This document shows positions 1-64,000 of a stretch of DNA of 64,000 nt, piece after piece. This DNA is from Loxodes magnus (taxonomy: Eukaryota; Ciliophora; Karyorelictea; Loxodida; Loxodidae). Positions within the stretch are counted from its first letter, which is position 1. Each line of letters begins with the position of its first letter. The position numbers and the translations under genes are program-made. The stretch covers positions 1 to 64,000 of the forward strand of contig CAMPDV010002428.1 of NCBI GenBank assembly GCA_946699065.1, given 5' to 3'. The notes below the pieces were generated by a model that worked only from the letters and a program-made list of their open reading frames with translations, ran no database searches and was not told the origin of the DNA.

Positions 1-304
1 TATCTGTGGCTATATCCAGTGATTCAGAGTTCATCGTATCGGGAAGTTATGATTATACGGTGAGACTATGGAACGTCAAGACAGGTACCTGTAAGACCAT
101 GAGTGGTCACACAGATTATGTATTATCTGTGGCTATATCCAGTGATTCAGAGTTCATCGTATCGAAAAGTGATGATGAGACGGTGAGACTATGGAACGTC
201 AAGACAGGTAGCTGTAAGACCATGAGTGGTCACAGACATTATGTATTATCTGTGGCTATATCCAGTGATTCAGAGTTCATCGTATCGGCAAGTTGAGATA
301 AACG

Positions 305-922
305 GTGAGACTATGGAACGTCAAGACAGGTAGCTGTAAGACCATGAGTGGTCACAGACATTATGTATTATCTGTGGCTATATCCAGTGATTCAGAGTTC
401 ATCGTATCGGGAAGTGGAGATAATAAGGTGAGACTATGGAACGTCAAGACAGGTACCTGTAAGACCATGAGTGGTCACACAGATTATGTATTATCTGTGG
501 CTATATCCAGTGATTCAGAGTTCATCGTATCGGGATGTTGAGATGAGACGGTGAGACTATGGAACGTCAAGACAGGTACCTGTAAGACCATGAGTGGTCA
601 CACTAGTTATGTATCATCTGTGAATATATCCAGTGATTCAGAGTTCATCGTATCGGGAAGTGCAGATTATACGTTGAGACTATGGAACGTCAAGACAGGT
701 ACCTGTAAGACCATGAGTGGTCACACAAATCCTGTAAGATCTGTGGCTATATCCAGTGATTCAGAGTTCATCGTATCGGGAAGTGATGATGAGACGGTGA
801 GACTATGGAACGTCAAGACATGTACCTGTAAGACCATGAGTGGTCACACAGATTATGTATTATCTGTGGCTATATCCAGTGATTCAGAGTTCATCGTATC
901 GGGAAGTAGAGATAAACGGTGA
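305..922 (+). CDS. WD40 array block, 5 units
   Basis: Open segment between two 122-bp units, with one internal TGA (539-541) at the residue before the blade aspartate, where Trp would give GCWDET. The loops after GH are RHY, TDY, TSY, TNP and TDY. The TNP unit is followed by a rare KTCTC unit, a pair that recurs near 2080, 11660 and 12890. No start of its own is credible; this is a piece of a longer array. Confidence 0.45.
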
Positions 923-1536
923 GACTATGGAACGTCAAGACAGGTACCTGTAAGACCATGAGTGGTCACACAGATTATGTATTATCTGTGGCTATATCCA
1001 GTGATTCAGAGTTCATCGTATCGGGAAGTTATGATTATACGGTGAGACTATGGGACGTCAAGACAGGTAGCTGTAAGACCATGAGTGGTCACACAGATTA
1101 TGTATTATCTGTGGCTATATCCAGTGATTCAGAGTTCATCGTATCGGGAAGTGATGATATGACGGTGAGACTATGGAACGTCAAGACAGGTACCTTTAAG
1201 ACCATGAGTGGTCACAGACATTATGTATTATCTGTGGCTATATCCAGTGATTCAGAGTTCATCGTATCGGGAAGTTATGATTATACGGTGAGACTATGGG
1301 ACGTCAAGACAGGTAGCTGTAAGACCATGAGTGGTCACACAGATTATGTATTATCTGTGGCTATATCCAGTGATTCAGAGTTCATCGTATCGGGAAGTGA
1401 TGATAAGACGGTAAGACTATGGAACGTCAAGACAGGTACCTGTAAGACCATGAGTGGTCACACAGATTATGTATTATCTGTGGCTATATCCAGTGATTCA
1501 GAGTTCATCGTATCGGCAAGTTGTGATAAACGGTGA
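919..1536 (+). CDS. WD40 array block, 5 units
   Basis: Five full blades in one frame with no internal TGA. Two blades carry RLWD instead of RLWN and sit on either side of a KTGTF blade with an RHY loop. The segment ends at a 122-bp unit of the SCDKR type. Two further single-unit 122-bp steps follow (about 1650 and 1773). Confidence 0.45.
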   Translation: MRLWNVKTGTCKTMSGHTDYVLSVAISSDSEFIVSGSYDYTVRLWDVKTGSCKTMSGHTDYVLSVAISSDSEFIVSGSDDMTVRLWNVKTGTFKTMSGHRHYVLSVAISSDSEFIVSGSYDYTVRLWDVKTGSCKTMSGHTDYVLSVAISSDSEFIVSGSDDKTVRLWNVKTGTCKTMSGHTDYVLSVAISSDSEFIVSASCDKR

Positions 1537-1776
1537 GACTATGGAACGTCAAGACAGGTAGCTGTAAGACCATGAGTGGTCACAGACATTATGTATTATC
1601 TGTGGCTATATCCAGTGATTCAGAGTTCATCGTATCGGGAAGTAGAGATAAACGGTGAGACTATGGAACGTCAAGACAGGTACCTGTAAGACCATGAGTG
1701 GTCACACAGATTATGTATTATCTGTGGCTATATCCAGTGATTCAGAGTTCATCGTATCGGGAAGTAGAGATAAACG

Positions 1777-2394
1777 GTGAGACTATGGAACGTCAAGACA
1801 GGTACCTGTAAGACCATGAGTGGTCACAGACATTATGTATTATCTGTGGCTATATCCAGTGATTCAGAGTTCATCGTATCGGAAAGTTGAGATAAGACGG
1901 TGAGACTATGGAACGTCAAGACAGGTAGCTGTAAGACCATGAGTGGTCACACAGATTATGTATTATCTGTGGCTATATCCAGTGATTCAGAGTTCATCGT
2001 ATCGGGAAGTAGAGATGAGACGGTGAGACTATGGAACGTCAAGACAGGTACCTGTAAGACCATGAGTGGTCACACAAATCCTGTAAGATCTGTGGCTATA
2101 TCCAGTGATTCAGAGTTCATCGTATCGGGAAGTGATGATGAGACGGTGAGACTATGGAACGTCAAGACATGTACCTGTAAGACCATGAGTGGTCACACAG
2201 ATTATGTATTATCTGTGGCTATATCCAGTGATTCAGAGTTCATCGTATCGGGAAGTGATGATAAGACGGTGAGACTATGGAACGTCAAGACAGGTACCTG
2301 TAAGACCATGAGTGGTCACACAAATCCTGTATTATCTGTGGCTATATCCAGTGATTCAGAGTTCATCGTATCGGGAAGTAGAGATAAACGGTGA
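1777..2394 (+). CDS. WD40 array block, 5 units
   Basis: Five blades, the first ending in S-TGA-DKT (TGA near 1889), which reads as SWDKT if TGA is Trp. It contains the TNP/RSV blade followed by a KTCTC blade and then a TNP/LSV blade, an order found again at 12862-13150. That points to block copying inside the array. Confidence 0.45.
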
Positions 2395-2879
2395 GACTAT
2401 GGAACGTCAAGACAGGTACCTGTAAGACCATGAGTGGTCACACAGATTATGTATTATCTGTGGCTATATCCAGTGATTCAGAGTTCATCGTATCGGGAAG
2501 TAGAGATGAGACGGTGAGACTATGGAACGTCAAGACAGGTAGCTGTAAGACCATGAGTGGTCACACTAATTATGTATAATCTGTGGCTATATCCAGTGAT
2601 TCAGAGTTCATCGTATCGGGAAGTAGAGATAAACGGTGAGACTATGGAACGTCAAGACAGGTACCTGTAAGACCATGAGTGGTCACACAGATTATGTATT
2701 ATCTGTGGCTATATCCAGTGATTCAGAGTTCATCGTATCGGGAAGTAGAGATAAACGGTGAGACTATGGAACGTCAAGACAGGTACCTTTAAGACCATGA
2801 GTGGTCACACAGATTATGTATTATCTGTGGCTATATCCAGTGATTCAGAGTTCATCGTATCGGGAAGTTGAGATAAACG

Positions 2880-3743
2880 GTGAGACTATGGAACGTCAAG
2901 ACAGGTAGCTGTAAGACCATGAGTGGTCACAGACATTATGTATTATCTGTGGCTATATCCAGTGATTCAGAGTTCATCGTATCGGGAAGTGATGATATGA
3001 CGGTGAGACTATGGAACGTCAAGACAGGTACCTTTAAGACCATGAGTGGTCACAGACATTATGTATTATCTGTGGCTATATCCAGTGATTCAGAGTTCAT
3101 CGTATCGGGAAGTAGAGATGAGACGGTGAGACTATGGAACGTCAAGACAGGTAGCTGTAAGACCATGAGTGGTCACACAGATTATGTATTATCTGTGGCT
3201 ATATCCAGTGATTCAGAGTTCATCGTATCGGGAAGTGATGATAAGACGGTAAGACTATGGAACGTCAAGACAGGTACCTGTAAGACCATGAGTGGTCACA
3301 CAGATTATGTATTATCTGTGGCTATATCCAGTGATTCAGAGTTCATCGTATCGGGAAGTAGAGATGAGACGGTGAGACTATGGAACGTCAAGACAGGTAC
3401 CTGTAAGACCATGAGTGGTCACACAGATTATGTATTATCTGTGGCTATATCCAGTGATTCAGAGTTCATCGTATCGGGAAGTGATGATATGACGGTAAGA
3501 CTATGGAACGTCAAGACAGGTACCTGTAAGACCATGAGTGGTCACAGACATTATGTATTATCTGTGGCTATATCCAGTGATTCAGAGTTCATCGTATCGG
3601 GAAGTAGAGATGAGACGGTGAGACTATGGAACGTCAAGACAGGTAGCTGTAAGACCATGAGTGGTCACACTAATTATGTATTATCTGTGGCTATATCCAG
3701 TGATTCAGAGTTCATCGTATCGGGAAGTAGAGATAAACGGTGA
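2880..3743 (+). CDS. WD40 array block, 7 units (copy A of a duplicated segment)
   Basis: Seven blades with final codes DDMT, RDET, DDKT, RDET, DDMT, RDET and RDKR. The same order appears 4055 bp downstream inside 6812-7798, which has one extra blade at its left end. This block marks the left edge of the large tandem duplication. Confidence 0.45.
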   Translation: MRLWNVKTGSCKTMSGHRHYVLSVAISSDSEFIVSGSDDMTVRLWNVKTGTFKTMSGHRHYVLSVAISSDSEFIVSGSRDETVRLWNVKTGSCKTMSGHTDYVLSVAISSDSEFIVSGSDDKTVRLWNVKTGTCKTMSGHTDYVLSVAISSDSEFIVSGSRDETVRLWNVKTGTCKTMSGHTDYVLSVAISSDSEFIVSGSDDMTVRLWNVKTGTCKTMSGHRHYVLSVAISSDSEFIVSGSRDETVRLWNVKTGSCKTMSGHTNYVLSVAISSDSEFIVSGSRDKR

Positions 3744-5587
3744 GACTATGGAACGTCAAGACAGGTACCTGTAAGACCATGAGTGGTCACACAGATTATG
3801 TATTATCTGTGGCTATATCCAGTGATTCAGAGTTCATCGTATCGGGAAGTGATGATATGACGGTGAGACTATGGAACGTCAAGACAGGTAGCTGTAAGAC
3901 CATGAGTGGTCACAGACATTATGTATTATCTGTGGCTATATCCAGTGATTCAGAGTTCATCGTATCGGGAAGTAGAGATGAGACGGTGAGACTATGGAAC
4001 GTCAAGACAGGTAGCTGTAAGACCATGAGTGGTCACACAGATTATGTATTATCTGTGGCTATATCCAGTGATTCAGAGTTCATCGTATCGGGAAGTGATG
4101 ATAAGACGGTGAGACTATGGAACGTCAAGACAGGTACCTTTAAGACCATGAGTGGTCACACAGATTATGTATTATCTGTGGCTATATCCAGTGATTCAGA
4201 GTTCATCGTATCGAAAAGTGATGATGAGACGGTGAGACTATGGAACGTCAAGACATGTACCTGTAAGACCATGAGTGGTCACACAGATTATGTATTATCT
4301 GTGGCTATATCCAGTGATTCAGAGTTCATCGTATCGGGAAGTTATGATTATACGGTGAGACTATGGGACGTCAAGACAGGTACCTGTAAGACCATGAGTG
4401 GTCACACTAGTTATGTATTATCTGTGGCTATATCCAGTAATTCAGAGTTCATAGTATCGGGAAGTCATGATTATACGGTGAGACTATGGAACGTCAAGAC
4501 AGGTACCTGTAAGACCATGAGTGGTCACAGACATTATGTATTATCTGTGGCTATATCCAGTGATTCAGAGTTCATCGTATCGGGAAGTAGAGATGAGACG
4601 GTAAGACTATGGAACGTCAAGACAGGTACCTGTAAGACCATGAGTGGTCACAGACATTATGTATTATCTGTGGCTATATCCAGTGATTCAGAGTTCATCG
4701 TATCGGGATGTTGAGATGAGACGGTGAGACTATGGAACGTCAAGACAGGTACCTGTAAGACCATGAGTGGTCACAGACATTATGTATTATCTGTGGCTAT
4801 ATCCAGTGATTCAGAGTTCATCGTATCGGGAAGTGATGATGAGACGGTGAGACTATGGAACGTCAAGACAGGTACCTTTAAGACCATGAGTGGTCACACA
4901 GATTATGTATTATCTGTGGCTATATCCAGTGATTCAGAGTTCATCGTATCGGGAAGTGATGATAAGACGGTAAGACTATGGAACGTCAAGACAGGTACCT
5001 GTAAGACCATGAGTGGTCACACAGATTATGTATTATCTGTGGCTATATCCAGTGATTCAGAGTTCATCGTATCGGGAAGTGATGATAAGACGGTAAGACT
5101 ATGGAACGTCAAGACAGGTACCTGTAAGACCATGAGTGGTCACAGACATTATGTATTATCTGTGGCTATATCCAGTGATTCAGAGTTCATCGTATCGGGA
5201 AGTGATGATATGACGGTGAGACTATGGAACGTCAAGACAGGTACCTTTAAGACCATGAGTGGTCACAGACATTATGTATTATCTGTGGCTATATCCAGTG
5301 ATTCAGAGTTCATCGTATCGGGAAGTTATGATTATACGGTGAGACTATGGAACGTCAAGACAGGTACCTGTAAGACCATGAGTGGTCACACAGATTATGT
5401 ATTATCTGTGGCTATATCCAGTGATTCAGAGTTCATCGTATCGGGAAGTGATGATAAGACGGTAAGACTATGGAACGTCAAGACAGGTACCTGTAAGACC
5501 ATGAGTGGTCACAGAGATTATGTATTATCTGTGGCTATATCCAGTGATTCAGAGTTCATCGTATCGGGAAGTAGAGATAAACGGTGA
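3740..5587 (+). CDS. WD40 array block, 15 units (copy A)
   Basis: Fifteen blades in a single frame if the TGA at 4712-4714 is read as Trp (GCWDET). Blade codes are DDMT, RDET, DDKT, DDET, YDYT, HDYT, RDET, CWDET, DDET, DDKT, DDKT, DDMT, YDYT, DDKT and RDKR. It includes a rare SNS variant and a rare ATAGTA spelling near 4440-4455. The counterpart at 7795-9642 shares both but differs at a KTGTF/KTGTC residue and at one DDKT/RDET code. Confidence 0.5.
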
Positions 5588-6693
5588 GACTATGGAACGT
5601 CAAGACAGGTACCTGTAAGACCATGAGTGGTCACACAAATTATGTATTATCTGTGGCTATATCCAGTGATTCAGAGTTCATCGTATCGGGAAGTAGAGAT
5701 GAGACGGTGAGACTATGGAACGTCAAGACAGGTACCTGTAAGACCATGAGTGGTCACAGACATTATGTATTATCTGTGGCTATATCCAGTGATTTAGAGT
5801 TCATCGTATCGGGAAGTAGAGATGAGACGGTGAGACTATGGAACGTCAAGACAGGTACCTGTAAGACCATGAGTGGTCACAGACATTATGTATTATCTGT
5901 GGCTATATCCAGTGATTCAGAGTTCATCGTATCGGGAAGTGATGATAAGACGGTGAGACTATGGAACGTCAAGACAGGTACCTGTAAGACCATGAGTGGT
6001 CACAGACATTATGTATTATCTGTGGCTATATCCAGTGATTCAGAGTTCATCGTATCGGGATGTTGAGATGAGACGGTGAGACTATGGAACGTCAAGACAG
6101 GTACCTGTAAGACCATGAGTGGTCACAGACATTATGTATTATCTGTGGCTATATCCAGTGATTCAGAGTTCATCGTATCGGGATGTTGAGATGAGACGGT
6201 GAGACTATGGAACGTCAAGACAGGTACCTGTAAGACCATGAGTGGTCACAGACATTATGTATTATCTGTGGCTATATCCAGTGATTCAGAGTTCATCGTA
6301 TCGGGAAGTTATGATTATACGGTGAGACTATGGAACGTCAAGACAGGTACCTGTAAGACCATGAGTGGTCACAGACATTATGTATTATCTGTGGCTATAT
6401 CCAGTGATTCAGAGTTCATCGTATCGGGATGTTGAGATGAGACGGTGAGACTATGGAACGTCAAGACAGGTACCTGTAAGACCATGAGTGGTCACAGACA
6501 TTATGTATTATCTGTGGCTATATCCAGTGATTCAGAGTTCATCGTATCGGGAAGTAGAGATAATAAGGTGAGACTATGGAACGTCAAGACAGGTACCTTT
6601 AAGACCATGAGTGGTCACACAGATTATGTATTATCTGTGGCTATATCCAGTGATTCAGAGTTCATCGTATCGGGAAGTAGAGATAAACGGTGA
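5584..6693 (+). CDS. WD40 array block, 9 units (copy A)
   Basis: Nine blades, open when the three TGA codons (near 6064, 6187 and 6433) are read as Trp; all three sit in GC-TGA-DET contexts. RHY loops dominate. One blade carries SDL instead of SDS. The copy at 9639-10748 has the same order. Confidence 0.45.
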
Positions 6694-6811
6694 GACTATG
6701 GAACGTCAAGACAGGTACCTGTAAGACCATGAGTGGTCACACAGATTATGTATTATCTGTGGCTATATCCAGTGATTCAGAGTTCATCGTATCGGGAAGT
6801 AGAGATAAACG

Positions 6812-7798
6812 GTGAGACTATGGAACGTCAAGACAGGTACCTGTAAGACCATGAGTGGTCACACAGATTATGTATTATCTGTGGCTATATCCAGTGATTC
6901 AGAGTTCATCGTATCGGGAAGTAGAGATGAGACGGTGAGACTATGGAACGTCAAGACAGGTAGCTGTAAGACCATGAGTGGTCACAGACATTATGTATTA
7001 TCTGTGGCTATATCCAGTGATTCAGAGTTCATCGTATCGGGAAGTGATGATATGACGGTGAGACTATGGAACGTCAAGACAGGTACCTTTAAGACCATGA
7101 GTGGTCACAGACATTATGTATTATCTGTGGCTATATCCAGTGATTCAGAGTTCATCGTATCGGGAAGTAGAGATGAGACGGTGAGACTATGGAACGTCAA
7201 GACAGGTAGCTGTAAGACCATGAGTGGTCACACAGATTATGTATTATCTGTGGCTATATCCAGTGATTCAGAGTTCATCGTATCGGGAAGTGATGATAAG
7301 ACGGTAAGACTATGGAACGTCAAGACAGGTACCTGTAAGACCATGAGTGGTCACACAGATTATGTATTATCTGTGGCTATATCCAGTGATTCAGAGTTCA
7401 TCGTATCGGGAAGTAGAGATGAGACGGTGAGACTATGGAACGTCAAGACAGGTACCTGTAAGACCATGAGTGGTCACACAGATTATGTATTATCTGTGGC
7501 TATATCCAGTGATTCAGAGTTCATCGTATCGGGAAGTGATGATATGACGGTGAGACTATGGAACGTCAAGACAGGTACCTGTAAGACCATGAGTGGTCAC
7601 AGACATTATGTATTATCTGTGGCTATATCCAGTGATTCAGAGTTCATCGTATCGGGAAGTAGAGATGAGACGGTGAGACTATGGAACGTCAAGACAGGTA
7701 GCTGTAAGACCATGAGTGGTCACACTAATTATGTATTATCTGTGGCTATATCCAGTGATTCAGAGTTCATCGTATCGGGAAGTAGAGATAAACGGTGA
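6812..7798 (+). CDS. WD40 array block, 8 units (copy B)
   Basis: Eight blades. The last seven match 2880-3743 at +4055 bp, differing in at least one synonymous GTA/GTG position. The first blade (TDY, RDET) has no partner there, so the duplication edge lies close to 6935. Confidence 0.45.
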
Positions 7799-9642
7799 GA
7801 CTATGGAACGTCAAGACAGGTACCTGTAAGACCATGAGTGGTCACACAGATTATGTATTATCTGTGGCTATATCCAGTGATTCAGAGTTCATCGTATCGG
7901 GAAGTGATGATATGACGGTGAGACTATGGAACGTCAAGACAGGTAGCTGTAAGACCATGAGTGGTCACAGACATTATGTATTATCTGTGGCTATATCCAG
8001 TGATTCAGAGTTCATCGTATCGGGAAGTAGAGATGAGACGGTGAGACTATGGAACGTCAAGACAGGTAGCTGTAAGACCATGAGTGGTCACACAGATTAT
8101 GTATTATCTGTGGCTATATCCAGTGATTCAGAGTTCATCGTATCGGGAAGTGATGATAAGACGGTGAGACTATGGAACGTCAAGACAGGTACCTGTAAGA
8201 CCATGAGTGGTCACACAGATTATGTATTATCTGTGGCTATATCCAGTGATTCAGAGTTCATCGTATCGAAAAGTGATGATGAGACGGTGAGACTATGGAA
8301 CGTCAAGACATGTACCTGTAAGACCATGAGTGGTCACACAGATTATGTATTATCTGTGGCTATATCCAGTGATTCAGAGTTCATCGTATCGGGAAGTTAT
8401 GATTATACGGTGAGACTATGGGACGTCAAGACAGGTACCTGTAAGACCATGAGTGGTCACACTAGTTATGTATTATCTGTGGCTATATCCAGTAATTCAG
8501 AGTTCATAGTATCGGGAAGTCATGATTATACGGTGAGACTATGGAACGTCAAGACAGGTACCTGTAAGACCATGAGTGGTCACAGACATTATGTATTATC
8601 TGTGGCTATATCCAGTGATTCAGAGTTCATCGTATCGGGAAGTAGAGATGAGACGGTAAGACTATGGAACGTCAAGACAGGTACCTGTAAGACCATGAGT
8701 GGTCACAGACATTATGTATTATCTGTGGCTATATCCAGTGATTCAGAGTTCATCGTATCGGGATGTTGAGATGAGACGGTGAGACTATGGAACGTCAAGA
8801 CAGGTACCTGTAAGACCATGAGTGGTCACAGACATTATGTATTATCTGTGGCTATATCCAGTGATTCAGAGTTCATCGTATCGGGAAGTGATGATGAGAC
8901 GGTGAGACTATGGAACGTCAAGACAGGTACCTTTAAGACCATGAGTGGTCACACAGATTATGTATTATCTGTGGCTATATCCAGTGATTCAGAGTTCATC
9001 GTATCGGGAAGTGATGATAAGACGGTAAGACTATGGAACGTCAAGACAGGTACCTGTAAGACCATGAGTGGTCACACAGATTATGTATTATCTGTGGCTA
9101 TATCCAGTGATTCAGAGTTCATCGTATCGGGAAGTAGAGATGAGACGGTGAGACTATGGAACGTCAAGACAGGTACCTGTAAGACCATGAGTGGTCACAG
9201 ACATTATGTATTATCTGTGGCTATATCCAGTGATTCAGAGTTCATCGTATCGGGAAGTGATGATATGACGGTGAGACTATGGAACGTCAAGACAGGTACC
9301 TTTAAGACCATGAGTGGTCACAGACATTATGTATTATCTGTGGCTATATCCAGTGATTCAGAGTTCATCGTATCGGGAAGTTATGATTATACGGTGAGAC
9401 TATGGAACGTCAAGACAGGTACCTGTAAGACCATGAGTGGTCACACAGATTATGTATTATCTGTGGCTATATCCAGTGATTCAGAGTTCATCGTATCGGG
9501 AAGTGATGATAAGACGGTAAGACTATGGAACGTCAAGACAGGTACCTGTAAGACCATGAGTGGTCACAGAGATTATGTATTATCTGTGGCTATATCCAGT
9601 GATTCAGAGTTCATCGTATCGGGAAGTAGAGATAAACGGTGA
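7795..9642 (+). CDS. WD40 array block, 15 units (copy B)
   Basis: Fifteen blades in the same order as 3740-5587, including the rare SNS and ATAGTA variants, with one internal TGA at 8767-8769. The few differences from copy A fall in the variable codons (KTGTC for KTGTF, RDET for DDKT), as expected from recent duplication followed by local conversion. Confidence 0.5.
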
Positions 9643-10748
9643 GACTATGGAACGTCAAGACAGGTACCTGTAAGACCATGAGTGGTCACACAAATTATGT
9701 ATTATCTGTGGCTATATCCAGTGATTCAGAGTTCATCGTATCGGGAAGTAGAGATGAGACGGTGAGACTATGGAACGTCAAGACAGGTACCTGTAAGACC
9801 ATGAGTGGTCACAGACATTATGTATTATCTGTGGCTATATCCAGTGATTTAGAGTTCATCGTATCGGGAAGTAGAGATGAGACGGTGAGACTATGGAACG
9901 TCAAGACAGGTACCTGTAAGACCATGAGTGGTCACAGACATTATGTATTATCTGTGGCTATATCCAGTGATTCAGAGTTCATCGTATCGGGAAGTGATGA
10001 TAAGACGGTGAGACTATGGAACGTCAAGACAGGTACCTGTAAGACCATGAGTGGTCACAGACATTATGTATTATCTGTGGCTATATCCAGTGATTCAGAG
10101 TTCATCGTATCGGGATGTTGAGATGAGACGGTGAGACTATGGAACGTCAAGACAGGTACCTGTAAGACCATGAGTGGTCACAGACATTATGTATTATCTG
10201 TGGCTATATCCAGTGATTCAGAGTTCATCGTATCGGGATGTTGAGATGAGACGGTGAGACTATGGAACGTCAAGACAGGTACCTGTAAGACCATGAGTGG
10301 TCACAGACATTATGTATTATCTGTGGCTATATCCAGTGATTCAGAGTTCATCGTATCGGGAAGTTATGATTATACGGTGAGACTATGGAACGTCAAGACA
10401 GGTACCTGTAAGACCATGAGTGGTCACAGACATTATGTATTATCTGTGGCTATATCCAGTGATTCAGAGTTCATCGTATCGGGATGTTGAGATGAGACGG
10501 TGAGACTATGGAACGTCAAGACAGGTACCTGTAAGACCATGAGTGGTCACAGACATTATGTATTATCTGTGGCTATATCCAGTGATTCAGAGTTCATCGT
10601 ATCGGGAAGTAGAGATAATAAGGTGAGACTATGGAACGTCAAGACAGGTACCTTTAAGACCATGAGTGGTCACACAGATTATGTATTATCTGTGGCTATA
10701 TCCAGTGATTCAGAGTTCATCGTATCGGGAAGTAGAGATAAACGGTGA
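9639..10748 (+). CDS. WD40 array block, 9 units (copy B)
   Basis: Nine blades repeating 5584-6693 at +4055 bp, with three TGA codons at the same places (near 10119, 10242 and 10488). After it come two 122-bp units (ends near 10743 and 10864), as in copy A. The copies part at about 10911, where copy B has an RHY loop and copy A has TDY. Confidence 0.45.
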
Positions 10749-10866
10749 GACTATGGAACGTCAAGACAGGTACCTGTAAGACCATGAGTGGTCACACAGA
10801 TTATGTATTATCTGTGGCTATATCCAGTGATTCAGAGTTCATCGTATCGGGAAGTAGAGATAAACG

Positions 10867-13575
10867 GTGAGACTATGGAACGTCAAGACAGGTACCTGTA
10901 AGACCATGAGTGGTCACAGACATTATGTATTATCTGTGGCTATATCCAGTGATTCAGAGTTCATCGTATCGGGAAGTGATGATATGACGGTGAGACTATG
11001 GAACGTCAAGACAGGTACCTTTAAGACCATGAGTGGTCACAGACATTATGTATTATCTGTGGCTATATCCAGTGATTCAGAGTTCATCGTATCGGGAAGT
11101 TATGATTATACGGTGAGACTATGGAACGTCAAGACAGGTAGCTGTAAGACCATGAGTGGTCACAGACATTATGTATTATCTGTGGCTATATCCAGTGATT
11201 CAGAGTTCATCGTATCGGGAAGTAGAGATGAGACGGTGAGACTATGGAACGTCAAGACAGGTAGCTGTAAGACCATGAGTGGTCACACAGATTATGTATT
11301 ATCTGTGGCTATATCCAGTGATTCAGAGTTCATCGTATCGGGAAGTAGAGATGAGACGGTGAGACTATGGAACGTCAAGACAGGTACCTGTAAGACCATG
11401 AGTGGTCACACAAATCCTGTAAGATCTGTGGCTATATCCAGTGATTCAGAGTTCATCGTATCGGGAAGTAGAGATGAGACGGTGAGACTATGGAACGTCA
11501 AGACAGGTAGCTGTAAGACCATGAGTGGTCACACAGATTATGTATTATCTGTGGCTATATCCAGTGATTCAGAGTTCATCGTATCGGGAAGTAGAGATGA
11601 GACGGTGAGACTATGGAACGTCAAGACAGGTACCTGTAAGACCATGAGTGGTCACACAAATCCTGTAAGATCTGTGGCTATATCCAGTGATTCAGAGTTC
11701 ATCGTATCGGGAAGTAGAGATGAGACGGTGAGACTATGGAACGTCAAGACATGTACCTGTAAGACCATGAGTGGTCACACAGATTATGTATTATCTGTGG
11801 CTATATCCAGTGATTCAGAGTTCATCGTATCGGGAAGTGATGATAAGACGGTAAGACTATGGAACGTCAAGACAGGTATCTGTAAGACCATGAGTGGTCA
11901 CACAAATCCTGTATTATCTGTGGCTATATCCAGTGATTCAGAGTTCATCGTATCGGGAAGTGATGATGAGACGGTGAGACTATGGAACGTCAAGACAGGT
12001 ACCTTTAAGACCATGAGTGGTCACAGACATTATGTATTATCTGTGGCTATATCCAGTGATTCAGAGTTCATCGTATCGGGAAGTTATGATTATACGGTGA
12101 GACTATGGAACGTCAAGACAGGTACCTGTAAGACCATGAGTGGTCACACAGATTATGTATTATCTGTGGCTATATCCAGTGATTCAGAGTTCATCGTATC
12201 GGGATGTTGAGATGAGACGGTGAGACTATGGAACGTCAAGACAGGTACCTGTAAGACCATGAGTGGTCACACAGATTATGTATTATCTGTGGCTATATCC
12301 AGTGATTCAGAGTTCATCGTATCGGGAAGTAGAGATGAGACGGTGAGACTATGGAACGTCAAGACAGGTACCTGTAAGACCATGAGTGGTCACACAGATT
12401 ATGTATTATCTGTGGCTATATCCAGTGATTCAGAGTTCATCGTATCGGGAAGTTATGATTATACGGTGAGACTATGGAACGTCAAGACAGGTACCTGTAA
12501 GACCATGAGTGGTCACACAGATTATGTAAGATCTGTGGCTATATCCAGTGATTCAGAGTTCATCGTATCGGGAAGTGGAGATAATAAGGTGAGACTATGG
12601 AACGTCAAGACAGGTACCTTTAAGACCATGAGTGGTCACAGACATTATGTATTATCTGTGGCTATATCCAGTGATTCAGAGTTCATCGTATCGGGAAGTA
12701 GAGATGAGACGGTGAGACTATGGAACGTCAAGACAGGTAGCTGTAAGACCATGAGTGGTCACACAGATTATGTATTATCTGTGGCTATATCCAGTGATTC
12801 AGAGTTCATCGTATCGGGAAGTAGAGATGAGACGGTGAGACTATGGAACGTCAAGACAGGTACCTGTAAGACCATGAGTGGTCACACAAATCCTGTAAGA
12901 TCTGTGGCTATATCCAGTGATTCAGAGTTCATCGTATCGGGAAGTGATGATGAGACGGTGAGACTATGGAACGTCAAGACATGTACCTGTAAGACCATGA
13001 GTGGTCACACAGATTATGTATTATCTGTGGCTATATCCAGTGATTCAGAGTTCATCGTATCGGGAAGTGATGATAAGACGGTAAGACTATGGAACGTCAA
13101 GACAGGTATCTGTAAGACCATGAGTGGTCACACAAATCCTGTATTATCTGTGGCTATATCCAGTGATTCAGAGTTCATCGTATCGGGAAGTAGAGATGAG
13201 ACGGTGAGACTATGGAACGTCAAGACAGGTAGCTGTAAGACCATGAGTGGTCACAGACATTATGTATTATCTGTGGCTATATCCAGTGATTCAGAGTTCA
13301 TCGTATCGGGAAGTGATGATAAGACGGTAAGACTATGGAACGTCAAGACAGGTATCTGTAAGACCATGAGTGGTCACACAGATTATGTATTATCTGTGGC
13401 TATATCCAGTGATTCAGAGTTCATCGTATCGGGAAGTAGAGATGAGACGGTGAGACTATGGAACGTCAAGACAGGTACCTGTAAGACCATGAGTGGTCAC
13501 ACAGATTATGTATTATCTGTGGCTATATCCAGTGATTTAGAGTTCATCGTATCGGCAAGTTGTGATAAACGGTGA
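10867..13575 (+). CDS. WD40 array block, 22 units (longest open frame)
   Basis: About 900 codons in one frame if the single TGA at 12208-12210 is Trp. Twenty-two blades would make roughly three seven-bladed propellers, or a superhelix. It holds repeated sub-blocks TNP/RSV, KTCTC, DDKT, KTGIC, TNP/LSV. KTGIC is seen only here. It ends at a 122-bp SCDKR unit. If any array part is translated as it stands, this is the best candidate, but no N-terminal exon is visible. Confidence 0.5.
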
Positions 13576-16034
13576 GACTATGGAACGTCAAGACAGGTAG
13601 CTGTAAGACCATGAGTGGTCACAGACATTATGTATTATCTGTGGCTATATCCAGTGATTCAGAGTTCATCGTATCGGGATGTTGAGATAAGACGGTGAGA
13701 CTATGGAACGTCAAGACAGGTAGCTGTAAGACCATGAGTGGTCACACAGATTATGTATTATCTGTGGCTATATCCAGTGATTCAGAGTTCATCGTATCGG
13801 GAAGTAGAGATGAGACGGTGAGACTATGGAACGTCAAGACAGGTACCTGTAAGACCATGAGTGGTCACACAGATTATGTATTATCTGTGGCTATATCCAG
13901 TGATTCAGAGTTCATCGTATCGGGAAGTAGAGATGAGACGGTGAGACTATGGAACGTCAAGACAGGTAGCTGTAAGACCATGAGTGGTCACAGACATTAT
14001 GTATTATCTGTGGCTACATCCAGTGATTCAGAGTTCATCGTATCGGGAAGTGGAGATAATAAGGTGAGACTATGGAACGTCAAGACAGGTACCTTTAAGA
14101 CCATGAGTGGTCACACTAGTTATGTATATGCTGTGGCTATATCCAGTGATTCAGAGTTCATCGTATCGGGAAGTGATGATTATACGGTGAGACTATGGAA
14201 CGTCAAGACAGGTAGCTGTAAGACCATGAGTGGTCACAGACATTATGTATTATCTGTGGCTATATCCAGTGATTCAGAGTTCATCGTATCGGGAAGTGAT
14301 GATAAGACGGTGAGACTATGGAACGTCAAGACAGGTACCTGTAAGACCATGAGTGGTCACACTAATTATGTATAAGCTGTGGCTATATCCAGTGATTCAG
14401 AGTTCATCGTATCGGGAAGTAGAGATGAGACGGTGAGACTATGGAACGTCAAGACAGGTAGCTGTAAGACCATGAGTGGTCACAGACATTATGTATTATC
14501 TGTGGCTATATCCAGTGATTCAGAGTTCATCGTATCGGGATGTTGAGATAAGACGGTGAGACTATGGAACGTCAAGACAGGTACCTGTAAGACCATGAGT
14601 GGTCACAGACATTATGTATTATCTGTGGCTATATCCAGTGATTCAGAGTTCATCGTATCGGGAAGTGATGATAAGACGGTGAGACTATGGAACGTCAAGA
14701 CAGGTACCTGTAAGACCATGAGTGGTCACACAGATTATGTATTATCTGTGGCTATATCCAGTGATTCAGAGTTCATCGTATCGGGAAGTCATGATAAGAC
14801 GGTGAGACTATGGGACGTCAAGACAGGTACCTGTAAGACCATGAGTGGTCACACTAATTATGCATAATCAGTGGCTATATCCAGTGATTCAGAGTTCATT
14901 GTATCGGGAAGTCATGATTAGACGGTGAGACTATGGAACGTCAAGACAGGTACCTGTAAGACCATGAGTGGTCACACAAATCCTGTAAGATCTGTGGCTA
15001 TATCCAGTGATTCAGAGTTCATCGTATCGGGAAGTAGAGATGAGACGGTGAGACTATGGAACGTCAAGACAGGTAGCTGTAAGACCATGAGTGGTCACAG
15101 ACATTATGTATTATCTGCGGCTATATCCAGTGATTTAGAGTTCATCGTATCGGGAAGTAGAGATGAGACGGTGAGACTATGGAACGTCAAGACAGGTAGC
15201 TGTAAGACCATGAGTGGTCACAGACATTATGTATTATCTGTGGCTATATCCAGTGATTCAGAGTTCATCGTATCGGGATGTTGAGATAAGACGGTGAGAC
15301 TATGGAACGTCAAGACAGGTACCTGTAAGACCATGAGTGGTCACACTAGTTATGTATATGCTGTGGCTATATCCAGTGATTCAGAGTTCATCGTATCGGG
15401 AAGTAGAGATTAGACGGTGAGACTATGGAACGTCAAGACAGGTACCTGTAAGACCATGAGTGGTCACACTAATTATGTATAAGCTGTGGCTATATCCAGT
15501 GATTCAGAGTTCATCGTATCGGGAAGTAGAGATGAGACGGTGAGACTATGGAACGTCAAGACAGGTAGCTGTAAGACCATGAGTGGTCACACAGATTATG
15601 TATTATCTGTGGCTATATCCAGTGATTCAGAGTTCATCGTATCGGGAAGTAGAGATGAGACGGTGAGACTATGGAACGTCAAGACAGGTAGCTGTAAGAC
15701 CATGAGTGGTCACAGACATTATGTATTATCTGCGGCTATATCCAGTGATTTAGAGTTCATCGTATCGGGAAGTAGAGATGAGACGGTGAGACTATGGAAC
15801 GTCAAGACAGGTAGCTGTAAGACCATGAGTGGTCACAGACATTATGTATTATCTGTGGCTATATCCAGTGATTCAGAGTTCATCGTATCGGGAAGTTGAG
15901 ATAAGACGGTGAGACTATGGGACGTCAAGACAGGTACCTGTAAGACCATGAGTGGTCACAGACATTATGTATTATCTGTGGCTATATCCAGTGATTCAGA
16001 GTTCATCGTATCGGCAAGTTGTGATAAACGGTGA
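13572..16034 (+). CDS. WD40 array block, ~20 units, more diverged right end
   Basis: Open for about 820 codons only if TAA/TAG are Gln and TGA is Trp. TAA occurs as YVQAV and YAQSV (14373, 14866, 15480), TAG as HDQT and RDQT (14914, 15412), and TGA four times before the blade Asp. Rare replacements gather here (SATSS, SAAISS, SDL, YAV loops). A 615-bp internal repeat (exactly five units) carries the same SAAISS/SDL pair at 15118 and 15733. The concentration of rare variants fits an array edge that is converted less often. Confidence 0.45.
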
Positions 16035-16398
16035 GACTATGGAACGTCAAGACAGGTACCTGTAAGACCATGAGTGGTCACAGACATTATGTATTATCTG
16101 TGGCTATATCCAGTGATTCAGAGTTCATCGTATCGGGATGTTGAGATAAGACGGTGAGACTATGGAACGTCAAGACAGGTAGCTGTAAGACCATGAGTGG
16201 TCACAGACATTATGTATTATCTGTGGCTATATCCAGTGATTTAGAGTTCATCGTATCGGCAAGTTGTGATAAACGGTGAGACTATGGAACGTCAAGACAG
16301 GTACCTGTAAGACCATGAGTGGTCACAGACATTATGTATTATCTGTGGCTATATCCAGTGATTCAGAGTTCATCGTATCGGGATGTTGAGATAAGACG

Positions 16399-16677
16399 GT
16401 GAGACTATGGAACGTCAAGACAGGTAGCTGTAAGACCATGAGTGGTCACACTAGTTATGTATATGCTGTGGCTATATCCAGTGATTCAGAGTTCATCGTA
16501 TCGGCAAGTAGAGATGAGACGGTAAGACTATGGAACGTCAAGACAGGTACCTGTAAGACCTCATTTTTTTACACATTTTTTATAAATTTTTTTTATTTTT
16601 TTACTATTGCCACATCAAAAATATATTTTCAATCGTCGATAAAAGATTTTTTGCGTTTATTTAACGATACAATTTAA
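16399..16677 (+). CDS. Last WD40 unit and run-out into AT-rich DNA
   Basis: One full blade (TSY/YAV loop, ASRDET), then [13 protein letters not shown], after which the repeat stops abruptly at about 16560. The frame runs on as a Phe-rich low-complexity tail, unlikely to be functional. The break within a blade suggests truncation by recombination or insertion rather than a natural gene end. Confidence 0.35.
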   Translation: MRLWNVKTGSCKTMSGHTSYVYAVAISSDSEFIVSASRDETVRLWNVKTGTCKTSFFYTFFINFFYFFTIATSKIYFQSSIKDFLRLFNDTI

Positions 16678-17005
16678 TTTTAATTTCAAATTTTTTAGCA
16701 TTTTCTTTTTTTTCTAATAAAATATTTATAAAGTCTTTTCGTATATTTCTTTTATATCTAAAAGATTTGAAAATTATTTGAAAACTTATTCAGAAAATAT
16801 TTTACTTTTTTAAATAAAATAAAAAAAAATCAGGAAATTATTATAAAATACTCGAAACAAAAGCTTCTTTTTTATGTCTTATAATTTGTTACATTCAAAA
16901 GAATTCCGTATAATTATATGCTATCATTAATTTAAATAATTACATTCAATAATATTTTTAAATTAAAATCAATTAAATAATTTATATAAAACAGGAAAAA
17001 GTTTC
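16561..17005. other. AT-rich stretch with no recognised gene
   Basis: Long T runs and then A/T-rich sequence between the WD40 array and the first retroelement. I see no protein signature, hairpin or tandem repeat here. Confidence 0.6.
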
Positions 17006-18150
17006 TATACCAAGTAAGCAAAAAGAACTTTCAGGACCTGATATAAATAAGATGGACTTATTTTAGTAGGAGTAGAGTTTAATATAAATATTACTGCAAT
17101 ATAAATTTAAAGGTTGATTTTTTCGATAAATACCTAAACAGAAATCCTACTTTATATAGCTGACAATAATCAAACACATATGACCCTTTTTGCTATTTTC
17201 CCATATCACTTATAAATCTCCTTTTGAAAATCATGATCTCTGACTATTTAATATTCAAATCCTTACTTGTAAAGATGTTACGATGAATTGTGATACGGAT
17301 TTAAAGTAGTTAATTTATGCTCTCAATAAATATTCTATCTAAGAACAATACTTGAATGACTTTATTATAACAATCGAGAGATTATCGTCATTTTTATTTT
17401 ATTTAAAAAGAATTTGATTCAGTGATTTGATCAAATTTATGAAAAATCCTGAATAAGATCTAAGTACAGTAAGGAATGAAAAGTTTCCTATCAATCATAT
17501 ATAAAGATGAGAGAATAAGATTAAGAATAAATTATCTTATTTCTGAAGAATTTGAAACTTAAAACGGAGTTAAATAAGGATGTGTCTGCTCCCCGGAGAT
17601 TATTCAATATATTATTAAATTAGTTATTGAATGAACTAAAGGATAAAAGAAGTTGGTATTAAAATGCAGACTGAAACGGAATTGGAAACAGAAGTAAGAT
17701 ATGTAGGCACCCTAGCATATGCTGATGATATTGTACCATTTGTTCATCCAGATTAACTAGATGATATGATTGATATAATATAATAATGATCATAACGCTA
17801 TAATTTATAAATTACGGACAAAACAAAATGAATGGTATGAAATGTTAATGCATGACAAAAATAAGATATAATCACGATAAATGGTATAGCAATAGAGAAA
17901 GTGAAGGAATTTAAGTATTTGGATCATTGGATATAAGAAAATATTTCATATTTAAAACATCTGGAATCAAGAATCTTAGAATGCCAGAAAACCCAAGCAT
18001 GAATTTTAAGCAAATTAACAATATAGAAAAGAATCACTCCATATAATGCATCTATAATAATAAAATTCTTTATAATCAAGATTTTGGTTATGGAAGCGAT
18101 TGTATTCCATACATAGAAGAAGCTATAGGAAATAACTCTTTAAATAAATT
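17006..18150 (+). mobile_element. LINE A: non-LTR retrotransposon RT fragment
   Basis: Reverse transcriptase signatures in ciliate code, in order: SGPDINKMD (about 17030); EFDSVI-TGA-SNL-TGA-KIL (17411-17450, the RT block with F-D-S); IYKDERIRLRINYL (17497); GVKQGCVCSP (about 17565); LAYADDIVPF (17712, catalytic Y-A-D-D); EFKYLDHWI (about 17908). Two long frames join near 17640, so there is at least one frameshift, and 17160-17400 is poorly readable. No endonuclease domain or 3' tail is recognised, so both ends are uncertain. TGA at 17428, 17440, 17787, 17829, 17838, 17853 and 18000 falls where Trp fits a LINE RT. TAA/TAG read as Gln throughout. Inactive fragment. Confidence 0.8.
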
Positions 18151-18369
18151 GTAAATATAAAAAAATTTATTATTTCTAAATATCACGGGATTAAAATCTT
18201 GACGAATCTTCTTTACCTAAAAATAAAGAACTGCTATCTAATTAAATGAGCATAGGTAGATGCTCGACTACTTTCTAAAATTTATCCTGATTCATTTCAA
18301 CTCAAATCCGTAAAGCATATTATAAACTTGTTAAGAGCTTTATTAAATAGTTGTAGTTAATCTCCAGTT

Positions 18370-18690
18370 AAAAAGATCCTTCGAATTTCGTTAAAATTAC
18401 TTCGAAATTCCTTAAGAACTGGAAATTAACTAGCAAGAGTTTTAAAGATTCAAAAATATATTTATAGATAAAAAAAACTAGATTGGTACCTCAGTCTCAG
18501 CACTCGTATCAAAAGTATCCTCTACATAGTAAGATACTTTTTGATAATTCATTCTCTAACCAGTTAAAAGCAGTAAATAATATTATGAATATTTAAGATA
18601 CTCTTTAAGTTGAAAAATAAAATGAAATACTTCTATATGAAGTAAAAGAACTCAAGATTAAAATATAAAAATTAACAGATAAATAAACAA
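18370..18690 (+). pseudogene. Coiled-coil gene, left part (split by an inserted element)
   Basis: A frame from about 18372 reads KDPSNFVKITSKFLKNWKL, later LLYEVKELKIKIQKLTDKQ, with TAA/TAG as Gln. The heptad-like Leu/Ile spacing and Lys/Gln richness indicate a coiled coil; I do not recognise the family. It runs straight into the AAAT-rich tail of the minus-strand element at 18690-19120. Similar coiled-coil coding resumes beyond that element at about 19126, suggesting one gene split by insertion. It could instead be ORF1 of a LINE. Confidence 0.4.
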
Positions 18691-19120
18691 ATAAATAAAA
18701 TGATTATAGAGCGCGTAGCACCTCATTGGCGCGCAGCTCTTTCAATATTAATATTTAATATTAAGAAAAATGTTCTCATGTTTCTTGTTAAAATTCTGGA
18801 AGTCCGATGAGTCATGTCAGCTTCTCCAATTAGGGAATCTGCTTATTAAAATTTATTCTAAAATCTTGAGTCAAATGCTTCAGTCTTCTTGAATAAGGTC
18901 CAAATAAGAGATAGTTATTAAGTCGGTAATAAGAAGGCCCGTCAATCAAACTTTCATACTGCTAGAGAGAACCCTTGGGGTAAGCTAGGTATGTCTCAAC
19001 GGAGCTTATCCACCATTCCCCGTTGTGACATCTAGTGTGAGATTACTCGCAATGCAATATACTCTGTACCAGATTACTTACTAATTTGTCTGATGCGGCC
19101 GACGTCCATTTTATATTTTT
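18685..19120 (-). mobile_element. SINE-like element E1 (hairpin family)
   Basis: On the minus strand it runs from a GGACGTCGGCCGC head at about 19115 to a 3' hairpin at 18709-18739 and an (ATTT)n tail at 18682-18700. The hairpin has arms GAGC/GCTC and an inner CACC/GG(T/C)G pair around a TC(G/A)TT loop, and is shared with the elements at 20891, 21272 and 27268. The body is more GC-rich than its surroundings and I find no coding in it. Likely mobilised by a LINE with the same 3' end. The 5' end is approximate and no clear target-site duplication was found. Confidence 0.65.
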
Positions 19121-19125
19121 TTATA

Positions 19126-20490
19126 TATAATAACAATTCTTTAGAAAAACTAAACACTATTCTTACATAAAATAATCAAAATATTTAAGTCATAAAAAGT
19201 TCTTATGAAGCAACCTTTGAATAGTATAAGACTTATATAAATAAAATTACTAAGAAAATAAAGGAAATCAAAAATGAAAATTAGATGCTAATGTTAGATC
19301 TATAAGAGTAATAATAATTAAAAATAAGGTCTAAAAAGTTAAATTTTGCAACAAATTAAATATAATTTTAGATAAAGAAGTTTAAGCAAATTCCTGAATT
19401 TGCCTTATTAATTAAATTATCTAGACTGATATAAGCATTTCTGGAAGAAATGAATAATCAATATAAACAAATTATGATAGCTCAAAAGAAAAGTTAATTT
19501 AAACAGATGAAATAAAGAAATATATTGAATAAACTCTTAGTAATGAATAATTTACTTAAACAGAACTAGTTAAAAGTCATAAATAAACACAAAAAAATTT
19601 ATAATCTAGTGATATGCTAACCCATAAATAAATAAACTTCCTGCAAGTTTAAATTGAATTATATAAATAATAAGAATAAGCATTAAAGCATATCTAACAA
19701 GAACTTTAAGAAGCTTATTAAATAAAAAATAAACACTGAAGCTTAATTATAAAATTATTAATATTTAAATCAATAATCTGCTGATTAGTGTTTAATGCTA
19801 AAGAATTAAATTTTAAATTTGAGTAAAGAATTAGAAAAGCAATATTAAAATGGAAATAAGTAATATATGATGTATAAAACAGATTTACCATGAAAATAAA
19901 ATATCATTTAAGATATATTAATATAAAAACAAAGAGAATTAGAAAATAATACAATAATTTATACTTATCAGTTACAAATACAAAAAATAATTCAAGTTGA
20001 AATGCAAACTTAAACGGAAGTAAATTCACATAAAATTAGTCAAACTTAAACAGACAATATAAGTTAGGATAAAAAAATCTAAGTTAAAGTTTAATGTTCA
20101 AATGCTTCATCTAGTACAATAAAAGTTGAATAGTATAATCAATTTTGCTAGACAAGTTTGCTTGATGAGAATTATATAAAACTCCAGTAATTCTATCATT
20201 AGCTAAATATTTAACTTCATTTGTAACAATTAAAAATTTGAGTAAAACTTAAGAAAATAATAAGAAATTAATAAGTAATTAATGAAAGAATTATTTGATC
20301 TAAAAACCAAGCCTTGATAAAAAGATTAAATGAGCTAAACAAACATTAATTATATTGAAAACTAGAATCGCACTGTTATTAAATAATAAAATCCTTGCAA
20401 AAGAAAACATGAAAAAGATGAAATTTAAATTCCTCCAGCTAAACGCAATATTAAATGTAAAAATGAAAGAGAAAGTGAAGAGATAATACG
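19126..20490 (+). pseudogene. Coiled-coil gene, right part, frame-broken
   Basis: Ciliate-code reading gives a Gln/Lys/Asn-rich coiled-coil protein in several frames. About 19126-19450 reads NSLEKLNTILTQNNQNIQV and KTYINKITKKIKEIKNENQ. About 19470-19735 reads EKLIQTDEIKKYIEQTLSNE and later QVQIELYKQQEQALKHIQ. About 20000-20240 reads QVEMQTQTEVNSHKISQTQT. A basic end near 20390-20480 reads PCKRKHEKDEIQIPPAKR, resembling a nuclear localisation signal. At least three frame changes occur, which could be decay or unrecognised short introns. QTQT motifs resemble LC8 dynein light chain sites (inference). The gene meets a second inserted element at about 20493. Family not recognised. Confidence 0.4.
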
Positions 20491-20492
20491 CA

Positions 20493-20890
20493 AATAAATA
20501 AATAAATTAATTAATGTGGGTCTGCCATTATAGGCTATCCACGGATTAATGTTTTAATAATATAGTCTTGATACTCTTTTCTCCTTGTTTTAATTCACAA
20601 ATGTGAAACCTTCTTCTCTCTATTCTTGTGACTCTGTCTAAGGCTGGAGTTGAAATTCTTAAGGAATTCTCATTAAAGTACAAAAGTCAGTCTTGAGTAT
20701 CTTCTATAGTTAAAAATTTTAGTTTATTTTTGCCTCAGCTATGCCTTGCTTTCCACCAAGCTCCTATCCAAGTTGACGGCATAGTGAATAGGAGAGCTTC
20801 TGAGGCGCAAACTACAGAATAAGACTCGCTTTTTCTGATATTGAGTCTCAAGCTAGAGACTAGATTAAGACTCACCGTCCATATTTTAAA
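20493..20890 (-). mobile_element. SINE-like element E2 (different hairpin)
   Basis: On the minus strand it starts with ATGGACGG at about 20885, similar to the start of E1, and ends with GTGG...GCC...GGC...CCAC (a nested hairpin at about 20516-20544). A TTAATTAATTTATTTATTTA tail follows at 20493-20515. The body contains a GAGTCT/AGACTC inverted pair near its head. No coding is seen. Head similar to E1 but 3' end different suggests a modular SINE whose 3' end comes from another LINE. Confidence 0.5.
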
Positions 20891-21270
20891 TTATTATAAA
20901 TAAATAAATAAATTTGATTATAGAGCGCGTAGCACCTCGTTGGTGCGCAGCTCTTTAATAAATGTTTCAATACATGTCTATTTCTTCATGTAAGCCTTCA
21001 GGTAATAAAAATTCTTCTCTTATTAGTTCTATATCTTCATCATTTTCTTCTTCAATATCTCTTGTTCTTCTGTCTTCTATCTATCTACGTTTTATTGATT
21101 CTTTGTTACAAGCGTCCATTATTTTTTTTTACATACTTTGCTAATTTTCGTTTCTAATTCTTTTCTTCTTAATCAAGCTTTTATAAACTCATAAAAACTA
21201 TCCTTTTCCTGCTATATAATCTTTTCCTATTTCTTTTTTTCATTCAATTTTCTTTATAATATATAATTTA
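20891..21270 (-). mobile_element. LINE 3' fragment E3 (ORF C-terminus plus hairpin tail)
   Basis: The minus strand encodes the end of an ORF in ciliate code: MDACNKESIKRRQIEDRRT (from 21119), then an acidic stretch and LPEGLHEEIDMY ending in TGA at 20967-20969. Fourteen bases later comes the same hairpin (20923-20953) and AAAT-rich tail as in E1, E4 and E5. This ties the SINE 3' ends to a protein-coding partner LINE. The 5' side is truncated, apparently at the junction with E4 at 21272. TGA appears to act as a true stop here because it directly precedes the 3' hairpin. Confidence 0.6.
20967..21119 (-). CDS. C-terminal 50 residues of a LINE ORF
   Basis: Very acidic/basic C-terminal segment of the E3 LINE protein, 50 codons from an internal Met to TGA; the frame continues upstream for at least 25 codons. 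No domain is recognised. Its value is positional: it ends immediately before the shared 3' hairpin, so the hairpin is the 3' UTR of a LINE mRNA. Confidence 0.45.
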
Positions 21271-21271
21271 A

Positions 21272-21625
21272 ATAGGGTGGAAAGCCCTTTCCTTCGGATA
21301 TTGCTTGGAGGCCCAGCAAGGCAAATAAAAAATAAGCGCAGACGGAGGATAAATCGGAGAAAGAGAAATCAATGACAAGAGAAAGCCGATGTAATAAGCT
21401 GAAGAACTAGGAATGCCAGGAGGAAACTTTCTTCATTATAGGTCGGGGAAATGTACCCGTAATCGCATATTGCATCCTATGCTTTGGAAGGAAAAATTAC
21501 AGGGACTGCAGGAAGGGAAAACAGGGACAGAGAGACATAAATTTTTTTTTCGACATTAAATAAAATTAATTTAAAGAGCTGCGCACCAACGAGAGTGCTA
21601 TGCGCTCTATAATCCAATTTATTTA
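21272..21625 (+). mobile_element. SINE E4, complete copy
   Basis: Begins AAATAGGGTGGAAAGCCC, runs about 350 bp without convincing coding, and ends in the hairpin (21576-21607) and an ATTTATTTA tail. It is nearly identical over its length to the copy at 27268-27640, which lies in the opposite orientation. The shared 5' end, shared 3' end and own tail mark it as a discrete SINE. I do not see a standard tRNA A/B box, so the head type is unknown. Confidence 0.75.
21576..21607 (+). ncRNA. Conserved 3' hairpin of the LINE/SINE family (E4 copy)
   Basis: Stem-loop with outer GAGC/GCTC and inner GTGC/GCAC pairs. Other copies lie at 18709-18739, 20923-20953 and 27298-27329. In the 27298 copy the inner pair is ATGC/GCAT, a paired change that keeps the stem. 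In LINE/SINE pairs such a 3' structure is typically what the reverse transcriptase recognises (known for other families, inferred here). Confidence 0.55.
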
Positions 21626-21629
21626 TTTA

Positions 21630-22084
21630 ACTAAAAAAATAACAATAAAATTTTACTCCCATTAAAGAAAATTAAATATTTTTGAAGCACTTCATAAGAT
21701 CGGACTAACAACACTTAAAACATGTAAACAAATCAGATATAAATTAATATAAGACCACAAAAAAATAGAAAATAAGCAAAAATTATAAACTCAAATGGCT
21801 ATAATAGAGAAAAAACAGAAAAAATGATGATTGAAAAAGGAAATTATCAGAAATTTTAAAAGAAAAAGAAATAAACAATAAAAAATTAAATTTGTTTTAG
21901 ATGATAAAAGGTATATAAATCGACAACATAAGAAAGTTATAAATGAAACGAAAAAAAAATCGAAGTTTAAAAGTAATAAAAAAAAAAAGTGTAAAAATGA
22001 ACAATCGATTAAGATCTAAAAATCAAAAAAAATAAAAAAAACCAAAAAAATTAAAAAAAAACTATAAATGCTGAAGAAAGATTT
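21630..22084 (+). other. A-rich region, possible Lys-rich reading frame
   Basis: With TAA/TAG as Gln, 21685-22080 is open and reads FEALHKIGLTTLKTCKQI near its start, then becomes Lys/Asn-rich. Because few codons are stops in this code, openness means little. It could be a remnant of a gene or of a LINE ORF1. No function assigned. Confidence 0.25.
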
Positions 22085-23345
22085 TATGAATGAATGAATT
22101 AACCAATCAATTTATTTACGTGGTTTCACCATTGATATTTTGACCACAAATTAAGAGAAAATAAAAAGTAAGAGTATTCTTGGAAATTATCTTATCAGAC
22201 CAGAATCTTCTAAATTTTATTCCAATAGATTCATTATATCATGATCTGAATAGTTAGAGTCAATCTCCATCTTTAGGTTTTTTTAAAATAGTAGAATTCT
22301 ATTTCTATCTTTTACTTTTCTAACTCTTTCATTTGTCTTTAGATAGTTAAGTTATTTGTTAGTCTTCTCTGAGGGCATCGCAAGTTCCTTTCTACATTTT
22401 CTTAGAATTGTTATAAAGTTGCTAAATAATATTTTTATTTTTGTCCTCTTGATAAATGATTATAAATTCAAATATGCTCGATGGATCCTGCTCTGTAGTT
22501 TTTCTTATTTTTTTCTAATAAGGAGGAATTTTTTAAATATAACCCCATTTTCTTTTCTCTTATATATCTCTCAGAAAATTTTTAATGTGAGAATCTATTT
22601 CTTTTTTTTGATTAATTGTAGAGTTCGTATCAGATTTTCGAATTTGTAATTTCCTCATACTGTTTCTTCAAGCCTGAGTTTAAGAAGGCTTATTTTTATT
22701 AGTTATTACTGATGATTACGTTCGTGATATTTTCTATTAACTATTCTCTTTCTTCTTTGTATTATCTGCAATCTTCTATTATATGGATCTCATCTACCTT
22801 TCTATAATTGTTCACTCTCTATTAGATTTTTTTCTTTCTTTTCATTGTTTATTCTGCTCCATTACATTTGGCCCGTAGTCTAAATAAGTATCATATTTCC
22901 TGTTTTCTGTATTTGTTGAATCTTAGGAAGTTTGGTATTCCTTGTATGAATTGTTCCATTAATTCACTTCTAATTTTTTGCAGGTGATCATATTCTACAT
23001 TCGTGCAATGGATTTACATCATTATGGAACTTTATCGCTTTTTATCATTAATTTTCTATCTATTCCTTTTCATTTTTCTTGTATTATTATTTCGTCATTG
23101 AGCTGTAGTGCCTCCATTACCTTGCATGAATTATGTTACAAATATATAGTTATTCCTCTTTGCTAATTGACATAATCATCCATCCAATGTTGATTCTTAG
23201 TTTAGGAGCAATTTTCTCTGAAAATTAACATACTTTATCACATATAGTATTGTAGTTTAAGAAAATCCAGTTAATTCTCCAGGATTTCAATTTTAAGCGC
23301 AAAAAGATCCATCTATTACAGTTCTTAATGATCTAAGCTGCATGA
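22085..23345 (-). mobile_element. LINE B: C-terminal fragment with 3' hairpin and (TTCA)n tail
   Basis: The minus strand encodes a typical LINE C-terminus: IRSELMEQFIQG, LFRLRAKCNGAEQ, then DEIHIIEDCRQYKEEREQL (a Cys/His zinc-knuckle-like segment), followed by a long tail. Three in-frame TGA codons (22891, 22630, 22468 on the plus strand) read as Trp in IWYLFRL, KIWYELY and EHIWIY. The 3' end has a GTGGT...ACCAC hairpin at about 22121-22148 and TTCA repeats at 22088-22102. The RT domain is missing, so it is 5'-truncated; the left-of-centre part (22950-23345) is only partly readable. Confidence 0.6.
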
Positions 23346-23349
23346 TTTC

Positions 23350-26300
23350 CAATTAATTAATTAATTAATTAAAATATTATAGTTTTAATATTTAAGAATA
23401 TTGAGACATAGTTGCAATAGATATCGCTTAGACTATAAATATTACAAATATGTTGAAAGATAAAAGTTTGTAAATTTCAATCAGTTTCTTCTTGTTCTTT
23501 CACTATCATATATTTTTATTTATTTTTTGATTAAATTTTTTTTTCCCTCTAGAAGCTCTTCTAACAACTCATCTTGTAGTTTAAACATTTCAAGACGCTT
23601 TTTGAGTAATTTGAAATTAAAATTTTTGATTAATTTGTCTATTTTAGGAATTTGATTTTTTGAAAGATGTTTGTTTATATAGTTTTAGTAATAAAGAATT
23701 AGTTTCTTTTTGTCTTTTTCTTTAAGAGCTTTATGACTTTCGAATTCCTCAATAATATCTGCATAGTATTAACATTCAAAAATATGATCAGTTTCATCAA
23801 AGTCTTAGCCACATAAGCAAATAATGCTATATCTAACGTTAATGTGGCGATTACTGAGTTTTTATTGAAAATTATAAGAAAAATTTCTTAGTTTATAGAT
23901 GGAAATAGTCTCTCTAATATAGTGTTTATTATATTTAGTGTAAGTAATTTCAGGAAATACACTTTAATTATTTTATATTTAGTCTATAATTCTTTTTGTT
24001 GTTGGCATAAGTGTATTTCTAGAGAGACATTTCATTAAGAATTTATGCTTTATTTTTTATTCTGTGATTTTATAAAAATACATATTATTCTAAACATGTG
24101 GCATGTCTCAAAATTATACAAATTGATACATTTTTTTATATGTTTCTAGTATGGTAAATTAAATTTAGTGCATTTTTCTAATAAAAAAGCAGTGTCTGAG
24201 TTAGGATTTTCTTTGCTGTATTATATCAATTTTTAATAAAAGTGCATTAACTTTTGAGTTACCTTATGTGTAAAAGGAAGCCAGTTTAGGTCAATAAAGG
24301 ATGAATCATTGAATGTGAATTCTTAAGATCTAAACACCTATCTTGAAATAAACCTTTACGATTTTGCTATCTTGCTTTTTATTCCTCTAATTCCAGAAAT
24401 AGTAGCTCACGGAGTAATATCACTTCCATATTAAACTTTAGGCAAAATAAAAGTTCTATAAAGAATTTTGAAGCTGAGAGGTGATACTAAAATATATTTA
24501 GAAAGTATTACAGTAGCTTTTTAAATTGTTACTCTGTGTTTGGTAGCTACTGCTGTACTGCTGTACTATGTAATTTGTAATTTTATTTTATTCCTAATTA
24601 ATATCCTAAATAGTTAACTTCATCTTTTTAAGCAATTTAAATTCCATTGAACTTTAAAGTAATAGAAGGTTACCTTTCTTTTCATTTATTTTTTTTCAAG
24701 AATTCTATTACTTCACATTTATCTACATTAATTGTAAGTTTTACTAAATCAAAAACTGCAGATGTAGCTTGTAATAATTTTTAGGCATTTTTCTAGGAAG
24801 AGGATATTTGGATTAATTCGTCAGCAAAGGCTCGTACTACGAAAGTTTTAGATAAGATTTGAAATCCAATTTCTTCTGATTATCTTCTAAATATCTTATA
24901 ACAATATCATAGTATAAAATTGCATGTACAGGTGCATGACTACTTCCTTATAATACTTCATTGTTATATTTAATTGTTCTTGTAAGATATCCATAAATTA
25001 TAAACTTCGCATCAACATTATCATAAAAAGATTCTAGTGCCAATATTAGGTCCAAAGGTAACCTAAGTCTTCTAAGATGGCCAAAAAGTAATTTTCTAGA
25101 TATGCTATCAAACATTTTTTCTACATCTATTAAAGTAGCGATTAATTACTTTTTATGAGATCATCTGCGATGCAAGTCTATAATTTGCTAAATAGTTCAA
25201 ATTTGCTAAGTAGTGGAGCTTTTACGAATAAATCCAAATTAGTCTGGATGTAAAGTGTTTCGTTCATAAATATAATTGTAAAGTCGTTATGTTAGTGCTT
25301 TATCATAAATTTTAAGTAGACAGTTCAATAAAGCGATAGGTCGTCAATTACATCAATTACTTTTGCTTCCCTTTCTGAAAATCGGAAGAATGTTTATTTT
25401 TTTCATTGCATTAGGTATTTTAAATGTTCTAAGTATGTTATTAATGAAACTTGTAATAATTTAATGCAAATCTTAACCTCCATATTTAATAAGCTCAGCT
25501 TTAGACCCTCATTACCTTTGCTTTATTATTTGCAAACTAAGATATAATTTTTTTAATTTCAAATCACGTAAAAAGAGGCAATTTTATAAATGACTTAATC
25601 TTAATTTAAAATAAAAGATTTATTTCTAAATATTCCATCTATTTTTCTATTTGAGAAGTCAAAATCTATCTTACTTATTTTCGAATGTTTATCAAAAATG
25701 TTAGTTTCCCAATTTTCAATAAATTGCTGTTTTTATTTAAAGTTAAAATTCATCTAATTAAGAATTTTTGGGTTTATTAGATTCTTAGCATATTTAAACA
25801 TTATTTAAGCATTTTTGTTAAGATCTTTATGCTTTTCCTTAGCTTTTTATTTTTTTTATTTTTTTTCATTTCCAAAATTTGTGAAGATAATGCTTATAAG
25901 ATTAAATTTTAAGCTAGTAAAGTTTGATAACTTCTTAATTATGACATCCATACAAAGCTAATGCGTTCTAATATGCAATATTGTTCTTTTTGCTTGAACA
26001 AATAACGTAGCTAAGTAACTTGGCAATTGATAATAGTTTTTTCTTTAATTTAAAGATCCAAGCGCAATCTCAGCATCATAACTAATAAGATCGCAGTTGA
26101 ATTGATACTAATTTTCAACATCTTTTTAATAAAGTTACTAGAATTTATAAAATTATCCCAAAAATAGTTTAATAATAGTTTCTCGTGTTCAGATCCTATA
26201 ATTTAGAAATTTTAAAGAGTAATCGTTATTGCTAATCTTATTCACTTCTTTTTAAATTATAATTTAATGTAATACTTAGTGGAAAATTATCAGTATGCAA

Positions 26301-27235
26301 ACCCGAATCTTGGATAACTTTATAGTCAACGAAATCATTGGAATTTAAATGTTAAGTTGCCAAGAAGTAGTCATTACAATAGCATTAATTATTCACTCTA
26401 TGAATAAATGTGTTGGACTCTTAATCATTTAAAATTATTAATTCATTTGCTTCTATAAAGTCTAGTAATCTTTAAGCATTATTATTGATTTGTGATTAAT
26501 TATTACCATAGTTAGGAATTAAGGCATTAAAGTCGCCACAAAGTATATTAGGGTTCTGGTCTCTATTTTTTATGATATTGCTAAGGTATTCATATGCAAT
26601 GTCCTTATAAATATTTTACTTTTCATTTGTAGGCAAATAACATGATGCAATTATTAAATTTCCAACTCTCACGCTTATAAAATGTCCAGGAAGATTTGAG
26701 AAATCTAATTCATTTTAACAAGAATCAAGTTACTTTTTTACTAATAGACATACTCCACCAGCACGTTTATTTGCGTTTTAGTAATAGGTACGATATTGTT
26801 CTATAACAATTGGGCAATATGTTTATTACGTTCATGCTTCTTTTATTGAAAAAATGTTAAATTCATTATCAAGGATGAATTATTATAATGCCACCTATTT
26901 ACTAGCTATTGAGCTTATATTTACGTGTCCTATTTTTATTTTCTTAGATTCTTGCGCTTCACCAGGGAGTCCTCCCTAATATATGTAAATATATTTAGTC
27001 CCTTATGAATCTCTTTAAATATGTACCAGTTTTTTTTTATACTCAGGGTGCTGGTGGAAATATTAGATCAAAATATAAATTACTTATATCGAATAAGATT
27101 CTAGTAGTTTATTGTCTATTTTAATAACATTTTAGTTACTATCTACAGTGCCTTGAATTAAATCTTTATTAATTGTTATATACCTTCCTTGAACATTACT
27201 CATTTAATATTAGTTCCTTTTTCACGAACCTTGTC
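23350..27235 (-). mobile_element. LINE C: near full-length non-LTR retrotransposon
   Basis: On the minus strand the order is APE-type endonuclease, reverse transcriptase, Cys/His knuckle, then a short 3' UTR and a (TTAA)n tail at 23353-23373. It is about 3.9 kb. The 5' end lies just beside the tail of SINE E5, so one may have inserted next to the other. Several frame changes show decay. It is the best template in the window for reading the genetic code, since conserved motifs are abundant. Confidence 0.8.
23481..27203 (-). pseudogene. LINE C ORF: endonuclease-reverse transcriptase
   Basis: From ATG at 27203 the N-terminal ~320 codons are an APE endonuclease: IFSIKEA-TGA-T (E of the active site), NKRAGGVCLLV, VGNLIIASCYLPTNE, NILCGDFNALIPN (the GDFN motif, about 26530) and HTDNFPL (SDH-like). 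RT follows: AELIKYGG, CN-TGA-RPIALLN (25344), HPDQFGFIRKSSTT, LIDVEKMFDSISRKLL (about 25110), VLQGSSHAPVHAILYYD, and AFADELIQI (24818-24835), where the usual FADD is FADE. The C-terminus holds CLCGQDFDETDHIFEC, a zinc-knuckle-like motif (about 23780-23825), and the ORF ends at TGA 23481-23483. Frameshifts lie between the endonuclease and RT and near AELIKYGG. TGA at 26832, 25344, 25353, 25197 and 25161 suits Trp. Confidence 0.7.
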
Positions 27236-27267
27236 TGATAAAGTTTTAGAGTTAAGGAGATTAAAAA

Positions 27268-27640
27268 TTTTATTATAAATAAATAAATTGGATTATAGAG
27301 CACGTAGCATTCTCGTTGATGCGCAGCTCTTTAAATTAATTTTATTTAATGTCGAAAATTTTTTTAATATCTCTCTGTCCCTGTTTTCCCTTTCTGCAGT
27401 CCCTGTAATTTTTCCTTCCAAAGCACAGAATGAAATATGAAATTACGGGTACATTTCCCCGACCTATAATGAAGAAAGTTTCTTCCTGGCATTCAGAGTT
27501 CTTAAGCTTATTACATCGTCTTTCTCTTGTCATTGATTTCTCTTTCTCCGATTTATCCTTCGTCTGCGCTTATTTTTTATTTGTCTTGCTGGGCCTCCAA
27601 GCAATATCCGAAGGAAAGGGCTTTCCACCCTATTTAAATT
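27268..27640 (-). mobile_element. SINE E5, complete copy
   Basis: Reverse-oriented relative of E4: head near 27640 (AAATAGGGTGGAAAGCCC on the minus strand), hairpin at 27298-27329 and tail at 27270-27288. The flanks AAATTTTATTATAAATAA (about 27265) and AAATTTTAATAGTAAATAA (about 27636) look like an imperfect target-site duplication. Short open frames inside it on both strands appear accidental. Confidence 0.75.
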
Positions 27641-28956
27641 TTAATAGTAAATAATTCGATTTTATTTTTTTTAGTCAGTTATTAGTCTTTATAAATTCTT
27701 AATGTAAGTTAAACATTACTTTAACTATCTGTTTATATATTTTTTTTTCAGTTGTAATTTCTTCGATTTATTGTAGTTTTTTATTATTTTTTATGTTTTA
27801 AGTTTATTCTCTGATATTAAAGTTTCGAATATTTAAGAAGCATTTCATGTTTTTTTTTCTAGTTCATTGGGAAGTAATTGTTAAGTTTAATAAGAATATT
27901 ATTCTTTTTAAAAGATAACGTGGTTATAAATATAGTATTTTCATACTTATTCTTATAATATATGAGTTTTATAAAAGTTTTCTTTTTTTGTGATTTTATA
28001 AAACATTTTTTGTTTAATTTATATATATTTTTATAATCATTTCTCATCGAATATATATACAAATATTATTTTCATAGATCAATTGATTTATAATATGTTT
28101 TTGTTGATAGTTATAATTTTTTAAATTTCCATAAAAATCTCTATATTAAAAAAATGGATGTAGGCAGTTGTCAGGAGAACCATTGAACATTTGGTGTAGT
28201 GTATACTACATAGCAAGTAATCTCTCACAATAAATTGTCACAACAAAAAACAGTGGACAAGTTAGGAAGAAATAACCTTAACTTTCTTAAGGATTCTCAC
28301 AAGATGTATTAACATTTGCATGAAGGACCTACTGACGACTTAATAATTATTCTTTTTCAATTTTTTTTTTCAAGAGGACAAGTTGTATTTTATCTAAGAG
28401 TCGAGATTCATATTTAATAAGAAGATTTCCCATTTATTGAAGGTGATATATCTTATTATGATAATAAAATTATAACAAGAAGCATGTAAACATTTTTCTA
28501 AAATGAAATATTAATTATAAAAGTGCTGCACGTAAAAGAAGTACTAATAATTTTTATTTATTCAAATTTAATTTTTATCTCTTTGTATTAAAGTCATTAA
28601 TTTTTTTATCATTATGTTTTGCAATTTAAATTTTATGGGTTTTTTTTCTTAAATTTACTATTTTCTCAGTATTCTTATTTCATTTCTATTTAAAATATTT
28701 TATTATTTACATTTACATTTACATTTACATTTTCGTTATATATATATAACTTTTTTGTTTTAATATATAATTATTTTTTAATTCATAATCTTAAAATATT
28801 TTGTGTAATATAATATTTTTTTTAATTCTATCTTAAAAGTTTTATTTTAATTTTTTATAATTTTAAATCTTTTTTTTAAATAATAAAAATAATTTATCAA
28901 TTTTTATTTCAATATAATTAGTTTCTATATACTAAATTGTTTTTTAATCTTTATAA
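27641..28956. other. AT-rich intergenic region with one conserved-looking block
   Basis: Mostly T-rich sequence upstream of the RING/WD40 gene. The exception is about 28150-28330, which is less AT-rich and includes a short inverted pair GTAGT/ACTAC near 28197; it could be an RNA gene or the remains of an element. A TTTACA repeat lies at 28705-28733, followed by a short AT run. No gene is recognised. Confidence 0.45.
28705..28733 (+). repeat. TTTACA microsatellite
   Basis: About five tandem copies of TTTACA, roughly 220 bp before the start of the RING/WD40 gene. Confidence 0.7.
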
Positions 28957-31189
28957 ATGGATAGCAATCAATGTCCAAACTGTCAAAAGCAATTCGATTA
29001 AGACAAGCGAATATATAAATAGTTACCATGTGGTTGCATTTCATGTTTGAAGTGTTTTAAGACAGTATTTCGACTTACAAAAGAAATTAAATGTGTCTTA
29101 CATAACTAAGTCTATAACATAAATCCTGAAGAGTTGCAAGGACATCAAGTTTAAGTACAAGTTCATTAAGAAGTAATGCAGCATTAAGAAACAATAATTG
29201 ATCAATTGTAAATCAATGATTTGCTTAAGTGGATAAAGAATTACCAAGGCAAGAATTAGAAAGAATATAATAAGATAAAGGAAGTTGTCTAGAACGTTGC
29301 TTAATTTATGCATAATATCTAGGCTCTATCGTTTCGTCAGTTATTGAAGATTTTATTAGAATAGTTTGCTAGTAGTAGCAGTAAAGTTTAAAATTTATTG
29401 AATCGTTTAACTGAGCTTCAAGCAGTAAATCAGTTATAATAAGAATAAGCCTAAAGAATGGATTAATAGTAAAACGGTTAAGCCTAAGAATTGTTTAAGT
29501 AAATATTGAAAGAGATAGCTGAGTTAAAGAAAGAATCGAGTTAGCAAATAGATAAATAAATCTTAAGAAATAATATCTAGGCATGCATGTTCAATTTTTT
29601 CAGATATTTAAATGAGAATGCATAAGATCAGTAATTAACGTTGAATAAAGCAGAGTAATCAGCCTAAAAGTTTTTCAAGAAATTTAAGTTTGCAAAAGGA
29701 CTTATTTAGTAATAAATTCCTGTTATGTAATAAAAAAGTAAGGTAAAATCTTAAAATACCGATCTTCAAATTAAATAAGAGATTTAGTTTATCCCTTAAT
29801 AATAATAAGATCAAATAATTACTTAAAAATAAAAACAAGCTATGGTACAGGCTAACGAATCTCATGTCTAGTTTGATATATTGCAAAAGCAAATAAAAAT
29901 CATCGACGCCAGAACTTTAATATCAACAATGGAATAATAATTTAAAAATCTTTCAAATAATTTCAAATTTGATAACCGAGTAATTGAAGTTTGTTAATAA
30001 TAAACAAATTTAATTATGCCTCTTATTCAAAATCCCTCTAATATAATGCTTAATAACTAGATATAATTCAGCAATCAAATTTTTCAAAACATCGACCTAT
30101 CTAACGCAGACCTTTCAGACATCACCTTCACAAACTGCAAATTCAATTATTCCAACCTAACATTGGCCAACCTACGTAACACTAAGTTTATCAACTGCGA
30201 TCTCTCCAACGCTAACCTCTCATCCATAATCACGGAACACCCACACATATACACTGGACATACAGCAGCTGTCACTTCAGTTGCCATCTCACCAAACAAT
30301 GAGTTCATCGTATCGGGAAGTTCATGATAAGACGGTGAGACTATGGAACGTCAAGACAGGTACCTGTAAGACCATGAGTGGTCACACTAGTTATGTATAA
30401 TCTGTGGCTATATCCAGTGATTCAGAGTTCATCGTATCGGGAAGTGATGATAATACGGTGAGACTATGGAACGTCAAGACAGGTACCTGTAAGACCATGA
30501 GTGGTCACACTTATTCTGTATCATCTGTGGCTATATCCAGTGATTCAGAGTTCATCGTATCGGGAAGTAGAGATGAGACGGTGAGACTATGGAACGTCAA
30601 GACAGGTACCTGTAAGACCATGAGTGGTCACATTAGTTATGTATATCTGTGGCTATATCCAGTGATTCAGAGTTCATCGTATCGGGAAGTAGAGATAAGA
30701 CGGTGAGACTATGGAACTCTAAGACTTAATAATGTATAAGAACCTTATCAAAGGGGACATTCTCATTTTGTCTTATCGGTAATATTCTCAAGTAACAACA
30801 AGTATATCTTATCTGGATCTTATGACAAGACCATAAGAATATGAAATATCAATAATGGACAATGTGTATGTATCTTAAACAATTCTGACTATGCAGGAAG
30901 TCTATCATTATCTAAGGACAACAATTGGTTAGTATCGAGTACAGGTGATAAAATCAACGGAAGTTCAACGAAAGATTACGTCATTCGAAGATGGAACTTA
31001 GGAAGGATATTGAATGGAGAATAAACAACTAGCTAATAACAGGTAAGTTCAAATCTACCAATAATTATATAGACTGACTGGAACAAAGTATATGCTGACT
31101 ATGGATTAAGATTTTAGAATTGCACTATGGCTAATACTATAATGAGTGTGAGGACAAGTAGAGATACATCAGGTGATCTTCGAATTTAA
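28957..31189 (+). CDS. RING-like zinc finger, coiled-coil, pentapeptide, WD40 protein
   Basis: From ATG 28957, with TAA/TAG as Gln and no TGA for about 455 codons. Residues 5-50 form a RING-like zinc site: CPNC, LPCGCISCLKC, then CVLH. Residues ~60-370 are Gln-rich and probably coiled coil. Residues 379-423 are nine clean pentapeptide repeats (IDLSN ADLSD ... CDLSN ANLSS). WD40 blades follow: a diverged one (GHTAAVTSVAISPNNEFIVSG), four blades matching the array at 1-16560 (30303-30715), then diverged blades (GHSHFVLSVIFSSNNKYILS; SYDKTIRI-TGA-NINNG). The frame shifts by one extra base near 30322, one fewer near 30643 and one extra near 30754, so the gene is damaged or read unusually. The end at TAA 31187 is a guess. 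By architecture it resembles a TRIM-like ubiquitin ligase with a variable sensor (inference). Confidence 0.7.
30303..30715 (+). repeat. Array-type WD40 units inside the RING/WD40 gene
   Basis: Units here have the same DNA as the 123-bp array units, including silent positions, while the blades on both sides are clearly diverged. Blade codes are HDKT-like, DDNT, RDET and RDKT; loops are TSY, TYS and ISY. TYS and DDNT are not seen in the array. This local identity indicates recent transfer from, or to, an array. Confidence 0.8.
31043..31072 (+). other. Possible 30-nt intron in the WD40 gene
   Basis: CAG then GTAAGT, ending in TATATAG, the form of a very short ciliate intron. It is a multiple of three and open in frame, so it could equally be coding (VSSNLPIIIQ). 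Low certainty. Confidence 0.2.
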
Positions 31190-31364
31190 ACTATTTTAAC
31201 TATTTAATTTTTACATCTAAGAATTTTAAAATTGTTAATTATTCAATTCTAAAGAAGTATTTCTTTTAGTTCTAAAATTAAAAGAAATTTTCTACGTTTT
31301 CGAATTTTTTTCTAAGTTTTTTTTGAACTTAATATTATTTTAGCAAAAGTGTAAATTCTTTAAA

Positions 31365-31700
31365 TAAAGTGTTAGAGAAATTTTTAAATTTTTCTAGTGT
31401 TAGAAATTTTTAGGAGTATGTTTCAAAGTTTAAAAATTTTAAAAAGTTTTCTAGTGTTAGGAAATTTTTTGGAATATGTTTCAAAGTTTAAAATTTTAAA
31501 ATTTTTCTAGTGTTAGGAAAGAATATGTTTCAAAGTTTAAAATTTTTAATTTTTCTAGTGTTAGGAATTTTTTTGGAGTACGTTTCAAAGTTAAAAAATT
31601 TTTTAATTTTTCAAGCGTCAGAAAAATTTTTGAAGTAAGTACTAGAGTTAAAAAATTTTGAATTTTATAGTACAGTACTAGAAAATTTTCGAGCAGTGTG
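31365..31700 (+). repeat. ~60-bp degenerate minisatellite
   Basis: Five to six imperfect copies built on CTAGTGTTAGGAAATTTTT followed by GGAGTATGTTTCAAAGTT. Lies directly after the WD40 gene; no coding. Confidence 0.7.
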
Positions 31701-31859
31701 CAATTAAATTTTTTATTTATTTATAAAATTTGTTTACGTTTGTTTTAAGCTTATTATTATTACTTTTAAGTTGCATAATGAGTTTTTCCGAAAGGGAAAA
31801 TTTAAAATACTACATTTGAAGGATAGCAGATTAAATTTTCATGAGGTAGAAGCCCTGAA

Positions 31860-33060
31860 ATCGGCAAAAAACGCGAAAGCCTTTTTTTGCTCAGCGTTTT
31901 ACACTATAGGGCTGAGTTGGGACGGAACAAGCTGGGGGATTTCGGGATAAGTAGAGGGTCAGAAAGGAATAAATTTTTTTAAGAAAAAGTTTTAAAACAA
32001 AAAAGGTTTTTGAAAAAAATGTGAATAAAAAAAATTAAGACCATTTTTTTTGATTTTGTTTTTGAAAATTTTGAATTTGGTTTTGAAAAATTTTTGATAG
32101 TGGTTTTGAAAACTTTTGAATTTGGTTTTGAAAAATTTCGGTTTTGGTTTTGAAAACTTTTGATATTGAATTCGAAATTTTTTTGATTTTGGGTTTGAAA
32201 ATTTTGATTTTGGATTTGGATTTTTTTTTTTTAGTTCGGACTTGAAATTTTTTTTGATCCAGGGTTCAAATTTCTTTTGATTTTGGTTATAATAATTGTT
32301 TTTTGAACGGGTTGTGAAAAAAATTTTTCGATTTGACATGATATTTTTTTAAAATTTGATTTGTGAAGTTAAATAAAAGGAGAAATAAGATGACGAGCAG
32401 CTTTAAATTGCAAAAAGTGTGAAAGCCTTTTTTTGCTCAACGTTTTACACTATAGGTCTGAGTTGGGACGGAACAAACTGGGGGATTTCGGGATTGAAAT
32501 AAGGTCAGAAAGGAATAAAAATTTTTGAGAAAAAGTTTTAAATTAAAAAAGGTTTTTGAAAAAAAATGGGAATAAAAAATTTGAGACTATTTTTTTTGAT
32601 TTTGATTTTAAATTTTTTGATTTTGGTTATGAAAATTTTGGATTTGGTGCATGATAAAAATTTTAAGAATTGGATTTTGGTATTTTTTTTGATTTTTAGA
32701 GCTAAATGAAAGACGAATAAGAGTATTTAAAGCATTAAATCGTGAAAAATTTAATTTTGTTTTTTTGCTCAGCTTTTTACACTGCAAGACTTTTTTCGGA
32801 AGGAACAAACCGGGAGAAATCTGGATAGATAAAGGTCCGAAAGGAAAAATCTTTCTAAAAAAAATTTCAAAATATAAAAGGGTTTTGAGAAAAAATGGGA
32901 TTAAAAAAGATGAAGGATATAATTTTTGATTTTGGTTTCGAAATGTTTTGGTTTCGAAATATTTTGATTTTGGGTTGTGCTAATTTTTTTTTGAATTGAG
33001 TTGTGATAATTTTTTAGATTTTTGGGTAATGAAAAATTTTCAATTTTTAGAGTTAATAAA
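31860..33060. repeat. Three diverged direct repeats with GATTTTGGTTTTGAAAA runs
   Basis: A segment containing TTTTGCTCAGCGTTTTACAC, then GGGACGGAACAA and GGGGGATTTCGGGAT, occurs at about 31884 and 32434; a more diverged copy starts near 32763. Between copies lie runs of GATTTTGGTTTTGAAAA (32045-32230, 32600-32650, 32925-32960). Minus-strand open frames here are Lys/Phe-rich translations of these runs and are not believable genes. Repeat spacing is about 550 and 330 bp. Confidence 0.65.
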
Positions 33061-33180
33061 AGTAGAAAAAGATCTTGAAATACAAAAAACATTTACTAAG
33101 AAGAAATATTTCAAAAATAATGATAAAATAAATAAAATAAAAATATGCAAAAAAAAGTAAGAAATGATAATAAAAAAGGT

Positions 33181-33435
33181 GGAAGCCGAGATTGACATTC
33201 TGAATCATACTTTCTGGCTTTATGGATAGGATCAAGTTCCTTTAACGAAGTGAGAAAGTCCCTGGTAGAAGTCAACCTTTGCAAAGGAAAGCCTTCCTCT
33301 TGATTATCCACTTCTGGTAGGGGCTTGAAGCCTTGCTGCCAATAGCGATAGAGCTCCATAGTAGATGCTTTTCGAAAGCAACAGGATATCAAAGATATCA
33401 CATGAAGGCAGTGTTGGGATCGTAAATGCAAGAAG
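33181..33435. other. GC-richer island with a minus-strand open frame
   Basis: About 250 bp stand out from very AT-rich neighbours. The minus strand is open from 33431 and reads MELYRYWQQGFKPLPEVDN, then FPLQRLTSTRDFLTSLKEL and ARKYDSECQSRL, with mixed composition like a real protein, before running into low-complexity Phe/Leu. No family recognised. It may be an exon fragment, a SINE body or an RNA gene; the strand is not certain. Confidence 0.35.
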
Positions 33436-33702
33436 ATGCCGAACGAAATTATTTAAGTTTAAAAAAAAAATTATAATAAAAGTAAATCATAGAATTTTTT
33501 GTAAAATTAATAAGAGCTACACAAGAAAGAAAAGTAAATTTTTGTTAAAAATAAGAAAGTTAATATTCAAAACAAATATAATAATAAAATTGTATTCGTA
33601 GTGAAATTAAGAAAAATAAAGATAAACAAAAACCGAAGTATTGCAAAAAAAAGATGATCAGAGATATTACAAAAGTAAAGAAATAAAGTTAGAGGAATTT
33701 CA
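33436..33702. other. A-rich spacer leading into the satellite
   Basis: A-rich sequence without gene signs. From about 33690 degenerate pieces of the 88-bp unit appear. Confidence 0.5.
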
Positions 33703-36700
33703 AAATTGGAATTACTAAAACTGGATAAAAAGAAGTTATAAGAATTTAGAAAAGTGAGGAAGTAAAGTAAGAAAAGAAAGAAGAATTTGAGATTTAGAAT
33801 TACTAAAACTGGATAAAAAGAAGTTATAAGAATTTAGAAAAGTGAGGAAGTAAAGTAAGAAAAGAAAGAAGAATCTTCAGATTTAGAATTACTAAAACTG
33901 GATAAAAAGAAGTTATAAGAATTTAGAAAAGTGAGGAAGTAAAGTAAGAAAAGAAAGAAGAATTTGAGATTTAGAATTACTAAAACTGGATAAAAAGAAG
34001 TTATAAGAATTTAGAAAAGTGAGGAAGTAAAGTAAGAAAAGAAAGAAGAATTTGAGATTTAGAATTACTAAAACTGGATAAAAAGAAGTTATAAGAATTT
34101 AGAAAAGTGAGGAAGTAAAGTAAGAAAAGAAAGAAGAATTTCAGATTTAGAATTACTAAAACTGGATAAAAAGAAGTTATAAGAATTTAGAAAAGTGAGG
34201 AAGTAAAGTAAGAAAAGAAAGAAGAATTTGAGATTTAGAATTACTAAAACTAGATAAAAAGAAGTTATAAGAATTTAGAAAAGTGAGGAAGTAAAGTAAG
34301 AAAAGAAGAAAGAATTTGAGATTTAGAATTACTAAAACTGGATAAAAAGAAGTTATAAGAATTTAGAAAAGTGAGGAAGTAAAGTAAGAAAAGAAAGAAG
34401 AATCTTCAGATTTAGAATTACTAAAACTGGATAAAAAGAAGTTATAAGAATTTAGAAAAGTGAGGAAGTAAAGTAAGAAAAAAGAAAGAATTTCAGATTT
34501 AGAATTACTAAAACTGGATAAAAAGAAGTTATAAGAATTTAGAAAAGTGAGGAAGTAAAGTAAGAAAAGAACAAAGAAATTCAGATTTAGAATTACTAAA
34601 ACTGGATAAAAAGAAGTTATAAGAATTTAGAAAAGTGAGGAAGTAAAGTAAGAAAAGAAAGAAGAATTTCAGATTTAGAATTACTAAAACTGGATAAAAA
34701 GAAGTTATAAGAATTTAGAAAAGTGAGGAAGTAAAGTAAGAAAAGAAGAAAGAATTTGAGATTTAGAATTACTAAAACTGGATAAAAAGAAGTTATAAGA
34801 ATTTAGAAAAGTGAGGAAGTAAAGTAAGAAAAGAAGAAAGAATTTCAGATTTAGAATTACTAAAACTGGATAAAAAGAAGTTATAAGAATTTAGAAAAGT
34901 GAGGAAGTAAAGTAAGAAAAGAAAGAAGATCTTCAGATTTAGAATTACTAAAACTGGATAAAAAGAAGTTATAAGAATTTAGAAAAGTGAGGAAGTAAAG
35001 TAAGAAAAGAAAGAATTTCAGATTTAGAATTACTAAAACTAGATAAAAAGAAGTTATAAGAATTTAGAAAAGTGAGGAAGTAAAGTAAGAAAAGAACAAA
35101 GAAATTCAGATTTAGAATTACTAAAACTGGATAAAAAGAAGTTATAAGAATTTAGAAAAGTGAGGAAGTAAAGTAAGAAAAGAAAGAAGAATTTGAGATT
35201 TAGAATTACTAAAACTGGATAAAAAGAAGTTATAAGAATTTAGAAAAGTGAGGAAGTAAAGTAAGAAAAGAAAGAAGAATCTTCAGATTTAGAATTACTA
35301 AAACTGGATAAAAAGAAGTTATAAGAATTTAGAAAAGTGAGGAAGTAAAGTAAGAAAAGAAAAAGAATTTCAGATTTAGAATTACTAAAACTGGATAAAA
35401 AGAAGTTATAAGAATTTAGAAAAGTGAGGAAGTAAAGTAAGAAAAGAAAGAAGAATTTCAGATTTAGAATTACTAAAACTGGATAAAAAGAAGTTATAAG
35501 AATTTAGAAAAGTGAGGAAGTAAAGTAAGAAAAGAAAGAAGAATTTGAGATTTAGAATTACTAAAACTAGATAAAAAGAAGTTATAAGAATTTAGAAAAG
35601 TGAGGAAGTAAAGTAAGAAAAGAGGAAAGAATTTCAGATTTAGAATTACTAAAACTGGATAAAAAGAAGTTATAAGAATTTAGAAAAGTGAGGAAGTAAA
35701 GTAAGAAAAGAAAGAAGAATTTGAGATTTAGAATTACTAAAACTGGATAAAAAGAAGTTATAAGAAATTAGAAAAGTGAGGAAGTAAAGTAAGAAAAGAA
35801 GAAAGAATTTCAGATTTAGAATTACTAAAACTGGATAAAAAGAAGTTATAAGAATTTAGAAAAGTGAGGAAGTAAAGTAAGAAAAGAAGAAAGAATTTGA
35901 GATTTAGAATTACTAAAACTGGATAAAAAGAAGTTATAAGAATTTAGAAAAGTGAGGAAGTAAAGTAAGAAAAGAAAGAAGAATTTCAGATTTAGAATTA
36001 CTAAAACTGGATAAAAAGAAGTTATAAGAATTTAGAAAAGTGAGGAAGTAAAGTAAGAAAAGAAAGAAGAATTTCAGATTTAGAATTACTAAAACTGGAT
36101 AAAAAGAAGTTATAAGAATTTAGAAAAGTGAGGAAGTAAAGTAAGAAAAGAAAGAAGAATTTCAGATTTAGAATTACTAAAACTGGATAAAAAGAAGTTA
36201 TAAGAATTTAGAAAAGTGAGGAAGTAAAGTAAGAAAAGAAGAAAGAATTTGAGATTTAGAATTACTAAAACTGGATAAAAAGAAGTTATAAGAATTTAGA
36301 AAAGTGAGGAAGTAAAGTAAGAAAAGAAGAAAGAATTTGAGATTTAGAATTACTAAAACTAGATAAAAAGAAGTTATAAGAACTTAGAAAAGTGAGGAAG
36401 TAAAGTAAGAAAAGAAAGAAGAATTTGAGATTTAGAATTACTAAAACTGGATAAAAAGAAGTTATAAGAATTTAGAAAAGTGAGGAAGTAAAGTAAGAAA
36501 AGAAAGAAGAATTTCAGATTTAGAATTACTAAAACTGGATAAAAAGAAGTTATAAGAATTTAGAAAAGTGAGGAAGTAAAGTAAGAAAAGAAGAAAGAAT
36601 TTGAGATTTAGAATTACTAAAACTAGATAAAAAGAAGTTATAAGAAATTAGAAAAGTGAGGAAGTAAAGTAAGAAAAGAAGAAAGAATTTGAGATTTAGA

Positions 36701-39700
36701 ATTACTAAAACTGGATAAAAAGAAGTTATAAGAAATTAGAAAAGTGAGGAAGTAAAGTAAGAAAAGAAGAAAGAATTTGAGATTTAGAATTACTAAAACT
36801 AGATAAAAAGAAGTTATAAGAATTTAGAAAAGTGAGGAAGTAAAGTAAGAAAAGAAGAAAGAAATTCAGATTTAGAATTACTAAAACTGGATAAAAAGAA
36901 GTTATAAGAATTTAGAAAAGTGAGGAAGTAAAGTAAGAAAAGAAGAAAGAATTTGAGATTTAGAATTACTAAAACTGGATAAAAAGAAGTTATAAGAAAT
37001 TAGAAAAGTGAGGAAGTAAAGTAAGAAAAGAAGAAAGAATTTCAGATTTAGAATTACTAAAACTAGATAAAAAGAAGTTATAATAAATTAGAAAAGTGAG
37101 GAAGTAAAGTAAGAAAAGAAAGAAGAATTTCAGATTTAGAATTACTAAAACTGGATAAAAAGAAGTTATAAGAATTTAGAAAAGTGAGGAAGTAAAGTAA
37201 GAAAAGAAGAAAGAATTTCAGATTTAGAATACTAAAACTGGATAAAAAGAAGTTATAAGAATTTAGAAAAGTGAGGAAGTAAAGTAAGAAAAGAGGAAAG
37301 AATTTCAGATTTAGAATTACTAAAACTTGATAAAAAGAAGTTATAAGAAATCAGAAAAGTGAGGAAGTAAAGTAAGAAAAGAAGAAAGAATTTGAGATTT
37401 AGAATTACTAAAACTAGATAAAAAGAAGTTATAAGAAATTAGAAAAGTGAGGAAGTAAAGTAAGAAAAGAAGAAAGAAATTCAGATTTAGAATTACTAAA
37501 ACTGGATAAAAAAAAGTTATAAGAATTTAGAAAAGTGAGGAAGTAAAGTAAGAAAAGAAGAAAGAATTTCAGATTTAGAATTACTAAAACTGGATAAAAA
37601 GAAGTTATAAGAATTTAGAAAAGTGAGGAAGTAAAGTAAGAAAAGAAGAAAGAATTTGAGATTTAGAATTACTAAAACTGGATAAAAAGAAGTTATAAGA
37701 ATTTAGAAAAGTGAGGAAGTAAAGTAAGAAAAGAAGAAAGAATTTCAGATTTAGAATTACTAAAACTGGATAAAAAGAAGTTATAAGAATTTAGAAAAGT
37801 GAGGAAGTAAAGTAAGAAAAGAAAGAAGAATTTCAGATTTAGAATTACTAAAACTGGATAAAAAGAAGTTATAAGAATTTAGAAAAGTGAGGAATTAAAG
37901 TAAGAAAAGAAGAAAGAAATTCAGATTTAGAATTACTAAAACTGGATAAAAAAAGTTATAAGAATTTAGAAAAGTGAGGAAGTAAAGTAAGAAAAGAAAG
38001 AAGAATTTCAGATTTAGAATTACTAAAACTGGATAAAAAGAAGTTATAAGAATTTAGAAAAGTGAGGAATTAAAGTAAGAAAAGAAGAAAGAAATTCAGA
38101 TTTAGAATTACTAAAACTGGATAAAAAGAAGTTATAAGAATTTAGAAAAGTGAGGAAGTAAAGTAAGAAAAGAAGAAAGAATTTCAGATTTAGAATTACT
38201 AAAACTGGATAAAAAGAAGTTATAAGAATTTAGAAAAGTGAGGAAGTAAAGTAAGAAAAGAAGAAAGAATTTGAGATTTAGAATTACTAAAACTAGATAA
38301 AAAGAAGTTATAAGAATTTAGAAAAGTGAGGAAGTAAAGTAAGAAAAGAGGAAAGAATTTCAGATTTAGAATTACTAAAACTGGATAAAAAGAAGTTATA
38401 AGAATTTAGAAAAGTGAGGAAGTAAAGTAAGAAAAGAAAGAAGAATTTCAGATTTAGAATTACTAAAACTGGATAAAAAGAAGTTATAAGAATTTAGAAA
38501 AGTGAGGAAGTAAAGTAAGAAAAGAAAGAAGAATTTCAGATTTAGAATTACTAAAACTGGATAAAAAGAAGTTATAAGAATTTAGAAAAGTGAGGAAGTA
38601 AAGTAAGAAAAGAAAGAAGAATTTCAGATTTAGAATTACTAAAACTGGATAAAAAGAAGTTATAATAAATTAGAAAAGTGAGGAAGTAAAGTAAGAAAAG
38701 AGGAAAGAATTTCAGATTTAGAATTACTAAAACTGGATAAAAAGAAGTTATAAGAATTTAGAAAAGTGAGGAAGTAAAGTAAGAAAAGAGGAAAGAATTT
38801 GAGATTTAGAATTACTAAAACTGGATAAAAAGAAGTTATAAGAAATTAGAAAAGTGAGGAAGTAAAGTAAGAAAAGAAAAAAGAATTTCAGATTTAGAAT
38901 TACTAAAACTGGATAAAAAGAAGTTATAAGAAATTAGAAAAGTGAGGAAGTAAAGTAAGAAAAGAAGAAAGAATTAAAGATTTAGAATTACTAAAACTGG
39001 ATAAAAAGAAGTTATAATAAATTAGAAAAGTGAGGAAGTAAAGTAAGAAAAGAGGAAAGAATTTCAGATTTAGAATTACTAAAACTAGATAAAAAGAAGT
39101 TATAAGAATTTAGAAAAGTGAGGAAGTAAAGTAAGAAAAGAAGAAAGAATTTGAGATTTAGAATTACTAAAACTGGATAAAAAGAAGTTATAAGAAATTA
39201 GAAAAGTGAGGAAGTAAAGTAAGAAAAGAAGAAAGAATTTCAGATTTAGAATTACTAAAACTAGATAAAAAGAAGTTATAAGAATTTAGAAAAGTGAGGA
39301 AGTAAAGTAAGAAAAGAAGAAAGAATTTGAGATTTACAATTACTAAAACTAGATAAAAAGAAGTTATAAGAATTTAGAAAAGTGAGGAAGTAAAGTAAGA
39401 AAAGAAGAAAGAAATTCAGATTTAGAATTACTAAAACTAGATAAAAAGAAGTTATAAGAATTTAGAAAAGTGAGGAAGTAAAGTAAGAAAAGAGGAAAGA
39501 ATTTCAGATTTAGAATTACTAAAACTAGATAAAAAGAAGTTATTAGAAATTAGAAAAGTGAGGAAGTAAAGTAAGAAAAGAGGAAAGAATTTCGGATTTA
39601 GAATTACTAAAACTGGATAAAAAGAAGTTATAAGAATTTAGAAAAGTGAGGAATTAAAGTAAGAAAAGAAAGAAGAATTTCAGATTTAGAATTACTAAAA

Positions 39701-42700
39701 CTGGATAAAAAGAAGTTATAAGAATTTAGAAAAGTGAGGAAGTAAAGTAAGAAAAGAAGAAAGAATTTGAGATTTACAATTACTAAAACTGGATAAAAAG
39801 AAGTTATAAGAATTTAGAAAAGTGAGGAAGTAAAGTAAGAAAAGAAGAAAGAAATTCAGATTTAGAATTACTAAAACTAGATAAAAAGAAGTTATAAGAA
39901 TTTAGAAAAGTGAGGAAGTAAAGTAAGAAAAGAGGAAAGAATTTCAGATTTAGAATTACTAAAACTAGATAAAAAGAAGTTATAAGAAATTAGAAAAGTG
40001 AGGAAGTAAAGTAAGAAAAGAGGAAAGAATTTCGGATTTAGAATTACTAAAACTGGATAAAAAGAAGTTATAAGAATTTAAAAAAGTGAGGAAGTAAAGT
40101 AAGAAAAGAAGAAAGAAATTCAGATTTAGAATTACTAAAACTGGATAAAAAGAAGTTATAATAAATTAGAAAAGTGAGGAAGTAAAGTAAGAAAAGAGGA
40201 AAGAATTTCAGATTTAGAATTACTAAAACTAGATAAAAAGAAGTTATAAGAATTTAGAAAAGTGAGGAAGTAAAGTAAGAAAAGAAGAAAGAATTTGAGA
40301 TTTAGAATTACTAAAACTGGATAAAAAGAAGTTATAAGAATTTAGAAAAGTGAGGAAGTAAAGTAAGAAAAGAAGAAAGAATTTCAGATTTAGAATTACT
40401 AAAACTAGATAAAAAGAAGTTATAAGAATTTAGAAAAGTGAGGAAGTAAAGTAAGAAAAGAAGAAAGAATTTGAGATTTACAATTACTAAAACTAGATAA
40501 AAAGAAGTTATAAGAATTTAGAAAAGTGAGGAAGTAAAGTAAGAAAAGAAGAAAGAAATTCAGATTTAGAATTACTAAAACTAGATAAAAAGAAGTTATA
40601 AGAATTTAGAAAAGTGAGGAAGTAAAGTAAGAAAAGAGGAAAGAATTTCAGATTTAGAATTACTAAAACTAGATAAAAAGAAGTTATAAGAAATTAGAAA
40701 AGTGAGGAAGTAAAGTAAGAAAAGAGGAAAGAATTTCGGATTTAGAATTACTAAAACTGGATAAAAAGAAGTTATAAGAAATTAGAAAAGTGAGGAAGTA
40801 AAGTAAGAAAAGAAGAAAGAAATTGAGATTTAGAATTACTAAAACTAGATAAAAAGAAGTTATAAGAATTTAGAAAAGTGAGGAAGTAAAGTAAGAAAAG
40901 AGGAAAGAATTTCAGATTTAGAATTACTAAAACTGGATAAAAAGAAGTTATAAGAAATTAGAAAAGTGAGGAAGTAAAGTAAGAAAAGAAGAAAGAAATT
41001 CAGATTTAGAATTACTAAAACTAGATAAAAAGAAGTTATAAGAATTTAGAAAAGTGAGGAAGTAAAGTAAGAAAAGAGGAAAGAATTTCAGATTTAGAAT
41101 TACTAAAACTAGATAAAAAGAAGTTATAAGAAATTAGAAAAGTGAGGAAGTAAAGTAAGAAAAGAGGAAAGAATTTCGGATTTAGAATTACTAAAACTGG
41201 ATAAAAAGAAGTTATAAGAATTTAGAAAAGTGAGGAAGTAAAGTAAGAAAAGAAGAAAGAAATTCAGATTTAGAATTACTAAAACTGGATAAAAAGAAGT
41301 TATAATAAATTAGAAAAGTGAGGAAGTAAAGTAAGAAAAGAAGAAAGAATTTCAGATTTAGAATTACTAAAACTGGATAAAAAGAAGTTATAAGAATTTA
41401 GAAAAGTGAGGAAGTAAAGTAAGAAAAGAAGAAAGAATTTCAGATTTAGAATTACTAAAACTAGATAAAAAGAAGTTATAATAATTTAGAAAAGTGAGGA
41501 AGTAAAGTAAGAAAAGAAGAAAGAATTTCAGATTTAGAATTACTAAAACTGGATAAAAAGAAGTTATAAGAATTTAGAAAAGTGAGGAAGTAAAGTAAGA
41601 AAAGAAGAAAGAATTTCAGATTTAGAATTACTAAAACTGGATAAAAAGAAGTTATAAGAAATTAGAAAAGTGAGGAAGTAAAGTAAGAAAAGAAGAAAGA
41701 ATTTCAGATTTAGAATTACTAAAACTAGATAAAAAGAAGTTATAAGAATTTAGAAAAGTGAGGAAGTAAAGTAAGAAAAGAGGAAAGAATTTCAGATTTA
41801 GAATTACTAAAACTGGATAAAAAGAAGTTATAAGAATTTAGAAAAGTGAGGAAGTAAAGTAAGAAAAGAAGAAAGAATTTCAGATTTAGAATTACTAAAA
41901 CTGGATAAAAAGAAGTTATAAGAATTTAGAAAAGTGAGGAAGTAAAGTAAGAAAAGAAGAAAGAATTTGAGATTTAGAATTACTAAAACTAGATAAAAAG
42001 AAGTTATAAGAATTTAGAAAAGTGAGGAAGTAAAGTAAGAAAAGAAGAAAGAATTTGAGATTTAGAATTACTAAAACTAGATAAAAAGAAGTTATAAGAA
42101 TTTAGAAAAGTGAGGAAGTAAAGTAAGAAAAGAAGAAAGAATTTCAGATTTAGAATTACTAAAACTGGATAAAAAGAAGTTATAAGAATTTAGAAAAGTG
42201 AGGAAGTAAAGTAAGAAAAGAAGAAAGAATTTGAGATTTAGAATTACTAAAACTAGATAAAAAGAAGTTATAAGAATTTAGAAAAGTGAGGAAGTAAAGT
42301 AAGAAAAGAAGAAAGAAATTGAGATTTAGAATTACTAAAACTGGATAAAAAGAAGTTATAAGAATTTAGAAAAGTGAGGAAGTAAAGTAAGAAAAGAAGA
42401 AAGAATTTGAGATTTAGAATTACTAAAACTAGATAAAAAGAAGTTATAAGAATTTAGAAAAGTGAGGAAGTAAAGTAAAAAAGAAGAAAGAATTTGAGAT
42501 TTAGAATTACTAAAACTAGATAAAAAGAAGTTATAAGAACTTAGAAAAGTGAGGAAGTAAAGTAAGAAAAGAAGAAAGAATTTCAGATTTAGAATTACTA
42601 AAACTGGATAAAAAGAAGTTAAAAGAATTTAGAAAAGTGAGGAAGTAAAGTAAGAAAAGAAGAAAGAATTTCAGATTTAGAATTACTAAAACTAGATAAA

Positions 42701-45700
42701 AAGAAGTTATAAGAATTTAGAAAAGTGAGGAAGTAAAGTAAGAAAAGAGGAAAGAATTTCAGATTTAGAATTACTAAAACTGGATAAAAAGAAGTTATAA
42801 GAATTTAGAAAAGTGAGGAAGTAAACTAAGAAAAGAAGAAAGAATTTCAGATTTAGAATTACTAAAACTGGATAAAAAGAAGTTATTAGAATTTAGAAAA
42901 GTGAGGAAGTAAAGTAAGAAAAGAAGAAAGAATTTGAGATTTAGAATTACTAAAACTGGATAAAAAGAAGTTATAAGAATTTAGAAAAGTGAGGAAGTAA
43001 AGTAAGAAAAGAAGAAAGAATTTGAGATTTAGAATTACTAAAACTAGATAAAAAGAAGTTATAAGAATTTAGAAAAGTGAGGAAGTAAAGTAAGAAAAGA
43101 AGAAAGAATTTGAGATTTAGAATTACTAAAACTGGATAAAAAGAAGTTATAAGAATTTAGAAAAGTGAGGAAGTAAAGTAAGAAAAGAAGAAAGAATTTG
43201 AGATTCAGAATTACTAAAACTAGATAAAAAGAAGTTATAAGAATTTAGAAAAGTGAGGAAGTAAAGTAAATAAAGAAGAAAGAATTTGAGATTTAGAATT
43301 ACTAAAACTAGATAAAAAGAAGTTATAAGAAATTAGAAAAGTGAGGAAGTAAAGTAAGAAAAGAAGAAAGAATTTCAGATTTAGAATTACTAAAACTGGA
43401 TAAAAAGAAGTTATAAGAATTTAGAAAAGTGAGGAAGTAAAGTAAGAAAAGAAGAAAGAATTTGAGATTTAGAATTACTAAAACTAGATAAAAAGAAGTT
43501 ATAAGAATTTAGAAAAGTGAGGAAGTAAAGTAAGAAAAGAGGAAAGAATTTCGGATTTAGAATTACTAAAACTGGATAAAAAGAAGTTAAAAGAATTTAG
43601 AAAAGTGAGGAAGTAAACTAAGAAAAGAAGAAAGAATTTCAGATTTAGAATTACTAAAACTGGATAAAAAGAAGTTATTAGAAATTAGAAAAGTGAGGAA
43701 GTAAAGTAAGAAAAAAAAGAAGAATTTCAGATTTAGAATTACTAAAACTGGATAAAAAGAAGTTATAAGAAATTAGAAAAGTGAGGAAGTAAAGTAAGAA
43801 AAGAAGAAAGAATTTGAGATTTAGAATTACTAAAACTAGATAAAAAGAAGTTATAAGAATTTAGAAAAGTGAGGAAGTAAAGTAAGAAAAGAAGAAAGAA
43901 TTTGAGATTTAGAATTACTAAAACTGGATAAAAAGAAGTTATTAGAATTTAGAAAAGTGAGGAAGTAAAGTAAGAAAAGAAGAAAGAATTTGAGATTTAC
44001 AATTACTAAAACTAGATAAAAAGAAGTTATAAGAATTTAGAAAAGTGAGGAAGTAAAGTAAGAAAAGAAGAAAGAAATTGAGATTTAGAATTACTAAAAC
44101 TGGATAAAAAGAAGTTATAAGAATTTAGAAAAGTGAGGAAGTAAAGTAAGAAAAGAAGAAAGAATTTGAGATTTAGAATTACTAAAACTGGATAAAAAGA
44201 AGTTATAAGAAATTAGAAAAGTGAGGAAGTAAAGTAAGAAAAGAAGAAAGAATTTGAGATTTAGAATTACTAAAACTAGATAAAAAGAAGTTATAAGTTA
44301 TTAGAAAAGTGAGGAAGTAAAGTAAGAAAAGAAGAAAGAATTTCGGATTTAGAATTACTAAAACTGGATAAAAAGAAGTTATAAGAAATTAGAAAAGTGA
44401 GGAAGCAAAGTAAGAAAAGAGGAAAGAATTTCAGATTTAGAATTACTAAAACTAGATAAAAAGAAGTTATAAGAATTTAGAAAAGTGAGGAAGTAAAGTA
44501 AGAAAAGAAGAAAGAATTTGAGATTTAGAATTACTAAAACTGGATAAAAAGAAGTTATAAGAATTTAGAAAAGTGAGGAAGTAAAGTAAGAAAAGAAGAA
44601 AGAATTTGAGATTTAGAATTACTAAAACTGGATAAAAAGAAGTTATAAGAATTTAGAAAAGTGAGGAAGTAAAGTAAGAAAAGAAGAAAGAATTTGAGAT
44701 TTAGAATTACTAAAACTGGATAAAAAGAAGTTATAAGAAATTAGAAAAGTGAGGAAGTAAAGTAAGAAAAGAAGAAAGAAATTGAGATTTAGAATTACTA
44801 AAACTAGATAAAAAGAAGTTATAAGAATTTAGAAAAGTGAGGAAGTAAAGTAAGAAAAGAGGAAAGAATTTCAGATTTAGAATTACTAAAACTGGATAAA
44901 AAGAAGTTATAAGAATTTAGAAAAGTGAGGAAGTAAAGTAAGAAAAGAAAGAAGAATTTCAGATTTAGAATTACTAAAACTGGATAAAAAGAAGTTATAA
45001 GAATTTAGAAAAGTGAGGAAGTAAAGTAAGAAAAGAAAGAAGAATTTCAGATTTAGAATTACTAAAACTGGATAAAAAGAAGTTATAAGAATTTAGAAAA
45101 GTGAGGAAGTAAAGTAAGAAAAGAAAGAAGAATTTCAGATTTAGAATTACTAAAACTGGATAAAAAGAAGTTATAAGAATTTAGAAAAGTGAGGAAGTAA
45201 AGTAAGAAAAGAAGAAAGAATTTGAGATTTAGAATTACTAAAACTAGATAAAAAGAAGTTATAAGAATTTAGAAAAGTGAGGAAGTAAAGTAAGAAAAGA
45301 GGAAAGAATTTCAGATTTAGAATTACTAAAACTAGATAAAAAGAAGTTATAAGAAATTAGAAAAGTGAGGAAGTAAAGTAAATAAAGAAGAAAGAATTTG
45401 AGATTTAGAATTACTAAAACTAGATAAAAAGAAGTTATAAGAATTTAGAAAAGTGAGGAAGTAAAGTAAGAAAAGAAGAAAGAATTTGAGATTTAGAATG
45501 ACTAAAACTAGATAAAAAGAAGTTATAAGTTATTAGAAAAGTGAGGAAGTAAAGTAAGAAAAGAAGAAAGAATTTCGGATTTAGAATTACTAAAACTGGA
45601 TAAAAAGAAGTTATAAGAAATTAGAAAAGTGAGGAAGCAAAGTAAGAAAAGAAGAAAGAATTTCAGATTTAGAATTACTAAAACTAGATAAAAAGAAGTT

Positions 45701-46797
45701 ATAAGAATTTAGAAAAGTGAGGAAGTAAAGTAAGAAAAGAAGAAAGAATTTGAGATTTAGAATTACTAAAACTAGATAAAAAGAAGTTATAAGAATTTAG
45801 AAAAGTGAGGAAGTAAAGTAAGAAAAGAAGAAAGAATTTGAGATTTAGAATTACTAAAACTAGATAAAAAGAATTTATAAGAATTTAGAAAAGTGAGGAA
45901 GTAAAGTAAGAAAAGAAGAAAGAATTTGAGATTTAGAATTACTAAAACTAGATAAAAAGAAGTTATAAGAATTTAGAAAAGTGAGGAAGTAAAGTAAGAA
46001 AAGAAGAAAGAATTTGAGATTTAGAATTACTAAAACTGGATAAAAAGAAGTTATAAGAATTTAGAAAAGTGAGGAAGTAAAGTAAATAAAGAAGAAAGAA
46101 TTTGAGATTTAGAATTACTAAAACTAGATAAAAAGAAGTTATAAGAATTTAGAAAAGTGAGGAAGTAAAGTAAGAAAAGAAGAAAGAATTTGAGATTTAG
46201 AATTACTAAAACTGGATAAAAAGAAGTTATAAGAATTTAGAAAAGTGAGGAAGTAAAGTAAGAAAAGAAGAAAGAATTTGAGATTTAGAATTACTAAAAC
46301 TAGATAAAAAGAAGTTATAAGAATTTAGAAAAGTGAGGAAGTAAAGTAAGAAAAGAAGAAAGAATTTGAGATTTAGAATTACTAAAACTAGATAAAAAGA
46401 AGTTATAAGAATTTAGAAAAGTGAGGAAGTAAAGTAAGAAAAGAAGAAAGAATTTCAGATTTAGAATTACTAAAACTAGATAAAAAGAAGTTATAAGAAT
46501 TTAGAAAAGTGAGGAAGTAAAGTAAGAAAAGAAGAAAGAATTTGAGATTTAGAATTACTAAAACTGGATAAAAAGAAGTTATAAGAATTTAGAAAAGTGA
46601 GGAAGTAAAGTAAGAAAAGAAGAAAGAATTTGAGATTTAGAATTACTAAAACTAGATAAAAAGAAGTTATAAGAAATTAGAAAAGTGAGGAAGTAAAGTA
46701 AATAAAGAAGAAAGAATTTGAGATTTAGAATTACTAAAACTAGATAAAAAGAAGTTATAAGAAATTAGAAAAGTGAGGAAGTAAAGTAAGAAAAGAA
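33703..46797 (+). repeat. Satellite 1: 88-bp tandem repeat, ~149 copies
   Basis: Unit core: TTAGAATTACTAAAACTGGA, then AAAAAGAAGTTATAAGAATT, then AGAAAAGTGAGGAAGTAAAG and AAAAGAAGAAAGAATTT(C/G)AG. Hand-measured spacing is 88 bp, with occasional 86-89-bp units. Diagnostic variants are CTGGAT/CTAGAT, GAATTT/GAAATT, AGAAAGAAG/AGAAGAAAG and TTCGGATTT. Units at the left edge mostly carry AGAAAGAAG and CTGGAT; CTAGAT spreads toward the right. No coding; 88 is not a multiple of three. Confidence 0.97.
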
Positions 46798-49700
46798 GAT
46801 AGAATATCAGTTCTAAGTAGTATGCTTTGAGAAGTATTAAGTATTTAGAAAAGTGAAGAAGTAGAGTAAGAAATGAAGATTGAATATCAGTTTTAAGTAG
46901 TATGCTTTGAAAGTATTAAGAAAAGTGAAGAAGTAGAGTAAGAAAAGAAGATAGAATATCAGTTTTAAGTAGTATGCTTTGAGAAGTATTAAGTATTTAG
47001 AAAAGTGAAGAAGTAAAGTAAGAAAAGAAGATAGAATATCAGTTTTAAGTAGTATGCTTTGAGAAGTATTAAGTATTTAGAAAATGAAGAAGTAAAGTAA
47101 GAAAAGAAGATAGAATATCAGTTCTAAGTAGTATGCTTTGAGAAGTATTAAGTATTTAGAAAAGTGAAGAAGTAAAGTAAGAAAAGAAGATAGAATTTCA
47201 GTTCTAAGTAGTATGCTTTGAGAAGTATTAAGTATTTAGAAAAGTGAAGAAGTAGAGTAAGAAATGAAGATTGAATATCAGTTTTAAGTAGTATGCTTTG
47301 AGAAGTATTAAGAAAAGTGAAGAAGTAAAGTAAGAAAAGAAGATAGAATTTCAGTTTTAAGTAGTATGCTTTGAGAAGTATTAAGAAAAGTGAAGAAGTA
47401 AAGTAAGAAAAGAAGATAGAATTTCAGTTTTAAGTAGTATGCTTTGAAAGTATTAAGAAAAGTGAAGAAGTAGAGTAAGAAAAGAAGATAGAATATCAGT
47501 TTTAAGTAGTATGCTTTGAGAAGTATTAAGTATTTAGAAAAGTGAAGAAGTAAAGTAAGAAAAGAAGATAGAATTTCAGTTTTAAGTAGTATGCTTTGAT
47601 AAGTATTAAGAAAAGTGAAGAAGTAGAGTAAGAAAAGAAGATAGAATTTCAGTTTTAAGTAGTATGCTTTGAGAAGTATTCAGAAAAGTGAAGAAGTAAA
47701 GTAAGAAAAGAAGATAGAATTTCAGTTTTAAGTAGTATGCTTTGAGAAGTATTAAGAAAAGAAGAAGTAAAGTAAGAAAGGAAGATAGAATATCAGTTCT
47801 AAGTAGTATGCTTTGAGAAGTATTAAGTATTTAGAAAAGTGAAGAAGTAAAGTAAGAAAAGAAGATAGAATATCAGTTCTAAGTAGTATGCTTTGAGAAG
47901 TATTAAGTATTTAGAAAAGTGAAGAAGTAGAGTAAGAAATGAAGATTGAATATCAGTTTTAAGTAGTATGCTTTGAGAAGTATTAAGAAAAGTGAAGAAG
48001 TAAAGTAAGAAAAGAAGATAGAATTTCAGTTTTAAGTAGTATGCTTTGAGAAGTATTAAGAAAAGTGAAGAAGTAAAGTAAGAAAAGAAGATAGAATTTC
48101 AGTTTTAAGTAGTATGCTTTGGGAAGTATTTAAAAAGTGAAGAAGTAAAGTAAGAAAAGAAGATTGAATATCAGTTTTAAGTAGTATGCTTTGAGAAGTA
48201 TTAAGTATTTAGAAAAGTGAAGAAGTAAAGTAAGAAAAGAAGATAGAATATCAGTTTTAAGTAGTATGCTTTGAGAAGTATTAAGTATTTAGAAAAGTGA
48301 AAAAGTAAAGTAAGAAAAGAAGATAGAATATCAGTTCTAAGTAGTATGCTTTGAGAAGTATTAAGTATTTAGAAAAGTGAAGAAGTAGAGTAAGAAATGA
48401 AGATTGAATATCAGTTTTAAGTAGTATGCTTTGAGAAGTATTAAGAAAAGTGAAGAAGTAAAGTAAGAAAAGAAGATAGAATTTCAGTTTTAAGTAGTAT
48501 GCTTTGATAAGTATTAAGAAAAGTGAAGAAGTAGAGTAAGAAAAGAAGATAGAATTTCAGTTTTAAGTAGTATGCTTTGAGAAGTATTCAGAAAAGTGAA
48601 GAAGTAAAGTAAGAAAAGAAGATAGAATTTCAGTTTTAAGTAGTATGCTTTGAGAAGTATTAAGAAAAGAAGAAGTAAAGTAAGAAAGGAAGATAGAATA
48701 TCAGTTCTAAGTAGTATGCTTTGAGAAGTATTAAGTATTTAGAAAAGTGAAGAAGTAAAGTAAGAAAAGAAGATAGAATATCAGTTTTAAGTAGTATGCT
48801 TTGAGAAGTATTAAGTATTTAGAAAAGTGAAGAAGTAGAGTAAGAAATGAAGATTGAATATCAGTTTTAAGTAGTATGCTTTGAGAAGTATTAAGAAAAG
48901 TGAAGAAGTAAAGTAAGAAAAGAAGATAGAATTTCAGTTTTAAGTAGTATGCTTTGAGAAGTATTAAGAAAAGTGAAGAAGTAAAGTAAGAAAAGAAGAT
49001 AGAATTTCAGTTTTAAGTAGTATGCTTTGGGAAGTATTTAAAAAGTGAAGAAGTAAAGTAAGAAAAGAAGATTGAATATCAGTTTTAAGTAGTATGCTTT
49101 GAGAAGTATTAAGTATTTAGAAAAGTGAAGAAGTAAAGTAAGAAAAGAAGATAGAATATCAGTTTTAAGTAGTATGCTTTGAGAAGTATTAAGTATTTAG
49201 AAAAGTGAAAAAGTAAAGTAAGAAAAGAAGATAGAATATCAGTTCTAAGTAGTATGCTTTGAGAAGTATTAAGTATTTAGAAAAGTGAAGAAGTAGAGTA
49301 AGAAATGAAGATTGAATATCAGTTTTAAGTAGTATGCTTTGAGAAGTATTAAGAAAAGTGAAGAAGTAAAGTAAGAAAAGAAGATAGAATTTCAGTTTTA
49401 AATAGTATGCTTTGAGAAGTATTAAGAAAAGTGAAGAAGTAGAGTAAGAAAAGAAGATTGAATTTCAGTTTTAAGTAGTATGCTTTGAGAAGTATTTAGA
49501 AAAGTGAAGAAGTAAAGTAAGAAAAGAAGATAGAATATCAGTTTTAAGTAGTATGCTTTGAGAAGTATTAAGTATTTAAAAAGTGAAAAAGTAAAGTAAG
49601 AAAAGAAGATAGAATTTCAGTTTTAAGTAGTATGCTTTGAGAAGTATTAAGAAAAGTGAAGAAGTAAAGTAAGAAAAGAAGATAGAATTTCAGTTTTAAG

Positions 49701-52700
49701 TAGTATGCTTTGAGAAGTATTAAGAAAAGTGAAGAAGTAAAGTAAGAAAAGAAGATAGAATTTCAGTTTTAAGTAGTATGCTTTGAGAAGTATTAAGAAA
49801 AGAAGAAGTAAAGTAAGAAAAGAAGATAGAATATCAGTTTTAAGTAGTATGCTTTGAGAAGTATTTAAAAAGTGAAGAAGTAGAGTAAGAAAAGAAGATT
49901 GAATATCAGTTTTAAGTAGTATGCTTTGAGAAGTATTAAGAAAAGTGAAGAAGTAAAGTAAGAAAAGAAGATAGAATTTCAGTTTTAAGTAGTATGCTTT
50001 GAGAAGTATTAAGAAAAGTGAAGAAGTAAATTAAGAAAAAAGATAGAATATCAGTTTTAAGTAGTATGCTTTGAGAAGTATTAAGAAAAGTGAAGAAGTA
50101 AAGTAAGAAAAGAAGATAGAATATCAGTTTTAAGTAGTATGCTTTGAGAAGTATTAAGAAAAGTGAAGAAGTAGAGTAAGAAAAGAAGATAGAATTTCAG
50201 TTTTAAGTAGTATGCTTTGAGAAGTATTAAGAAAAGTGAAGAAGTAAAGTAAGAAAAGAAGATAGAATATCAGTTTTAAGTAGTATGCTTTGAGAAGTAT
50301 TAAGAAAAGTGAAGAAGTAAATTAAGAAAAGAAGATTGAATATCAGTTTTAAGTAGTATGCTTTGAGAAGTATTAAGAAAAGTGAAGAAGTAGAGTAAGA
50401 AAAGAAGATTGAATTTCAGTTTTAAGTAGTATGCTTTGAGAAGTATTAAGAAAAGTGAAGAAGTAAAGTAAGAAAAGAAGATAGAATATCAGTTTTAAGT
50501 AGTATGCTTTGAGAAGTATTAAGAAAAGTGAAGAAGTAGAGTAAGAAAAGAAGATAGAATTTCAGTTTTAAGTAGTATGCTTTGAGAAGTATTAAGAAAA
50601 GTGAAGAAGTAAAGTAAGAAAAGAAGATTGAATATCAGTTTTAAGTAGTATGCTTTGATAAGTATTAAGAAAAGTGAAGAAGTAAAGTAAGAAAAGAAGA
50701 TAGAATTTCAGTTTTAAGTAGTATGCTTTGAGAAGTATTTAAAAAGTGAAGAAGTAGAGTAAGAAAAAAGATAGAATTTCAGTTTTAAGTAGTATGCTTT
50801 GAGAAGTATTAAGAAAAGTGAAGAAGTAAAGTAAGAAAAGAAGATAGAATTTCAGTTTTAAGTAGTATGCTTTGAGAAGTATTAAGAAAAGTGAAGAAGT
50901 AAAGTAAGAAAAGAAGATAGAATTTCAGTTTTAAGTAGTATGCTTTGAGAAGTATTTAAAAAGTGAAGAAGTAAAGTAAGAAAAGAAGATAGAATTTCAG
51001 TTTTAAGTAGTATGCTTTGAGAAGTATTTAAAAAGTGAAGAAGTAAATTAAGAAAAGAAGATTGAATATCAGTTTTAAGTAGTATGCTTTGAGAAGTATT
51101 TAAAAAGTAAAGAAGTAAAGTAAGAAAAGAAGATAGAATATCAGTTTTAAGTAGTATGCTTTGAGAAGTATTAAGAAAAGTGAAGAAGTAGAGTAAGAAA
51201 AGAAGATAGAATTTCAGTTTTAAGTAGTATGCTTTGAGAAGTATTAAGAAAAGTGAAGAAGTAAAGTAAGAAAAGAAGATAGAATATCAGTTTTAAGTAG
51301 TATGCTTTGAGAAGTATTAAGAAAAGTGAAGAAGTAGAGTAAGAAAAGAAGATAGAATTTCAGTTTTAAGTAGTATGCTTTGAGAAGTATTAAGAAAAGT
51401 GAAGAAGTAAATTAAGAAAAGAAGATTGAATATCAGTTTTAAGTAGTATGCTTTGAGAAGTATTAAGAAAAGTGAAGAAGTAGAGTAAGAAAAGAAGATA
51501 GAATTTCAGTTTTAAGTAGTATGCTTTGAGATGTATCAAGAATTTAGAAAAGTGAAGAAGTAAAGTAAGAAAAGAAGATTGAATTTCAGTTTTAAGTAGT
51601 ATGCTTTGAGAAGTATTAAGAAAAGTGAAGAAGTAAAGTAAGAAAAGAAGATTGAATTTCAGTTTTAAGTAGTATGCTTTGAGAAGTATTAAGAAAAGTG
51701 AAGAAGTAGAGTAAGAAAAGAAGATTGAATTTCAGTTTTAAGTAGTATGCTTTGAGAAGTATTTAAAAAGTGAAGAAGTAAAGTAAGAAAAGAAGATTGA
51801 ATTTCAGTTTTAAGTAGTATGCTTTGAGAAGTATTAAGAAAAGTGAAGAAGTAAAGTAAGAAAAGAAGATAGAATTTCAGTTTTAAGTAGTATGCTTTGA
51901 GAAGTATTAAGAAAAGTGAAGAAGTAGAGTAAGAAAAAAGATAGAATTTCAGTTTTAAGTAGTATGCTTTGAGAAGTATTTAAAAAGTGAAGAAGTAGAG
52001 TAAGAAAAGAAGATAGAATTTCAGTTTTAAGTAGTATGCTTTGAGAAGTATTAAGAAAAGTGAAGAAGTAAAGTAAGAAAAGAAGATAGAATTTCAGTTT
52101 TAAGTAGTATGCTTTGAGAAGTATTTAAAAAGTGAAGAAGTAAAGTAAGAAAAGAAGATTGAATTTCAGTTTTAAGTAGTATGCTTTGAGAAGTATTAAG
52201 AAAAGTGAAGAAGTAAAGTAAGAAAAGAAGATAGAATTTCAGTTTTAAGTAGTATGCTTTGAGAAGTATTAAGAAAAGTGAAGAAGTAGAGTAAGAAAAA
52301 AGATAGAATTTCAGTTTTAAGTAGTATGCTTTGAGAAGTATTAAGAAAAGTGAAGAAGTAGAGTAAGAAAAGAAGATTGAATTTCAGTTTTAAGTAGTAT
52401 GCTTTGAGAAGTATTAAGAAAAGTGAAGAAGTAAAGTAAGAAAAGAAGATTGAATTTCAGTTTTAAGTAGTATGCTTTGAGAAGTATTAAGAAAAGTGAA
52501 GAAGTAAAGTAAGAAAAGAAGATAGAATTTCAGTTTTAAGTAGTATGCTTTGAGAAGTATTAAGAAAAGTGAAGAAGTAAATTAAGAAAAGAAGATTGAA
52601 TATCAGTTTTAAGTAGTATGCTTTGAGAAGTATTTAAAAAGTGAAGAAGTAAAGTAAGAAAAGAAGATTGAATATCAGTTTTAAGTAGTATGCTTTGAAA

Positions 52701-55700
52701 GTATTAAGAAAAGTGAAGAAGTAGAGTAAGAAAAGAAGATAGAATATCAGTTTTAAGTAGTATGCTTTGAGATGTATTAAGAAAAGTGAAGAAGTAAATT
52801 AAGAAAAGAAGATTGAATATCAGTTTTAAGTAGTATGCTTTGAGAAGTATTTAAAAAGTGAAGAAGTAAAGTAAGAAAAGAAGATTGAATATCAGTTTTA
52901 AGTAGTATGCTTTGAAAGTATTAAGAAAAGTGAAGAAGTAGAGTAAGAAAAGAAGATTGAATATCAGTTTTAAGTAGTATGCTTTGAGAAGTATTAAGAA
53001 AAGTGAAGAAGTAGAGTAAGAAAAGAAGATTGAATTTCAGTTTTAAGTAGTATGCTTTGAGAAGTATTTAAAAAGTGAAGAAGTAAAGTAAGAAAAGAAG
53101 ATTGAATTTCAGTTTTAAGTAGTATGCTTTGAGAAGTATTAAGAAAAGTGAAGAAGTAAATTAAGAAAAAAGATAGAATTTCAGTTTTAAGTAGTATGCT
53201 TTGAGAAGTATTAAGAAAAGTGAAGAAGTAAAGTAAGAAAAGAAGATAGAATTTCAGTTTTAAGTAGTATGCTTTGAGAAGTATTAAGAAAAGTGAAGAA
53301 GTAAAGTAAGAAAAGAAGATAGAATTTCAGTTTTAAGTAGTATGCTTTGAGAAGTATTAAGAAAAGTGAAGAAGTAGAGTAAGAAAAGAAGATTGAATTT
53401 CAGTTTTAAGTAGTATGCTTTGAGAAGTATTTAAAAAGTGAAGAAGTAAAGTAAGAAAAGAAGATTGAATTTCAGTTTTAAGTAGTATGCTTTGAGAAGT
53501 ATTAAGAAAAGTGAAGAAGTAAAGTAAGAAAAGAAGATAGAATTTCAGTTTTAAGTAGTATGCTTTGAGAAGTATTTAAAAAGTGAAGAAGTAGAGTAAG
53601 AAAAAAGATAGAATTTCAGTTTTAAGTAGTATGCTTTGAGAAGTATTTAAAAAGTGAAGAAGTAGAGTAAGAAAAAAGATAGAATTTCAGTTTTAAGTAG
53701 TATGCTTTGAGAAGTATTAAGAAAAGTGAAGAAGTAAAGTAAGAAAAGAAGATAGAATTTCAGTTTTAAGTAGTATGCTTTGAGAAGTATTTAAAAAGTG
53801 AAGAAGTAAAGTAAGAAAAGAAGATTGAATATCAGTTTTAAGTAGTATGCTTTGAGAAGTATTAAGAAAAGTGAAGAAGTAGAGTAAGAAAAGAAGATTG
53901 AATTTCAGTTTTAAGTAGTATGCTTTGAGAAGTATTTAAAAAGTGAAGAAGTAAAGTAAGAAAAGAAGATTGAATTTCAGTTTTAAGTAGTATGCTTTGA
54001 GAAGTATTAAGAAAAGTGAAGAAGTAAAGTAAGAAAAGAAGATAGAATTTCAGTTTTAAGTAGTATGCTTTGAGAAGTATTAAGAAAAGTGAAGAAGTAA
54101 AGTAAGAAAAGAAGATAGAATTTCAGTTTTAAGTAGTATGCTTTGAGAAGTATTTAAAAAGTGAAGAAGTAAAGTAAGAAAAGAAGATAGAATATCAGTT
54201 TTAAGTAGTATGCTTTGAAAGTATTAAGAAAAGTGAAGAAGTAGAGTAAGAAAAGAAGATTGAATTTCAGTTTTAAGTAGTATGCTTTGAGAAGTATTAA
54301 GAAAAGTGAAGAAGTAGAGTAAGAAAAGAAGATAGAATATCAGTTTTAAGTAGTATGCTTTGAGATGTATTAAGAAAAGTGAAGAAGTAAAGTAAGAAAA
54401 GAAGATAGAATATCAGTTTTAAGTAGTATGCTTTGAGAAGTATTAAGAAAAGTGAAGAAGTAAATTAAGAAAAAAGATAGAATATCAGTTTTAAGTAGTA
54501 TGCTTTGAGAAGTATTAAGTATTTAGAAAAGTGAAAAAGTAAAGTAAGAAAAGAAGATAGAATTTCAGTTTTAAGTAGTATGCTTTGAGAAGTATTAAGA
54601 AAAGTGAAGAAGTAGAGTAAGAAAAGAAGATAGAATTTCAGTTTTAAGTAGTATGCTTTGAGAAGTATTAAGAAAAGTGAAGAAGTAAAGTAAGAAAAGA
54701 AGATAGAATATCAGTTTTAAGTAGTATGCTTTGAGAAGTATTAAGAAAAGTGAAGAAGTAAATTAAGAAAAGAAGATAGAATTTCAGTTTTAAGTAGTAT
54801 GCTTTGAGAAGTATTTAAAAAGTGAAGAAGTAAAGTAAGAAAAGAAGATTGAATATCAGTTTTAAGTAGTATGCTTTGAGAAGTATTAAGAAAAGTGAAG
54901 AAGTAGAGTAAGAAAAGAAGATTGAATTTCAGTTTTAAGTAGTATGCTTTGAGAAGTATTTAAAAAGTGAAGAAGTAGAGTAAGAAAAGAAGATAGAATT
55001 TCAGTTTTAAGTAGTATGCTTTGAGAAGTATTTAAAAAGTGAAGAAGTAAAGTAAGAAAAGAAGATTGAATATCAGTTTTAAGTAGTATGCTTTGATAAG
55101 TATTAAGAAAAGTGAAGAAGTAAAGTAAGAAAAGAAGATAGAATTTCAGTTTTAAGTAGTATGCTTTGAGAAGTATTTAAAAAGTGAAGAAGTAGAGTAA
55201 GAAAAAAGATAGAATTTCAGTTTTAAGTAGTATGCTTTGAGAAGTATTAAGAAAAGTGAAGAAGTAAAGTAAGAAAAGAAGATAGAATTTCAGTTTTAAG
55301 TAGTATGCTTTGAGAAGTATTAAGAAAAGTGAAGAAGTAAAGTAAGAAAAGAAGATAGAATTTCAGTTTTAAGTAGTATGCTTTGAGAAGTATTAAGAAA
55401 AGTGAAGAAGTAAAGTAAGAAAAGAAGATAGAATTTCAGTTTTAAGTAGTATGCTTTGAGAAGTATTAAGAAAAGTGAAGAAGTAAAGTAAGAAAAGAAG
55501 ATAGAATTTCAGTTTTAAGTAGTATGCTTTGATAAGTATTAAGAAAAGTGAAGAAGTAAAGTAAGAAAAGAAGATAGAATTTCAGTTTTAAGTAGTATGC
55601 TTTGAGAAGTATTTAAAAAGTGAAGAAGTAAAGTAAGAAAAGAAGATTGAATATCAGTTTTAAGTAGTATGCTTTGAAAGTTTTAAGAAAAGTGAAGAAG

Positions 55701-58700
55701 TAGAGTAAGAAAAGAAGATTGAATATCAGTTTTAAGTAGTATGCTTTGAGAAGTATTAAGAAAAGTGAAGAAGTAGAGTAAGAAAAGAAGATTGAATTTC
55801 AGTTTTAAGTAGTATGCTTTGAGAAGTATTTAAAAAGTGAAGAAGTAAAGTAAGAAAAGAAGATTGAATTTCAGTTTTAAGTAGTATGCTTTGAGAAGTA
55901 TTAAGAAAAGTGAAGAAGTAAAGTAAGAAAAGAAGATAGAATTTCAGTTTTAAGTAGTATGCTTTGAGAAGTATTAAGAAAAGTGAAGAAGTAAAGTAAG
56001 AAAAGAAGATAGAATTTCAGTTTTAAGTAGTATGCTTTGAGAAGTATTTAAAAAGTGAAGAAGTAAAGTAAGAAAAGAAGATAGAATTTCAGTTTTAAGT
56101 AGTATGCTTTGAGAAGTATTAAGAAAAGTGAAGAAGTAAATTAAGAAAAGAAGATTGAATATCAGTTTTAAGTAGTATGCTTTGAGAAGTATTTAAAAAG
56201 TGAAGAAGTAAAGTAAGAAAAGAAGATTGAATATCAGTTTTAAGTAGTATGCTTTGAGAAGTATTAAGAAAAGTGAAGAAGTAGAGTAAGAAAAGAAGAT
56301 TGAATTTCAGTTTTAAGTAGTATGCTTTGAGAAGTATTTAAAAAGTGAAGAAGTAAAGTAAGAAAAGAAGATTGAATTTCAGTTTTAAGTAGTATGCTTT
56401 GAGAAGTATTAAGAAAAGTGAAGAAGTAAAGTAAGAAAAGAAGATAGAATTTCAGTTTTAAGTAGTATGCTTTGAGAAGTATTAAGAAAAGTGAAGAAGT
56501 AAAGTAAGAAAAGAAGATAGAATTTCAGTTTTAAGTAGTATGCTTTGAGAAGTATTAAGAAAAGTGAAGAAGTAAAGTAAGAAAAGAAGATAGAATTTCA
56601 GTTTTAAGTAGTATGCTTTGAGAAGTATTAAGAAAAGTGAAGAAGTAAATTAAGAAAAGAAGATTGAATATCAGTTTTAAGTAGTATGCTTTGAGAAGTA
56701 TTTAAAAAGTGAAGAAGTAAATTAAGAAAAGAAGATTGAATATCAGTTTTAAGTAGTATGCTTTGAGAAGTATTTAAAAAGTGAAGAAGTAAAGTAAGAA
56801 AAGAAGATTGAATATCAGTTTTAAGTAGTATGCTTTGAGAAGTATTAAGAAAAGTGAAGAAGTAGAGTAAGAAAAGAAGATTGAATTTCAGTTTTAAGTA
56901 GTATGCTTTGAGAAGTATTAAGAAAAGTGAAGAAGTAGAGTAAGAAAAGAAGATTGAATTTCAGTTTTAAGTAGTATGCTTTGAGAAGTATTAAGAAAAG
57001 TGAAGAAGTAAAGTAAGAAAAGAAGATTAGAATTTCAGTTTTAAGTAGTATGCTTTGAGAAGTATTAAGAAAAGTGAAGAAGTAAAGTAAGAAAAGAAGA
57101 TAGAATTTCAGTTTTAAGTAGTATGCTTTGAGAAGTATTAAGAAAAGTGAAGAAGTAAAGTAAGAAAAGAAGATAGAATTTCAGTTTTAAGTAGTATGCT
57201 TTGAGAAGTATTTAAAAAGTGAAGAAGTAGAGTAAGAAAAGAAGATAGAATTTCAGTTTTAAGTAGTATGCTTTGAGAAGTATTAAGAAAAGTAAAGTAA
57301 GAAAAGAAGATTGAATTTCAGTTTTAAGTAGTATGCTTTAAGAAAAGAAGAGATTTCAGTATTATGCTTTGAGATGTATCAAGTAGAAAAGTGAAAAAGT
57401 AAAGTAAGAAAAGAAGATAGAATTTCAGTTTTAAGTAGTATGCTTTGAGAAGTATTTAAAAAGTGAAGAAAAAGTAAGAAAAGAAGATTGAATTTCAGTT
57501 TTAAGTAGTATGCTTTGAGAAGTATTAAACAAAGTGAAGAAGTAAATTAAGAAAAGAAGATTGAATATCAGTTTTAAGTAGTATGCTTTGAGAAGTATTT
57601 AAAAAGTGAAGAAGTAAAGTAAGAAAAGAAAATTGAATATCAGTTTTAAGTAGTATGCTTTGAGAAGTATTAAGTATTTAGAAAAGTGAAGAAGTAAAGT
57701 AAGAAAAGAAGATTGAATTTCAGTTTTAAGTAGTATGCTTTGAGAAGTATTTAAAAAGTGAAGAAGTAAAGTAAGAAAAGAAGATTGAATTTCAGTTTTA
57801 AGTAGTATGCTTTGAGAAGTATTAAGAAAAGTGAAGAAGTAAAGTAAGAAAAGAAGATAGAATTTCAGTTTTAAGTAGTATGCTTTGAGAAGTATTAAGA
57901 AAAGCGAAGAAGTAGAGTAAGAAAAGAAGATTGAATTTCAGTTTTAAGTAATATGCTTTGAGAAGTATTAAGAAAAGTGAAGAAGTAAAGTAAGAAAAGA
58001 AGATAGAATTTCAGTTTTAAGTAGTATGCTTTGAGAAGTATTAAGAAAAGTGAAGAAGTAAATTAAGAAAAGAAGATTGAATATCAGTTTTAAGTAGTAT
58101 GCTTTGAGAAGTATTTAAAAAGTGAAGAAGTAAAGTAAGAAAAGAAGATTGAATATCAGTTTTAAGTAGTATGCTTTGAGAAGTATTAAGTATTTAGAAA
58201 AGTGAAGAAGTAAAGTAAGAAAAGAAGATTGAATTTCAGTTTTAAGTAGTATGCTTTGAGAAGTATTAAGAAAAGTGAATAAGTAAAGTAAGAAAAGAAG
58301 ATAGAATATCAGTTTTAAGTAGTATGCTTTGAGAAGTATTAAGAAAAGTGAAGAAGTAAAGTAAGAAAAGAAGATAGAATTTCAGTTTTAAGTAGTATGC
58401 TTTGAGAAGTATTAAGAAAAGTGAAGAAGTAAATTAAGAAAAGAAGATTGAATATCAGTTTTAAGTAGTATGCTTTGAGAAGTATTTAAAAAGTGAAGAA
58501 GTAAAGTAAGAAAAGAAGATAGAATTTCAGTTTTAAGTAGTATGCTTTGAGAAGTATTAAGAAAAGTGAAGAAGTAAAGTAAGAAAAGAAGATAGAATTT
58601 CAGTTTTAAGTAGTATGCTTTGAGAAGTATTAAGAAAAGTGAAGAAGTAAAGTAAGAAAAGAAGATTGAATTTCAGTTTTAAGTAGTATGCTTTGAGAAG

Positions 58701-61700
58701 TATTTAAAAAGTGAAGAAGTAAAGTAAGAAAAGAAGATAGAATTTCAGTTTTAAGTAGTATGCTTTGAGAAGTATTAAGAAAAGTGAAGAAGTAAATTAA
58801 GAAAAGAAGATTGAATATCAGTTTTAAGTAGTATGCTTTGAGAAGTATTTAAAAAGTGAAGAAGTAAAGTAAGAAAAGAAGATTGAATATCAGTTTTAAG
58901 TAGTATGCTTTGAGAAGTATTAAGAAAAGTGAAGAAGTAGAGTAAGAAAAGAAGATTGAATTTCAGTTTTAAGTAGTATGCTTTGAGAAGTATTTAAAAA
59001 GTGAAGAAGTAAAGTAAGAAAAGAAGATTGAATTTCAGTTTTAAGTAGTATGCTTTGAGAAGTATTAAGAAAAGTGAAGAAGTAAAGTAAGAAAAGAAGA
59101 TAGAATTTCAGTTTTAAGTAGTATGCTTTGAGAAGTATTAAGAAAAGTGAAGAAGTAAAGTAAGAAAAGAAGATAGAATTTCAGTTTTAAGTAGTATGCT
59201 TTGAGAAGTATTATGAAAAGTGAAGAAGTAAAGTAAGAAAAGAAGATAGAATTTCAGTTTTAAGTAGTATGCTTTGAGAAGTATTAAGAAAAGTGAAGAA
59301 GTAAATTAAGAAAAGAAGATTGAATATCAGTTTTAAGTAGTATGCTTTGAGAAGTATTTAAAAAGTGAAGAAGTAAAGTAAGAAAAGAAGATAGAATTTC
59401 AGTTTTAAGTAGTATGCTTTGAGAAGTATTTAAAAAGTGAAGAAGTAAAGTAAGAAAAGAAGATTGAATATCAGTTTTAAGTAGTATGCTTTGAGAAGTA
59501 TTAAGAAAAGTGAAGAAGTAAATTAAGAAAAGAAGATTGAATATCAGTTTTAAGTAGTATGCTTTGAGAAGTATTTAAAAAGTGAAGAAGTAAAGTAAGA
59601 AAAGAAGATTGAATATCAGTTTTAAGTAGTATGCTTTGAGAAGTATTAAGAAAAGTGAAGAAGTAGAGTAAGAAAAGAAGATTGAATTTCAGTTTTAAGT
59701 AGTATGCTTTGAGAAGTATTTAAAAAGTGAAGAAGTAAAGTAAGAAAAGAAGATTGAATTTCAGTTTTAAGTAGTATGCTTTGAGAAGTATTAAGAAAAG
59801 TGAAGAAGTAAAGTAAGAAAAGAAGATAGAATTTCAGTTTTAAGTAGTATGCTTTGAGAAGTATTAAGAAAAGTGAAGAAGTAAAGTAAGAAAAGAAGAT
59901 TGAATTTCAGTTTTAAGTAGTATGCTTTGAGAAGTATTTAAAAAGTGAAGAAGTAAAGTAAGAAAAGAAGATAGAATTTCAGTTTTAAGTAGTATGCTTT
60001 GAGAAGTATTAAGAAAAGTGAAGAAGTAAATTAAGAAAAGAAGATTGAATATCAGTTTTAAGTAGTATGCTTTGAGAAGTATTTAAAAAGTGAAGAAGTA
60101 AAGTAAGAAAAGAAGATTGAATATCAGTTTTAAGTAGTATGCTTTGAGAAGTATTAAGAAAAGTGAAGAAGTAGAGTAAGAAAAGAAGATTGAATTTCAG
60201 TTTTAAGTAGTATGCTTTGAGAAGTATTTAAAAAGTGAAGAAGTAAAGTAAGAAAAGAAGATAGAATTTCAGTTTTAAGTAGTATGCTTTGAGAAGTATT
60301 AAGAAAAGTGAAGAAGTAAAGTAAGAAAAGAAGATAGAATTTCAGTTTTAAGTAGTATGCTTTGAGAAGTATTAAGAAAAGTGAAGAAGTAAAGTAAGAA
60401 AAGAAGATAGAATTTCAGTTTTAAGTAGTATGCTTTGAGAAGTATTAAGAAAAGTGAAGAAGTAAAGTAAGAAAAGAAGATAGAATTTCAGTTTTAAGTA
60501 GTATGCTTTGAGAAGTATTAAGAAAAGTGAAGAAGTAAAGTAAGAAAAGAAGATAGAATTTCAGTTTTAAGTAGTATGCTTTGAGAAGTATTAAGAAAAG
60601 CGAAGAAGTAGAGTAAGAAAAGAAGATAGAATTTCAGTTTTAAGTAGTATGCTTTGAGAAGTATTTAAAAAGTGAAGAAGTAGAGTAAGAAAAGAAGATT
60701 GAATTTCAGTTTTAAGTAGTATGCTTTGAGAAGTATTAAGAAAAGTGAAGAAGTAGAGTAAGAAAAGAAGATTGAATTTCAGTTTTAAGTAGTATGCTTT
60801 GAGAAGTATTAAACAAAGTGAAGAAGTAAAGTAAGAAAAGAAGATAGAATTTCAGTTTTAAGTAGTATGCTTTGAGAAGTATTTAAAAAGTGAAGAAGTA
60901 AATTAAGAAAAGAAAATTGAATATCAGTTTTAAGTAGTATGCTTTGAGAAGTATTAAGTATTTAGAAAAGTGAAGAAGTAAAGTAAGAAAAGAAGATTGA
61001 ATTTCAGTTTTAAGTAGTATGCTTTGAGAAGTATTTAAAAAGTGAAGAAGTAAATTAAGAAAAGAAGATTGAATATCAGTTTTAAGTAGTATGCTTTGAG
61101 AAGTATTAAGAAAAGTGAAGAAGTAAAGTAAGAAAAGAAGATAGAATTTCAGTTTTAAGTAGTATGCTTTGAGAAGTATTAAGAAAAGTGAAGAAGTAAA
61201 GTAAGAAAAGAAGATAGAATTTCAGTTTTAAGTAGTATACTTGGAGAAGTATTTAAAAAGTGAAGAAGTAAAGTAAGAAAAGAAGATAGAATTTCAGTTT
61301 TAAGTAGTATGCTTTGAGAAGTATTAAGAAAAGTGAAGAAGTAAATTAAGAAAAGAAGATTGAATATCAGTTTTAAGTAGTATGCTTTGAGAAGTATTTA
61401 AAAAGTGAAGAAGTAAAGTAAGAAAAGAAGATAGAATTTCAGTTTTAAGTAGTATGCTTTGAGAAGTATTTAAAAAGTGAAGAAGTAAAGTAAGAAAAGA
61501 AGATAGAATTTCAGTTTTAAGTAGTATGCTTTGAGAAGTATTAAGAAAAGTGAAGAAGTAAATTAAGAAAAGAAGATTGAATATCAGTTTTAAGTAGTAT
61601 GCTTCGAGAAGTATTTAAAAAGTGAAGAAGTAAAGTAAGAAAAGAAGATTGAATATCAGTTTTAAGTAGTATGCTTTGAGAAGTATTAAGAAAAGTGAAG

Positions 61701-64000
61701 AAGTAGAGTAAGAAAAGAAGATTGAATTTCAGTTTTAAGTAGTATGCTTTGAGATGTATCAAGAATTTAGAAAAGTGAAAAAGTAAAGTAAGAAAAGAAG
61801 ATAGAATTTCAGTTTTAAGTAGTATGCTTTGAGAAGTATTAAGAAAAGTGAAGAAGTAAAGTAAGAAAAGAAGATAGAATTTCAGTTTTAAGTAGTATGC
61901 TTTGAGAAGTATTAAGAAAAGTGAAGAAGTAAAGTAAGAAAAGAAGATAGAATTTCAGTTTTAAGTAGTATGCTTTGAGAAGTATTAAGAAAAGTGAAGA
62001 AGTAAAGTAAGAAAAGAAGATAGAATTTCAGTTTTAAGTAGTATGCTTTGAGAAGTATTAAGAAAAGTGAAGAAGTAGAGTAAGAAAAGAAGATTGAATT
62101 TCAGTTTTAAGTAGTATGCTTTGAGATGTATCAAGAATTTAGAAAAGTGAAGAAGTAAAGTAAGAAAAGAAGATTGAATTTCAGTTTTAAGTAGTATGCT
62201 TTGAGAAGTATTAAGAAAAGTGAAGAAGTAAAGTAAGAAAAGAAGATAGAATTTCAGTTTTAAGTAGTATGCTTTGAGAAGTATTAAGAAAAGTGAAGAA
62301 GTAAAGTAAGAAAAGAAGATTGAATTTCAGTTTTAAGTAGTATGCTTTGAGAAGTATTAAACAAAGTGAAGAAGTAAATTAAGAAAAGAAGATTGAATAT
62401 CAGTTCTAAGTAGTATGCTTTGAGATGTATCAAGAATTTAGAAAAGTGAAAAAGTAAAGTAAGAAAAGAAGATAGAATTTCAGTTTTAAGTAGTATGCTT
62501 TGAGAAGTATTTAAAAAGTGAAGAAGTAAAGTAAGAAAAGAAGATTGAATTTCAGTTTTAAGTAGTATGCTTTGAGAAGTATTAAACAAAGTGAAGAAGT
62601 AAATTAAGAAAAGAAGATTGAATATCAGTTTTAAGTAGTATGCTTTGAGAAGTATTTAAAAAGTGAAGAAGTAAAGTAAGAAAAGAAAATTGAATATCAG
62701 TTTTAAGTAGTATGCTTTGAGAAGTATTAAGTATTTAGAAAAGTGAAGAAGTAAAGTAAGAAAAGAAGATTGAATTTCAGTTTTAAGTAGTATGCTTTGA
62801 GAAGTATTTAAAAAGTGAAGAAGTAAAGTAAGAAAAGAAGATTGAATTTCAGTTTTAAGTAGTATGCTTTGAGAAGTATTAAGAAAAGTGAAGAAGTAAA
62901 GTAAGAAAAGAAGATAGAATTTCAGTTTTAAGTAGTATGCTTTGAGAAGTATTAAGAAAAGCGAAGAAGTAGAGTAAGAAAAGAAGATTGAATTTCAGTT
63001 TTAAGTAGTATGCTTTGAGAAGTATTAAGAAAAGTGAAGAAGTAAAGTAAGAAAAGAAGATAGAATTTCAGTTTTAAGTAGTATGCTTTGAGAAGTATTA
63101 AGAAAAGTGAAGAAGTAAATTAAGAAAAGAAGATTGAATATCAGTTTTAAGTAGTATGCTTTGAGAAGTATTTAAAAAGTGAAGAAGTAAAGTAAGAAAA
63201 GAAGATTGAATATCAGTTTTAAGTAGTATGCTTTGAGAAGTATTAAGTATTTAGAAAAGTGAAGAAGTAAAGTAAGAAAAGAAGATTGAATTTCAGTTTT
63301 AAGTAGTATGCTTTGAGAAGTATTAAGAAAAGTGAAGAAGTAAAGTAAGAAAAGAAGATAGAATATCAGTTTTAAGTAGTATGCTTTGAGAAGTATTAAG
63401 AAAAGTGAAGAAGTAAAGTAAGAAAAGAAGATAGAATTTCAGTTTTAAGTAGTATGCTTTGAGAAGTATTAAGAAAAGTGAAGAAGTAAATTAAGAAAAG
63501 AAGATTGAATATCAGTTTTAAGTAGTATGCTTTGAGAAGTATAAAGAAAAGTGAAGAAGTAGAGTAAGAAAAGAATATAGAATATCAGTTTTAAATAGTA
63601 TGCTTTGAGAAGTATTTAAAAAGTGAAGAAGTAAAGTAAGAAAAGAAGATTGAATTTCAGTTTTAAGTAGTATGCTTTGAGAAGTATTTAAAAAGTGAAG
63701 AAGTAAAGTAAGAAAAGAAGATTGAATTTCAGTTTTAAGTAGTATGCTTTGAGAAGTATTAAGAAAAGTGAAGAAGTAAAGTAAGAAAAGAAGATAGAAT
63801 TTCAGTTTTAAGTAGTATGCTTTGAGAAGTATTTAAAAAGTGAAGAAGTAAAGTAAGAAAAGAAGATTGAATATCAGTTTTAAGTAGTATGCTTTGAAAG
63901 TATTAAGAAAAGTGAATAAGTAGAGTAAGAAAAGAAGATTGAATTTCAGTTTTAAGTAGTATGCTTTGAGAAGTATTAAGTATTTAAAAAGTGAAAAAGT
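46798..64000 (+). repeat. Satellite 2: 71-81-bp tandem repeat, ~235 copies, continues past the window
   Basis: Unit: GAAT(T/A)TCAGTTTTAAGTAG, TATGCTTTGAGAAGTATT, AAGAAAAGTGAAGAAGTAAA, GTAAGAAAAGAAGAT(A/T). The main length is 73 bp; an 81-bp form carries AAGTATTTAG and a shorter form has GTATTTAAAAAGTG. The long form is commonest near the left edge. Minus-strand open frames (such as 61541-61762 and 62284-62589) merely reflect lack of stops and are not genes. Confidence 0.97.

Follow-up and report, generated by a model that had tools for sequence, protein, structure and literature searches.

The first 16,560 bp of a 64,000-nucleotide window of the Loxodes magnus genome (contig CAMPDV010002428.1, forward strand, positions 1 to 64,000) form a tandem array of WD40 cassettes, in which replacements are focused on the sites that are hypervariable in the fungal HNWD receptors. 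The reading favoured here, with a probability of roughly 0.6, is that cassettes of a RING-pentapeptide-WD40 gene family, which evolves as HNWD genes do, expanded into a satellite-like array that is probably non-coding.

TRF reports a single array over positions 1-16560 (forward strand) with an internal match level of 94%. Anchors at 27 and 16489 delimit 134 whole units, of which 114 are 123 bp and 20 are 122 bp long and which comprise 66 distinct sequences; units differ from one another by a mean of 6.74 bases per 123-bp pair (~94.5% DNA identity). The initial annotation, which described about 134 units nearly invariant even at silent sites, is supported by these counts: 35 of 123 columns vary, and silent changes make up 5 of 45 distinct base changes, a total that omits the one-base deletion described below and one base present only in the units that carry it. 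On the left the array runs past the window edge, so a gene start further left is possible, which counts against the satellite reading. On the right it stops abruptly in mid-unit at 16560 with AT-rich DNA beyond, and the next in-frame TGA lies at 16768, both of which favour that reading. A block of 31 units (2970-6779, forward strand) recurs at 7025-10834, an offset of 4055 bp, with 28 of the 31 units exactly identical and a longest exact run of 1768 bp (5096-6863), and represents either a recent tandem duplication or an assembly duplication. Long head-to-tail runs of near-identical units, block duplication and the lack of a continuous frame are features of satellite or minisatellite DNA, here of an array whose left end is beyond the window. 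The initial annotation was silent on the abrupt stop, the ~31-unit duplication and the one-base loss. No Rfam family reached its gathering score and no tRNA gene was found in the window, while an exact 20-base unit pattern had 0 matches in viral_contigs.

Excerpts of the published work on the HNWD/NWD genes of Podospora anserina (het-d, het-e and het-r) describe near-identical, shuffled WD40 repeats in which replacements focus on residues flanking two conserved residues per repeat, and some alleles that carry stop codons or frameshifts in the repeats (PMC1805685, PMC2873952, PMC12222747). The hypervariable positions are given there as 10, 11, 12, 14, 30, 32 and 39 (PMC12222747) and, in another numbering, four of the seven are under strong positive selection (PMC1805685, PMC2873952). 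Six of the seven sites vary in the Loxodes array, the exception being site 39 (codon 17), which is invariant in 134 units. Matched by spacing and by the conserved residue that each flanks, the positions correspond to codons 29, 30, 31, 33, 8, 10 and 17, using what we take to be the letters of the HET-E unit. These sites, fixed beforehand, carry 22 of the 45 distinct changes, where 7.7 would be expected (p 9e-7). They also account for 66% of the amino-acid entropy (7.91 of 12.06 bits; permutation p 2.5e-5), and the HNWD register ranks first of 41 shifts. The likeness to HNWD repeats proposed by the initial annotation therefore holds, codon 17 apart, and the variation is not evenly spread along the unit, the distribution that had been set against the proposal in advance.

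The three clusters of variation noticed previously (residues 9-11, 18-23 and 36-41, in a register that appears to start at codon 12 of the present numbering) correspond to codons 20-22, 29-34 and 6-11, and variation is present in each. The codon immediately ahead of the invariant Asp occurs as eight alleles among 134 units (AGA 53, GAT 38, TGA 19, TAT 12, TGT 4, CAT 4, GGA 3, GCA 1), the same range as first listed (R, D, Y, H, G, A, C or TGA). It had been called the most variable residue; its high variability stands but not its uniqueness, since the codon after the Asp is about equal (2.31 versus 2.23 bits, with the deletion counted as an allele). Between these two codons, the most variable of the unit, the Asp codon (codon 9) reads GAT in all 134 units.

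An in-frame stretch of seven units at 4724-5587 (forward strand, 287 aa, without TGA) is predicted to form a seven-bladed propeller. Single-sequence AF2 gave a best of five models with pLDDT 93.1 and pTM 0.91, although two of the five reached only 51.8 and 42.8, and Foldseek matched the model best to 5yzv (TM 0.91), with designed seven-bladed propellers at about 0.9. In viral_contigs, neither of two stretches was confirmed as a relative of the seven-unit protein. In the model, hot codons 8-10 occupy the b-c turn and 29-31 the d-a turn. By WD40 topology these turns share one face and the c-d loop lies on the opposite one. The earlier statement that variation is confined to the propeller face is not borne out: codons 20-22 lie in or beside the c-d loop, and codon 21 departs from the commonest form in 37 of 134 units. 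Strand codons 12, 32, 35, 36 and 37 are altered too, in 1-2 units each (codon 32 in one). Propellers built from such cassettes would be expected to bind something variable. Three seven-unit ORFs (287 aa) were also considered as designed propeller modules, a view that was ruled out because two of the three copy one block and the run lengths between broken units are very uneven.

Silent changes are fewer in the array than expected (5 of 45 against 10.6-10.9, p about 0.02). Variants present in more than three units are replacement-rich (2 of 30 silent against 7.2 expected, p 0.014), while those in three or fewer look neutral (3 of 15 against 3.6, p 0.49), a pattern suggestive of past diversifying selection on the cassettes. 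Counting against the favoured reading, the test is modest and treats the 45 changes as independent despite sequence exchange between units, and it is not significant when restricted to the hot codons (1 of 22 silent, p 0.055). Concentration of variation alone is no evidence of selection, because in two other satellites of the window, with 88-bp and 73-bp units, most variation likewise falls in a small number of columns. For the WD40 array, simple scan statistics give weak results (p 0.16 with 6-bp, 0.02 with 9-bp and 0.009 with 15-bp windows; full-length units only: 114 of 134 for WD40, 138 of 147 and 127 of 226 intervals for the controls). Both observations would suit an ordinary satellite with no selective history, in which variation clustered by chance from a few early variants. 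Such an origin is nevertheless very unlikely given the coincidence with the preset sites (p 2.5e-5 and 9e-7), the scarcity of silent changes among common variants and a second locus, described below, that varies at the same six codons.

The reading frame is intact in 114 of 134 units. A one-base loss at codon 10 is common to the other 20, which belong to eight distinct types, and the array is consequently not one open frame; its longest unbroken run is 21 units. Errors in sequencing or assembly could explain some of the frame breaks. If this applied to the 122-bp units, or if they reflected a minor haplotype or tolerated frameshifts, and if TGA encoded Trp, the array could be one very long expressed WD40 gene, which is consistent with the 114 units in frame. 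According to an excerpt of the literature, UGA in Loxodes can be either Trp or stop (PMC11441545). In the window, an in-frame TGA occupies a WD40 Trp position in the diverged blades of the frame-broken second locus, and a LINE reverse transcriptase stretch of ~200 residues (RVT_1 E 5e-18, with matches to LINE-1 ORF2 and R2 chains) continues without a frame break through four TGA codons, including one at the position of the aromatic residue in the N-F-R-P-I motif. Trp is also a plausible WD40 residue ahead of the blade Asp. A LINE endonuclease piece was found as well, but its alignment places no Trp at its TGA, and other LINE frames look broken by eye. TGA may thus be Trp in the present sequence, and for this reason TGA was dropped as proof of array decay. 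A single long gene is still quite unlikely: scattered error would not place one deletion in 20 units of eight types, the array ends abruptly in AT-rich sequence, and rare changes reach structural codons as though selection were absent. On the favoured, satellite-like reading the array probably lacks a coding function.

A second cassette locus (28.9-31.2 kb) begins 12.4 kb downstream of the array on the same strand. Its 454-codon open frame (28957-30320) contains 52 TAA/TAG codons and no TGA and, together with its pentapeptide matches, indicates that TAA and TAG are read as sense, as in the karyorelict-type code (TAA/TAG Gln, TGA Trp or stop). The frame comprises a RING-like N-terminus, a Gln-rich middle, pentapeptide repeats at 30064-30240 (PF13599 and PF00805, above cut-off) and the start of the first WD40 blade. 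The RING label rests on a sub-threshold Pfam match (zf-RING_2, 17.2 bits, E 0.0065, cut-off 27.3) and the term coil, used below, on composition; structure prediction for the 454 residues reached a pLDDT of only 37.3. HET, NACHT and NB-ARC domains had no match at E<=1 in this frame or, at E<=0.01, in a six-frame translation of 16560-31500, the sequence upstream of the array lying beyond the window. For the 454-residue product, none of four stretches in viral_contigs was confirmed as a relative, and of eight stretches in genome_contigs one was a distant Chlorobiota locus (31% identity). The cassettes themselves (30301-30709, three complete units and a partial fourth) have the backbone of the array consensus, from which the complete units differ only at codons 8, 10, 29, 30, 31 and 33, and are followed by diverged C-terminal WD40 blades (30710-31187, right end approximate). 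The frame is broken in two of the three complete cassettes, at codons 8 and 33, and by eye once more ahead of the diverged blades.

In the initial annotation the locus is seen as a store of diversity for recognition proteins; this would make it a silent archive whose units donate by gene conversion to expressed WD40 sensor genes. Such a role would fit the observation that the array consensus and a gene-type locus 12-14 kb away share their backbone even at silent sites, and broken members are tolerable in silent archives. Furthermore, 19 patch-A and 14 patch-B haplotypes occur in 40 combinations and all four combinations are seen for 135 of 276 column pairs, which points to either sequence exchange between units or recurrent mutation. 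This exchange is not free, however, because the association between the two patches of a unit exceeds that in shuffled data (z 6.3), and no conversion tract was seen. The two loci also differ in content: among nine second-locus codon alleles checked, six are present in the array, but three (codons 29, 30 and 31) occur in none of the 134 units, part of the array being outside the window. None of the three complete cassettes equals an array unit, and the second locus lacks the variants that 15, 37 and 15 of the 134 array units carry at codons 7, 21 and 22, though three cassettes are few. With 20 frame-broken units and no array-to-gene copying visible, the diversity store is considered unlikely. 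A fuller version is more doubtful still, in which more than 134 cassettes with diversified top faces are copied into RING-pentapeptide-WD40 genes encoding a TRIM-like ubiquitin ligase (putative RING and coil), as an independently evolved HNWD-like sensor system with a silent reservoir. If true, it would supply a putative TRIM-like architecture of RING, coil and propeller with new binding faces.

The one-base breaks inside cassettes number three (array codon 10; second-locus codons 8 and 33) and all fall in the six hot codons, for which the chance is about 0.003 by our own arithmetic, (6/41)^3. This is unexpected under drift alone and hints at a mutational cause, a point against the favoured reading. 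A mutation process targeted to codons 8-10 and 29-33 would account at once for replacements, TGA codons and the loss or gain of single bases, and codons 8 and 10 do occur in 18 different pairings. Such targeting is highly improbable, since all 134 units have the same codon 9, down to its silent base ((2/3)^10 = 0.017), and one has a changed codon 32. No diversifying element was recognised in 16560-31500, where Pfam matched LINE pieces only as far as mobile elements are concerned. Adenine-directed, DGR-like change was ruled out because no array unit has an A at hot columns 86 and 91.

For the satellite-like expansion favoured here, the source of the cassettes would be the ciliate RING-pentapeptide-WD40 family, although the direction of copying between genes and array is itself a matter of probability. 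Recombination between units would keep the source cassettes alike (concerted evolution), while codons of the top propeller face would change fast, as in fungal HNWD receptors. A diverse multi-unit stretch may then have been amplified by unequal exchange to more than 134 units, with the block duplication as a recent addition. Since then the array would have drifted, with a one-base deletion spreading to 20 units and rare changes arising at any site.

HNWD/NWD repeats have an internal identity of 85% or more according to a published excerpt (PMC4986451), and the array resembles them in its high identity, its near-identical WD40 repeats, six of the seven variable sites, apparent repeat shuffling and interrupted frames in part of the repeats. 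HNWD/NWD receptors carry a NACHT and often a HET domain ahead of their WD40 repeats, vary between strains in repeat number and order, and serve in non-self recognition. The array differs in having more than 134 units, 20 of them frame-broken, in its invariant site 39 and in a second locus with RING-like and pentapeptide regions and no HET or NACHT match; the likeness is one of sequence. The array extends the HNWD pattern of a homogenised WD40 backbone with fast codons at matching sites beyond fungi and to another protein architecture, so that ciliates offer a test of whether WD40 receptors evolve in this way generally. The data also suggest that satellite DNA can arise from coding cassettes with a history of selection; if so, clustered replacements in an array are no proof of its expression.

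Among 333 matching plasmid records, the best was a cyanobacterial NB-ARC-WD40 protein, WP_181927138.1 (Nostoc edaphicum plasmid pNe_3; 50.5% identity over seven units). Its 42-residue units vary beside the blade Asp and around a conserved Val, as here, but are more diverged, vary at other positions too and, unlike the array, form an open frame with NB-ARC. The hot sites may therefore be permissive in WD40 repeats generally, which counts against the favoured reading. The tandem-repeat-rich genome reported for L. magnus, a karyorelict ciliate, offers a likeness that is suggestive only, the main text of that report making no mention of WD40. Titles and abstract openings searched described no ciliate WD40 array of this kind, and none paired Loxodes with WD40. 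Young LRR genes of Tetrahymena are ciliate repeat-domain genes as well, with tandem 90-bp exons diversified by repeat-module shuffling, but they encode LRR rather than WD40 repeats, have introns and show no satellite-like array; in the same excerpt, WD40 is among the seven top domains of Tetrahymena species-specific genes (PMC6564038).

The WD40 cassettes form a single tandem array at 1-16560 (134.8 copies, TRF), with a G+C content of ~43% against mostly 19-28% in the 12 kb to its right. Between anchors lie 134 whole units with 66 distinct sequences; 114 of them are 123 bp long and the other 20 are 122 bp long, and all 20 short units lack the identical base, in codon 10. The longest deletion-free run is 21 units, and the longest free of both the deletion and TGA is 10. 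The array stops mid-unit at 16560, inside AT-rich DNA, and the first in-frame TGA past this end lies at 16768. On the best reading, the array is a satellite-like derivative that probably does not code for protein. A block of 31 units at 2970-6779 recurs at 7025-10834, with 28 of the 31 units exact and an exact run of 1768 bp, and this duplication may be an assembly effect; the authors of the Loxodes magnus genome report consider tandem-repeat misassembly the reason for the size gap between their two assemblies (PMC11441545).

Across the 134 units 35 of 123 columns vary. In the cassette register (E1 F2 I3 V4 S5 G6 S7 x8 D9 x10 T11 ... H28 T29 x30 x31 V32 x33), codon entropy is highest at codons 10 and 8, followed by 30, 29, 21 and 33; codon 10 has six alleles plus the deletion, codon 8 has eight and codon 9 is invariant. 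Two satellites in the same window were used as control arrays (88 bp, 33695-46810, 148 anchors; 73 bp, 46767-63980, 227 anchors), and here too a few columns hold most of the variation, so focus alone is little proof. Scan statistics, compared on full-length units only (114 of 134 WD40 units; 138 of 147 and 127 of 226 control intervals), were mildly unusual for the WD40 array (p = 0.16, 0.02 and 0.009 at windows of 6, 9 and 15 bp), and the control arrays gave p values of 0.06-0.33.

The letters of the HET-E unit were used to map positions of the Podospora HNWD non-self recognition family onto array codons. HNWD repeat classes are defined by positions 10, 11, 12, 14, 30, 32 and 39, picked for high dN/dS (PMC12222747). 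Two pairs among these sit around two conserved residues, and strong positive selection acts on both pairs (PMC1805685, PMC2873952). Judged by their spacing and by the residue that they flank (V32, D9), the seven positions correspond to codons 29, 30, 31, 33, 8, 10 and 17, a set fixed beforehand. The initial annotation had confined variation to propeller-face codons; rare changes also touch strand codons 12, 32, 35, 36 and 37, and the focus on HNWD-type codons is real. Of the 45 distinct changes the preset sites hold 22, where 7.7 would be expected (p = 9e-7), and of the 12.06 bits of amino-acid entropy they hold 7.91 (p = 2.5e-5). The entropy test on the 66 distinct units gave p = 2e-5 (TGA as Trp, deletion codons excluded), the true mapping ranked first among 41 register shifts, and the four strongly selected sites alone gave p = 0.0007. 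Unlike HNWD position 39, which is class-defining, its counterpart codon 17 shows no variation in the array. The array varied like HNWD repeats, but nothing here makes it an HNWD gene.

Seven unbroken units (4724-5587) are predicted to fold as a seven-bladed propeller (pLDDT 93.1, pTM 0.91; poor in two of five models); designed propellers and a WD40 domain from a prokaryote are among the nearest solved folds. In the model, codons 8-10 form the b-c turn, 29-31 the d-a turn and 17-21 the c-d loop; presumably both turns share one face opposite the loop, an assignment made from general WD40 topology. The NB-ARC-WD40 protein WP_181927138.1 of a Nostoc plasmid (1605-5156 of its locus) carries, between anchors, an uninterrupted run of 12 units of 42 residues each, in which the matching sites vary, as do others, suggesting that the site preference is partly general to WD40 repeats.

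Silent changes account for 5 of the 45 distinct changes, which exclude the deletion and one base present only in deletion units, where simulation predicts 10.6 (p = 0.02; numbers are small and changes not fully independent, here and in the subsets that follow). The figure is 2 of 30 for variants in more than three units (p = 0.014), 3 of 15 for those in three or fewer (p = 0.49), 1 of 22 in the six hot codons 8, 10, 29, 30, 31 and 33 (p = 0.055) and 4 of 23 in the remaining 35 (p = 0.29), a pattern that fits selected old diversity and neutral recent change. Among columns with at least five minor copies, 135 of 276 pairs show all four combinations, including 25 of 84 pairs closer than 15 bp, indicating sequence exchange between units or recurrent mutation. 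Nevertheless, the two patches of a unit are associated with each other (mutual information z = 6.3), and an association also extends to the next unit (z = 5.2).

A gene-type locus at 28957-31187 consists of a 454-codon frame, cassettes on the array backbone and then diverged WD40 blades. Within the frame, pentapeptide repeats pass their cut-off; a RING match falls short of its own (17.2 bits, cut-off 27.3). The locus has three complete cassettes, which depart from the array consensus at the six hot codons alone; no array unit equals any of the three, and three of nine codon alleles checked are missing from all 134 units. An archive role of the array, as judged from sequence, is possible. Three frame breaks were found, two in cassettes and one, by eye, beyond them. 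All three one-base breaks inside cassettes (array codon 10; codons 8 and 33 in 30301-30669) fall in hot codons, a placement that drift alone does not explain.

The 454-codon frame contains 52 TAA/TAG codons and no TGA; TAA and TAG are sense in the window, and TGA may encode Trp. One TGA of the second locus occupies a WD40 Trp position. LINE pieces on the minus strand (24885-26654) comprise an Exo_endo_phos_2 endonuclease and a LINE-1-like reverse transcriptase (RVT_1, E = 5e-18), which stays in frame for ~200 residues through four TGA codons, one of which stands at the aromatic position in the N-F-R-P-I motif; the endonuclease alignment did not place Trp at its TGA. On the plus strand, 17401-17649 holds a second reverse transcriptase remnant with a sub-threshold RVT_1 match (E = 2e-5). 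In Loxodes magnus UGA is Trp or stop and tandem repeats amount to >230 Mb (PMC11441545), and the window resembles that genome in its LINEs with Exo_endo_phos_2, possible TGA as Trp and tandem repeats.

A 379-bp element forms an inverted pair (21262-21640 and 27267-27643, 92.6% identity), with shorter or more diverged relatives at 18.7-19.1, 20.9 and 28.2-28.6 kb. Shortly after the end of the second WD40 locus, at 31864-33040, there are diverged direct copies (70-84% identity) of an AT-rich block. The adjoining 88-bp and 73-bp satellites have related stretches of 33-57 bp in common (91-97% identity), and one strand of both is strongly purine-biased, with a GC skew of 0.70-0.80 per kb from 34001 on.
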